64,000 nucleotides of DNA from Henckelia pumila (Eukaryota; Streptophyta; Magnoliopsida; Lamiales; Gesneriaceae). The translations under genes and the position numbers were made by a program. Positions 1 to 64,000 of the stretch are shown here, piece by piece. How positions within the stretch are numbered: position 1 is the stretch's first letter; every line of letters starts with the position of its first letter. The notes beneath the pieces were generated by a model. It worked only from the letters and a program-made list of their open reading frames with translations, searched no databases and was not told where the DNA came from. The stretch lies in assembly GCF_033568475.1 (NCBI RefSeq), contig NC_133121.1:195992664-196056663 (forward strand), written 5' to 3'.

Positions 1-774
1 TTTAATATTGAAGACATCAACGGGTTTCATAGGCTTAAGCCATTCATCATCATCACAAAACACGACCCCAGCTTGTGCGCATAACTTAGAAATAATAGTG
101 GGGAAGGACAATCGGACAATGGAATCGTGGATGGACTGACGAATCTAAGCATTGATCAGCCAACCAACAATGATCGGGTAATTTTTCATGAGAGCATAGA
201 CTAGTACCGGTCGCTATGTGTGAACATCACTCGTGTGGAAAACATGCATCAAGCGCTTGGCCAGAAATGCATACCAAAGTTCCGGTTCAACTTTCAAAAA
301 CTACTCGAGCAAGTTCAAAAACTTGTTAGGATCTTTCCACTCCGCACCCTCATGACATATATAGTTGATAATCTCAAAGTAATCCAGATTATCCTTCAAG
401 TCTTGATACACTATATCATCGACTGGTGGGGTTTTTAAGAATCTATTCAACGTGTCTTCATCAAACGACACCATCTTTCCCCTTAAAAATGCCTTATTAT
501 CCTCCCTATTTGTCGCATTGGCATAAAATTCACGCACCACCCCCACCACGGTCTCTTTCGGTTGCGCAAAAACATTTTCCCAACTTCTCTCTATAACATA
601 AAATTGAATACCCATTTGGCGAGGGGAAAAATCAAACCCACGCTCGGGAATAGGGCGTCTATGAATTTTAGCATACTCGTATATTTTCTTGGCTTCAATA
701 GACACAAATTTTCCCCCAATAATCGATGACGAATAAGAGGAATCTTGTGTTATCTTGGAGCATTTGGGCGGCAT
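1..774 (-). pseudogene. Athila downstream ORF with 'putative plant transposon protein' domain, broken
   Basis: An open stretch of 157 aa (774 to 301) starts MPPKCSK. It contains the pattern I associate with the plant-specific transposon-protein domain found after integrase in Athila-like elements (FYANA near residue 82, RGKMVSFD near residue 98, then RFLKTPP). After the stop at 301 the same protein continues in a shifted frame to the window edge (PIIVGWLIN, then AQAGVVFCDDDEWL), so it is a frameshifted, 5'-complete, 3'-truncated copy. Its function is unknown. It occupies the slot where some Athila elements have an env-like ORF, but no signal peptide or membrane segment is visible. Confidence 0.6.
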
Positions 775-1167
775 AGGTTGAGAATGGCGGAACCGGGCTT
801 AAGCTCTTGAATCTCTTGTAAATTGAAGAAGGAACAAGGGGTGAGAGCGGCCAAATTTGAGAGTGAGTTGAGAGGGGATCGAAAATTTGGGCTTGTGAAA
901 GTGGGAAATAAGAAGGGGATCTACGTTTCCCATCGCACTGGGGCGTGTAACTTTCACACGCCCTAGCGTGACTTTTTATTTTGAAAAGTCTCGAGGCAGA
1001 ACTCTCCGCGCTCTAGCGAAGAGTTTTTTCCGCTCGAGCGAGAAAAATTCTGCCAAAATTAATTTTTTTCAGCAGGATAAAAAAAATAAAACACACAAAA
1101 AATGAGAAAAAAGGGTGAAGAATTAATTCTCATTTTATAGTCTAGAGCTCGACTTTGATCATCATCA
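775..1167. other. Non-coding spacer of element H with short hairpins
   Basis: This gap between integrase and the downstream ORF has no coding signal. It holds a perfect 8-bp inverted repeat (GGGCGTGT / ACACGCCC, about 941-963) and a second imperfect GC-rich hairpin near 1008-1041 (CGCTCTAGCG, CGCTCGAGCG). These may be structural elements of the retrotransposon RNA; no function can be assigned. Confidence 0.4.
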
Positions 1168-2240
1168 TTATGCCTGGTCATTGAATGTGGTGATGTCAAT
1201 CATTGGATTGATTTCGCCACCCATGTAGTTCTTTAAACGTTTGGCGTTGACTGGGAACATCCCATCCTTGGCATCCTTCAAAACGACTGTATTCGAAGGG
1301 TATACTTTGGTGATCACAAAGGGTCCAGACCATCTAGACTTGAGCTTTCTGGGAAATAATCGCAAGCGCGAATTGAATACGAGAACCGCATAACCTTCCT
1401 TGAATTCTCTATGTCGTATACGTTTGTCATGTATCCTCTTTGTTTGCTCTTTATACGACAGTGCCATATCATATGCATGACCTCGACACTGTTCTAACTT
1501 ATTCAGCTCCAACAACCCCTTTTCACTTGCACAAACAAATTCAAAGTTTTGAGCTTTTATTGCCCAGTACATTTTTTGCTCTAATTCAACTAGTAAATGA
1601 CACGCCTTACCAAAAGGCAATCTATAAGGTATAGTGTCTTTAGGTGTTTTAAAGGTTGTCTGATATGCCCACAGAGCATCATCCAAACGAATTGCACAGT
1701 CCTTCATATTTACACTCACCATTTTCTCAAAAATTCTCTTGATTTCTCAATTGGAAACTTCCACTTGCCCACTCGTTTGAGAATGGTAAGGGGTGGAAAC
1801 TTTATGCATGACACCATATTTGTTCAAAAGTTTTTCAAAGAGCTTATTGCCAAAGTGGGTGCCACCATCACTAATGATTGCACGGGGTGTACCAAATCTG
1901 TTAAAATATTTTTTTTAAAAATTTTGTTACAACTCCTGCATCATTTTTTACACAAGCTTCCGCCTCAACCCATTTTGAAACATAATCGACCGCGACCAAA
2001 TTTTTTTTTTTTTTTTTGTAAATGAGTTTGGAAATGGTCCCATGAAGTCGAATTCCCAAACATCAAATATCTCACACTCAATAATGTTATTCAATATCAT
2101 TTCATTTTGGTTAGAGATATTACCTGTACGCTGACACCTATCACAAGCAACAATAAATGTGTGTGCATCCTTAAAAAGACTAGGACAATAGAAAACCACT
2201 TTCGAGTACCTTTGCTGTTGTTTTGATTGGCCCAAAGTGA
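1168..2240 (-). pseudogene. Element H integrase, broken
   Basis: Integrase inserts the cDNA copy into host DNA. The zinc-binding half is seen at 2235-1948 (CDRCQRTG, then the catalytic-core start DFMGPFPNSF). The second catalytic Asp is in ISDGGTHF near 1870, and the catalytic Glu region GQVE lies near 1760. A TGA at 1747-1749 and a frameshift near 1910-1920 (T/A runs) break it. The C-terminal part (1722-1168) is open for 184 aa and includes [18 protein letters not shown], typical of the Athila/Tat integrase tail. A T run near 2000 has disturbed the frame at the start of the core. Confidence 0.85.
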
Positions 2241-2315
2241 CCTCCTACCTCACAATCATGACAATAACTCAAAATGTTCCTCATCTCCATTTCTGCCATG
2301 CATCTCCGTATCGTA

Positions 2316-4069
2316 TCATAGAATCAGTACAAATTTTGAACATAAATGGCTCCTCCCAAAAGTAATGCTTAACATATGATAAAAACTTTTTCTTTTGATG
2401 AAAAAAAATATTAGGTGAGAGTGTTCCAGTGAAGAGATAATTAACATATATAATTCGCATATCATGGAGAATTTTCTACTCCAAAGTCCAAACAGTTGTT
2501 CATCTGGGAGCCAGTCATCAATATCATTAGTCAAGTTTTGTGGATTATCATGAACACAATCTAATCGAGACAAATGATTTGCAACTACATTCTCCACTCC
2601 TTTCTTATCACTTATATCTAAATCAAACTCTTGTAAAAGTAAAATCCACCGAATCAATCTCGATTTGGCATTTTTTTGGCAAGTAAATATCTCAGTTCCG
2701 AGTGATTGGTATACACAATTACTTTGGACAAATAAGGTATGCATGAAATTTATCAAAAGCAAAAACTATGGCTAGAAATTCTTTATCTATGGTAACATAA
2801 TTCAGTTGAGCTTCATTCAAAGTTTTGCTGGCATAGTAAATAGTATGAAATAACTTGTTTACCCATTGTCCCAACATAGCTCTCACCGTAGTGTCGCTGA
2901 CATCACACATTACCTCGAAGGGTAAGTTCTAATCTGGTGCTGTCAATACTGGTGCAGTCACCAGTCGTTCCCTCAGGGTCTCAAATGCCTCCACACAATT
3001 CGCATAAAGTCAAAATGGTACACCTTTCATCAATAAAGAAGATAGAGGTTTTGCAATTTTTTAAAAACCTTGTAAAACGCCAATAAAAATTGACATGGCC
3101 TAAAAAACTTCGAACTCCCTTTACTGATGTCGGTGGATGTAGGTTCTGAATGACCAGCACGATTCCTTCTTGCACCATAAATGACACTTCTCCTAGTTCA
3201 GCACTAATTTTCTCTCCTCGCATCGCAACAAGACAGTGTTCAAGTTATTCAAACATGCGTCAAAATAAGGACCTAAAATAAAGAAATCATCCATAAATAT
3301 TTCCAGAAAATTTTCAATCATATCATGAAATATTGTGGTCATGCATCTCTGAAAAGTGGCAGGGGCATTGCATAAGCAAAAAGGCAAGGGCCTACAAGCA
3401 AAAGTATCATATGGACACGTGAATGTAGTTTCATCTTGATCCTTTGGTACAATTGCGATTTGGTTATACCCCTAGTACCCATCTAAAAAGTAGTAGAATT
3501 CATGACCGACAAGCCTCTCTAATATTTGATCAATGAATGAGAGAGGGAAATGATCCTTACGGGTTGCATCATTCAATTTCCTATAGTCAATACAAACCTG
3601 CCAACCCGTGATCGTCTTAGTTGGTATTAATTCATTTTGATAATTTTTCACCACTGTTATGCCACCCTTTTTGGTACACACTGAATAGGACTTACCCAAG
3701 CACTGTCAGAGATAGGATAGATGATACTTGCATCCAGAAGTTTGATGATTTCAGCTTTTTCTACCTCTTGAATTTTTGGGTTGAGACTTCTCTGGGGCTG
3801 GACCACAGGATTAAATCTCTCTTCCATCAAGATTTTGTGCGTACATATTGAGGGGTGTATCTTTTAATATCTACAACCTTCCAAGTGAAAGCATTCTTGT
3901 GATCCTTTGGAACGTTCAACAGCTTTGCTTCCATTCTATCTGTCAGAGATGAATATATGATAACAGTTAAGTTATTGTTTTCAACCAAAAATATGTACTT
4001 AAAATGTGAAGGTAAAGGTTTAAGTTCAAGCGTCGGTGGCTCCTCAATTCTTGATTTTGGAAGGACCAA
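2316..4069 (-). pseudogene. Element H reverse transcriptase and RNase H, broken
   Basis: Fragments lie in order on the minus strand. At 4069-3827 is the linker before RT (LELKPLPSHFKYIF). At 3699-3472 are the RT fingers (GWQVCIDYRKLNDATRKDHFPL). At 3387-3193 is the RT palm, with FMDDF in place of the usual YVDD box and CNAPATFQRCM upstream. At 2910-2316 are RNase H and the connection ([39 protein letters not shown]). Several frames are used, so there are multiple indels and stops and no enzyme could be made. Confidence 0.85.
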
Positions 4070-4219
4070 ATCCTACATCTTTCTTAGATCTCCTAGCCTA
4101 AGCCAAGCTCCCCTCTTCAATAGTGGTTTTTCCTCCAAATAAGCTACGATGTCTTCCTTGCCCTTGTCAATTTCATCTTCCTTGCAGGGTGTTTATGAGT
4201 GCAGATTCCAACGGGTTTG

Positions 4220-4756
4220 TCAATGCACCATGTGCAAAGCTGTTAACAAGAAACTCAATGATATCAATCTTAAAATATTATTCATCAAACTGTGAATATT
4301 TAAGTGCATTAAAACATCAAAAGAAATTTTTTCTTCCCCCACTCTCAGCAAAAACTCTCTTTTTTGTATATCTATGAATTCTTTGCATGTCGCCAGGAAT
4401 GATCTTCCAAAGATAAGCGGCATGTCCAAATCCTCTTCCATGTCAAGTACTGCGAAATCCACCGGAAATATGAATTTGTCTACTTTCATGAGCACACCTT
4501 CTATTATCTCCCTTGGATTTTTTATAGATGGATCCGCCAATTGCAATGATATTCTTGTCGTCTTTGGTTCTCCTAGCCCCAGTTTCCTAAGAAAAAAATA
4601 TGACATCAAATTAATGCTAGAACCTAGGTCACAAAGGGCGTCACGAAAATGAATATCACCGATCATGCAAGGGATAGAGAAACTCCCTGGATCCTTTAGC
4701 TTTGGAGGTATCTTATTCTGAACCAGTGCAGAACAGTTTTCCGTCAAGATTACCAA
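4220..4756 (-). pseudogene. Element H aspartic protease region
   Basis: An open segment of 178 aa encodes the retroviral-type protease of the polyprotein. The catalytic triad region reads CDLGSSINLMS (usual form D-S/L-G), followed by a flap-like segment and the late motif DMPLIFGRSFLAT. Nearby DKFIFPVDFAVLDM is highly characteristic of Athila/Tat proteases. It is flanked upstream by gag and downstream by a linker (4219-4070). It is part of a dead element even though this segment is still open. Confidence 0.85.
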
Positions 4757-6870
4757 ATCATGTTTCTCTTAACTTCCTCTTGTCGGAGAGAATCTCCTTC
4801 AAGAATTTCGCATAGTTGGGCATTTGCATCAAAGAATTGAAAAAAATAAATATTGATATGTAACTTTTTTAACACCTCAAGAAATTTTGAAAATTGTGTG
4901 TCAAGCTTTGCTTTCTTAAGTTCTGCAGGAAAAAGGGGTGGTATAATAATATTTGACTGTAATGTGGGTGTTTGTGTAGGGTCAGATAACTTACCTTTTG
5001 ATGCTTCTGGTGATCCATAATCCGGGTTCTCTTTTGGTTCGGTCACCTTGGTTTCTAATTTCTTCTCACTCCGCAGCTCAATTGCCTTGACTTGCTCCTT
5101 TGGATTTTTTTCAGTGTCACTGGGCAAGATCCCAGGCTCTCTATTTGATATCATTTTCTCTAGCTGCACTATCTGGTTCTCCAATCCTCTTATAGTCGCA
5201 TCTTGGTTTTGCATTTTTTTTTAATGAAAATAGCTTCATTAAAATAGGGTAAAAATACAAGATACACTGGGTATCCCCAGGAGATACACAAGCTCAAATA
5301 GACAACAACCTTGATGAGGCAGTAATACAATCAATCACAGTCTATTTGAGGTATATAAGGAATACAACTAAATACTAAAATCTGAACTCTAAAGAACATT
5401 TCATCTATTACTGGGCTAATGCCCTCAAACGCTGCTCTATTACGTATCGTCCACACCTGGTACATAGATGCTGCTAATTCCACCATTCTCATCTTTGCTA
5501 TTTTCGAAGATCCCCTGTACTGCCTCCTATACGCTTGCAAGATAGAATGTTGTGAACTCGTCATCTTCTTCATGCCAAGCCACACTCGAACTCGGTTCCA
5601 TAAACCGCTGGACACCCTACATTGAAAAAATAAATGTGCATTTGATTCATCCAAATTCTGGCATAATGGACAAATTTTGTTGTCCACGAACCAAGTCTAT
5701 CCCGGGTGAGTATTTTCCCATGAGGTTTCTTTCCATAAATTTGTTTTTCATGTGGTTGAGATTGATTATTCTGGCCACCCCAAGATTATATGTATTCGAA
5801 TATGGGCTATTCATAGGGAGATTTTGGCTCCCTACATGGTTCACTAGCGCTCCATCTGGTACATAGAAAGGATTCCCATTTTGACAATCTTTGGTGAAAT
5901 TCTCACCTCCAATTGTGTCACAGAACACCTCTTGAATGTTCATCGTAGAATTTCCTACACTCAAACTATAAATTTTCTTATTCATAGCCTCCAACTAAGC
6001 TGCCATCACAGTGAACACGCCTACTTGATGGATTCCGCAGATTTCATGGCATATTCCTCTCAGATTGAGGATGGTAGCTGCAAGAAGCCATTTCTTCAAA
6101 TAATTCATATCTCTCTTCACGTGATTTGCGCAAGAGATTTCCACCTGCGGCTGCATCTAACATAGTGCAATTAGAAGACAATAAGTCATAGTAAAAAGTT
6201 TGTACCACAAGCCAGTCGGGTAATTTATGATGTGGGCATCTCCTTAGCAGGTCCTTGTAACGCTCCCATGCCTCATACAGTGATTCTTGCTCATCTCAAG
6301 CAAAAGTGGTAATGTCGGTTCTAAGCTTCATCGACTTTGAAGGAGGGAAATATTTGGTGAGAAATGTTTTCGCCATATCCTCCCATGTTGTGATAGAAAC
6401 TTAAGATAAACAATTCAGCCATGCTTTAGATTTATCTCTAAGTGAAGAAGGAAAAAATGCAGACAAATAACGTCATCAAAAACTCCCTGATGTTTAAAGT
6501 ATCACAAATTTCTAGGAAATTTTCAATGTGGGCAATTGTATCGTCAATTGGGGTTCCAACGAATTGGACTGGGTTTTAGATCATTTGAATTATGGCAGAC
6601 TTTATCTCAAAATGGTTTGCTACCACTGTTGGATTAATGATGCTTGGTCTAGCTTCCTTTGATAGATGGTTGGGCACATTCCAGAATGGATTTATAAGCG
6701 GGTGCCTCATTATTGTCCTCACCGACTCCTTCGATGCGCGGTGGTTCATTTTCTGCCAAAACAACTCTTGGTTGCCTTATTCTCCTACGAAAATTTAACT
6801 CGATTTCAGGATCAAATAGAACAAGATTCGAGTTGGAAGATCATGGCATTCACGAGACAGTGTTCCTGCA
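4750..6870 (-). pseudogene. Element H gag, broken by a LINE and by frameshifts
   Basis: Gag forms the virus-like particle. The N-terminal part lies near 6870-6576 (LNFRRRIRQPRVVLAENEPP in one frame, HFEIKSAIIQMI in another). The middle part near 5994-5691 contains NSPYSNTYN, a Tyr/Asn-rich signature of Athila gag. The C-terminal part at 5214-4750 holds a coiled-coil-like stretch (QNQDATIRGLENQIVQLEKMI). The segment 5213-5690 is foreign (LINE). Multiple stops and frame changes occur between 6576 and 5994. Confidence 0.75.
5213..5690 (-). mobile_element. 5'-truncated LINE (L1-type) 3' end with zf-RVT domain
   Basis: On the minus strand an open segment (5687-5331, 118 aa) contains CPLCQNLDESNAHLFFQC, the reverse-transcriptase zinc-binding (zf-RVT) pattern found at the C-terminus of plant L1-type LINE ORF2. 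It is followed by about 110 bp of 3' UTR, a terminal A/T hairpin-like motif (AATGAAGCTATTTTCATT) and an A tail, seen as a T run at 5213-5222. It interrupts the gag of element H. 5' truncation is the normal outcome of LINE insertion. I could not define the target-site duplication. Confidence 0.75.
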
Positions 6871-6948
6871 ATTAATAACTTTAATTGTAACAATAGTAAT
6901 CAATTAGGTCTAAAAAAATGTATAAGAGAAATTATACGTGATTAAAGT

Positions 6949-6965
6949 CCCAGGCAACGGCGCCA
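6949..6965 (-). other. Primer binding site of element H (tRNA-Asp type)
   Basis: The reverse complement reads TGGCGCCGTTGCCTGG, matching the 3' end of plant tRNA-Asp (known PBS of Athila elements) with one mismatch. It sits 7 bp inside the presumed LTR boundary (LTR TG at 6972) and fixes the minus orientation of element H. Confidence 0.85.
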
Positions 6966-6971
6966 AAAACT

Positions 6972-7000
6972 TGATCGAGCAAATATCACCATAGAAAATC
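6972..7000 (-). repeat. Stub of element H 5' LTR
   Basis: The first about 29 bp after the PBS, starting TGATCGAGC, should be the inner end of the 5' LTR. The sequence then changes character at GGGCAAATAC. The LTR remainder is not recognisable elsewhere in the window, so the stub is assigned only by its position next to the PBS. Confidence 0.4.
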
Positions 7001-7537
7001 GGGCAAATACATTATTATATCCCTCTTCTTTCCCGGTTTTACCATCTACCCTCAAATGTTTTCATTCCCATTTATGTCCCTCATTTGTAAGTTTTGTTTC
7101 AAATTATATCCCTCCTGTTATGTACGTTGTGAATATCATAAGGAATTCACATGTGATGAGCACGTGACTCTTGAAAAACCCCAATTAGAACTCAATCCTC
7201 ATTCTCAAGCGTAATCAAGCCCTAGCTCTCCAAATCAAATCTTCCCTTCTTTACATTTCCACCCGCGGCTGACGGTTTCCCTCCGATTTCAGCCGAAAAA
7301 AGCAAGGAGACAACATAAACCGACATTTCCCTCTGTAAATGTGCATATTATTGATAAAAAATATTTGGATAAATTTCTTTTCTTTGATTTCTTTAATTTT
7401 TTAATTCATCATACATGTGGACATTAAAATTTCGTTACTTATAGCTCTGTTTTTTTTATATCAAAGACGTGTGTGCATTGAACAATGCGTTGCTTATAGT
7501 TTTTTTCTCTGTATCAACAAGGCTTAGTGGGGTAATT
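7001..7537 (+). mobile_element. Probable 5' end and leader of the MULE
   Basis: The segment begins GGGCAAATACATTATTATA and continues with short pyrimidine-rich runs (TATCCCTC), a style common at plant MULE termini. It then gives a leader-like stretch with plausible exon sequence near 7180-7350. Element A is inserted at 7533-7537, and the other side of that insertion (42392 on) leads into a MuDR-type transposase, so both pieces should belong to one element. A matching right-hand terminal inverted repeat was looked for after 44900 and not found. Confidence 0.4.
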
Positions 7538-9193
7538 TGATAAAACTTTAAATTTGCAATTATTTATATGTTAAAAATTATGTTTTAAAATTAAAGTTTC
7601 ATTAAAATTATGAAGTTGTATTATTTTAGTGTTATGTGTTTATATTTAAATATTTTACTAAAAATGTTGTATTTTATGTTTTGCGCTGGTTTGGTAAAAA
7701 TAAAATTACTCAAGCTACAAAGGTCATATTGGAGTAATCTCAAATCTTGTAGAATCACAAAAGAGGCATCTTCAACTTTGTAGAAGACAAGAAATTCCAA
7801 AAACCTCATTAAGATGATCAAAATAATCAAACATCAAAATAGAGACAGATTTACTTTTACTATGATCTCCTTTTGTAAAAATATCATAACTATTTCATCT
7901 TTTACCCAAAAGAGGGAATTATATGTCCAAACACATCTACACAAAATATCCTACGTGTTCTATGTTGAATGGAAAGGCTGAATCGTTGGTCTAAGGCATC
8001 AAACATGCCAATTAAAGTTGGGTCATGGTATTGACATTCAAGGAGACAAACACCCACCAACTTTACTATTCCACATTTAATGAGCCTTGAACTCTTGATC
8101 TCATTTGACCTATAAATAGATGTGTTGTATGAGCTTTGTAGTGTGCAAAAGTGTAGAAAAATTGCTCACTTGTAAAATAAATATTGTGTGTGTAAGAATA
8201 AGAGTTTGAGTGTGCATATTTCTCCAAGTTTAAGTATGAAATTTCTTTTATCCTTACTCTTGAGTCTTATGTTCATGGCAAGATAAATCCTTTTATGTCA
8301 AGGTGAAAAGGTTTCATTGTTGGTCAAGTAAGATTGTTTATATTTTGTATATTCTTTCCTTTTCTATTTTTATTTTTACTAATTGATCTTTATTTGTAGG
8401 TATAATTTGGATGATTTATTGTTATCTATTTACATCAAATACTTGGTACCTTGAATTTGGTTACCTTGATTTGTTGTCTAATATGATACAATAAATACTA
8501 CAATAATTATATACTATAAATATATGTATCAATTTATAATAAAGTCATATATATTATTTAGACAATAGCGTGGTTCGGAAGGTTGTTCTAAATAATATAT
8601 TGTGATTTGAACTAACATTTAACTTCCGCAACTAACATTTACTTTTCCGCAACTAACATTTACTCTCCGCAACTAACATTTACTTTCTCACAACTAACAT
8701 TTACTTTCTCGCAACTAACATAAAACAAAAGTCATATATTTTATTTAGACGATAGCGTGGCTCTGCCGGTTGTTCTAAATGAAATATGATGATTTGATCT
8801 AACATTTAATTTTATGTCAATTTATATTTATGCACTTATATATATATTATGGGTACCATATATTAATTATCGGTTAATCTGATATTAATATAGTGGGAAC
8901 TATATTATATGATATATTTGTTTAAATATTTAATTGTTCTTTTATGTTTATTCTTATTTTAGTTTCTTTTATTTATTTTTGTTAAGCAATCTTAAATAAA
9001 CCAACAATGAACCTTTGAAGCCTTGACAATTTTATAATTTGTGTATTTGAAGTTTTATAATAATATTTCCATCTATAATATATCATTGCTAAAATTAACT
9101 TACAGCATCCTCTCCGTGGATCGATCTCGTACTCTCGAGTATATTACTTGTAGACAACCTACACTTGGGTGAATTACAATTTAAGTTGTGGCA
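7538..9193 (+). repeat. Element A 5' LTR (1656 bp)
   Basis: It aligns with 31346-32467 plus 41750-42391. It starts TGATAAAAC and ends TTGTGGCA. AT-rich, with a likely promoter region: TATAAATAG near 8111 is followed about 25-40 bp later by a plausible transcription start (compare 31918 in the 3' copy). It contains a block of about 23-bp tandem repeats (8617-8722) and two diverged copies of a motif around ATAGCGTGG. Complete and uninterrupted, unlike its 3' partner. Confidence 0.9.
8617..8722. repeat. Tandem repeat block within element A LTR
   Basis: About five copies of a 21-23 bp unit containing CGCAACTAACATTTACTTT lie in tandem. The same block is the insertion point of element B in the 3' LTR (target AACAT is part of the unit). 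Copy number differs between the LTRs. It may act as LTR enhancer repeats; no direct evidence. Confidence 0.75.
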
Positions 9194-9199
9194 AGTTTT

Positions 9200-9216
9200 T
9201 GGCGCCATTCCGGGGA
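9200..9216 (+). other. Primer binding site of element A (tRNA-Asp type)
   Basis: TGGCGCCATTCCGGGGA, 6 bp after the LTR, matches the tRNA-Asp PBS of Athila/Tat elements apart from one mismatch and a 1-nt deletion. It fixes the plus orientation of element A. Confidence 0.85.
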
Positions 9217-9346
9217 GGTATAAATTAAGTTTAATTTTTGTTATTTATGTTATTTATGTAAATAGTATGTTGTTTTTAATTGTATGATTGTTTGGAGTCG
9301 TAAACAAAGTGGTAGACTCTTTTGAGTATCTGAAAATATTTTAAAC

Positions 9347-10301
9347 ATGGAGGATAATTCAAATAATCAAGATGATAATAATAATAATAATAATCAAGAA
9401 CATGAACAACCAAGAACACTTAGGCACCATATGAATCCAATAAGAACTAGTACACCATCTTGTTTAGTTTTTCCTCCTGATGCGTCTAATTTCAATTTTA
9501 AGCCACAAATCATTCAACTTTTACCAAATTTTCATGGCCTAGATTCTGAAAATCCATATTTGCATTTAAGAGAATTTGAGTAGGTTTGCAACACTTATAA
9601 TGATCAAAATTGTAGAATGGATATTGTTCGATTAAAGCTTTTTCCTTTTTCTTTAAAAGATAAAGCTAAAACATGGTTGCAAAATTTGAGATCAAGTTCA
9701 ATAAGATCATGGGAAGAAATGCAACAACAATTTCTAAAAAAGTTTTTCCCTTCACATAGAACAAACTCTTTTAAAAGACAAATTACAACTTTTTCTCAAA
9801 AACAAGGGGAACCATTTTATCAATGTTGGGATAGATATAAAGAGTTACTTAATACATGCCCACATCATGGTTTAGAAATATGAAGGAAAGTTTCTCATTT
9901 TTATGAAGGTTTAATACCTAAAGATAGGCAAATGATAGAATTCATGTGTAATGGAACTTTTGAAGATAAAAACTCAAATGAAGCTATGGAATATTTGGAT
10001 TCATTAGCAGAAAATGCTCAAAATTGGGATAATATAGGCTCAATTGAACCACCAAGTAAAACCAGTAATTCAACAAATGGGGTTGGTATTTATCATCTTA
10101 AAGATGATGTAGATATTCAAGCCAAACTTGCATCTTTAGCAAGAAAAATTGAGTCATTAGAAATGAAAAAGAGTGATCAATTAAAAAGTGTTCAAGAAAT
10201 TGTTTGTCATATATGTGATACACAAGATCATCTTACAAAAAATTATCCTACTTTGCCTTCATTTAAAGAATGTCTCCATGAACAAGCCAATTATGTTAAC
10301 A
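9347..10301 (+). pseudogene. Element A gag, 3' end cut off by element G
   Basis: One reading frame starting MEDNSNNQDD with an Asn-rich N-terminus. It carries the Athila/Tat gag core: CLVFPPDASNFNFKP, IIQLLPNFHGLDSENPY, then KLFPFSLKDKAKTWLQNL and the major-homology-like FKRQITTFSQKQGEPFYQCW. A zinc-knuckle-like segment follows (CHICDTQDHLTKNYP, last Cys lost). Two in-frame nonsense codons, TAG at 9581-9583 and TGA at 9881-9883, break it with no frameshift. The coding sequence stops at 10301, where the CACTA element begins. Third codon positions are strongly A/T. Confidence 0.85.
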
Positions 10302-10615
10302 CACTACAAGAAAAAAGGTGAAAGACAACACGTAAAAGACAACGCTGTAAAAAGCGTTGTTATTTTTTAATAGACAACGCTTTTAACTAAAAGTGTTGTC
10401 TATTTCTTTTTTTAATAAATAAAAGACAACGCTTTTGCAAAAAAGCGTTGTCTATGAGCGTTTTTTTATTATATACGACAACGCTTTTTAAAAAGTATTG
10501 TCTTTGAGCGTTTTTTTATTATATACGACAACACTTTTTAAAAAGCGTTGTCTATAACCTCTTTTTTTTTACAATATACAACAACGCTTTTATTAAAAAG
10601 CTTTGTGCTTTGTAT
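10302..10615 (+). repeat. CACTA terminal inverted repeat and subterminal palindromes
   Basis: The TIR at 10302-10315 is followed by about six units built on the palindrome GACAACGCTTTT...AAAAGCGTTGTC, some separated by GAGCGTTTTTTTATTATATAC. Such arrays are transposase-binding regions in CACTA elements. The 3 bp before the TIR is ACA; its partner on the right side is not found. Confidence 0.8.
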
Positions 10616-10719
10616 AATTTATTAAAAATATATTAATATTCTCCTACCACAACCCTAGACCATTTTCTCGTAACATCTCATTCCCCCAAAATCGTCCTCC
10701 TCTGCCTCCGCCGTCTCCA

Positions 10720-11110
10720 TTGCCGCTTCTTCATGAAATCGTCTCCCTTTTTCTCGTAACCTTTACGACATGCCTCCCCTACATCCTCGTCTCCCCCAAC
10801 AACCTCACCGAATCTCATCCCCCTCAGTGCTGCGACGACATTTCCACTGCTTTTTCCTCCAGCTCCGCCGAATGCCTGTGTTATTTCCTCCTCCGACCTG
10901 GAATGCTTGGATTTCCGCTCAATTCCTCGAATCTCATGTCTCAGACTTTTTTATGTCCCGCGAAGCATCACGATTCCGAGGCTAATTTCTGCTGGAGAAT
11001 TTTTGATTTTAGTTTTTGCATTAAATTCCTTAGTTCTTGTTTATTTCGTACTTCTGGGCTCTTTTATTTTGCAGAAACGGTTGCCTTGCCTCCTTTTCAA
11101 GCAATAACAG
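10720..11110 (+). pseudogene. Captured nsLTP-like gene fragment (8-Cys motif)
   Basis: From 10720 a frame reads a short hydrophobic leader, then CLPYILVSPNNL, QCCDDISTAFSSSSAECLCYF and LLRPGMLGFPLNSS. The pattern C..CC..C-x-C is that of plant non-specific lipid-transfer-like (LTP-like/LTPG) proteins, which are secreted or GPI-anchored. After an apparent intron (acceptor TTTTGCAG at 11074) a small exon 11075-11110 reads TVALPPFQAITG and is followed by a donor GT. The start and the rest of the gene are absent, so this is a fragment. Assignment is by cysteine pattern only. Confidence 0.6.
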
Positions 11111-11629
11111 GTCGTTAAAAGTGAGATGCGTTCTGCTTTCCAAATCTTTAGTTTTCTTTGTTTTTCTCTATTTTGCCCTTCTGCTTCTGTTTTCTAAATT
11201 TCTGTGTGTGTTCATTGCACTTGGATCTACTATTTGTTTTTTTGGTTTTGGAAAATCAAGTGCTTGGGAAATTTCTTGTGTATTTTCTTGAAGAAAACTG
11301 ACCAACGGACGAGGCTTCTGCCTTTGTGGTGTTTTTATAACCGTGATTATGGTATATTATGTTTCGTATTTTTTTCTTTGTTTCTTGGGTATACACGTAC
11401 GTGGATATGTTTTCTTTTTTTACCAAGAGTTTTTGTCACTCAAAAGATGTTGTTTATAGATCTGTATTTTTGTTTCTTGATCTGAGTTTTTTCCCCTCAC
11501 TGATGGCCATTGCATTCTATTGATCTGGTCATTTCTATGTCTTATTCCCTTGTTATTTATATGCTGTGAGCCATTAGATGTTTGAATTTTAGGGATTTCT
11601 AAATTGATCTGATTGTCTGCTGCCGCCAG

Positions 11630-12475
11630 ATGGTGGGTAAGAAGCCCTCATGGAATATTGGTTTATCATTTTCCATTAAGAAATCCATCCTAGTTCTACC
11701 CAAAGTCCATTTTTACGATGATATGGATTTAATTGATGAGGATAGCCTCCTCACAGAAGATCTAAAAAAACCTCAGCTGCCACTTGGTTAGTTCTTATGT
11801 TTGCGGTTCAATTGTTTATTTATAGTCTTGTGTATGATCGGTAGGTGAAAATTTTGAAAATATTGCCACCTACTAGGTGATTGTGAAGTTGGAAGTAGAA
11901 GGAAAGCCTGTAAAACTGCACTTGTGGAAGGGCTGAGGAAGAGGAAAAAGTGCTGAAGCTTGGACTTACCATGGACCAGCTGAATAATCCTCAATCTTCT
12001 TGTGGAAATGTGAGTTCAATTCAACTCTAAAATGATGTTTGGTATCTAGGTTTATAAATGCCAGACGTGCTGAAAATGATAGGGTACTACTGAATTTTTT
12101 TAATATGCTAGTTGTTTTATTTTTCTTCAACCTGATCACTATATCACTTTTAACAGTGACTGCAATATGCAAACATTTTTAATTAATGTTTGGCTTTGAA
12201 AAGCAAGTTCAAAATATGATGAATTCTTATGTTGGTTTGGTGCTTGCGAGTTTCATTGTCACTTTCTGCATTGGCTGTGGATCTTGTTTGCATAAGGAAC
12301 TATGTTTTTCACCCATATAATCTCATTAATGATTGTTTTCTATTCAGTGTGGTATTGGTGATGCTTTTCAATGAAGTACGTGACCTTACAAGGGTCTTCC
12401 AACTTTTAAACTAGGCGAAAAGGTACCTCTACTGATATCCAACTTCACTGAACGACTTCTATACACATTGTGATT
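11630..12475 (+). pseudogene. DRE2: Captured DRE2/anamorsin (CIAPIN1) gene fragment with introns
   Basis: Three exons with GT-AG borders are seen. Exon a, 11630-11786, reads [15 protein letters not shown] and [19 protein letters not shown]. Exon b, 11877-12009, reads [13 protein letters not shown], loses 1 bp in the Cys cluster, then continues [20 protein letters not shown]. Exon c, from 12348, reads CGIGDAF, then a stop, then PYKGLPTFKLGEKV. This is the C-terminal CIAPIN1 domain of anamorsin/DRE2, the Fe-S protein of the cytosolic iron-sulphur assembly pathway. The frameshift and in-frame stops destroy the Fe-S-binding Cys motifs. Retained introns show capture of genomic DNA, not of cDNA. 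Confidence 0.85.
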
Positions 12476-13808
12476 ACGAATCCCGGGATCTAGACATGTA
12501 TGAATTATGATTCCAAATTATTCTAAAATGTTTTGTTGGTGGTGATCATTGGCTCAGCTCAAGGTTGAATTTTTTTTCATATTTACTTATGTTTGTATTT
12601 TTTGTTGGTTTATTTGCTCAGAATGAAGATGGAACATAGACTGAGTACAGAGTGTGGAATTGGAATCATTTCCGATTCTAGCTGGCTACATCCATTCTTT
12701 GTGGAATTGATAATGTTTTGTAAGTTGGCCGGCCTCACCTCTCCTTTATCTTTGTTTTGTTCCATTGCCTAGATTACTTTCCTTTTCCTATAATACCTCG
12801 ATTTTAGCCAATGATTATGCGAAACAAGTTTTTTGTTTTTTTTTTTTCCTTTTAGAATGAGATATATGGTTCTTGAAATAGTTCAAAACATAATAGCTAT
12901 TGTACATTTGAAATGGAGTTTCACTTTCCATACTGATGCAGAATTTCTCATAGGAGTGATATGGATTTGGTGATCATGGCTAAGAAGAGAATTAATTAAT
13001 GACATTCCCATGATTAAATATGCTAGACATCATTCTAAATACATATGCTCGTTGCCATTTCTTATGTTTCTCAGCCTGACCAGGTATGCTTTCTGTATAG
13101 CATTTTTATAGTCTTTCTCAGGTGAAACACCTTCGGTATTTCATTTTATCCTTGTATTAGAGTTTCCTCCATATTTCCTGGTTGGTTTTTTTTACTTCAG
13201 CTGTTGGAAGGCCGCACTTACATCTGTTGCTAGTTTAATAACATCTTTGCAGATTCTCATGTCCAGTAGTTTCCTTCCTCCCCTCAAGCTTTTTGTGTTG
13301 GTTTTCAAGTATCGATAAAATTTTTTGCTTCTCGCAAATTTTATCTCTAACGTTCTCGTTTTCACAGTGTAGGTTGATAAACTAAAGGTACTATCAAATC
13401 TCTTGTTCTTTTTTTACAACTATTACTACTAATGATGGGAAACTAGTGCACTTGTCACTCCGGAATAGTCATCTGGCTTACAAGGATTCTGGTCCTTTTC
13501 CATTTTTCAACAATTTTTAGAATATTTTTGCTTATTGTTGCTGCCTTGTTGCTCTTGCTCTCGTTAAACATAGTCTATCGATCTTCCTCGTAGCTGCTTT
13601 TCTCAACAGTAATGAAACCAGGAAAGCAAGTTTCTAGGAAGTTTGAGCGATTATGATTTATGTTGTTATATGGCTAAGCTCTGAATGTGTGCTTTGAAGA
13701 TGTTATAAATCAACAATTGGTGACTCGAGTTCGAAAACCAACGTGGAATCGACGTGAAATAGGAGAGTAGCCAAAGCTATACATCACTAAAAATTAGAGG
13801 CAAAAGGA

Positions 13809-14072
13809 ATGAATTGGATTCATCGCCATTGTCCGATATGTAAGTTTCCCACTGCATTCCTTAATCTACATTATAAGTTATTGACAAGCATTGTGTTTCA
13901 GACACTTTATCGTGCAGATTTTTTCTACTGTATGTTTTTCAATTTTCTTCCCTTGTTCTCTCTGTTTCCCCTCTCCTACAGCTTGAGCAGAAACATAAGT
14001 ATGCAGCATGGAAATCGGCAGATATAAGGAAGGCTATAAAAGAAGGGAGGAAACCTCTGCTAGGCCCGAGAG
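13809..14072 (+). pseudogene. Captured gene fragment, possibly LIP5/VTA1-like
   Basis: A well-bordered exon at 13982-14072 (preceded by CTCTCCTACAG, followed by GTAACT) reads LEQKHKYAAWKSADIRKAI then KEGRKPLLGP. The run KYAAWK-ADIRKA-KEGRKP resembles the linker of the plant LIP5/VTA1 endosomal-sorting cofactor. A preceding possible exon ends near 13841 with donor GTAAGT. Only about 30 residues are recognisable, so the identity is tentative; that it is a captured exon is better supported. Confidence 0.45.
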
Positions 14073-14174
14073 GTAACTCCCAAGACTTTTGATGTGTTTT
14101 ATTATTCATGCTAGTTGAGTGATAGTTGTCTGCAAACCTTGGGTTAAATATTTTAGTTGAGAAAAAAGAACTGA

Positions 14175-14342
14175 GGGTGTGAGAGACCTTTGGCCCCTGA
14201 AGATTTTAGCATATCAAGATTTTTACCTTTAGAGTGACTTATATACAGTAGCATTGCCGGGTGTGAGAGACCTTTGGCCCCTCAATATTTTAGAATATCA
14301 AGATTTTAACCTTCAAAGTGGCTTATATACAGTAGCATTGCC
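14175..14342. repeat. Two-copy 84-bp tandem repeat
   Basis: 14175-14258 and 14259-14342 are adjacent copies starting GGGTGTGAGAGACCTTTGG and ending AGTAGCATTGCC. They differ at about ten positions by eye. They lie inside the captured intronic sequence of element G. Confidence 0.85.
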
Positions 14343-14429
14343 TCTAATTTTATGGTATTTCCCGAATTTTGCAGCTTGGGGATGTTATCCTACCATATAA
14401 GGAATACTTTTTTGTTGTCTGGTTGCAGT

Positions 14430-14641
14430 TCACGTGCAACCCCGCCTCCACGTGGGACAGGGCTGCCCACATGGAGCTGGGCAACTCGTCGCTGCCCCGG
14501 GCAGCGACAATCGCTGCCCGTGTTGCCCTTCAAAAATTTTAATTTAAAATTTTGTTTTGTTTCAAAAACCGAGGCTAAAAATTTTGTACAATCGATTAAT
14601 TTTAATCGTTTGATCTGAGAGCAACCTGGCTCTGATACCAC
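14430..14641 (-). mobile_element. Element F leader (Copia-like), truncated
   Basis: Adjacent to an LTR and a PBS for initiator tRNA-Met (14629-14640, TGGTATCAGAGC on the minus strand). The leader contains a GC-rich palindromic stretch (GCTGCCCCGGGCAGCG near 14492-14507). No coding domain follows: to the left the sequence changes abruptly into element G. The other LTR and all of gag-pol are missing. Assignment to Copia rests on the LTR style (TGTTAGAACAC) and the leader, not on protein evidence. Confidence 0.5.
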
Positions 14642-15973
14642 TGTTAGAACACGTTTTCAGATCATAGATCTGATACCTGGTGCAGCGGAAGTTTAAAAAT
14701 TTTTATATGGAACGATTCCATATCGTGGGTATCAAATCCTAACGATTAAATTATGCAAGTAAAATAATAATAACAGTTAATATTTTACCTCTTCAAGCTA
14801 TGGATTGATTATGGACTCCAACAGATTAAATCTGCTCTTGTTGTAAATCCCAGGAACTGATGACTTGCTCGATCAATCTCCGGAATTAGGTCCACGAACA
14901 GAAAACTAAAACCCTCTGATTGATTGCACTAGAAATCAATCAGATGTTTATCGAAGAGATTAAACAGATTTGATCTGTCAATTCAGAATGTAATTTTTCA
15001 TAAAAATCACAGACTGAATTCTCTCAAAAAGGGAAGAAGAAATTTCGAAAATTCCTTCCTTTTATTTTATGTAATTTTCGAAAAATACAAGCTTGGAATC
15101 ACTTAAATTTTCGAAAATCACATGCATATATATATATATATATATATATAATTTCTAAACTAGATTAAGTTATATGTCTATTAGGACACTAACTCCTTAG
15201 GGCCCATAATCCATAACTTAAGCCCAACAAGCCAAGCCTGTTATTATAGAAATTAATATAAAATTCATCATGACTCTGATTGATAAACTGATTTCACCAA
15301 TGTGCACAGAAACCATTTCTGCACCTTTTAAAGTCAAGATAATTTTTCTGAATCTGAATTCAGTGATTTCCAAAAATGCCCATCGCTATGTCATTTTAGG
15401 AAATTCTACTCCCTTTAGTTAAGAAGTCCAACTTCTCTTCCGCAAAATTTAACTCTTTAAATTTAACTATCTCAACGGGGATTAGTAATCCATTACTTGT
15501 GTAACCCTCAATGGTTCAGGGATACAGCTAGCCGTGGGCTCACAACTCCTTGTGACTCGGAACAACAATTTCCGACTTACCCAACGAATCATGGTAAGAG
15601 CGCCTAGCAACATCGTCTTATGATTCCCTAGGTATCACTGAAAGTGCCTGCAAGAACGAGTAGATTTTGGTTAGCGTACAGTACGGTTCCTTCATCCAAA
15701 TATCTCGATTGAATCAACAACCATTGGTACATCGATAGTCATTCGAGATTCGATAACTATGCAATGCATCTTGAAGATCAAATAGTGATATCGCATGTGC
15801 TACTAGAAAACCAAGTAACCTAAATCATATCGAGTACTCTGGCCAGAGATTTGTCACACTAATATCACCTCAGATCGCATAGGATATCCACACTCGCAAG
15901 CGTGTGGTGAATCCTTGACAACAAAGCATCGACTCCTATATGTGTCGTAACTGTACCCAATCCCGACACCTGA

Positions 15974-18640
15974 TGAAACGCCTACTACTAATAAATGCGG
16001 AATTTTTTTTTATACTACTATACATACATGCCCATACATATATGTATATAAAAATAACATACTTTTTCTTAAATAACTTGAAAAAAATATTAAATAAATA
16101 AATCCTTAAAAATGTTTCATGCATCAATTTAAAATAATAAACAATGCTGTTGAAAAAAATCTCATATGCGGAAACAATAATAAAATAAAACATGTTTCAA
16201 AACTCAACATAATAAACTAAATAGCTGCGACGGTCACGGGGTCCACTGCTTCGTGAGCTCATAAGTCCTCACCACCGGTAAGAGCTACATAAACGTCATC
16301 ATGCTCACCTGCACCATATAAGCGTAGTGAGCCTAGGGCTCAACATGTCTAATCCTTTATAACAAGGTTAAAAATAATGCATCACATAATTACTAATACA
16401 TATACATGTACTTGAGCATGCATGGAAATATTTTCATCACATAATAAAACTGCTGAATCATAAACTGAATCATAACCATAATCATAAACATATTATTTCT
16501 TCATCATATATAACATAATTGAGCAATGCTTTTGAAACCTGAAGATGGTCCTATCCATAAGTGTGACGCTCATGTGTCGACTGATCAGTCTCCTGAACCA
16601 ACGTACGATGGCGGTGATAAATCACCTTCTATGGTAGTAAACTACCGAATCATATGGTGGATAACCACCCCTATGGTAGTAAAACTACCGAATCATATGG
16701 TGGAAAACCACCCCTATGTCACACATACTTCAATTTCTACCAAAATATTTTATTGCTCATCATTTACATAATTATATACATAAGAAATTTCATGAATGCA
16801 TGCACTGAAAATATGTCCGTAATATATATTTAATTAATTTTTCATAATATACTTAAAATAGACTTCATGCATAAAAATAATTAAATATATATTCCGGACT
16901 TATTTATTTTTCATGGGTTGGTCTAGACTGCTGGTCTCTCTAATAAGCCCCTTAACTGACTTAAAGCCCATTAACTAACTTAAAGCCCATAATTAAATAA
17001 ATAATTTTAAAAATTATAATTTTTACTAAAATAAAATACTTAAATATTTTTGGGCTTAAATAAAAATATTTCGGCCCATTAACTAATTAATTCATAAAAA
17101 TTCATTGACTGGCCCATAAAATCACTGACTGGCCCAAAAATATTCATGGGCTCCCAAGCCCATAAAAATCATTGGGCTAACTTAAATAAATTATTTAAGT
17201 CCCAAATAAAATTATTTGGAGGCCCAAATAAAATTATTTGGAGGCCCAAATAATTTTCTAACTAATTATTAAAGCCCAAAATACACTTAAAACTATTAAA
17301 TACTTAACAATTAAAATACCCAAACCGGCCCACCTGACCCAGACCGGACCACCTGACCCGACCCTAGGCCTACCAGACCCAACCCGGACCCCAAGACCCC
17401 GGCCCAAACCCAGCTCAGCCCAAAAACCCAATCCCCCTTGGCCAGCTCACTTCGGCCGAGAGCAGCAGGCCTTCTTGGCCTGCTGCCGGCCAGCTCCGGC
17501 CACCCCTGTCCGGAGCGCCACCGCCCAGATGTAGCCCACATCTGGGCGGTCCTAACCCACCATGGCTCAGCTTGATCCATGGCTCCTAGCCCTGGACCGA
17601 TCCCCTCTTCCAAAAACCCTAGTCTGCGCGCCTCTAAGACCCCCAACTGAACCAGCTTCGAACTTAGCCCAAACCAGCCTGAAACAATTGACCTTGCTCG
17701 ATCCTAAGACACCCTAGGACACCCCGTGACCGAGCCCTAGCCTCTGGACCGATCCATGCAACAAGAAAACGTGAATCATGACTGAAACCATCAACAAACA
17801 TGCATCAAATCATACATTCTTGCATAAAACGAAAAGTTCCTGATAAATTCTGAAATAAAAATCATCATGCGTGAATAGTAGCTTATATGGTGTTCAAACG
17901 AAAGAATAGACATGCCTTAGACGAAGATAAACGAAGAAACGAGACAATAATCGCGTGTACGGCGCTCCAGGACGAACGGATCTTCTTGATTTCTTGAAAA
18001 GCTATAAGGCTTTGGCTATGGTGTGAAACTTTCTGATGAAACGTGAGGAAGAAGATGAAAAAATATGGGGGAGGCGGCTAAAGATTTTTTAATCGGTATA
18101 GGGATTAATTTTTAGGTTTAATTTGAGTAGATATTGGTTTAAATAAATAATAATAATCAACATAAAGATAATATACCAACAAAACTTTATTTAAAACTCC
18201 TAATAATAATAATAATTTGATACTAAAACTCAAATCCCGAAATTAAGACTTAAGGGATTTTTAAAAATTAATAAAAGTCAATAAAATGACTTATTTTGGC
18301 TAAAAATCAACCCTTAAATAAGTATATAATTAAATACTAAAATTTTCTTGACAAAAATATCTTAAAATAATATTTTAAGACTCATAAAACTCATAAAATA
18401 TTTTTGGCTAAGAATTTTGGTATCTCGTCCGTCCACGGTCCCGTCTACGTGATCAAAACCAATAATTCCTTAAAAGTCTAAAAATTCTAAAATAGCGGGT
18501 TAAATGCTAAAATAAATTAAATCATGCGTATAATTCACATAATAACACATAAATGTCATTTAACCCAAATATAAATTTTAAATAATTATTTTCCTTAATT
18601 ATGTATGTAAATTTACGTATTAAAATTTTCGGGTGTTACA
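15974..18640 (-). repeat. Element D 3' LTR (left copy)
   Basis: Starts TGAAACG and ends GGGTGTTACA; near-identical to 23491-26125. It contains an array of mini-hairpins (16590-16715: GGTAGTAAACTACC, GGTGGATAACCACC types), many GGCCCA motifs, and a two-copy 23-bp repeat near 17209-17255 present once in the right LTR. A GC-rich block at 17320-17660 is on the U3/R side and gives spurious ORFs. Confidence 0.92.
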
Positions 18641-18665
18641 ATTTTTTCCCCCCCCCCCCCTTAAA
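18641..18665 (-). other. Element D polypurine tract
   Basis: On the minus strand a G13 run followed by A/T, directly inside the 3' LTR, where plus-strand DNA synthesis is primed. The plus strand shows C13 at 18648-18660; homopolymer length may be a sequencing uncertainty. Confidence 0.8.
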
Positions 18666-18693
18666 TTGAATTTCGTCCTCGAAATTAAAGTGC

Positions 18694-21600
18694 TTACTCG
18701 AATAACTCCAGGTAGTGAGTCCTCATGTCTGCCTCGGTCTCCCAAGTGGCTTCCTCCTCGGAATGATTCTGCCACTGGACTTTGACCATCGGTATGACCC
18801 GCGTCCTCAATCTCCGCTCATCTCTGGCTAAGATACGAACAGCCTCTCCTCAAATGCTAGATCTGGTGCTAACTGCAAAGGCTCGTAATCCAACACATGC
18901 GTCGGATTAGAGATGTATCTCCGAAGCATGGATACATGGAAAACATTGTGCACTGCTGCAAGCCCTGGCGGTAGTGCTAAACGGTATGCCAAAGTGCCAA
19001 CTCTCTCCAAGATCTTAAATGGCCCAATATATCTCGGATTCAACTTGCCTCTGTGACCAAATCTCATCACCCCTTTCATAGGTGATACTTTAAAAAAAAC
19101 ATGATCACCTACTACAAACCAAAGATCTCGTCGTCGAGTATCAGCATAACTCTTCTGACGACTCTGAGCTGTCCTCATACGATCCCGTATTTGTGTCACA
19201 ATATCGACAGTCTACTGTACAATCTCGGAACCAAGTAAAATCCTCTCGCCAACCTCATCCCAATGCACTGGCGATCTACATCTCCTCCCGTAGAGAGCTG
19301 CATAAGGAGCCATACCTATAGACGACTGAAAACTATTGTTATAGGTAAACTCCACTAATGACAGTCTAGCCTCCCAAAAGCCCTGAAAATCAATGACACA
19401 AGCTCTCAGTAGATCCTCAAGAATCTGGATCACCCTCTCCGATTGACCATCTGTCTGGGGATGGAACGCTGTACTGAATAATAGACGAGTCCCCAAAGCT
19501 GTGTGCAAACTCTTCCAGAATGCAGGCGTAAATCTCGGATCTCTGTCCGATACTATCGACACTGGTATGCCATGCAGTCTAACAATCTCCTTGATGTAAA
19601 GCTCTGCATACTGCGTCAATGAGTAAGTAGTCCTCACCGACAAGAAATGAGCTGACTTGATGAGTCTATCCACGATCACCCAAATATTTGTACATCCTCT
19701 AGTACTCCTCGGAAGGCCAACTACAAAGTCCATCGTGATGTTCTCCCACTTCCACTCCGGAATGGGTAGAGGCTTAAGTAACCCTGCAGGACGCTGATGC
19801 TCTGCCTTGACCTGCTGACAAGTCAAGCACTCTGATACAAATCGGCCAATATCTCTCTTCATGCCGGGCCACCAATACAATGACTGCAAATCTCTATACA
19901 TCTTCGTACTTCCGGGGTGAATGGAATACAGAGATGTATGAGCCTCTGTCAAGATCTCAATCCTCAACTGATCAACGTTCGGTACCCACATACGACCACG
20001 GTACTGAACGATACCATCAACAACTGTATAGAGAAGCCCGCCCTTGGCTTCATCTCTCTGCCTCAATCGCTGCAACTCCTCATTTGCAGGTTGTCCAACT
20101 CTGATACGATTTCGAAGATTCGGCTGTACCACTAACACTACCAAACTCGGTGCCTGACCGCTCGAGTACAACTCCAGCTCGAATCTCTGAATCTCCTCCT
20201 GAAGTGGCAACTGAACTGTCACACAAGATACCACTGAAGTCTTCCGACTCAATGCATCAGCCACTACATTAGCCTTACCCGGATGGTAGCTAATGTCACA
20301 GTCATAATCCTTAACTAATTCCAACCATCGGCGCTGTCTCATGTTCAACTCCTTCTGTGTGAAAAAGTACTTGAGACTCTTGTGGCCTGTGAAAATCTTG
20401 CACTTCTCACCATACAGATAGTGCCTCCAGATTTTCAAAGCAAAAACCACTGCTGCTAGCTCCAAGTCATGCGTCGGATAGTTCTGCTCATGAATCTTCA
20501 ACTGTCTCGACACATAGGCAATGACTCGGTCACTCTGCATCAATATGGCGCCCAACCCAAGCTTAGACGCGTCCGTGTAAACCACTAACTCCTCGTGTGG
20601 AACAGGCATCGCCAACACTGGCGCAGATGTGAGTGCTTCCTTAAGTCGATCGAAGCACCTCTGACAGTCTGAACTCCATATAAACTTCGCATTTTTCTTG
20701 GTCAAGGAAGTCAAGGGTACTGCAATAGAAGAAAAACCTTTGATGAACTTCCGGTAGTAGCCTGCTAAACCCAAGAAACTGCGAATCTCTGAAGCATTCT
20801 TCGGAATTCCCCAATCCTGCACTGCCTGCACTTTCGTCTGATCCACCGCTATCCCATCTTTCAAAACTATATGGCCAAGAAATGCCACCTGCTCTAGCCA
20901 AAACTCGCACTTACTGAATTTCTCATACATTCGATGCTCCCTTAAAGTCTGCAATGCTGTCTGCAAGTGCTGTCTATGATCCTCAATGCTCCTCGAGTAG
21001 ATCAAGATATCATCAATGAAGACTATGATAAACTGATCTAAGTACGGCTGAAATACGCGGTTCATGATATCCATGAAGACCGCTGGAGCATTGGTCAATC
21101 CAAATGGCATTACTAAGAAATTGTAATGCCCATAGCGTGTCCGGAAAGCAGTCTTGGTCACATCTGCATCTCTGATCCTCAACTGATGATAGCCAGATCG
21201 CAGATCGATCTTAGAGAACACCGAAGCTCCCTGTAACTAATCAAACAAATCTTCAATCCTCGGCAGTGGATACTTGTTCTTCACAGTGACCCAGTTGAGC
21301 TCTCGGTAATCGATGCAAAGTCTCATGCTACCATCCTTTTTCTTCACAAACAACACTGGAGCTCCCCAAGGAGAAAATCTAGGACGAATAAAGCCGTTCT
21401 CCAACAACTCTTGAATCTTCTCCTTCAACTCTTTCATCTCAGTAGGAGCAAGTCAATACGGTGCCTTAGAGATAGGCACAGTACCTGGTATCAGATCAAT
21501 ACTGAACTCCACCTCTCTAGCTGGTGGGACTCCCGAAACGCCCTCCGAAAAGACATCTGAAAAGTCACAAACCACCTCTATATCTGACAATGATCTGCTA

Positions 21601-22066
21601 GGTGGTTCTGATGAAGTGACTACACTGGCGAGAAAACCCTGGCAACCACGTCTCAATAACTTCCTCGCACGTGTATAAGAGATAACAGGCGAGATCTCAC
21701 TGCTCGGAGATGCATAGAAAACAAACTGGTCACCTACCCCTGGTTTCACTGCCACTGTCCTCTGCCGAAAATCAATCACTACTCCGTTGACTGACAACCA
21801 ATCCATACCCAAAATCAGATCGAATCCAGTCAACGGTAAAACCACAAAATCTGCTCTGATAGTATGTCCCTGTAACTCCATCTCCAAATCTCTGCAAATG
21901 CTAGTGGTAGTAAGAATCTGACCAGACGGCATAGTGACATCATAACCTGTAACAGCAACCTCAGGCTTGATGCCTACCCGCCTGATAAACTCTAGGGAGA
22001 TGAACGAATGCGTGGCTCCTGAATCTAGCAACGCAAACGTGGAATTTCCTCCCACTAGAATTCTCC
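18694..22066 (-). pseudogene. Element D pol: protease, RT, RNase H, integrase, chromodomain-like end
   Basis: Minus strand, in order. Protease: LLDSGATHSFIS (D-S-G). [37 protein letters not shown], catalytic FIDDILIYS. RNase [18 protein letters not shown], then ALSRK. Integrase: HHCC zinc finger ending [12 protein letters not shown], catalytic core [28 protein letters not shown] (D, D, E all present). C-terminus: VKVQWQNHSEEEATWE, a chromodomain-like tail. Stops at 21453-21455 (TGA), 21237-21239 (TAG) and 19212-19214 (TAG) are in one frame; a frameshift near 18835 precedes the last 45 residues. TAA ends the frame at 18694-18696. Confidence 0.92.
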
Positions 22067-22259
22067 CTGCACGCAGAAAATCCTAACAATCGCATACTAA
22101 ACTTACTTTTCTCCCAATACAAGTTACAAAATATTTCTCTTAATTAAACACGAATAAAATGAACATCCTACTCTAACCAAACAAACAGATAATTCATGCA
22201 ATTTAAAATCATGAAGTAAATTCCCAAAAATTTCTTAAAAGAAGAAGTTTAGGAAATAC
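22067..22259 (-). other. Putative intron at the gag-protease junction of element D
   Basis: Between gag and protease is a 193-nt AT-rich non-coding stretch with GT at its start (22259-22258) and TGCAG at its end (22071-22067). Joining the flanks gives an uninterrupted frame SLITG-RILVGGNSTFALLDSG, the normal uninterrupted gag-protease sequence of related elements. The same acceptor TGTGCAG before GGAGGATTCTGG is present in element J at 62825. This fits a spliceosomal intron; an old insertion that happens to have GT-AG ends is the alternative. Confidence 0.55.
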
Positions 22260-23287
22260 CGGTGATTAAGGAGGTATCTGGGTCTGCCTCCTCAGCCTGC
22301 ATGACAAACACCCGCCCAGTGGTGTTCTTCCTCTTCGGGCAGTTATATGAAACATGCCCTGGCTCCTTGCAAACATAGCATACATTGGACCCCACTAGAC
22401 ACTTCCCGGTGTGCGGCTTCTGACACTGCGGGCAGAACGGAACTCCTCCAGTATTAGGGGCCCCGCCCCTCTGCTGCTGCTGTGGCTGATGCCCCTGAGG
22501 CCTCTGCTGCTGTCTCTGCTGATTCGGGCCCTTAGACGGCCCAGTATACGGCTTCTTCGCAGGAGGCTGCGAAGTCGCCCTCTGATACCCTGGCTGAAAC
22601 TGCCTCTTACTCTGCTGCTCTCGCTGCTCTCGCTGCATCTCTTGCCTCCCTTCCTCAGAACGTAATGCTATGCTAACTGCCGCCTCATAAGTAGTGACAT
22701 CCAACATGCGAACGTCATGCTTGATGTCAGCCCGCAAACCATCCACAAATTGCCTCAACTTATCCGGCGCACTGTCAGCAATAAGAGGAATGAAACGACA
22801 CCCTCTCTCGAATTGGGTGATGTAATCCACCACAGACTTGTCTCCCTGGCGGAGACTCATAAACTCCCGGATCATGCGACTGCGCACATCCTCAGTGAAA
22901 TACTTGGCATAGAACATGCGTCTGAACTCTATCCAAGTCAATGTAGGTAGATTCACACCTCGAACCGCACCTTCCCACCAAGAGGCTGCATCACCTCTCA
23001 TCATATACACTGCACACTTTACCCTGTCAGCATCAGTGATCCCCATGTAGTCAAATATGGACTCCAGTGATCGAATCCATCCCTCAGCAATGAGTGGATC
23101 ACTGGTGCCGACAAACTCCTTAGGCAACATCCTCATCATGTGTGAGCCTAGGACGTGCCGCCTGCTGCTCCAACAGAGCAGTAATCCCAACCATCATATT
23201 CTCATTGGCCTGCTCCAATGACGAAAGCGGATTCTGCGGAGGTGGAGGTGGAGGTCCCCCGCATCTGTTAACCTGTCTCGGAGGCAT
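22260..23287 (-). pseudogene. Element D gag
   Basis: The capsid-nucleocapsid precursor. It starts MPPRQVNRCGG at 23287, next to a putative splice acceptor, with a Pro run. Around 23150 the frame shifts, then continues PKEFVGTSDPLIAEGWIRSL (typical chromovirus gag start) and WWEGAVRGVNLPTLTW. A Gln-rich basic segment follows, then the CCHC zinc knuckle CYVCKEPGHVSYNCP. The frame runs to SLITG at 22260, where the putative intron begins. The frameshift makes this copy non-functional. Confidence 0.85.
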
Positions 23288-23288
23288 T

Positions 23289-23418
23289 CTGCACCACCAC
23301 ATATTTCTTTACGTAAATCGCAATGCATAACTTAAGGGTTCTAAAACTTTTCTAACATGAAAATCTTAAATCATTACATGTGCTCCTTATAATTCATAAG
23401 AAAACATTTAAAACTTAC
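23289..23418 (-). other. Putative 5' UTR intron of element D
   Basis: A strong donor GTAAGT (23418-23413, minus strand) lies in the leader, and an acceptor GTGCAG (23294-23289) lies one base before the gag ATG, giving a 130-nt AT-rich intron. The donor is conserved in element J (GTAAGT, 62615-62620), where the acceptor has become GCAA. Splicing would bring the ATG close to the PBS leader. Confidence 0.5.
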
Positions 23419-23476
23419 AGACCGGCAGTAGGATTTCTGAGCTTCACGTGGCAGTAGGACACCCTCCAAGGACCGC

Positions 23477-23488
23477 GCTCTGATACCA
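23477..23488 (-). other. Primer binding site of element D (initiator tRNA-Met)
   Basis: Reverse complement TGGTATCAGAGC, two bases inside the 5' LTR end at 23491; the standard chromovirus primer. Confidence 0.9.
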
Positions 23489-23490
23489 AT

Positions 23491-26125
23491 TGAAACGCTT
23501 ACTACTAATAAATGCAATTTTTTTTTATACTACTATACATACATGCCCATACATATATGTATATAAAAATAACATACTTTTTCTTAAATAACCTGAAAAA
23601 AATATTAAATAAATAAATCCTTAAAAATGTTTCATGCATCAATTTAAAATAATAAACAATGCTGTTGAAAAAAATCTCATATGCGGAAACAATAATAAAA
23701 TAAAACATGTTTCAAAACTCAACATAATAAACTAAATAGCTGCGACGGTCACGGGGTCCACTGCTTCGTGAGCTCATAAGTACTCACCACCGGTAGGAGC
23801 TACATAAACGTCATCATGCTCACCTGCACCATATAAGCGTAGTGAGCCTAGGGGCTCAACATGTCTAATCCTTTATAACAAGGTTAAAAATAATGCATCA
23901 CATAATTACTAATACATATACATGTACTTGAGCATGCATGGAAATATTTTCATCACATAATAAAACTGCTGAATCATAAACTGAATCATAACCATAATCA
24001 TAAACATATTATTTCTTCATCATATATAACATAATTGAGCAATGATTTTGAAACCTGAAGATGGTCCTATCCATAAGTGTGACGCTCATGTGTCGACTGA
24101 TCAGTCTCCTGAACCAACGTACGATGGCGGTGATAAATCACCTTCTATGGTAGTAAACTACCGAATCATATGGTGGATAACCACCCCTATGGTAGTAAAA
24201 CTACCGAATCATATGGTGTAAAACCACCCCTATGTCACACATACTTCAATTTCTACCAAAATATTTTATTGCTCATCATTTACATAATTATATACATAAG
24301 AAATTTCATGAATGCATGCACTGAAAATATGTCTGTAATATATATTTAATTAATTTTTCATAATATACTTAAAATAGACTTCATGCATAAAAATAATTAA
24401 ACATATATTCCGGACTTATTTATTTTTCATGGGTTGGTCCAGACTGCTGGTCTCTCTAATAAGCCCCATAACTGACTTAAAGCCCATTAACTAACTTAAA
24501 GCCCATAATTAAATAAATAATTTTAAAAATTATATTTTTTACTAAATAAAATACTTAAATATTTTTGGGCTTAAATAAAAATATTTTGGCCCATTAACTA
24601 ATTAATTCATAAAAATTCATTGACTGACCCATAAAATCACTGACTGGCCCAAAAATATTCATGGGCTCCCAAGACCATAAAAATCATTGGGCTAACATAA
24701 ATAAATTATTTAAGTCCCAAATAAAATTATTTGGAGGCCCAAATAATTTTCTAACTAATTATTAAAGCCCAAAATACACTTAAAACTATTAAATACTTAA
24801 CAATTAAAATACCCAAGCCCGGCCCACCTAACCCGGACCCGGACCACATGACCCGACCCTAGACCTACCAGACCTGACCCGGACCCCAATACCCCGGCCC
24901 AAACCCAGCTCAGCCCAAAAACCCGATCCCCCTTGCCCAGCTCACTTCGGCCGAGAGAAGCAGGCCTTCTTGGCCTGCTGCCGGCCAGCTTCGGCCACCC
25001 CTGGCCGGAGCGCCGCCGCCCAGATGTAGCCCACATCTGGGCTGTCCTAACCCACCATGCCTCAGCCCGAGCCATGGATCCTAGCCCTGGACGATCCCCT
25101 CTTCCAAAAACCCTAGTCTGCGCGCCTCTAAGACCCCCAACTGAACTAGCTTCGAACTTAGCCCAAACCAGCCTGAACCAATTGACCTTGCTCGATCCTA
25201 AGACACCCTGGGACACCCCTTGACCAAGCCCTAGCCTCTGGACCGAGCCATGCAACAAGAAAACATGAATCATGACTGAAACCATCAACAAACATGCATC
25301 AAATCATACATTCTTGCATAAAACAAAAAGTTCCTGATAAATTCTGAAATAAAAACCATCATGCGTGAATAGTAGCTTATATGGTGTTCAAACGAAAGAA
25401 TAGACATGCCTTAGATGAAGATAAACGAAAAAACGAGACAATAATCGCGTGTACGGCGCTCCGGGACGAACGAATCTTCTTGATTTCTTGAAAACCTAGA
25501 AGGCTTTGGCTATGGTGTGAAACTTTCTGATGCAACGTGAGGAAGATGATGAAAAAATATGGGGGAGGCGGCTAAAGATTTTTTAATCGGTATAGGGATT
25601 GATTTTTAGGTTTAATTTGAGTAGATATTGGTTTAAATAAATAACAATAATCAACATAAAGATAATATACCAACAAAACTTTATTTAAATCTCCTAATAA
25701 TAATAATAATCTGATACTAAAACTCAAATCCCGAAATTAAGACTTAAGGGATTTTTAAAAATTAATAAAAGTCAATAAAATGACTTATTTTGGCTAAAAA
25801 TCAACCCTTAAATAAGTATATAATTAAATACTAAAATTTTCTTGACAAAAATATCTTAAAATAATATTTTAAGACTAATAAAACTCATAAAATATTTTTG
25901 GCTAAGAATTTTGGTATCTCGTTCGTCCACGGTCCCGTCTACGCGATCAAAACCAATAATTCCTTAAAAATCTAAAATAGCAGGTTAAATGCTAAAATAA
26001 ATTAAATCATGCATATAATTCACATAATAACACATAAATGTCATTTAACCCAAATATAAATTTTAAATAATTATTTTCCTTAATTATGCATGCAAATTTA
26101 CGTATTAAAATTTTTGGGTGTTACA
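23491..26125 (-). repeat. Element D 5' LTR (right copy)
   Basis: Partner of 15974-18640, starting TGAAACG and ending GGGTGTTACA. It contains the same mini-hairpin array (24125-24235) and the GC-rich block (24815-25220). Small indels separate it from the left copy, including loss of one 23-bp repeat near 24740. Confidence 0.92.
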
Positions 26126-26696
26126 CCTGATGACCCTCATAGAGTCGGTAAACGAGTCAAAAAGTATAGTACTTAGCATATAGCGTCTCCATGATGTTTC
26201 AAGTAGTAAGGACTAATAGTGTACAACCAAAACCACGGACTTATCCACTCAATTAATAATAACCACTTGGAAAGTCCGAATAGGGTAGTTCGATCATTCA
26301 TCATATGAATATCCATTTGCATGTTTTGAACATCTCTATGTTCCATACCAATGAAACGTGGTACTTGGCATCGCAAATGCTAGTCTCGATCTCGAGCGAT
26401 CCTTATCCTTATTTGCGGACGACTCAATTGACAAGGAACTGTTTAAAATATACAGTGACTATAAGATGTGTTTCATGATAGTGATATCTCTTTATTCACT
26501 ATCTCATCTTACTTACACTATAGTATATTCAAGATCTTTATCAAAACAACAATAGTATATCACAATATAACATTATGAAGAAAGATAAAGAAAATGCCAT
26601 TAATGAATGTAAATTATATTAAACAAAGATTGTTTACAATAAGAGACTCTCAAAGCCCTTAGCCACAACTTGGCTAGCGAGGCATCAACTCTTTCA

Positions 26697-27193
26697 ATAA
26701 TGAAATTCCAATAATATTGGGACGTCCATTTCTAGCAACTTCAAATGCTTTAATTAATTGTCGAAATGGAATAATGAAATTGTCTTTTGGAAATATGACT
26801 TTAGAACTTAATGTGTTCAATTTAAGTAAATAACCAAGTATCAATGAAGATGAAGATGATAATGCAATAGAAAATATCATGGAAGAATGTCAAAAAGAAA
26901 ACTTAAATCAACAATCTGATGTTTTTTTAGTGGAAAATTTTGATTTGAAAAATATTTTTGAATCAAAACTATTTGAAGAAAACAATCAACTTGAAGAAGA
27001 AAATGTAGTAGCCGATCATTTATCAAGAATAATTTGTGAATCATCTCAAAATGAAATACCAATAAATAAAAATTTTCCGTATGATCAACTATTTTATGCT
27101 ACTACTATGCCTTTGTTTGCTAATATTGTAAATTTTCTTGTGACAAATAAAATATCTTCTCATTGGAGTTCACAAGATAAAATAAATTCTTGA
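26697..27193 (+). pseudogene. Element A protease end fused to RNase H tail (RT deleted)
   Basis: Directly after element F the frame reads NEIPIILGRPFLAT and CRNGIMKLSFGNMTLE, the end of an Athila/Tat protease. TAA at 26831-26833 is followed in the same frame by a low-complexity acidic segment, then NVVADHLSRI, which is the very end of RNase H. The whole RT and almost all RNase H (normally about 500 residues) are absent between them. This is an internal deletion, not an insertion, so this copy cannot reverse-transcribe itself. Confidence 0.8.
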
Positions 27194-28394
27194 AAGAGGT
27201 AAAAAAATTTTATTGGGATAATCCTTATTTATTTAAGTATTGTCCTGATTAAATTTTTCGACGATGCATATCCGACAATGAGGTAAGTAGTGTCATTAAA
27301 TTTTGTCATTTTGAGGCATGTGGAGGTCATTTTTCGTCAAAGAAAACAGCTGCAAAATTCTTTCGATGTGGATTTTATTGGCCTTCTTTATTCAAAGATA
27401 CGCATTCATTTTGCAAATCTTGTGAAAATTGTCAGAAAATGGGTTCAATTTCAAAGCGAAACATGATGCCTTTAAATCCAATCATGATTATTGAAATATT
27501 TGACATTGGGGAATAGATTTTATGGGTCCATTCCCATTATCTTTTGGATTTACTTATATTTTAGTGGTTGTCGATTATGTTTCAAAATGGATTGAAGCAA
27601 TTGCATGTAGAACTAATGATCATAAAGTTGTGAGAAAATTTTTGAAAGAAAATATTTTTAGCCGATTTGGAATACCTAGAGCTATAATCAGTGATGGGGG
27701 AAGTCATTTTATAAATATATCATTTTCTTCGTTGTTAAGAAAATATGGTATTACACATAAAGTTTCTACTCCATATCACTCTCAAACAAATGGTCAGGTT
27801 AAACTTGCAAATGAAGAAATAAAACAAATTTTGGAAAAAACAGTCAATCCAAATCGAAAAGATTGGTCTTTAAGATTAAGTGATGCATTATGGGCATATA
27901 GAATTGCATTTAAAACATCATTAGGGATGTCACCATATAGATTAGTTTTTGGTAAGCATTGTCGTCTACCTGTTGAAATTGAACATAAAGCTTATTGGGC
28001 AATTAAAGCATTTAATACTAATTTAGATGATGCATCTAAATTAAGAAAATTGCAATTAAATGAACTAGAAGAATTAAGAAATGATGCATATGAAAATGCA
28101 AATATTTATAAAGATAAAACAAAAGCCTTTCATGATAAAAATATTATGAGAAAATCGTTTGAAATTGGACAAAAAGTTTTACTTTATAATTCTCGCTTGC
28201 ATTTGTTTCCAAGAAAACTTAGATCACGATGGACAGGTCCATATGTTGTAAAAAATGTTTATCTTCATGGTGCTGTTGATGTTGAAAATCCTAAAAATAA
28301 TAATGTGTTTAAAGTTAATGGACAAAGACTTAAACCATTTTTAGAAAATGAAATTCTTAATGATGAGTTTATGCCTTTATATGATCCAAATTAA
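27194..28394 (+). pseudogene. Element A integrase, frameshifted, catalytic Glu replaced
   Basis: The HHCC zinc finger is at about 27310-27440 (CHFEACGGHFSSKKT, then FCKSCENCQK). A frameshift lies near 27508, at the first catalytic Asp. The core then continues as 290 aa open from 27522: [18 protein letters not shown] (second Asp), and [15 protein letters not shown], where the expected catalytic Glu of GQVE is Lys. The C-terminus has [24 protein letters not shown] codons also occur near 27196 and 27249. Athila/Tat lineage. Confidence 0.88.
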
Positions 28395-28510
28395 TTGTTA
28401 CTTATATTTTCATTTTATTTTTGCAGAATTGAGTTCACTTCCCGGTTAAGTGGCGGATAACGGTACTCCGTGACTACTTTTAGTCGGTTTTTATTTCAAT
28501 TTCCCAAAAT

Positions 28511-28546
<36 letters not shown>
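28395..28546. other. Spacer with (TA)n tract
   Basis: A non-coding stretch between integrase and the accessory ORFs, ending in an alternating TA run (28519-28542) just before the next ATG. TTTTGCAG at 28418-28425 could be a splice acceptor that puts the accessory ORFs on a spliced mRNA; not proven. Confidence 0.4.
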
Positions 28547-28547
<1 letters not shown>

Positions 28548-28852
28548 TGGATGTTTGTATTTTTAATCTTCGTAAATATTTTCGTGGTATAGCTGATAAT
28601 AAGTTGAAAAATATTTATAAAGCTAGATGCGAGAGATTACGTTTACTTATGTCGTATAATATTCGTGATGATATTCGCTTTGCTATTGAAGCAAAGGTTC
28701 CACTTGATGGGGAATCAAGTAAGATCATTATCAAACAAATGCCTGGATTTGGAAAAAGTACTTATGCAAAAAAACGTGGAGCTAAAAATATAGGTGGATG
28801 TTACAAATGTGCTAGGTGGACTTGTCACGAACATTGTAGGAATTTGGAATGA
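28547..28852 (+). CDS. Accessory ORF 1 of element A: small basic Cys-rich protein, viral NABP-like (tentative)
   Basis: An intact 101-aa ORF. The N-terminal half is helical-looking and basic. The C-terminus has a basic patch (KSTYAKKRGAKNIGG, residues 70-84) followed at once by a Cys/His cluster (C85, C88, C93, C97: C-x2-C-x4-C-x3-C). A basic YA-K/R-R patch just before a small zinc finger is the layout of the Cys-rich nucleic-acid-binding proteins of carla-/viti-like plant RNA viruses, several of which suppress RNA silencing; spacing of the last two Cys is tighter here. It could equally be an element-specific nucleocapsid-like protein. Its stop overlaps the next ATG (ATGA). That it is a real intact ORF is firmer than its family. 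Confidence 0.55.
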
Positions 28853-29169
28853 CATCCACAAACAGAGAAGATAAAATATTATTCATTAGGAATGGGCTGA
28901 GTAAAGAACCATTGGATCCACTTCCAATGTCTCTTGAGACGCATTCCAGTGAATACGTGCAAAATGAACTTCTTAAACTGTGGACAAAATTTATTTATGA
29001 GAGGGATCATTATATAGATTGTCTTGCATTTAATGTGGATCCGTATATCGTCTATCAGAAGAATTGGGTATTTCAACTCCAACGAGAAGAGATAGATGGT
29101 ACTACCCCCGATGGTAACGTATATATTTCACTTTTTATGTGTGTATGTTTTCTACTATTCATATTTTGA
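28849..29169 (+). CDS. Accessory ORF 2 of element A: unknown 106-aa protein
   Basis: An intact ORF whose ATG overlaps the stop of ORF 1 as ATGA, an arrangement compatible with termination-reinitiation. I do not recognise a family. It has an acidic/aromatic middle (LLKLWTKFIYERDHYIDCL, DPYIVYQKNWVFQLQ) and a hydrophobic end (FMCVCFLLFIF). A donor-like GTAACG at 29114 falls in GATGGTAACG; if used, the hydrophobic tail would be intron sequence and the protein about 88 residues before the junction. A/T-rich third positions match the rest of element A. Confidence 0.5.
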   Translation: MTSTNREDKILFIRNGLSKEPLDPLPMSLETHSSEYVQNELLKLWTKFIYERDHYIDCLAFNVDPYIVYQKNWVFQLQREEIDGTTPDGNVYISLFMCVCFLLFIF

Positions 29170-29268
29170 CTTTTCGTACAATTGTTTTTCTATAAATGCA
29201 TGCTTGAATTTTCTTTACATATTGAAAAAAAAAAGAGTGTGAGAGAGAAATTAAGAAAAGAAAAAAAC

Positions 29269-29907
29269 ATGGCAGGATCTGCTTCACAAAAATTGAAAAA
29301 TATTTGTGTATTTTGTGGTTCTAATACTGGAAAGAATGAAATATTTGTTGATGCAGCAATTAATCTTGGAAAAAATTTAGCAGAGAGAAAAATTCACTTG
29401 GTATACGGAGGAGGCAATATTGGGTTAATGGGATCTATTTCAACAGCAGCTCATCTTGGAGGTAGCCAGGTTTTGGGTATTATTTCTACAGCTTTAGTTG
29501 AAGGAAATATTACAGGTGTTACGGTTGGGGAAGAGTTGAAAGTTTCATCAATGCACGAGAGAATAACTAAAATGATAGATAGTTATGATGCTTTTATTGC
29601 CTTACCAGGTGGTTTTGGTACTTTAGAAGAAATTTTTCATGTTTTTTCTTGGGCACAACTTAATATTCATAATAAACTTGTTGGATTGTTGAATATCAAT
29701 AACTATTATGATGGTTTGTTGACTTTTCTTGATGTAGCTGTGGAACAAAATTTCATTTCAGAAAATTCACGAAAGATGCTCATCTATGCTTCGAATGACG
29801 ACCAATTAATTGATGATCTCAAAGCTTTTGTTCATCAACCTGATTCGGCTATAACAAATATCAATTGGTCTCAAACAACCAGTAAGAAAAGGAATCTGGA
29901 TCATTGA
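29269..29907 (+). CDS. LOG: LOG cytokinin riboside 5'-monophosphate phosphoribohydrolase carried by element A
   Basis: A complete 212-aa ORF of normal LOG length. LOG releases active cytokinin bases from their riboside 5'-monophosphates in one step, in cytosol and nucleus. The Rossmann-like fold begins at ICVFCGSNTGK (12-22); the nucleotide-binding loop is VYGGGNIGLMG (45-55); Arg98 is in SMHERITKM; the family-defining PGGFGTLEE is at 113-121; and WAQLNIH-KLVGLLN follows. No stop, frameshift or lost key residue is seen. Start: MAGSAS at 29269 follows an A-rich purine leader; TATAAAT at 29191 could be its own promoter. Plant LOG genes have several introns and this copy has none, so it was probably acquired through an mRNA. 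Codons are as A/T-ending as gag, suggesting long residence. Confidence 0.92.
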   Translation: MAGSASQKLKNICVFCGSNTGKNEIFVDAAINLGKNLAERKIHLVYGGGNIGLMGSISTAAHLGGSQVLGIISTALVEGNITGVTVGEELKVSSMHERITKMIDSYDAFIALPGGFGTLEEIFHVFSWAQLNIHNKLVGLLNINNYYDGLLTFLDVAVEQNFISENSRKMLIYASNDDQLIDDLKAFVHQPDSAITNINWSQTTSKKRNLDH

Positions 29908-31330
29908 TTTAACGTGTCACAAAATGGTTTGTGTTTGTTCCTCATCTTCAATAAATTTCAGGTGATATCTCTTTCATCATGTACTCTTTATTTTTCTTAA
30001 AAAATTAAAAACAATGTCATATTCATGTTTGGGGGAGGGTTTATCTCTAAAAAAAATTATTAAAATTTAAAAAAAAAAAAAATTGCTATAATAATATTTA
30101 TTTTTCTTTTTCAACGGCAGAGTAAGGAGTCAAAAACTCCTGACACGAGTAAGTTTTTATTTATTGTATTATCACAATAGATTAGATTTTAATATTCCGT
30201 ATATATTTAAATTGCAAACTACTAAGAAAACGAAGTCTTTTTGTATATATGTTTGTTTACACTTCTTTTTATCAATTTAATAGAAAATATATAATTGATG
30301 GGATATAAGTTATAAATAATATATAATTGTGTGTTTTCAAATAACATATTTTCTAAAACTTTTATGATTATATAGTTAAAGTGATATTGATTGAATGAAT
30401 AATAACATGTATAATTGAAGGAATTAAATTGTAAAAGTGCAATCTATACTCACATAAATTTTGTGAGTGAGAGGTGAGAATTGAGAAAAAAACTTATAAG
30501 CTTTTATTGATAATTAAGAAATGGTTGATTACTAGATTAAACCCATTTTGAAAAAAAAAACAAAACAAAAAAAAATTGTGCATATAAAAATTGGCTGCAA
30601 AGTTGTTTGAAGTTTGATTTTAATGATGTAGAGTATTAATATTACTATTATAATTCTCATGGTAAATTTTTAATAGATTTACCTCATAAATAAATAAATA
30701 AATAAACTTTGAAAATAGAAAAAAAGAAAAAAAATGTTACATATTCAAAGTTTATTGTAGTTATTTGGTTTTGTAAAAACAAATTTGCAGCCAAGTGCAT
30801 AAAAAAAAAAGAAAAAAAAATTGAAAAAAAAAACAAAATGGGTTTATTCTTTGTAAATTATCCTATCTTATTTTCAATATTAGGTTATTTGATTGTCTGC
30901 TTTACTAGCCATTTTCAATGAGTGTATAATTTTCTTCCAACTCCATGAGTGAAAAACAGCTATATATGAAATATCATAACCCGAGAGAATATGAAGTTGA
31001 GACTTTTACATTAAAATTTCTGATATTATACATATTATGAAAATAATTTCTATTATCATTTTGATTATATTATTCTCAAAATTTTAAGAAAATATTTATA
31101 TAAAAAAATTATTTATATTTAATATTTTGATATTGTGTGAAATATATATGTATAACCCATCCAATTATATATTGATATATTAGTTGATAACAAGATTTAT
31201 AAATAAACATATAATCACCTTATAAGTGTGTTTTAAAATTTCAAAGTTTGCAAATTTGAATATATATATTAAGGAGTAAAAATCTAACTTGTGATTTTAT
31301 GATATTTTATTACTAAGGGACTAGTAATTA
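29908..31330. other. 3' non-coding region of element A
   Basis: AT-rich, without coding signal. It holds a PPT-like GTTTGGGGGAGGG near 30027-30040, as is common after pol in Athila/Tat elements. It also holds a diverged inverted repeat: AAACCCATTTTG and TGGCTGCAAAGTTGTTT (30538-30610) pair with AAACAAATTTGCAGCCA and CAAAATGGGTTT (30777-30845). Several A-rich runs occur. Confidence 0.55.
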
Positions 31331-31345
31331 GCCGGTTTGGGGGTG
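31331..31345 (+). other. Element A polypurine tract
   Basis: GCCGGTTTGGGGGTG immediately precedes the 3' LTR (TGATG at 31346). It is short, with the G5 core typical of Athila/Tat. Confidence 0.6.
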
Positions 31346-32467
31346 TGATGAAACTTAAAATTTGTAATTATTTATCTGTTAAAAATTGTGTTTTAAAATT
31401 AAAGTTTCATTAAAATTATGAAGTATTATTTTATTGTTATGTGTTTATATTTAAATATTTTACTAAAAATGTTGTATTTTATGTTTTGCGCAGGTTTGAT
31501 AAAAATAAAATTACTCAAGCTACAAAGGTTATATTGGAGTAATCTCAAATCCTGTAGAATGAAAAAAGAGGTATCTTCAACTTTGTAGAATACAAGAAAT
31601 TCCAAAAACCTCATTAAGATGATCAAAATAATCAAAAATCAAAATGAAGACAGATTTACTTTTACTATGATCTGCTTGTAGTAAAAATATCATAACTATT
31701 TCATCTTTTACCCAAAAGAGGTGAATTATATGTCCAAACACATCTACACAAAATATCATACGTGTTCTATGTTGAATGAAAAGGCTGAATCGGTAGTCTA
31801 AAGTATCAAACATGCCAATTAATGTTGGGTTATGGTATTGACATTCAAGGAGACAAGCAGCCACCAACTTTACTATTCCACATTTAATGAGCCTTGGACT
31901 CTTGCTCTTATTTGGCCTATAAATAGATGTGTTGTATAAGCTTTGTAGTGTGCAAAAGTGTAGAGAAATTCCTCACTTGTAAAATAAATATTGTGTGTGT
32001 AAGAATAAGAGTTTGAGTGTGCATATTTCTCCAAGTTTAAGTATGAAATTTCTTTTATCCTTACTCTTGAGTCTTATGTTCATGGCAAGATAAATCCTTT
32101 TATGTCAAGGTGAAAAGGTTTCATTGTTGTTCAAGTAAGATTTTTTATATTTTGTATATTCTTTCCTTTTCTATTTTTATTTTTACTAATTGATCTTTAT
32201 TTGTAGGTATAATTTGAATGATTTATTGTTATCTATTTACATCAAATACTTGGTACTTTGAATGTGGTTACCTTGATTTGTTGTCTAATATGATACAATA
32301 AATACTACAATAATTATATACTATAAATATATGTATCAATTTATAATAAAGTCATATATATTATTTAGACAATAGCGTGGTTCTGCCGGTTGTTCTAAAT
32401 AATATATTGTGATTTGAACTAACATTTAATTTTCCGCAACTAACATTTACTTTTTCGCAACTAACAT
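31346..32467 (+). repeat. Element A 3' LTR, first part
   Basis: Aligns with 7538 to about 8660 of the 5' LTR. It is interrupted at AACAT (32463-32467), the target site of element B. The LTR resumes at 41750. Confidence 0.9.
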
Positions 32468-35255
32468 TGTGAAGACCTCGGGTGCTAATCTCAATTATCG
32501 ACATTCAATCAGAATTACACTGATAATTAAACTAATAACTTACAAGCAAACAAATTAAACTTGAAAGCAAAAGCAATAAAAAATTTTATTTTTATTTTTA
32601 AAAAAATCAAGGCCTCGCTAGATCGGTAAAAGTTCACCGATCGAGCGAGCACAAATTCAGAAACTTTCTGCCCGCAATTCAAATGGCCTCGCTCGATCGG
32701 TTAAAGTCCACCGATCGAGCGAAAGGTTTGGTGCAGAAATCCAGAATCTGCTGTTGCTGTCCTATGCAATATATAAAGGGCTTGAAATATTCAAAGCATC
32801 ACAATTCCATACTAGAATGATCTAAAGGCAAGCTACAAAGTATAACATGCATACAAACTCAAACCTTAACTTGTACAAGTTTCTACAATGCAATACATCA
32901 AACTCATAAGTTGCATACAAGTATTGAAACTAAACTTCCAACAACTAACTTATACAAGGTTTGACAACATATATACAAAATTCAGGTAGCTCAAAACATC
33001 AATTGACAGCAACTTCTATTCTTAACCCGAGTCTCCACCCTAATCTCTCAATATCTCGTTTCCACGTCAAGTCCGACTCGAATATTCTTCAACCTGATGC
33101 AATGCACACATACAAGAAAAACAACAGCCGGATAACTCCGGTGAGAATAAATCTCGGTATGAAAGACATCTATATAAATCAAATAGAAATAAATCAATCA
33201 AGTAATTTACTATTACAATCAACAATTTCCTTATACCTTACCTGCCGGATGTCTTTCAAATAAACTCATTCAATATCATAAAGACTCGAATACGGTTGAA
33301 GGTTAAAGGATTCAAGTCTTACAGAATCGATAATTTAAAAATTCATATCGTTGGGATCCCGGGAATATAATCAGGCCATAAAAAAATCAGCCTCCCACCT
33401 ACGCTCCCGCTCGGGGTGGTAAAATCTGATATTCCCTGGACTGTGAACACTATATTGAGAACCGTGGCAAAAGAAATCAAGTCAGATCCCTAGCCTCTCG
33501 CATATAAGTTCACCACGTCCAATATTTTCTTTTCGATTCTGTTTTCAAGGTTTCGAAAGAATTGTGGCTCAAAGAGTTTACTCTCAACTCTATAATCAAT
33601 CTACCACAACTCAACACTTCAAAATAATCGAAACCAACAATCTCAAATAAATTATCCATCATATATCTCAACAAGAAATCATGTTGAAAGCAAACAACTC
33701 ATATATCAATTAACTCAATCAACAAAGTCAAGTAATTCATAGAATCATATAAGATTAAGTAAAACACCTAATCATGCATGTATGTGATTTAATAAACTCG
33801 AAAACCACCACGTCTTTGAGTTATACTACCTGTCGAATTAATGTCGAATCATACCTTGATCTTGATCTTTACTTCTCAAAACTCTTGTAACTTCTAAACA
33901 ACAACAACAAGCTTCTCAAAATTCTGCTCACTTCACTTCTTGTTCATTCTTCTTTAGTTGTGTCCAAATTGAAGCTCATTTCAAATCAATTCCGGACTCG
34001 TCGACTCGACTTCAATACTTTCCAAATTAAATATGAATTACATTGTTTAAAACTCAACATCAGCTTCTAAACATCATTACAATTCATCAAGCAGCAACTA
34101 CAATTCTTGATCGATTGAACGGAATTTAAACCGACGGCGCAACGATTCAAATTCGATAAATCCAAAGGCTTACACATCATCTAAAAAAATTGATCTAAAT
34201 CTAATATCAACCTCAATATATAATCCATAATTCGAAAATAGCATCCCAATAATTTTAGAATTTCATATCAATTCAAAATCTTCTACCGACGGCACAACGG
34301 ACCGGAATCGAAAATTCTAAAAGCATTAACATCATCTTCTCAATCATCTAAACACATATTCATATCAATTCCCATCAGCCATACACGAATTCAGCAGCAT
34401 AATATTTCCAGAATTTCAGAAAATATTCAAAAATTGATAAATATGCCCGAACAACGATCTTTTCACGATTCGACTTAGATATGCTATCGTCGTATATACT
34501 AGAACATGTTTATACAATCAAATCTTAATTCTAACAACATCTTAAAATTCAAACACGGTAGAATTTAGCCAAACTTACGTCAAAGTGTAGAACTCGAAGC
34601 CGTGATCGCAAATATACGATCAATTTGAAATTCTACCGGCCGGATCGATTTCTATGAATTTTTGAAAGACAAGAATCGGCCATGGAATCAATTCTCTAAG
34701 TTTTCTGCCTCTTCTCTCGTTGGAACTCTGATGGAATACATGCAATTTCATATGGAGTTACATGTGTGATCCACTTGCCAACAATTGGAATTTTTCCCTT
34801 TAGTCCTTGAATTTCTTAATAATTGCAAATCGGTCCTTGGAACCTTCATCCATCTCTCTCTCGGTATTACTGTTGCTGAAGGGAATATATACACATGCAA
34901 AGTGTAATATTAATCTCTTGTTGACAAGTCAAATCCCATTTTTGTAGTTTAGCCCTTGAAACTTCGATATTTGCAGTTCAGTCCCTGCTCGAGTTTCTTC
35001 TTCCAATTAAATCCTTTAATTCTTGGAACATGGAATTTGAATCTTAAATCCCATAAATATTCAATTAGAATATTTAATCTTTTAATTTAAGAATCCCGGA
35101 ATTTTAATTCTCAAAACCCATAAATTCTAAAATTAAATATTTTCGGCTCGAAAATTGAATCTCTAATTTCCATAAATTCCAAATTGAATATTTTCCAAAT
35201 ACGAAATTTAAATCTCTAATTCCGTAATTAATATTCATATTTTCAGGGCCTTACA
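32468..35255 (-). repeat. Element B 3' LTR (left copy)
   Basis: Near-identical to 38956-41744. Contains the paired hairpins built on CTCGATCGGT (32614-32649 and about 32690-32725). A shared open stretch of 100 codons at 32961-33263, also present in the other LTR, has no recognisable domain and I regard it as LTR sequence. Rich in short direct repeats of A/T motifs. Confidence 0.92.
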
Positions 35256-35275
35256 ATTCCTCCCCTCTAAGGAAT
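35256..35275 (-). other. Element B polypurine tract
   Basis: Reverse complement CTTAGAGGGGAGGAAT directly abuts the 3' LTR. It confirms the minus orientation. Confidence 0.8.
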
Positions 35276-37617
35276 GATTTCGTCCTCGAAATCGCATTCA
35301 ATCTTACCACAAAATCTCATAAACTGAAAAGCTGCCTGAAGTAATTCTTACTTCTATTCTGTGAATTCAGATATCTGTTCTGATATCTCTTCTCATCTTT
35401 TCCTTTCTGATCACTTATTCAATCATATCAATTTCATTCTTCCGTAGTCACTGAGTTAACTCCCTTCTAAGCTGCTCTTACTCCTGATCAAAATCTGTAT
35501 TGATCATTCCAATTATTTCACAACCTTATCAGGTTCTATTTCCTCTAATTGGAATTCATAGACAAGAGTTTAATTGATGTTCTTCCGCGTATACACCAGA
35601 AACAAGTCTTATTTATTCACAAACATCTAGATCGTTTCTGGGCTCTCTCTTTCTGAATCAAATGGTGCTTCAAACAGAACAGTTCTCACTGATCATTCCG
35701 TTCAAACTTCAAAATTTATATCTGTCATTCAATTTCCAACTCGGTCCAGTCTGCACTGTTCTTATTCTGTTCGGATCAATCTTTACATTTTCTTTATTTT
35801 CACAAACCATATCCGGTCTAATCGCCGATATTTCGGAAATACTCTCTCAAAATAAAGAAATTCCTGATTCTGTTATCATCTCATAATCAAAACTCTATCT
35901 CTATATCCATTAGTTAGCTGTTACAAGAATCAGAATCATCAAGTGGCAAAATTAAATCAGATAATACCGAATCAGATACTATAATTCTGAGCATTTCAAA
36001 AACAAAATCTGGATAGTCGCCTCAGACAATCCATCGATCAGAGGATGGTATAGTGCAATCACCTCCAATCAAACACTCAGAATCTCTGAAAATCGATGCC
36101 ACACTCTCTCAAATAACTCTAAAGTCTCTATCTCGACAATAGATTTCAATGATTCTTGTAATCTTATAACATCAATATCTTCTTAACAACTATCTAATCA
36201 TATCTGTATTCCATCTAATACAGTATATTATTAAATTGGTCGGAACTTATCTTCAATCCATTCGCAAACTCTTGACAACTCGAGTAGTTTCAACTAAAAT
36301 TATTTCGAAAATTTGATCTTACTTCAACTCAAAAATCATAAAACCGTTTCATAGCACATTCAGTCTCCTCTTTTCTGCTTCTTTTACAGGAAATTTAGAT
36401 ATTGATACTTCAATTCGGTCGTATCTGTTTCCATTTTCTTTCATCAATACTAAATTCCGAGTAATTCATACATTTTTCAAACAGCTAAATGGATATTTAA
36501 TCTGTTGTAGTATGCCTTTTTCAGGATGTGATATCTCATATCTAGATTACCCGACACACTCAAACGAATATTCATTTCAACATCCATTCTTGTTTCTAAA
36601 TTCTAATCGCTTAATTTATACTCAATGTTGCTTTAATCTCTCCAAACAAATTTAACATAGTTTGGATTGCAACAATCCTGAATATTTGAGTATTTTTTCT
36701 AGAAACTCAAGTACAAACAAAGTCTTTAATCAGTCGATCAAGCCTTAATATCCAGTTCTGGCAAAATCATACAATCAATTCAAAATTCTTACTGGTACTC
36801 TGACTCCAAATTTCTATCTGTTACGAGTCAAAATCATCAAAATATACTGAATTTATATACCAAAAGATCAACGACTCTTGCAATTCATAATCAAAGAAAC
36901 TCACTCAAGTAGAGGTCATCCAAAGATCAAATATTCTGAACGACAAAATTTGCAAAGTGAAAACAACTCACTTGCATCTCGACTTTAAGCGAGTGAATCA
37001 AATCAGACTCTAACAAAGAATAAGAGTCAATCAAAACCAATCGAGGTCGAATACAAAACCTCATAATCGATATCAAGAAATTCAAGAGTCATGATTCCAT
37101 GATATACTAGATTCAGCAAAATCAAAAAGAAGACTCAACTGTAACTGATTTTTGTACTTATCTTATCAAATTTCTAAATTGTTCCCAAATAATCATGATT
37201 GATCCAAAACTTATTCAATACCCAAAATAAGCGGAACCTGAATTTGATAATTCTCGCAATATTTCAAGTAACACAATCAACTTCCTTTCAATCTGATTTC
37301 TATCAAACTCTAATTCAGCTTTTCTGATACAAGTACTGATATCTTCTTTCTTAGCCGTTCATCACGATTAGTTCATAATAACTATTTCAGATAAAGGTTC
37401 AACATACCGTTAATGTAACATAATAGATTATGCAACTATATCTATATGCAATGCACCCAGTTTCATCAATATACAGGAAAATTACTCAAAACTCAAATAT
37501 ACCTGTAATGTCATCATCTGGTGCATATTGAACCAAAGTATCGGTAGATGCTTGTTGTCTCAGAGTTGGATCTTCATTCAAGTTTTTCCTCGTTCCCCAA
37601 GGATTAGGACACACTCT
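35276..37617 (-). pseudogene. Element B pol remnant, decayed and shortened
   Basis: About 2.3 kb where a pol of about 4 kb would be expected. No frame is open for more than short runs. One recognisable trace is HPLIDGLSEATIQ near 36053-36015 (minus), the worn integrase block normally [10 protein letters not shown]. The first 30 bp retain the family signature GAT TTCGAGGACGAAAT. All catalytic motifs are unreadable. Apart from this I see nothing in the stretch. Confidence 0.6.
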
Positions 37618-38478
37618 CTAAAAATGTCCCACTTCATAGCAACGATGACATTTTCCTAAAGTTCCTCGGCATTCGTCGCTAGCATGTTTTCCTCCACAAT
37701 GAGTACAGTATTCGCCGGCAAATTCTGCTTTCTGACCTATACGAAGTTGCTTCAATCTGCTAGAGCTAGAAGAGCTACTTTCAGACTTCTTGAATTGTTG
37801 CCTCAAATGCTGTAACCGCTTTTCACTTCCACTAACACTACCTCCTGCCTCATAGCAGCTCTGTGATGACAATTGTGACTGAAAGTGCGGTTGTTCAAAA
37901 TTCTGAGGCACGATTGAACTTTCTTTCTGTCTCATAAAACTGTCGTCAGCTCTTTTAGCCCTGTCAGTAGCATCAACCAATCTATTTGGTCGCCCAACAT
38001 CTATCCAAGCATAAATTTCCGGATTCAGTCCATTGATAAACAAATTCGTTTGGACTTCTTCATCCTGAATTATGTGAGGAACAAATCGGAGCAAATTGGA
38101 GAATTTAGCAACATACCCATCGATAGTCAAATTTCCCTGTTGCAAATTAACAAATTCTCCTGCTCTATCTTCTCTATAAGATCTCGGAAGAAATTGTTGA
38201 CAAAATTCAGTCTTAAATACCTGCCAAGAAATTACTATACCTCTGTTTTCCATACATTGCTTCGTCGCAAACCACCAGCTTCTTGCTAAATCTTGCAGTT
38301 GGTATACAACAAGTTTGATTCTTCGTTCATCAGAGTATTCTAAAGATTCAAACCATTGATCAAGCTCTTCTAACCAACCTTCACAAACATTCGTATCTTC
38401 GGTACCTTTCAGAATTGGCGGATTATAAGTCTGAAATCATTCAAATAGCACCTCCATCGGTGTGAGTGTAGCATCCAT
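37618..38478 (-). pseudogene. Element B gag (one internal stop)
   Basis: The frame starts MDATLTPMEVLFE at 38478, reads a TGA at 38437-38439, then continues NPPILKGTED, CEGWLEELDQWF and RSWWFATKQCMENRG. From 38253 it is open for 211 aa: VFKTEFCQQFLPRSYREDRA, LQQGNLTIDGYVAKFSNLLR (gag capsid core), a Ser run, and zinc-knuckle sequences (CTHCGGKHASDEC, CHRCYEVGHF). TAG/TGA follows at 37618, just where the second knuckle should finish. Homologous to the gag of element C. It might still supply a truncated Gag by start at an internal Met. Confidence 0.8.
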
Positions 38479-38955
38479 CGATTCTGATAGGTTACTACAA
38501 TACTGATCTGTTCAATCGGAGGTAATTCCTTCACTTGCGGAGTACTGTTCGGTTCAATCTAGGGTGCTTACATCACCCAAATAACCTGACTTACTTGAAA
38601 AGAAAATTCATAAGCAACACAGAGATTATACTATTCAAATCATTAAAAAAAATAATACATATAATCTCATGCTTTGTCATAATACACATGCTTACAATTC
38701 TTCATGCTATTCAAAGAAACATGCCTACAAGGAATTCAAAATTCATGTGAATTCACATAATCAAGTAAGCACATAAATATTTAAGCATGTACTCAAATAA
38801 TTTTTTTTTTCCAAGAAGTAAATCACACTCACATACATTTTATCAATTTCAGTAAAGCATCAATCAAGCCATACTAAAAAAAAAATGCATGCGACTCGAT
38901 CTACCCCGCTCAATTTCTATCTTATTCCAAGAACTTACGCTCTGATACCACCTGT
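38479..38955 (-). other. Element B leader and primer binding site
   Basis: The PBS is at 38939-38950 (reverse complement TGGTATCAGAGC, initiator tRNA-Met), 5 bp from the 5' LTR. The rest is untranslated leader up to the gag ATG at 38478; nothing else is recognised in it. Confidence 0.75.
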
Positions 38956-41744
38956 TGTGAATACCTCGGGTGCTAATCTCAATTATCGACATTCAATCAG
39001 AATTACACTGATAATTAAACTAATAACTTACAAGCAAACAAATTAAACTTGAAAGCAAAAGCAATAAAAAAATATATATTTTTTTAAAAAAAAATCAAGG
39101 CCTCGCTCGATCGGTAAAAGTTCACCGATCGAGCGAGCACAAATTCAGAAACTTTCTGCCCGCAATTCACATGGCCTCACTCGATCGGTTAAAGTCCATC
39201 GATCGAGCGAGAAGGTTTTGTGCAGAAATCCAGAATCTGTTGTTGTTGTCCTATGCAAGATATAAAGGGCTTGAAATATTCAAAGCATCACAATTCCATA
39301 CTAGAATGATCTAAAGGCAAGCTACAAAGTATAACATGCATACAAACTCAAAACTTAACTTGTACAAGTTTCTACAATGCAATACATCAAACTCATAAGT
39401 TGCATACAAGTATTGAAACTAAACTTCCAACAACTAACTTATACAAGGTTTGACAACATATATACAAAATTCAGGTAGCTCAAAACATCAATTGTCAGCA
39501 ACTTCTATTCTTAACCCGAGTCTCCACCCTAATCTCTCAATATCTTGTTTCCACGTCAAGTCCGACTCGAATATTCTTCAACCTGATGCAATGCACACAT
39601 ATAAGCAAAACAACAGCCGGATAACTCCGGTGAGAAAAAATCTCAGTATGAAAGACATCTATATAAATCAAATAGAAATAACTCAATCAAGTAATTTACT
39701 ATTACAATCAACAATTTCCTTATACCTTACCTGCCGGATGTCTTTCAAATAAACTCATTCAATATCATAAAGACTCGAATACGGTTGAAGGTTAAAGGAT
39801 TCAAGTCTTACAGAATCGATAATTTAAAAATTCATATCGTTGGGATCCCGGGAATATAATCAGGCCATAAAAAAATCAGCCTCCCACCTACGCTCCCGCT
39901 CGGGGTGGTAAAATCTGATATTCCCTGGATTGTGAACACTATATTGAGAACCGTGGCAAAAGAAATCAAGTCAGATCCCTAGCCTCTCGCATATAAGTTC
40001 ACTACGTCCAATATTTTCTTTTCGATTCTGTTTTCAAGGTTTCGAAAGAATTGTGACTCAAAGGGTTTACTCTCAACTCTATAATCAATCTACCACAACT
40101 CAACACTTTAAAATAATCTAAACCAACAATCTCAAATAAATTATCCATCATATATCTCAACAAGAAATCATGTTGAAAGCAAACAACTCATATATCAATT
40201 AACTCAATCAACTAAGTCAAGTAATTCATAGAATCATATAAGATTAAGTAAAACACCTAATCATGCATGTATGTGATTTAATAAACTCGAAAACCACCAC
40301 GTCTTCAAGTTATACTACCTGTCGAATTAATGTCAAATCATACCTTGATCTTGATCTTTACTTCTCAAAACTCTTGTAACTTCTAAAGAACAACAACAAG
40401 CTTCTTAAAATTCTTCTCACTTCACTTCTTGTTCATTCTTCTTTAGTTGTGTCCAACTTGAAGCACATTTCAAATCAATTCCGGACTCGTCGACTCGACT
40501 TCGATACTTTCCAACTTAAATCTGAATTACATTGTTTAAAACTCAACATCAGCTTCTAAACATCATTACAATTCATCAAGAAGCAACTACAATTCTTGAT
40601 CGATTGAACGGAATTTAAACCGACGGCGCAACGATTCAAATTCGATAAATCCAAAGGCTTACACATCATCTAAAAAAATTGATCTAAATCTAATATCAAC
40701 CTCAATATATAAGCCATAATTCGAAAATAGCATCCCAATAATTTCAGAATTTCATATCAATTCAAAATCTTCTACCGACGGCACAACGGACCGGTATCGA
40801 AAATTCTAAAAGAATTAACATCATCTTCTCAATCATCTAAACACATATTCATATCAATTCCCATCAGCCATACACGAATTCAGCAGCATAATATTTCCAA
40901 AATTTCAAAAAATATTCAAAAAATGATTAACATGCCCGAACAACAATCTTTTCACGATTCGACTTAGATATGTTATCGTCGTATATACTAGAACACGTTT
41001 ATACAATCAAATCTTAATTCTAACAACATCTTAAAATTAAAATACGGTATAATTTAGCCAAACTTACGTCAAAGTGTAGAACTCGAAGCCGTGATCGCAA
41101 ATATACGATCAATTTGAAATTCTACCAGCCGGATCGATTTCTATGAATTTTTGAAAGACAAGAATCGGCCATGGAATCAATTCTCTAAGTTTTCTGCCTC
41201 TTCTCTCGTTGGAACTCTGATGGAATACATGCAATTTCATATGGAGTTACACGTGTGATCCACTTGCCAACAACTGGAATTTTGCCCTTTGGTCCTTGAA
41301 TTTCTTAATAATTGCAAATCGGTCCTTGGAACCTTCATCCATCTCTCTCTCGGTATTACTGTTGCTGAAGGGAATATATACACATGCAAAGTGTAATATA
41401 AATCTCTTGTTGAAAAGTCAAATCCCATTTTTGCAGTTTAGCCCCTGAAACTTTGATATTTGCAGTTCAGTCCCTGCTCGAGTTTCTTCTTCCAATTAAA
41501 TCCTTTGATTCTCGGAACATGGAATTTGAATCTTAAATCCCATAAATATTCAATTAGAATATTTATTCTTTTAATTTAAGAATCTCGGAATTTTAATTCT
41601 CAAAACCCGTAAATTCTAAAATTAAATATTTTCGGCTCGGAAATTGAATCTCTAATTTCCATAAATTCCAAATTGAATATTTTCCAAATACGAAATTTAA
41701 ATCTCTAATTCCGTAATTAATATTCATATTTTCAGGGCCTTACA
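38956..41744 (-). repeat. Element B 5' LTR (right copy)
   Basis: Partner of 32468-35255; contains the promoter for the minus-strand transcript. Two hairpins lie in tandem near its 3' (inner) side: a perfect 14-bp stem at 39102-39115/39124-39137 with an 8-nt loop, and a 12/14-bp stem at 39176-39189/39198-39211. Confidence 0.92.
39102..39211. repeat. Tandem hairpins in element B LTR
   Basis: Arms CTCGCTCGATCGGT and ACCGATCGAGCGAG (39102-39115, 39124-39137) pair perfectly. A second hairpin with the same core follows at 39176-39211. Both are conserved in the left LTR, with one arm mismatch each. Confidence 0.85.
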
Positions 41745-41749
41745 AACAT

Positions 41750-42391
41750 TTACTTTTCGCAACTAACATTTACTTTCTCGCAACTAACATAAAACAAAAG
41801 TCATATATTTTATTTAGACGATAGCGTGGCACTGCCGGTTGTTCTAAATGAAATATGGTAATTTGATCTAACATTTAATTTTATGTCAGTTTATATTTAT
41901 GCACTTATATATATATATTATGGGTACCATATATTAATTATCGGTTAATCTGATATTAATATAGTGGGAACTATATTATATGATATATTTGTTTAAATAT
42001 TTAATTGTTCTTTTATGTTTATATTTATGCATCTATATATATATTATGGGTATCATGTATTAAATAACGGTTAATCTGATATTAATATAGTGGGAACTAT
42101 ATTATATGATATATTTGTTTAAATATTTAATTGTTCTTTTATGTTTATTCTTATTTTAGTTTCTTTTATTTATTTTTGTTAAGCAATCTTAAATAAACCA
42201 ACAATGAACCTTTGAAGCCTTGACAATTTTATAATTTGTGTATTTGAAGTTTTATAATAATATTTCCATCTATAATATATCATTGCTAAAATTAAACTTA
42301 CAGCATCATCTCCGTGGATCGATCTCGTACTCACGAATATATTACTTGCAGACAATCTACACTTAGGTGAATTACAATTTAAGTTGTAGCA
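41750..42391 (+). repeat. Element A 3' LTR, second part
   Basis: Continues the LTR after element B and ends TTGTAGCA at 42391, followed by TSD TAATT. It contains a tandem duplication of about 135 bp (units around GGGTACCATATATTAATTATC and GGGTATCATGTATT, about 41888-42150) that is single in the 5' LTR. Confidence 0.9.
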
Positions 42392-42396
42392 TAATT

Positions 42397-44906
42397 CAAT
42401 ACTGAATTTTCTATTTATTACAGTGTAACGTGAAGAAAGATACTAGCGTTGGCCTCTGATGGCTAGAAGAAGCATATGCTTCTTGAATGACACTCCAGTC
42501 TATGATATTACTTCTTCTTTGATAAAATAAATCATAGATTTGTTGTTTAATTTGCTATTGGGAATAAATTTGTTGTATAATGTTTGTTGGACTAAATTTA
42601 TTTATTTATTTATAGGTAATGTTGGAGAAGATTCATTTGTAAGTTTGAAAATGTATTACAATGGAACAATGAAGGGCACATGTACATCAAAAGAATATGT
42701 TGGAGGAAATATTGATTATTATGACTGGGTAGACAACAATAAAATCAAAATGCTCTATTTGTATGGATTTTCTGAGGAATTAGGCTTCCAAGAGCCGAAG
42801 AGGGTTAGATTTTGGCACACAATGGGGTATAATTCAAGCAAGGGTAGATATCTGAAGGCTGGTGCACATTTAGTAACAATTAAAGATAACATCCGAACTA
42901 ACCATAAAGTGTAGATTTATATAGCATAGGAGTGTAATGATGAGAATGATAGCAACGGTGAAACAGGCACAAATGAAGAGGGAAGTGGATCAGATGAGGA
43001 TGCTGATTATGAGGAAGAAGATAATTTTCATGATAGTGATTATGATTTTGAAGAAGATGATAGGATTTTTTATACTCATGTTGATCATGATGTTGGAATG
43101 AATTATGATGCAATGATTGTTGATCATGGAGGTATTCCTAATGATGTTTTAGCTCAAATGCAGGATGAAGAAGGTGATGATAATTGTGTTGACAATGGTG
43201 AATTAGATAGTAATTTGGATTCTGATAGTGATTATCGTAAATCCCATAAATTTCCCTTGTTCGACCCAATTAAGGATGCAAAGAATCCTGATTTGAAGGT
43301 TGGAATTATTTTTAGCTCAAGAGATGAGGCTAAATTTGCCATTGAAAGTAACTACATTAGACCGGGGAGACCTGTTCGGTTCGTTAAAGTTGATAAAAAG
43401 AGGCTTAGGGGTCGGTGCAGAAATGAAGGATGTGATTGGGTGATTTATATGTCGCCAATGTGTCGTGATAATTTTTGGCAGATAAAGAATTTTAAGTCGG
43501 AACACAATGGTTGTTTTTGGGATATCGGTAATAGAACCGCGAGTTCTAGTTGGTTGGGAAAAAAAAATTTCAAAAAGTTTAAAGAGAAAAGTTGGGGGTC
43601 ATAGCATTCATAGAACAAGTTTACTCCAGCTTGAAATTAAAAATTTCAGGGAAGAAATATTATTTGGCTAAGAGAAAAGCTCTTGAGCTAGTGCAGGGAA
43701 CCATTTCCCAACAATTTGGTAAGATTAGAAGTTACTGTCTTTAGTTGAAAAATGTTTATCCAAGTACCACAGTGATCTTAAAATTGACCGAGGATGACGA
43801 TGGCCCGAGATTTCAGCGCATGTATAACTATTTTCTACATGCAAAGAAGGTTTTAAGAAAGCATGTAGACCTTTAATAGGTATTGATGGGTCTTTTTTGA
43901 AGATTAATTATGGGGAACAATTTTTAACATCAGTTGGGCTAGATCCCAACAATAATATATTTCCCATTAGTTATGCGATAGTAGAAAGAGAGACAAAGTA
44001 CACTTGGATGTGGTTCCTACAGATATTGGACTCTGACATAGGATTTGGAGATGGATATGGCTGCACTTTCGTGTCAGACAAACAAAAATATCTAATTCCA
44101 GCATTTGAAAGTATATTTCTTGCTGCGGGAATCGTTTTTGTGTTAGACATTTACGCTCAAACATGAAAAGAGATGGTTTCAAAGGCACATCTATTAAAAA
44201 TGCACTTTGGACAGCTTCAAGAGCAACAACAGTTGCTGATTTTCGACAAAGTATGGATGATATGAAACGGATGGATGAGAAGGCTGATGATTGGTTGTCC
44301 AAGAAACCAGTGGAGTATTGGTCTAAGTCACATTTCACCACTACTCCCAAGTTTGACATACTTTTAAATAATATGTGAGAATGTTTCAATAGTCTCATAT
44401 TGGATGCTCGAGAGAAACCTATAATTCCGATGTTTGAAAATATAAGGAGTTTGTTGATGGTCCGTTTTCATCTTAACAGAGAGAATGCTAAGAAATGGGA
44501 CAAGGATATTTGTCCTAAAATTAGAAATTTTTAGGCAAATGTTTACATGGAGGCATCACAACATAGCCCTCTACAAGCTGATCAAATGCACTTTCAGATT
44601 GATGGACCATCTGGTCAACACACTGTTGACTTTGGTACAAACTCTTGCAGCTATAGAAAATGGGACATAACTGGCATCCCTTGCGCGCATGTGGTGTGTG
44701 ACCTTTGGTGTAAGCATCAAGATCCACTGCAATATGTTATTTCTTATTATGGTGTCGAGGCATACAAAAGATGCTATGAGAATGCTATTTTTCCAATTAA
44801 TGGTCCTTATCTATGGCCGGAATGTGAGTTGATACCTCCACTACCACCGGTGTACAAAGAAAACGTGGGCAGGCCTGCTAAATTGAGAAGGAGTGAAAGA
44901 GATTAA
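42397..44906 (+). pseudogene. MULE (MuDR-type) transposase, broken
   Basis: After an intron-like acceptor (TTTATAG, 42615) the MuDR N-terminal domain reads SLKMYYNGTMKG, YVGGNIDYYDW. An acidic linker follows, then the plant MuDR domain VGIIFSSRDEAKFAIESNY with FVKVDKKRLRGRC and FWQIKNFKSEHNGC. The transposase core begins GIDGSFLKINYG near 43880 (first Asp), with SDKQK near 44078 (second Asp region). The C-terminal SWIM zinc finger is CSYRKWDITGIPCAHVVC near 44650-44700. Stops at 42912 and 42930, stops after 43600, and several frameshifts inactivate it. The first exon may include 42460-42530 (MARRSICFLNDTPVYD). Confidence 0.85.
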
Positions 44907-46698
44907 GTGCCTAGCAGAACACATCTCTATGGAGCTAGAAGAAATACTAAGTGCGGAATTATGGAGGAGATGGACATAATAAAATGACATGCAAAGAAAT
45001 AAGAGAGAGTGTGAATGAGACTACAACACAACAAAGCCAATCAAGAGCAACAATTGCTTCTAAAACATTGTAAAGGAAAAAAAACTTAAGGTAACTAAGT
45101 TCTATATATCTATAACTCATGAATTTATTATATTACCATATTTCTACTATTATTATTATAAATTTTATTTAGTGGAATATAGGTGAGAAGGTCAGCCTCA
45201 CATGATGGTGTGAAAATTGGAGGACAAGGCACGTCGAGCACCATAAATGCAAGTTAATTGCATAGTTAGTCAATTTCTACCATAACCTAATGTTTTTGCA
45301 CACACGGTCATTGGTTTATTCATATTTACCATATCATACAATTTCACACATTGTCAATGATTTAAATTTAATGTATATAATTTCTTTTTGCAGCTTATGG
45401 AAAATCCTTTACTCGTGAAGAGAGAGAAAGGGGGGGGGGGGGGGTTGTGCTTTGTCACAGTTTCCAAACTAATAGCATAAATAGAAAGGAAGTAGAGTCA
45501 TTCAAATCCAGTCCAAGAAAAAGCAAGGGATATTCCAATACTAAGAAATAGTACAAGATCAACTTCACAAGATGCGATGAATAGCTGAAATTTGGTTTAG
45601 CATACATTTTTTCTTATTGATTGGACATGCAAATTTCTGGCATAACATAATGTCTTTGCACATGTGGCTACTTTTGGATTAACTATGGTATTGGATTGTC
45701 ATATGTGACTATATTTGGATTATTTTTGTATTTCAATTTTGGTGTAAGATACTTGTCATTGATGTATGCTTCGATATGAATTAGTACTGTTTCAACATGG
45801 ATGTTATTGTTGCTGTATTTTTTTTCAGTTTTTATTGTTGGCATGGATGTGTATTGTTGCTTCGATATGAATTAGTATTTTTCATTTTTATTTTTTGATA
45901 CATGGAAGTAATCAGAGTAAGAAAAAAGAGGGCTGGAATTTTAGTCAGTAGGCATAATGAAATTTTGTAGCAAGATCAATAGCAAGATGGTTTTCCTCAT
46001 TTTGAGAATAGTGGTATGTATTTTTGAGCTAAAAGCTGGAGGGCAGTGTCATCCTAAAAAACATAGCAAGATCAATAGCAAGATGATTTTTCTCATTTTG
46101 TGAAATGGAGGGGGGAGACTTCTCAAATCAATCATTAAAGCTAATGAAAGTTGTTGGCATAAAAACAGGAGACATGGAGTTAACCTTCTACTGGATCTTT
46201 ACCAAAATTAAAAATCATAGTGTTATGTTTAAAAAATTATTAATTCGCAAAAAAACACTAAAGGGTATAAATAAGAACCCTTTCGAAATACTTATCCAAA
46301 CGAAAAAATATTAGAACTTCAATGACACTAACCGACTCAAATCAACATCTACTAATGCCAACTAAACAAATTAAAATTAAGACAAATCCATCACTATTGT
46401 AAATAAACTCCATCATCCAACAAAAGAAACTAGTACTTTCATGAAAATAATTGCATAGCAAAAAAAAAAAAACTAGTGCTTTCAATTAAATACATTCATC
46501 CAACTAAAACTAGTCTACTAATCATTAACATGAAGAAAACCCATTTTTTCATCTCTTCATAAATCTCAGATATCTTTAACCCATTATTCTGATACTCCTT
46601 AGCTAAATGTAGCTAAGCATCTATTAACTTTGCTAGTTCTTTGCTTTTATTTAGTTTTTGACTGGAACTTGAAGTAGCAGCTAAGGTTGACCCCATTG
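44907..46698. other. 3' region after the MULE transposase; no clear gene
   Basis: About 1.8 kb of AT-rich sequence. It contains a G-rich homopolymer (about 16 G, 45430-45446), a possible splice acceptor TTTTTGCAG at 45393, and repeated motifs (GCAAGATCAATAGCAAGATG near 45962 and 46066; TTCGATATGAATTAGTA near 45771 and 45860). I could not find the right terminal inverted repeat of the MULE here. Confidence 0.4.
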
Positions 46699-46738
46699 AG
46701 CTCGAACTTTTTTGGCTTGTAGGGGTGAATGAAGAGTG

Positions 46739-46898
46739 TTATTTCTCTTTATAAGCATTAAAAGCTCTCACTGCTTCCTCCTTGGTCTGATGCGATTTGT
46801 GGGAAGCATCGCCATATCTATTAACTTGTAAAAGAGTTTCTTCCCAAGTGTCATAAACACCAGAGTTCCGTCCAACAAAAACAACATATGTCTTTCGC
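46739..46898 (-). pseudogene. RNase H1-type hybrid-binding (viroplasmin-like) domain exon
   Basis: The minus strand reads RKTYVVFVGRNSGVYDTWEE, then TLLQVNRYGDASHKSHQ and TKEEAVRAFNAYKEK, then a stop. This is the small domain shared by the N-terminus of eukaryotic RNase H1 and the caulimovirus inclusion-body protein (Cauli_VI family), which binds RNA:DNA hybrids. No RNase H catalytic part follows; beyond the stop an open Ser-rich segment (QKSSSSMGSTLAATSSSSQK) continues to about 46640. Many plant genomes carry such lone domains near transposons. It could be a captured exon or a remnant of a host-like gene; origin is not decided here. Confidence 0.6.
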
Positions 46899-46964
46899 TG
46901 TACAATAAGACATTCAACACATTAATCATAATTATATAACATAGATTGCATATTTCGACCTTCA

Positions 46965-47290
46965 AACTGAAATGAAATCAAATTACTCACCATTTTACCA
47001 CTAAAGTCAAGTTAGAGTATCAACCTCTTCTAATTGATATAAAGGTAAAAATTTCAACGTTAGAGATCATTAACATAATCTGATGTGGATTAGCATAGCC
47101 ACATTTGTCTTAATTTCAAAACAAACTAAAATTTTTTTTATCAGAAACTATAAATATATAAATCTTAAAAAATGATTCAACTGTAAATATTTACTCACAA
47201 AAGCTCAATGAGTGTTATCTTGTATACATAAAAGCACATCGAGAATGGGGCAGATCTCTTGAAAATTTTTGAGAAATCACACACGTACTT
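46965..47290. other. AT-rich stretch without recognised content
   Basis: Between the hybrid-binding domain exon and the palindromic structure I see no gene, repeat family or clear element end. Confidence 0.4.
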
Positions 47291-48809
47291 TGATTAGTGC
47301 AATTTATTGCACTTCTATTGCATATATTTAAATTGGATTTTTGTTGCTTCTTGAGCGGTATTATGTGTTTTATGTTGTTTTTGTCGTTTTTAGGAGGCAG
47401 GGAAATTATGAGGTGTTTATGGAGCATAAAAGTACCAAAAATGGTGGTGGAAAGTGCAACAAAGGAGAAAAAGAATCTGGAGAAAAACCCAGGCAGAACT
47501 TCCGGTGCACCCACGCAGAAAAGAGGCGCCCCGAGCCATTCCTCGATCACTCCAAACTGGCAGAGAGACCTGTGCACCCACGCAATATCTCGTGCCCCTG
47601 CACTTCTCTTTCTCTTGACACCGTGAAACAAAATAGAGATTAAGGTGCACCCACGCAATACATCAGCGCCCCAGCGCCTTTTCTATCTCATTTTACGCGC
47701 AAATATCTGGGAGACCTGTGCACCTACGCAATTTTCATAGCGTCGCAATGCTACATGGAGTGCAGAATTTTTGGAAAGTTGGACTCTTGATTTTAAAAAT
47801 ATTTATTCACCTATTTTGGTGGAGATGAACGCACACAACGGGAGAAAAGGAGAGGAGTCTCACAGCATACAAGGGATAATTAGCGGCACAGCCAAGAACA
47901 CCAAAACAACAAAACCACACACAACTATGCATTCAAGGAGGCTTGAGACACGGATTTGAGATGTGGGAGCGAACAAATAGGGATAATCGAATCACAAGAC
48001 AGAGGACATTCATCTGGGAACGGAAAATCAAGTCTACTCTATTATTTTTATTATCTTATTTGATTTATGATGAGATTTTTGGATATGTCTATGTGTTTGA
48101 TTATTTCATTATAAACTTATTAGTTGTTTCTAGAGATTGACGGATCTTGATTTGAGTTTCATGTTTTGACTATTATTTTGCCTACTATTATTTTTTCTTA
48201 ACAATTTATTTGTGTATTTCTGATTTGATTGTCTTATAATTACTTGATCACTAATTGAAGTGTTATATTTATTTGAAATCTGGCACTCGGAAGAGGAAAT
48301 TTTGAATAGGATCATAGAAATACACAAGCTAGGATTTTTGTAGAGTTCGAGAGGCCTACAATTTCCTTTGAGGTCATTGAAAGAGAACCATAAAAATTGA
48401 TTAAATGATTTTTATGTTTGATTTCTGACAGGATATCGAAATTGACATCGGAATAATAAATTTACTCGGCACTCGGGAGAGGCAGTAAATAACACTTAAG
48501 GGTTCTTGGCCTATTAATTGGAATAAGTGATATTATCAACTGATATGATTTACATGAATAAAAATTGAGTGATATCTTGTATTTAGAAACCATCTCAGAT
48601 CGTGTACCCAAAGTCGTCCTTGAAATTCTGGTTTATTAATTTTAATTTATTTTATTGAATTACAAACTTTGATTTCTAAATTAAGTTGAGATTATTTTAA
48701 TTACAAGATTTGGTGTGAATATAAATTTTCAATTTTAGTGGGAACGATACTCTAATCATCATATATTAAAACTTGATATCATGCGCTTGCGAGCGAAATT
48801 CACGCAACA
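47291..48809 (+). repeat. Structure I left LTR
   Basis: Begins TGATTAGTGCAATTTATTGC and ends CGAAATTCACGCAACA. The part from about 48195 aligns inversely with 49551-50156. Its U3-like part contains GC-rich runs (GTGCACCCACGC repeated near 47508, 47571, 47644) common in Athila-like LTRs. Confidence 0.65.
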
Positions 48810-49550
48810 AGTTGATGCAAAAATCTTAATATTTTGAAAGTGCAGACATAGTCGGGCTGAGGACTATAAACTAAGCGCTGCTTGGGAAGCAACCCAAAAT
48901 TTTCTAGTTTTATATATTTGATTTGATTTTTATGTATTTGCGTCTTAAATTTTTGTCCCTTTCCAAATCTTTTTAGGATGTGTGGAGATGAAGTTTGGGG
49001 GTGTTACCCCTACTGTACCCCTAATGCGCTGCAAATGACGATGATCACTGACGGTCGTTGCCACAAGTATGTGCATTCCTCTGTTTTTTTATTGGTTTAT
49101 TCTAAATTGGGGACAATGCACGTATTTGTGGCGACGACCTTCAGTGATCATCGTACTTTTCATCGTCATTTGCAGCGCATTAGGGGTATAGTAGGGGTAA
49201 CACCCCCAAAATTCATCTCCACATATCCTAAAAAAAAATTGGAAATGGAAAAAAATTTAAGACCCAAATACATAAAAATCAAATTAAATAAATAAAACTA
49301 TAAAATCTTCTGTTGCCTCCCAAACAACGCTTAGTTTATAGTACTCAGCCCGAGTATGTCTGCACTTTCAAAATATTTAGATCTTTGCATCAGCTACAGA
49401 TATAGAGAAAACAAAATAAATTAATCCAAAAATTAATAGTAATAATAAATAGACAATAAAAAAATAATTCTAAATCAAAATCAAGATCACTTGGTAACAG
49501 TTTTAGTGCACAATAAATTAAATCAATCCCCGGAAATGGTGCCAAAAACT
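48810..49550. repeat. Palindromic core of structure I
   Basis: The left arm (48836-49066) matches the reverse complement of the right arm (about 49118-49382) at roughly 90% by eye; the loop is about 50 bp around TTTTTTTATTGG. The right arm has an extra about 160 bp (49390-49550) including the PBS, absent on the left, where the LTR end runs straight into GTTGATGCAAAAATC. Confidence 0.8.
49528..49544 (-). other. Primer binding site in structure I (tRNA-Asp-like)
   Basis: Reverse complement TGGCACCATTTCCGGGG, a diverged form of the Athila tRNA-Asp PBS, 6 bp from the right LTR at 49551. Confidence 0.7.
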
Positions 49551-50156
49551 TGTTGTGTGAATTTCGCTCGCAAGCGCACGATCTCAAATTTTAATATATG
49601 ATGAGTAGAGTATCGTTCTCACGAGAATTGAAAATTTATATTCACACCAAATCCTATAATTAAAATAATCTCAACTTTATTTATAAAATCAAAGTTTGTA
49701 ATTCAATAAAATAAAATAAATTAAATAAATCATAATTTCAAGGACGGCTTAGGGAACACGATCTGAGACGGATTGTAGATACAAGATATCACTCAATTTT
49801 CATTCATGTAAATCATATCAGTTGATAATATCACTTATTCCAATTTATAGGCCAAGAACCTTTAAGTGTTATTTATTGCCTCTCCTGAGTGCTGAGTAAA
49901 TTTATTATTCTGATGTCAATTTCGATATCCCTATCCGAAATCAAACATAAAAATAATTAATCAAGTTTTATGGTTCTCTTTCAATGACCTCAAAAGAAAT
50001 TGTAGCCTCTCGAACTCTACAAAAATCCCAAGTTGTGTTTTCCTATGATCCTATTCAACATTGTCTCTCCCGAATGCCAGATTTCAAATAAATATAACAC
50101 TTCAATTAGTGATCAAGTAATTTAAAGGCAATCAAATCATAAATACACAAATAAAT
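49551..50156 (-). repeat. Structure I right LTR, truncated by element J
   Basis: Starts TGTTGTGTGAATTTCGC; inverse of about 48195-48809. It ends abruptly at about 50156, where the LTR of element J begins. The missing distal part may lie beyond the window if J is a simple insertion. Confidence 0.75.
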
Positions 50157-51291
50157 TTTAGCACCGGTATTTTTCATACGTAAATTCGCATGCATAATTA
50201 GAAAAATAATTATTTAAAAATTTAGAATTTGGGTTAAATGATATTTATGTGATCTTATGTGAATTATGTGCATAGTTTAAAATTATTTCAGCATTTAACC
50301 CGCAGTTATGAAAATTTTAGATTTTTGAGGAAATAACTTATTTTATCGCGTAGACGGGACCATGGACGAACGAGATGTTGGATTTTTATCCAAAATATTT
50401 TATGAGATTTTTATAGACCTTAAAATATTATTTTAAGGCATTATTTCATGAAAATTTTAATATTTATAATTATATATATAGTATTCCATTTTCCTCTAAA
50501 ATAAGCCATTTTATTGACTTTTAAGGGCTTTTAAAAATCCATTAAATCAATATTTCGAGATTTACATCTTACCATCAGATTTATATGGTATTTATGAGTT
50601 TTAAATTGTATTTTTATGGTATGCTAATTAAATTAATTAATTAGTATTATTCTAATTAACTTCTACCCTAAATCCATCCCTAATCCCACGTTTCATTCCC
50701 TTAGCCGCCTCTCCCATCTCTCCTTCATCATCTTCATCGTTTTCCATAAAAAAAACAGCCTCCATAGCCGTGAGTTGGAGATTTTTAAATCGGTTTGGTG
50801 ATCCGTTCGTTCCGGAGCGTCGTTCACGCGTCGTAGGCTTTAGTTTTGTTTAAATCTTCAACAAAGGCATGTTGAATTCTCTTCTTTAACACCATATAAG
50901 CTATATAATTGTCTATGCATCAGAAACTTTTTATCTAGCATGTTACATCACGAAATTTTATGAAGTTCTTGCATATTTTCCTTGGATGCTCACGGTTTGC
51001 ATGTTTCCTTGCATGAACCTCACATTTTCTAACATGGTGAGGATCTGGGCTGCTGGCTCGAAGTTAAAGGGGTGTCTTAGGGTCCCTAGGGTCGAGCCTG
51101 GTTAGGGTTTGGGGTTGGAAAGGGCTGGAACCGAAGCCATATCTTCTGATGCGCAGCAGATCACGCAGGCTGAGCGAGGTTGGGAGATTGGCTCGTTCTC
51201 GGTCCACATGACGTGTTTTAGGATCATTCTAGTTGGGTTAGAACCCCAAGACCTTGTTAAAGGCATTCCAGGTGTTTATCCGGCCGTTATT
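50157..51291 (+). repeat. Element J 5' LTR, first part
   Basis: Aligns with the reverse complement of the outer end of the element D LTRs (shared blocks GGGTTAAATGA, GCATTTAACCCG, GTAGACGGGACC). Interrupted by element C at TTATT (51287-51291). Confidence 0.85.
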
Positions 51292-53470
51292 TGTGATGAC
51301 CCGAGTTCTAATCTCTCATTAATCTCATTAATCATTATTAAACCATGTTAGACAATAATCAAAGTCTAAACAAAAAGAATAATAAAATAAAAAAAAAAAA
51401 AATTTTAAATAAGTAGCACTGCGCACGCGCGGGCATCACCCTCGCGCGCGCGCCGACCAATGGGATCGAGGTCCCCTGGCTTGGCTCGCGCGCGCGCGAG
51501 CAGGAGCTCGCCCGTGCGCCAGCCAAATCAACAGAAAAAAATAATGGCTCAGCTGCTGTCAAAAACGAGATCATGCCTATGATTGATTCAAGATCATGTC
51601 CTACCAAAGTCTAGACATGATGAAATCAAGTATAACAACTACCCTGCATTCTAACATGCTTTTAATGCTAGGAATAAACCATTCCAAGGCTTTACAACAT
51701 AATCATAATTCTCATAACATGCAATAACATTGTCATATATCCAGATCAAGACACCTTATGTTGATTCAAGGATTTACAACATATTTCCAATCCTATAAAC
51801 ATCAACAAAACCACAATTCAATCATCTACAAGTCTTGGTACAAGTATCCTTAAACATGATCATGATTAAGACTCATTAAACCTCATGACAGCACACATAA
51901 CTCCTAACTCGGATCCTCACGCTATATCGATTTCATCCCTTGTTCTTTAAGTCCGCCTTTGCCCGGTTCCACTTCCTCCTATTGCAATGACACATACAAC
52001 AAAACAATAGCCGGATAACTCCGGTGAGAAATAGATTTCCCAGTAAAAGCAACTAAACATGCATAATCAATATCACAATCATGATATAGAAATAAATACA
52101 ATGCATGCTTTCAAAACAAGGTTCTTTTCATCATTCATCAACTGGGATCCCGAGAAGAAGATATCATAGCTAATCCACCGACACACCCTATCGAGGTGGG
52201 GCTACTATCTTGCTCCTCTAGACATTGAAGCCATTATATATGCAGCTCAGACGCTAGGCTCAAACAACCACCCAGGCCATACATATACAATCCCTCAAAT
52301 CGTCTATTCGAACGTGTCCGTTCATTTCAAACTCAAGGGAATAAGTCATCAAGATGAATGCAACATGTAACATAATCAGGGCATTCATTATATCAAGAAC
52401 TTATTCAAGTAATCAAAAGAAAGCACATAAGAGCACTTAAACAAACAAGTATGTGAATTGAGGGAACTCGATACAAACCATCTCGAGTTATAATCCCAAT
52501 CAAATTGTAGTCCACTTTTACCTTTCAAATGTAATGTCTAGGAGGTCTTCAAACTTGTCAAAAGCTGTACAATATCAAGCACCAAGCACAACTCAAAATC
52601 TTCTCAAGATCAACCCCAAACTTCAACAAGAATGCCAAAGGAAACTCTACCAACCTTGTGCTATCGTCTATCGGTTTCGAAGTCAAGATTAATCAATTGA
52701 AATGTCCTGTTCAAGCACTGAAACAACAACATAACAAGCAAAGAATCATCAGCTAAGAGCTCATCCACTTCTAAGCTGAAGAATGATATCAAATCACTCC
52801 AATTCAAAAGTTTGACGGCATTTCGGTATAACTCGGCGATTCCCGCAAATCTCTATATCATTTCTAACATTCATATCAATTGTTCAACCTCTAAACTAAA
52901 ATATCAGCAGGTGTATAGAGTGAATCAAAGCTGGTAAATCATAAGAACAAGAGATACAACTCAATCTTCAATCAAACTTCAAGATTAACAAAGCTAGAAG
53001 CTCAACAATACCAAATCAAATCCAACATCTGATATCTGCCATTTTCGAAATCTCAAACCTTGATGAACAAAGAAGATACTTACATCAAATCGAAGGTCTT
53101 GGCGAGAGGATTCCAGAACATCTTTCGGAATCGAATTCGGATAATCGTAGCTCAAGATATGAAGATTTGAAGATGAGTGAAAGCTTGGAAATTCTCCGGA
53201 AACTTGCTCTCGGTTTCTTGGCTTGGAAATCTGATGAAATGTGTTGATTGACACGTTCACATGCTGATACATCACTCCAATTCTGATAAGTTTAGTCATT
53301 ATTGCACTTTAGTCCCTCAAGAGTCCAATAATTGCAATTCAGTCCTCAATTACTCAATTCATTCAATTTCAATCCTAATCAATTTAAGAATATTAGAATT
53401 TAAATCAAAACTCCAAATATTCCCAAATTAATTATTCTCGGATTAAAATTAAATATTTTTGGGCGTTACA
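51292..53470 (-). repeat. Element C 3' LTR (left copy)
   Basis: Starts TGTGATGACCCGAGTTC and ends GGGCGTTACA. Carries an alternating CG-rich block (51420-51520, with CGCGCGCGCG runs on both sides of a spacer) able to fold into a strong hairpin, and the motif AGCCGGATAACTCCGGTGAG also present in the LTRs of element B. Confidence 0.95.
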
Positions 53471-53490
53471 GTTCTCCCCCACTAAGACTC
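53471..53490 (-). other. Element C polypurine tract
   Basis: Reverse complement AGTGGGGGAGAAC directly inside the 3' LTR. Confidence 0.85.
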
Positions 53491-53567
53491 GATTTCGTCC
53501 TCGAAATCTTAGTAATAACAACCAATCAAATCAAATATCAGATACAAAAAACTAAAGGAGACTCACA

Positions 53568-56500
53568 TCAATGAAATAACTCTGGAAATCGTTGTCTCAT
53601 ATCTGATTTAGTCTCCCAAGTCGCTTCTGCAATACCATGACGACTCCACTGAACTTTCACAAGTGGAATAGTCTTCGTTCGTAGTTGCTTCTCTTTACGA
53701 TCAAGAATCTGAATCGGCTTTTCAAAATAACTCAAAGTCTCGTCAAGTTCAGCTTCATCAGATTGAAGTACATGAGATTCATCAGAAAGATACTTTCGAA
53801 GCATTGATACATGAAAGACATCATGTATTCCAGATAACGCCGGAGGAAGAGCTAATCGATAGGCGAGATTGCCTATTTTCTCCAAAATCTCATAAGGACC
53901 AATATATCGTGGAGACAACTTCCCTCGCTTGCCAAATCTGACAGTGCCTCTGAACGGAGAAATCTTCAAAAATACACGATCCCCCTGTTCAAAAGACAAA
54001 GGTCGACGTCGAATGTTAGCATATTTCGCTTGTCTATCTTGAGCTGTCTTCATTCTTGTCTGAATAAGCTTCACTTGATCAGTCAGATCACGTATCATAT
54101 CAGGGCCAGTGTCAGGTACTTCTGAAATATCATCCCAGTACAAAGGAGATCGACATTTTCTTCCGTATAAAGCTTCAAATGGAGCCATTCCAATACTCGA
54201 TTGGTAGCTGTTGTTGTACGAGAATTCACAAAGAGGTAGTGATTCTTGCCAACTAGTGCCAAAATCAAGCACTACAGCTCTCAACATGTCCTCCAATGTC
54301 TGAATGGTACGCTCAGACTGTCCGTCAGTCTGTGGATGATAAGCTGTGCTCAAACGAAGCTGAGTACCCAAAGCACTCTGTAAGCTATGCCAGAAGTGAG
54401 ATGTAAATCGAGGATCACGATCTGATACAATAGACTTCGGCACACCATGTAATCTGACAACTTCACGGACATAAATCTCTGCCATCTGATCATGTCTGTA
54501 CGTCATACGATAAGGTATAAAACTCGCAGACTTCGTCAATCTATCGATAATCACCCAGATAGCATCATAACCTCTAGAAGATCGAGGTAATCTCGTCACG
54601 AAATCCATGGAAATATGATCTCATTTCCATTCTGGCACGGATAAACTCTTAAGTAAACTAGGCGGTTTCTTCCTTTCAGCCTTCACCTGTTGGCAGTTCA
54701 AACATCGAGACACAAACTCAGTGATATCAGACTTCATTGGCTTCCACCAGTATCGAGTCTTCAGATCATTATACATCTTCCTACCTCCAGGATGAATACT
54801 ATAACGACTACAATGCGCCTCTGTCAGTAGTTGTTGTCGCACATCAGAAATATCAGGCAATACAAGGCGATTGTGAACATAAAGAAGATCATCTCGAACC
54901 CGGTATTCAGATACATGCCCTGATCTGACTTTCTCAATCGAATTCTGTATATTCTGATCAAGTTTCTGAGCATCTCGAATTCTTACCAATAAAGCTGGTT
55001 CAGCTTGCATTTGATAGAGTCGAAGAGGTTGATAATTCGTATCAAATACTAACCCAGACAGACAACAGTCTTCAATCAAATTTGATACACCCATCGTCGA
55101 TAAGGACAAAGAACATACCTTTCGACTGAGTGCATCTGCTGCCGCATTCGATTTCCCTGGATAGTACTTAATCTCACAATCAAAGTCTTTAAGCAAATCA
55201 AGCCACCTCCGCTGTCTCATATTCAATTCTGACTGTGAAAATAGATACTTCAGACTCTTGTGATCAGAATAAATCTCAAACTGCTCCCCGTACAGATAAT
55301 GTCGCCAAATCTTCAAAGCAAATACAATGGCGGCCAATTCAAGATCATGAATCGGATATCTGGTTTCATGAGGCTTCAACTGTCTTGAGGCATAAGCAAT
55401 CACATGTCCTCGCTGCATCAAAACACACCCTAATCCTTGATGAGATGCATCACAGTAAACAGTGAAACCACCAGTACCTGAAGGAATTGTCAAGACTGGT
55501 GCACTGGTCAGTCGTGTCTTCAACTCAAGAAAACTAGATTCACAAGCTTCAGACCAGATAAAAGGAGAATTTTTCTGAGTTAACTGAGTAATTGGCTTCG
55601 AAATACTGGAAAAATCCTTGATAAATCGACGATAATACCCAGCCAATCCCATAAAACTCCGGATCTCAGGAACAGATGTCGGTCTAGCCCAATCGATCAC
55701 TGCTTCAACTTTACTTGGATCCACAGAAATACCATTTCCAGATATAATATGTCCAAGAAAGACAACCTGTTTCAGCCAAAACTCACATTTCGAAAGTTTA
55801 GCATACAATTTCTCGGCTCGTAAGGTTTTCAAAACTGTTCTCAGATGTTCAGCATGATCAATCAGATTCTTGGAATAGATCAGAATATCATCAATAAATA
55901 TAATCACGAAATCATCGAGATACTTCTGAAACACACGGTTCATCAAAGCCATGAATACAGCTGGAGCATTCGTCAAACCAAACGGCATAACTATAAACTC
56001 ATAATGGCCATACCTGGTTCTGAACGCAGTCTTAGGAATATCAGAATCCCTAACTCTCAGCTGATGGTATCCAGATCTCAGATCGATCTTGGAATACACC
56101 GAAGAACCCTGCAACTGATCAAACAAATCATCAATACGAGGCAAAGGGTATTTGTTCTTTACCGTAGCCTTGTTCAGTTGCCGGTAATCAATACACAATC
56201 TCATTGAACCGTCTTTCTTTCTAACAAACAGTACTGGAGCTCCCCAAGGAGAAACACTGGGTCGAATGTATCCCTTGGCCAGTAAATCTTCTAACTGTTC
56301 CTTCAATTCTTTTAGTTCAACTGGTGCCATTCGATAAGGTGCTTTCGAAATCGGTGCAGTTCCAGGCATCAGTTCAATGTTGAAGTCAATCTCACGATAC
56401 GGAGGTAATCCTGGAATCTCATCCGGAAAGACGTCCGCAAATTCACTAACCACTGGCAAATCAGCCAGGTTCAGGCTAGGTTTCAACAAATCCACTGCAT

Positions 56501-58166
56501 AAACAAGAAATCCCTCCGCTCCTTTCTGCAAAAGTCGGGTCATATATAATACAGAAATAAGAGGAATCTTAGCACGTGAACCCTTACCATAGAACTTCCA
56601 TTCTCCAGCCATCTCAGGTCTGAATCTCACTACCTTCTGAAAGCAATCGACGGTAGCTCTGTACTTATTCAACATATCAATCCCAATAATACAATCAAAA
56701 TCAGACATACCAAGTACAAAACAATCGATCTCAATCTCATTACCCTCATACTGTAGTACACAATTCTTTACTATCTGAATCGAGATAAGACCCCTCCCCA
56801 AAGGAGAAGAAACAGATACTACAACTGGTAATGACTCAACAGGCAAAGAATGCAATGCAACAAATTTGGCAGATAGAAACGTATGGGATGCACCGGTATC
56901 AAACAACACATAAGCAGAATAACCAGAAATAGAACAGTTACCTGCAATCACATCATCAGGTGCTCCCTGTGCCTGCTCCTCAGTCAAAGCAAAGACATGA
57001 GCCTGCTGTCTCTGAGGCTGATTGCCTGCCTGACTTCCACCTGGTCGAGTCTGCTGCTGTGGATGTGCTGGCTGAAAAGAATGAACAGAAGAGGCCTGTC
57101 TTCCAGGTTGAGCCACTGATCGTGATGACTCTGCACCTCTTGCCTGTCCAGTATTTCTCTGAGGACACACCCTTGCAAAATGACCTGTCTGTTGGCATAT
57201 ATGGCACCTCCCAGATACACCTCGGCACTGATCGGTTGGATGATTTCCACCACAACTGTTGCAGAACACTCCTGACTTCTGCTTCGTACTACTGGAACTC
57301 GAAGAACTGCTCCCAGACTTCTTAAACTATTTTCCTCTTGCTTGCAAGAACCCTTTCTTTCCACTGCTACTACCACCTTCAAATCGAAAAGACTGTTGCG
57401 GAGTTGGAGCTGCAGGTTGTGACTGTCTCAGAGGTTGTGCGGTATACGAAGCTCCTCGCTGCTGTATCAAACCAGCTTCCGCTCCCTTGGCACTGTTCAA
57501 GGCATCAGCAAAGGTATTCGGTCGCCTTGTATTCACCAGTGTAAAAACATCCGGACTCAGGCCATTGATAAACTGATCAGCCATAGCCTCGTCACTGTCA
57601 GCAACATGTGGAGCAAAACGTAGCAATATAGAGAATTTTGCAACGTAGTCTTCAATATTCAAATTCCCCTATTTCAGATTTGCAAACTCAGCCCCTTTAT
57701 CCTTGCGGTAAGACACAGGAAAGAAGCGTTGGTAGAACTCAGTTTTGAAGACATTCCAAGTCAATACAGTTCCTCTACGCTCCAAAGCTCTTTTTGTAGT
57801 GAACCACCAGCTCTTCGCAACTTCATGCAACTGGTGCCCAATCAACCTAACTCTCCGTTCATCCCCGTAGTCAAGTGAATCAAATAGCATCTCCATATCA
57901 TCAAGCCATCCCTCGCATTCAACAGCATTTTCTGTACCTTTCAAAGTAGGCGGCTTGTAGGATTGGAAACGTTTCAGAAGTGTTTCCATAGGAGTTGCTG
58001 TCATATCAGTCATATCTCTTGACGTACTTCCCTGTTCATTACTCGGCACGGCAGTAGCTCGAGGCACTATCGGTGTGACAACTGTCGGTGGAGTATGAAC
58101 TGTCTGTTCTGGTAGAGAAATAGGAACATGGGGTCTCAGAGGAGGTCGGCCTGGTCTTCGAGACAT
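53568..58166 (-). pseudogene. Element C gag-pol polyprotein with three nonsense codons
   Basis: One frame of 1532 codons, starting MSRRPGRPPLRP. Gag: ECEGWLDDMEMLFDSLDYGD and YVAKFSILLRFAPHV, a Ser-rich linker, and the CCHC knuckle [14 protein letters not shown] (about residues 321-334). Protease: [35 protein letters not shown], catalytic FIDDILIYS. RNase [18 protein letters not shown]. Integrase: zinc finger [12 protein letters not shown], then [29 protein letters not shown], and a chromodomain-like end VKVQWSRHGIAEATWE. In-frame stops: TAG 57669-57671, TAG 57327-57329, TGA 54621-54623. No frameshift; all catalytic residues present. Each stop is a single-base change consistent with C-to-T or G-to-A. 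Confidence 0.95.
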
Positions 58167-58605
58167 ATCTGATTATCAAAATGGTTAGGATACCAAATCA
58201 TCAAATTATCTCAGTCCTCCTCTGATCATCTTACCTCTGATCAAAACTCGGTTTTAATTCAATCTTAAATATATAATCATAATCTTCAAATAAAACATGC
58301 TTCCAATCAATTCAGATAATCAGGTAGCATGTCATAATTCATCAGGATACATGCCTCTATCAGTTCAGATATTCCAATAAGCATGCATCTTTAATCATTG
58401 TAATCATACTTTCAAATAAAGTAAATACAACATCTTGTAATAAAATACTTGAAAGTAAATCATGCTAGCATTTAAAACATGTAATTCAATCACGTAATTA
58501 AATCATAGCATGATAAAAAAACATAAATAAGTAAGGCAGAAGACTCGATCTACCCCACTCACTATCTATCTAAGTCCAGAATGTTCTTGCTCTGATACCA
58601 CCTGT
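58167..58605 (-). other. Element C leader and primer binding site
   Basis: The PBS is at 58589-58600 (reverse complement TGGTATCAGAGC), 5 bp from the 5' LTR at 58606. The leader up to the gag ATG (58166) is AT-rich and shows no ORF of note. Confidence 0.85.
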
Positions 58606-60782
58606 TGTGATGACCCGAGTTCTAATCTCTCATTAATCTCATTAATCATTATTAAACCATGTTAGACAATAATCAAAGTCTAAACAAAAAGAATAATAAA
58701 ATAAAAAAAAAAAAATTTAAATAAGTTGCACTGCGCACGCGCGGGCATCACCCTCGCGCGCGCGCCGGCCAATGGAACCGAGGTCCCCTGGCTTGGCTCG
58801 CGCGCGCGCGAGCAGGAGCTCGCCCGTGCGCCAGCCAAATCAACAGAAAAAAATAATGGCTCAGCTGCTGTCAAAAACGAGATCATGCCTATGATTGATT
58901 CAAGATCATGTCCTACCAAAGTCTAGACATGATGAAATCAAGCATAACAACTACCCTGCATTCTAACATGCTTTTAATGCTAGGAATAAACCATTCCAAG
59001 GCTTTACAACATAATCATAATTCTCATAACATGCAATAACATTGTCATATATCCAGATCAAGACACCTTATGTTGATTCACGGATTTACAACATATTTCC
59101 AATCCTATAAACATCAACAAAACCACAATTCAATCATCTACAAGTCTTGGTACAAGTATCCTTAAACATGATCATGATTAAGACTCATTAAACCTCATGA
59201 CAGCACACATAACTCCTAACTCGGATCCTCACGCTATATCGATTTCATCCCTTATTCTTTAAGTCCGCCTTTGCCCGGTTCCACTTCCTCCTATTGCAAT
59301 GACACATACAACAAAACAATAGCCGGATAACTCCGGTGAGAAATAGATTTCCCAGTAAAAGCAACTAAACATGCATAATCAATATCACAATCATGATATA
59401 GAAATAAATACAATGCATGCTTTCAAAACAAGGTTCTTTTCATCATTCATCAACTGGGATCCCGAGAAGAAGATATCATAGCTAATCCACCGACACACCC
59501 TATCGAGGTGGGGCTACTATCTTGCTCCTCTAGACATTGAAGCCATTATATATGCAGCTCAGACGCTAGGCTCAAACAACCACCCAGGCCATACATATAC
59601 AATCCCTCAAATCGTCTATTCGAACGTGTCCGTTCATTTCAAACTCAAGGGAATAAGTCATCAAGATGAATGCAACATGTAACATAATCAGGGCATTCAT
59701 TATATCAAGAACTTATTCAAGTAATCAAAAGAAAGCACATAAGAGCACTTAAACAAACAAGTATGTGAATTGAGGGAACTCGATACAAACCATCTCGAGT
59801 TATAATCCCAATCAAATTGTAGTCCACTTTTACCTTTCAAATGTAATGTCTAGGAGGTCTTCAAACTTGTCAAAAGCTGTACAATATCAAGCACCAAGCA
59901 CAACTCAAAATCTTCTCAAGATCAACCCCAAACTTCAACAAGAATGCCAAAGGAAACTCTACCAACCTTGTGCTATCGTCTATCGGTTTCGAAGTCAAGA
60001 TTAATCAATTGAAATGTCCTGTTCAAGCACTGAAACAACAACATAACAAGCAAAGAATCATCAGCTAAGAGCTCATCCACTTCTAAGCTGAAGAATGATA
60101 TCAAATCACTCCAATTCAAAAGTTTGACGGCATTTCGGTATAACTCGGCGATTCCCGCAAATCTCTATATCATTTCTAACATTCATATCAATTGTTCAAC
60201 CTCTAAACTAAAATATCAGCAGGTGTATAGAGTGAATCAAAGCTGGTAAATCATAAGAACAAGAGATACAACTCAATCTTCAATCAAACTTCAAGATTAA
60301 CAAAGCTAGAAGCTCAACAATACCAAATCAAATCCAACATCTGATATCTGCCATTTTCGAAATCTCAAACCTTGATGAACAAAGAAGATACTTACATAAA
60401 ATCTAAGGTCTTGGCGAGAGGATTCCAGAACATCTTTCGGAATCGAATTCGGATAATCGTAGCTCAAGATATGAAGATTTGAAGATGAGTGAAAGCTTGG
60501 AAATTCTCCGGAAACTTGCTCTCGGTTTCTTGGCTTGGAAATCTGATGAAATGTGTTGATTGACACGTTCACATGCTGATACATCACTCCAATTCTGATA
60601 AGTTTAGTCATTATTGCACTTTAATCCCTCAAGAGTCCAATAATTGCAATTCAGTCCTCAATTACTCAATTCATTCAATTTCAATCCTAATCAATTTAAG
60701 AATATTAGAATTTAAATCAAAACTCCAAATATTCCCAAATTAATTATTCTCGGATTAAAATTAAATATTTCCGGGCGTTACA
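58606..60782 (-). repeat. Element C 5' LTR (right copy)
   Basis: Partner of 51292-53470; the CG-rich hairpin block is at 58735-58835. Ends GGGCGTTACA, followed by TSD TTATT. Confidence 0.95.
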
Positions 60783-60787
60783 TTATT

Positions 60788-62541
60788 TGCCGGAGATGGG
60801 CGGCCAAACGGCCTGAAGTCGGGACTAGTAATCTGCGCGCGAGCAGAAAAATAGGCGGTGTTGTTTTGGTTCGTTCTCCTTCTACAGGTGTCAGTTTCGG
60901 TTGGTTTTTGTCTTGTTGGAAACGTATTGAAGTGGGCTAGGTGTAGGTGGTGGTGCTCTGGAGAGGGGTGGCCGGAGTAGGGCGGCATCAGCCCTTAAAA
61001 TCTGCTGCTCGTGGACAAGAGGGAAAGGGAATGGGGGGATCGGGTTTGGGCTGTAGGGCGGGCTGGGCCAGGTGTGGAGGGTCCGGGTCGGGTCCGTTGG
61101 GTCACGGGTCAAGTTATTTGGGTCTGGGTCCGCGGTATGTTAGTCGGGCTTGGGTATTTTTTATTTTTAAGTAATTATTAGATTAAGTATTATTTGTGGG
61201 CTAAGTTAATTAATAAAAATATAATTTTGGCTTTAAAATATTTACGTAAGCCATAAAATATTTATTTAAGTGAGTCCAATAATTTTCATGGGCTTGAAAG
61301 CCCATGAGAATTATTGGGTCAGTCTGTGAATATTTGGGTCTGTTTGTGATTTTATTGGACTTAATTAAGTTATTGGGCTTAAATGTTTTTATTTGGGACC
61401 AATTATGTTTAAGTATTTTATTTGAGTCAAATTATGGTGTTTGGGCTTAAATTAAGTTAATGGGCCAGTCTTAAAATTTTATGGGCTTAAGTCTAGGGAA
61501 CCAGCAGTCTCGACAATCCCATGAAAAATAACTAAGTTCGAAATATATATTTAATTTACATTATGCATGAAGTTTATTTTAAGTATAAGTATATATGTTA
61601 TGAAAGTAATTAAATATATATTACGGACACAATTTTAAGTGCATGCATACATGAAATAATTTTATGATGTGTTTATGATTGATATTGAGCATGAAAAAAT
61701 ATTTTTATGGAAATTGAAGTGATGTGACGGCACAGAGGTGGTTTACCACGGGCACAGAGGTAGTTCTACTACCGGCATAGAGGTGGTTTTACCATGGCAC
61801 AAAGGTAGTTTACTACCGGCATAGAGGTGATTTATTCATCGCCACGTATGTTCGTTCTTTTAGACTGATCAGTCGGCACAGTTATTAGTCACATTCATGG
61901 ATATGATCATACTCAGTTTTTATGATTATGACATGCTCAATTATGCTAATTATGATTAGTTATGATTTATGTATGGGCTGATGATGACAGATGTTTATGA
62001 TGCATTATTTTTAAGATCATGCATGCATGTTCATGTAAGTTATATGTATTAGTATGATTATGTGTTTGCATGATTTTAAACCTTGTTATTATGAGATAAA
62101 ATATATTGGACTTCTAGGCTCACTACACTTATATGGTGCAGGTGAGTATGAACATAACACACTAGCTTCGACCGGCGGTGAGGGTCTATGAGTTCATACG
62201 CAGACGACGCCCGTGACCGATGCTATCAGTATTTCATTTATGTCATGAGATTCTATTAGTGTTTTTAAACAAATTCCGCATTTACTATTTTATGGTGGTT
62301 GAAAATATTATTTTATTATGTATGCATAGTTTATGGATTTTGAGTCGAGATATTATTTTATTATTGCATGATTCGAGAATTTTATTAAATATTTAGACAC
62401 CATTTATGTTAGTTTTTATTAAATATTAAATTTTAGTGTTTATACATATATATGTATGGGCATATATGTATTATATGTATTTTTATTAATTATTATTATA
62501 AAAAAAATATTTTTAGTATTTTATTAGATCGAGTCGTTTCA
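60788..62541 (+). repeat. Element J 5' LTR, second part
   Basis: Resumes after element C. Contains the GC-rich block (60945-61150), GGGCTTAA/GGCCC-type repeats, and a diverged form of the family mini-hairpin array (61735-61845: GTGGTTTACCAC, GTAGTTCTACTAC). Ends GTCGTTTCA. Confidence 0.85.
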
Positions 62542-62825
62542 TTTGATATCAATGCACAGTCCTTGGAGGGCGACTGGTCTTCTACATGAAGCTCAGAAGC
62601 CACACTACCGGTTTGTAAGTTTTAAATGTTTTAATATATTTTTGGGAGCATGTGTTCATAGATTAAGATTTTATGTTAGTAAAGCTTTAAAACGCTTAGT
62701 TATGCATTGCGATTTACGTAGAGAATATGTGGTGATGCAATATGCCTCGGAGAAGAGTAGTCCATAGGTGTGAAATTGGGTAGTTTAAGATTTGGGTGCA
62801 TCTGCTTGGAAATTTTTGTGTGCAG
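62542..62825 (+). other. Element J leader with PBS remnant, intron signals and almost complete gag deletion
   Basis: The PBS is worn (TTTGATATCAATGCAC against ATTGGTATCAGAGCGC). Donor GTAAGT is at 62615-62620; the acceptor before the gag ATG is mutated (GATGCAAT). From the ATG at 62742 only MPRRRVVH remains before sequence matching the second putative intron, which ends GTGTGCAG at 62825. About 1 kb of gag is deleted. Confidence 0.7.
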
Positions 62826-64000
62826 GGAGGATTCTGGTTAGAGGTAACTCTACGTTTGCGTTGCTAGATTCTGGAGCTACGCATTCGTTTATCTCACAAG
62901 AGTTTATCAGACGAATAGGCATCACACCTGAGGTTGCTACCACAGGTTATGATGTCACCATGCCATCTGGGCAGATTCTCACTACTACTAGTGTCATAAG
63001 GGGTTTGGAGTTAGAACTGCAGGGACATTCCATCAGGGCTGATCTAGTATTATTACCGATGGCAGGCTTTGATCTGATATTGGGCATGGATTGGCTGATA
63101 GTCGGAGGACAGTATCAGTGAAGCCTTATGAGGGAGACCCGTTTATTTTCTTTGCATCCCAGAGCAGCAGTGCTTCGCATGTCATCTCATATGTGCGTGC
63201 GAGGAAACTATTATGGAGGGGCTGTCAGGAGTTTCTTGCCAGTGTTTTGGCAATGTCAAAACCGCCTACCAGATCTTTGACAGAGATAGAGGTTGTTCGT
63301 GACTTCCCGGATATCTTTTCGGATGACGTTGCAGGAATTCCACCGGCTAAGGATGTGGAGTTCAATATTGAATTAATGTCAGATACTGTGGCTATCTCTA
63401 AGTCACCGTTCAGGCTTGCTCCTACTGAGATGAAAAAGCTGAAGGAGCAGATTCAAGAGTTATTGGAGAAAGGCTTTATTCGCCCTAGCTTTTCTCCTTG
63501 TTCAGCGCCAGTGTTATTTGTGACGAAGAAGGATGGCAGTATGAGACTGTGTATCGACTACCGAGAGCTCAACAAGGTTATAGTGAAGAATAAGTACTCA
63601 CTGCCGAGGATAGAGGACTTATTCTATCAGTTGCATGGAGCTTCGGTGTTCTCCAAAATCGATCAGCGATATGGATATCATCAGTTGCGGATCAGAGATG
63701 CAGATGTGTCCAAGACTGCTTTCCAGACACGTTATGGGCATTACGAGTTCTTAGTGATGTCATTCGGGTTGACTAATGCTCCAGCGGTCTTCATGGATCT
63801 CATGAACTGTGTATTTTAGTCGTATCTCGATCAGTTCATCATAGTATTTATTGATGACATATTGATCTACTCCAGGAGCATCGAGGAGCATAGACAGCAC
63901 TTGCAGACTCTGAGGGAGCATCGATTGTATGAAAAATTCATCAAGTGTGAGTTTTAGCTTGAGCAGATGGCATTTCTTGGCCATTTTGTTTCTAGAGATG
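62826..64000 (+). pseudogene. Element J protease and RT, broken, runs off the window
   Basis: Protease: GRILVRGNSTFALLDSGATH and [15 protein letters not shown]; a small deletion near 63105 shifts the frame. Continuing from 63106: [73 protein letters not shown] at 63817-63819 interrupts the palm just before [13 protein letters not shown]; another TAG follows near 63957. The remaining RNase H and integrase lie beyond 64000. Confidence 0.9.

Follow-up and report, generated by a model that had tools for sequence, protein, structure and literature searches.

Element A and its LOG frame

The window, by which we mean the whole stretch of 64,000 nucleotides analysed, contains a Ty3/gypsy LTR retrotransposon, element A, which by LTR matching and sequence occupies 7538-42391 and is flanked at both ends by the target-site duplication (TSD) TAATT (Table 1). 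On the sense strand, between the integrase and the 3' LTR, it carries an intronless frame of 212 codons for a protein of the LOG family. The preliminary description of this DNA had proposed an intronless LOG cargo in an LTR element, and the LTRs, the duplication and the position of LOG in sense after the integrase are all confirmed, as are the R98 residue and the PGGFGTLEE sequence (the PGGxGTxEE motif) of the frame.

Table 1. Features of element A and of the DNA inserted in it (window coordinates)
Feature	Position	Strand	Basis
TSD TAATT, left	7533-7537		sequence
5' LTR (TG...CA)	7538-9193	+	blastn against 3' LTR pieces, 93.7-96.8% in three main pieces
Degenerate primer-binding site	9200-9216	+	read from sequence; copy L026 has TGGCGCCGTTGCCGGGGA
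gag, broken by stops	9326-10301	+	Retrotrans_gag 5.2e-18 at 9584-9880
Foreign DNA within gag, starting with a CACTA-type end	10302-15973	+	CACTACAAGAAAA at 10302, and repeats; 15973 is a provisional far limit
Nested Ty3/gypsy element C	15974-26125	-	LTRs 15974-18640 and 23491-26125, 96.2%; minus-strand gag-pol frames
RNase H end (by eye) and integrase zinc-binding domain, two frames	26834-27516	+	Integrase_H2C2 1.7e-12
Integrase core and C-terminus, open frame	27522-28394	+	rve 3.9e-16
Carlavirus-type cysteine-rich protein gene, split into two overlapping frames (28547-28852, 28840-29169)	28547-29169	+	Carla_C4 PF01623 4.7e-6, first frame
LOG ORF, 212 aa	29269-29907	+	ORF list, Pfam, NCBIfam, fold model
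Non-coding stretch, LOG to 3' LTR	29908-31345	+	GC 0.22
3' LTR, first part	31346-32467	+	95.4% to 5' LTR
Nested element B, splitting the 3' LTR	32467-41745		LTRs 32467-35256 and 38955-41745, 97.3%
3' LTR, second part	41742-42391	+	LTR alignment
TSD TAATT, right	42392-42396		sequence

The placement in the LOG family is agreed by Pfam, by TIGR00730, by matches to solved LOG structures and by a confident fold model. The window protein scores 125 bits with the Lysine_decarbox profile (cut-off 27) and 171 bits with TIGR00730 (cut-off 96). It does not reach the cut-off of 300 bits for the NCBIfam equivalog NF058542, at 118.7 bits, and neither do four of its relatives, at 121-142, but this model serves to name proteins of bacteria and archaea and does not define plant LOGs. 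Three LOGs of host plants fall short as well, at 116-133 bits; they include At5g11950 from Arabidopsis and a near-copy of At2g37210 (98%), and the cut-off thus cannot tell plant LOGs apart. The window LOG should be called an open frame, of putative rather than proven function.

The interior of element A is interrupted by nested element C and by the foreign DNA in gag, and its 3' LTR by element B. In their longest aligned piece the two LTRs are 4.6% different, which at 1.3e-8 substitutions per site per year puts the insertion at about 1.8 My. No reverse-transcriptase frame was seen among the frames of the window copy or in its Pfam scan, and without a reverse transcriptase this copy could not move by itself.

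The foreign DNA in gag has GACAACGC repeats in addition to CACTACAAGAAAA at its start, and is perhaps a gene-carrying CACTA transposon, although no second CACTA-type end was seen at 10201-15990 or 26101-27500. It includes a Vta1-like scrap at 13877-14092 (E 0.0028, below cut-off) and, at 11603-11791, a CIAPIN1-like stretch recognised by eye and without a Pfam match. We considered these host-gene scraps as cargo of element A and dropped the idea, a nested transposon being the likelier explanation in view of the CACTA-type end.

Copies in the genome and evidence for selection on LOG

A DNA search with the window LOG over its own genome (884.7 Mb) gave 339 first-look candidates, of which the best 40 were scored; they are thus the best matches to the window LOG and not a random sample. 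All are full length, the window copy at 100% and the other 39 at 95-96% DNA identity, and they are spread over C1-C4, C72 and C103. Host plant LOG genes contain introns. There are none in any of the 40 copies, from which we infer that a spliced LOG mRNA was captured.

Twenty of the 39 further copies were read with about 3 kb on each side (7 kb in all) and the other 19 for LOG only. Integrase lies upstream of LOG in 17 of these 20 loci (the exceptions being L018, L021 and L027) and 3' LTR sequence lies downstream in 19 (all except L029), so the copies flanked by integrase and LTR that the preliminary description had suggested looking for in related plant genomes are present in the window's own genome. 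The LTR end could be placed in 15 loci. In nine of these it adjoins DNA that matches neither the other flanks nor the element pieces tested, and these nine are therefore separate insertions; in four (L019, L020, L021 and L026) it leads into the element's own leader, and in two (L017 and L027) into other element sequence. Three copies (L010, L019 and L020) form a tandem array at G000 C4:61908938-61929906, with steps of 10157 and 10173 bases. A one-off capture, in which a single copy with unique flanks joins a host paralogue, had been named beforehand as the outcome that would count against a cargo gene. It is ruled out by the number of copies, by their element context and by the separate clade that they belong to.

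The array also gives the gene order of the family, with gag and reverse transcriptase (L049) followed in the adjoining L020 by RNase H, integrase, the cysteine-rich frame and LOG. This is the gypsy order of gag, reverse transcriptase, RNase H and integrase, assembled from separate pieces of the array, and the Pfam scan of these frames was done on the neighbouring unit L019. The gag of L019 starts with a long run of asparagine codons. LTRs, a 5-bp TSD and a primer-binding site, as expected of Ty3/gypsy, were found in element A or copy L026, in which we take the primer-binding site to be of tRNA-Asp type. No chromodomain or second RNase H was matched in the pieces of the family that were Pfam-scanned. 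The family is presumably Athila-like, a name that we base on the look of its reverse transcriptase and primer-binding site.

The start codon (ATG) at 29269 and the terminal stop codon are present in all 40 LOG copies, and 34 copies have neither a stop nor an indel. Among these 34 open copies 31 have R98, with K at this position in the other three, and PGGFGTLEE is likewise present in 31 and altered in three. There are 35 distinct sequences among the 40. Mean pairwise dN/dS is 0.39 (0.38 without the window copy), and 0.51 in the 21 copies with long stretches. The preliminary description held that a value near 1 would argue against function, and the values are not near 1, the signal being modest.

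The variants are more informative when divided by the number of copies that have them. For those in one copy the counts of non-synonymous, synonymous and stop changes (N:S:stop) are 67:19:6, for those in two to four copies 22:12:0, and for those in five or more 8:9:0, giving for all shared variants 30 non-synonymous, 21 synonymous and no stop. Random mutation would give a neutral N/S of about 2.5-3.3. Single and shared variants differ with p = 0.021 (Fisher), and single variants and the class of five or more with p = 0.015. In a tree of the 35 distinct sequences the end branches have an N:S of 107:38 and the inner ones of 19:16 (p = 0.038). Integrase has a dN/dS of 0.41 (18 copies) and a stronger contrast than LOG, with 152:31 on end branches and 25:37 on inner branches; on inner branches LOG and integrase do not differ significantly (p = 0.21). 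Mean pairwise divergence, with the window left out and copies having less than 90% of a stretch dropped, is 3.1% in LOG (20 copies) and 4.5% in integrase (17 copies), and reaches 6.6% in the non-coding DNA between LOG and the 3' LTR (16 copies) and 6.5% in the part of the LTR compared (16 copies), but this comparison is biased, and the low value for LOG partly an artefact, because the loci were picked by LOG similarity.

Private changes in LOG thus look neutral and shared changes constrained, at a modest level of support (p 0.02-0.04), which is the pattern of an element gene that is constrained while the element is active and drifts after insertion. The reading that we favour, to which we give a probability of about 0.6, is that LOG is a genuine selected gene of a Ty3/gypsy (Athila-like) family, encoding a putative cytokinin-raising enzyme that favours spread of the element. 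It could instead be a passenger, captured once and riding without benefit, with frames open through youth only. Some copies are indeed young, with those 35 distinct sequences among 40, the singleton variants look neutral and the constraint is of the modest strength just given; but the shared variants are depleted in non-synonymous changes and free of stops, and the protein clade described below takes in several eudicot families and has kept its motifs intact, as a neutral passenger would not. We consider a passenger distinctly unlikely.

The window copy itself is a decaying member of the family. Its gag is broken, yet its integrase core and LOG are open. Its LOG has nine private changes, eight of them non-synonymous, the most among the 40 copies (median 1), with S at position 73 where 37 of the 40 have P, and dN/dS between it and the other copies is 0.58. 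Set against P0002, one of the relatives, it has 19 unique residues where P0002 has 3 (p = 0.0006), and the 19 avoid the most conserved columns (p = 0.008). We rejected this excess as a sign of decay of the window copy, since only four of the 19 positions are private among the 40 and most of the difference is thus a feature of the family in this genome.

The LOG clade and its relation to host LOGs

In a protein search with the window LOG 8000 candidates were scored, and the best 120 of 7886 matches were listed. Among the matches listed there are at least 29 from Reevesia pubescens, with 15 chromosome labels in their gene names, at least six from Diplodiscus, at least seven each from Populus and Xanthoceras, and at least one each from Primulina and Parasponia, with 69 of the 120 carrying no species name. 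Four that were looked up are from Malvaceae, Salicaceae and Sapindaceae (rosids) and Gesneriaceae (asterids). The Xanthoceras proteins P0003, P0004 and P0015 are gene models with two successive LOG-like stretches, possibly through annotation over neighbouring element copies.

A tree was made of 100 sequences: the window LOG, 32 of 112 full-length relatives (thinned at 88% identity), 65 of 99 host LOGs (also thinned) and two bacterial LOGs. The window and all 32 relatives form one clade (99/96) and all 65 host LOGs another (100/96), with a warning from the tree program of long branches (the bacterial outgroup, the host branch and one relative). Two Arabidopsis LOGs served as queries for the host set, which may lack more distant host paralogues. 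The grouping of element copies apart from the host LOGs sampled, which had been put forward as a check, is thus borne out, as is the long residence of LOG in the element that its codons had suggested, since rosid and asterid proteins lie in the one clade. This last observation also points to an ancient single capture, with horizontal spread of the LOG-bearing element as a possible alternative. The relatives in other species probably lie in elements too, judging by the number of protein copies and by what is reported for Citrus and Populus (PMC9289625).

Some of the relatives listed are annotated as LOGL10 or LOG3-like genes, and one could suppose that the plant uses some element copies as cytokinin genes and that the constraint comes from this. 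We think such co-option by the host very unlikely as the source, because the constraint is in variants common to dispersed copies and runs parallel to that on integrase, and many copies would not come under constraint through the domestication of a few. The names do carry a warning for annotation, that high-copy LOGL10 or LOG3-like genes may be element genes.

The C-terminus sets the clade apart from host proteins. An LxLxL sequence, mostly after a basic stretch, is present in 95 of the 112 full-length relatives listed and in none of 120 host proteins. We take its form to resemble the EAR repression motif. The window's subclade has the basic stretch without LxLxL, and the basic tail SKKRKLDH is kept in 31 of the 40 LOG copies of the genome. 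These tails would suit a LOG that is selected for something other than cytokinin, either with its fold turned to nucleotide chemistry or to RNA or DNA binding in the particle, or with the basic tail tethering the protein in the nucleus. Among the matches to the Rossmann-type nucleotide-binding fold of the window LOG there are, at lower Z, DprA and SLOG proteins as well. We see a role of this kind as unlikely, although less so than a passenger, and return to LOG as a cytokinin-raising enzyme below.

With regard to earlier work, Steinbauerova et al. in 2011 reportedly found two Athila-like elements with similarity to LOGL4. That paper is cited beside the YgdH (LOG) domain in PMC9289625, where the domain is recorded in Gypsy consensus sequences of Citrus sinensis and C. 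clementina and, once the filter of the study was lifted, in Gypsy elements of Populus trichocarpa. These resemble element A in having a LOG-family frame inside a plant Ty3/gypsy element. The section of PMC9289625 concerned lists the YgdH domain and the LOG family name, to which the present analysis adds a copy count, a selection test, a tree with host LOGs, the tail and a second cargo gene. In the titles and abstract openings of the literature searched there was no other pointer to LOG in retrotransposons, and none to a carlavirus-type protein in one. LOG in Gypsy elements is therefore already known, and the evidence for selection, the single tailed clade and the pairing with a carlavirus-type protein are new to the literature searched.

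A comparable case is the Phalaenopsis Gypsy element with a frame for an AlkB-type RNA demethylase, likewise a captured enzyme kept by a gypsy family and, so its authors argue, of benefit to the element (PMC9289625). The enzyme is a different one and its activity was measured in vitro, whereas that of the LOG here is putative.

The cysteine-rich gene and a possible role for the two genes

The second cargo gene lies between integrase and LOG and encodes a cysteine-rich protein of carlavirus type, the first frame of the window scoring 26.9 bits with PF01623 (cut-off 20.9). The PF01623 cut-off was passed by all five element ORFs scanned and that of Viral_NABP by four of the five. The gene is present in some state in 18 of the 20 loci read at length (the exceptions being L021 and L027), in 15 as one subtype and in three as that of the window, and it is a single frame in only some copies, such as L011, L015, L023 and L024. 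The element protein has a basic stretch and a Cys motif in common with the carlavirus and allexivirus proteins (PF01623, PF05515), but is encoded by a retrotransposon and is longer, with only about 30 residues matching the PF01623 model. A protein search with it found seven related proteins, and its fold model has a pLDDT of 59. Searches of viral contigs with the window LOG, cysteine-rich protein and integrase gave no usable related locus, and a search of genome contigs with the cysteine-rich protein no usable match; the single weak match from these contig searches, L001 (29% identity), was set aside.

In the larger subtype (15 copies) dN/dS is 0.43, and N:S:stop is 55:12:7 for single-copy variants and 17:14:3 for shared ones. 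Since three of the stops are shared, broken versions must have multiplied as well, and with three in 15 copies the case for upkeep is less clear for this gene than for LOG. The two subtypes are identical at only 90 of 182 residues (49%; dN 0.44, dS 1.21), while the LOG adjoining either is 95-96% identical to the window LOG, which suggests exchange of modules between lines of the element.

The reaction of LOG is well known and easily assayed, and controls meristem activity. In the reading of LOG as a selected cytokinin-raising gene, one spliced LOG mRNA would have been captured long ago and then copied along with the element, with selection keeping the protein in the copies that spread and each copy drifting after insertion. 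The protein would most likely be an active phosphoribohydrolase, and by raising free cytokinin in the cell that expresses the element could favour division or meristem identity there, and dividing or meristem cells would give new insertions access to the germ line. Such a benefit to the element is plausible. The upstream protein, a zinc-finger protein of carlavirus type, may assist by damping RNA silencing or by changing transcription. Viral cysteine-rich proteins of this type are described as suppressors of RNA silencing, and p12 of chrysanthemum virus B is reported to have transcription-factor activity and to cause hyperplasia (PMC12172455).

One could go further and see the two genes as a cassette for reprogramming the host, in which a virus-related cysteine-rich protein, damping silencing or serving as a transcription factor, is joined to a LOG that raises cytokinin, giving permissive dividing cells for the element. 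This would liken the element to some plant viruses and gall-forming microbes, which create dividing, permissive cells. We offer it tentatively, and think it rather doubtful as a whole.

To our knowledge no function has been established for most of the extra ORFs in plant retrotransposons. In this family of many copies LOG seems to be preserved by selection, and it lies beside a virus-like regulator. Since the enzyme can be assayed, the idea of a retrotransposon that manipulates a plant hormone in order to spread can be put to the test. Plant Ty3/gypsy elements, Athila included, with extra or env-like ORFs after pol have them in the same place, in sense between pol and the 3' LTR, but in those accounts the ORFs are mostly of unknown function, and here they are for a cysteine-rich protein and LOG (PMC7264820, PMC6317226; for background see also PMC11963269). 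The window has a second gypsy element at 301-6454 on the minus strand, with an integrase 50% identical to that of element A, and beyond this integrase an ORF at 301-774 that matches PF20167.
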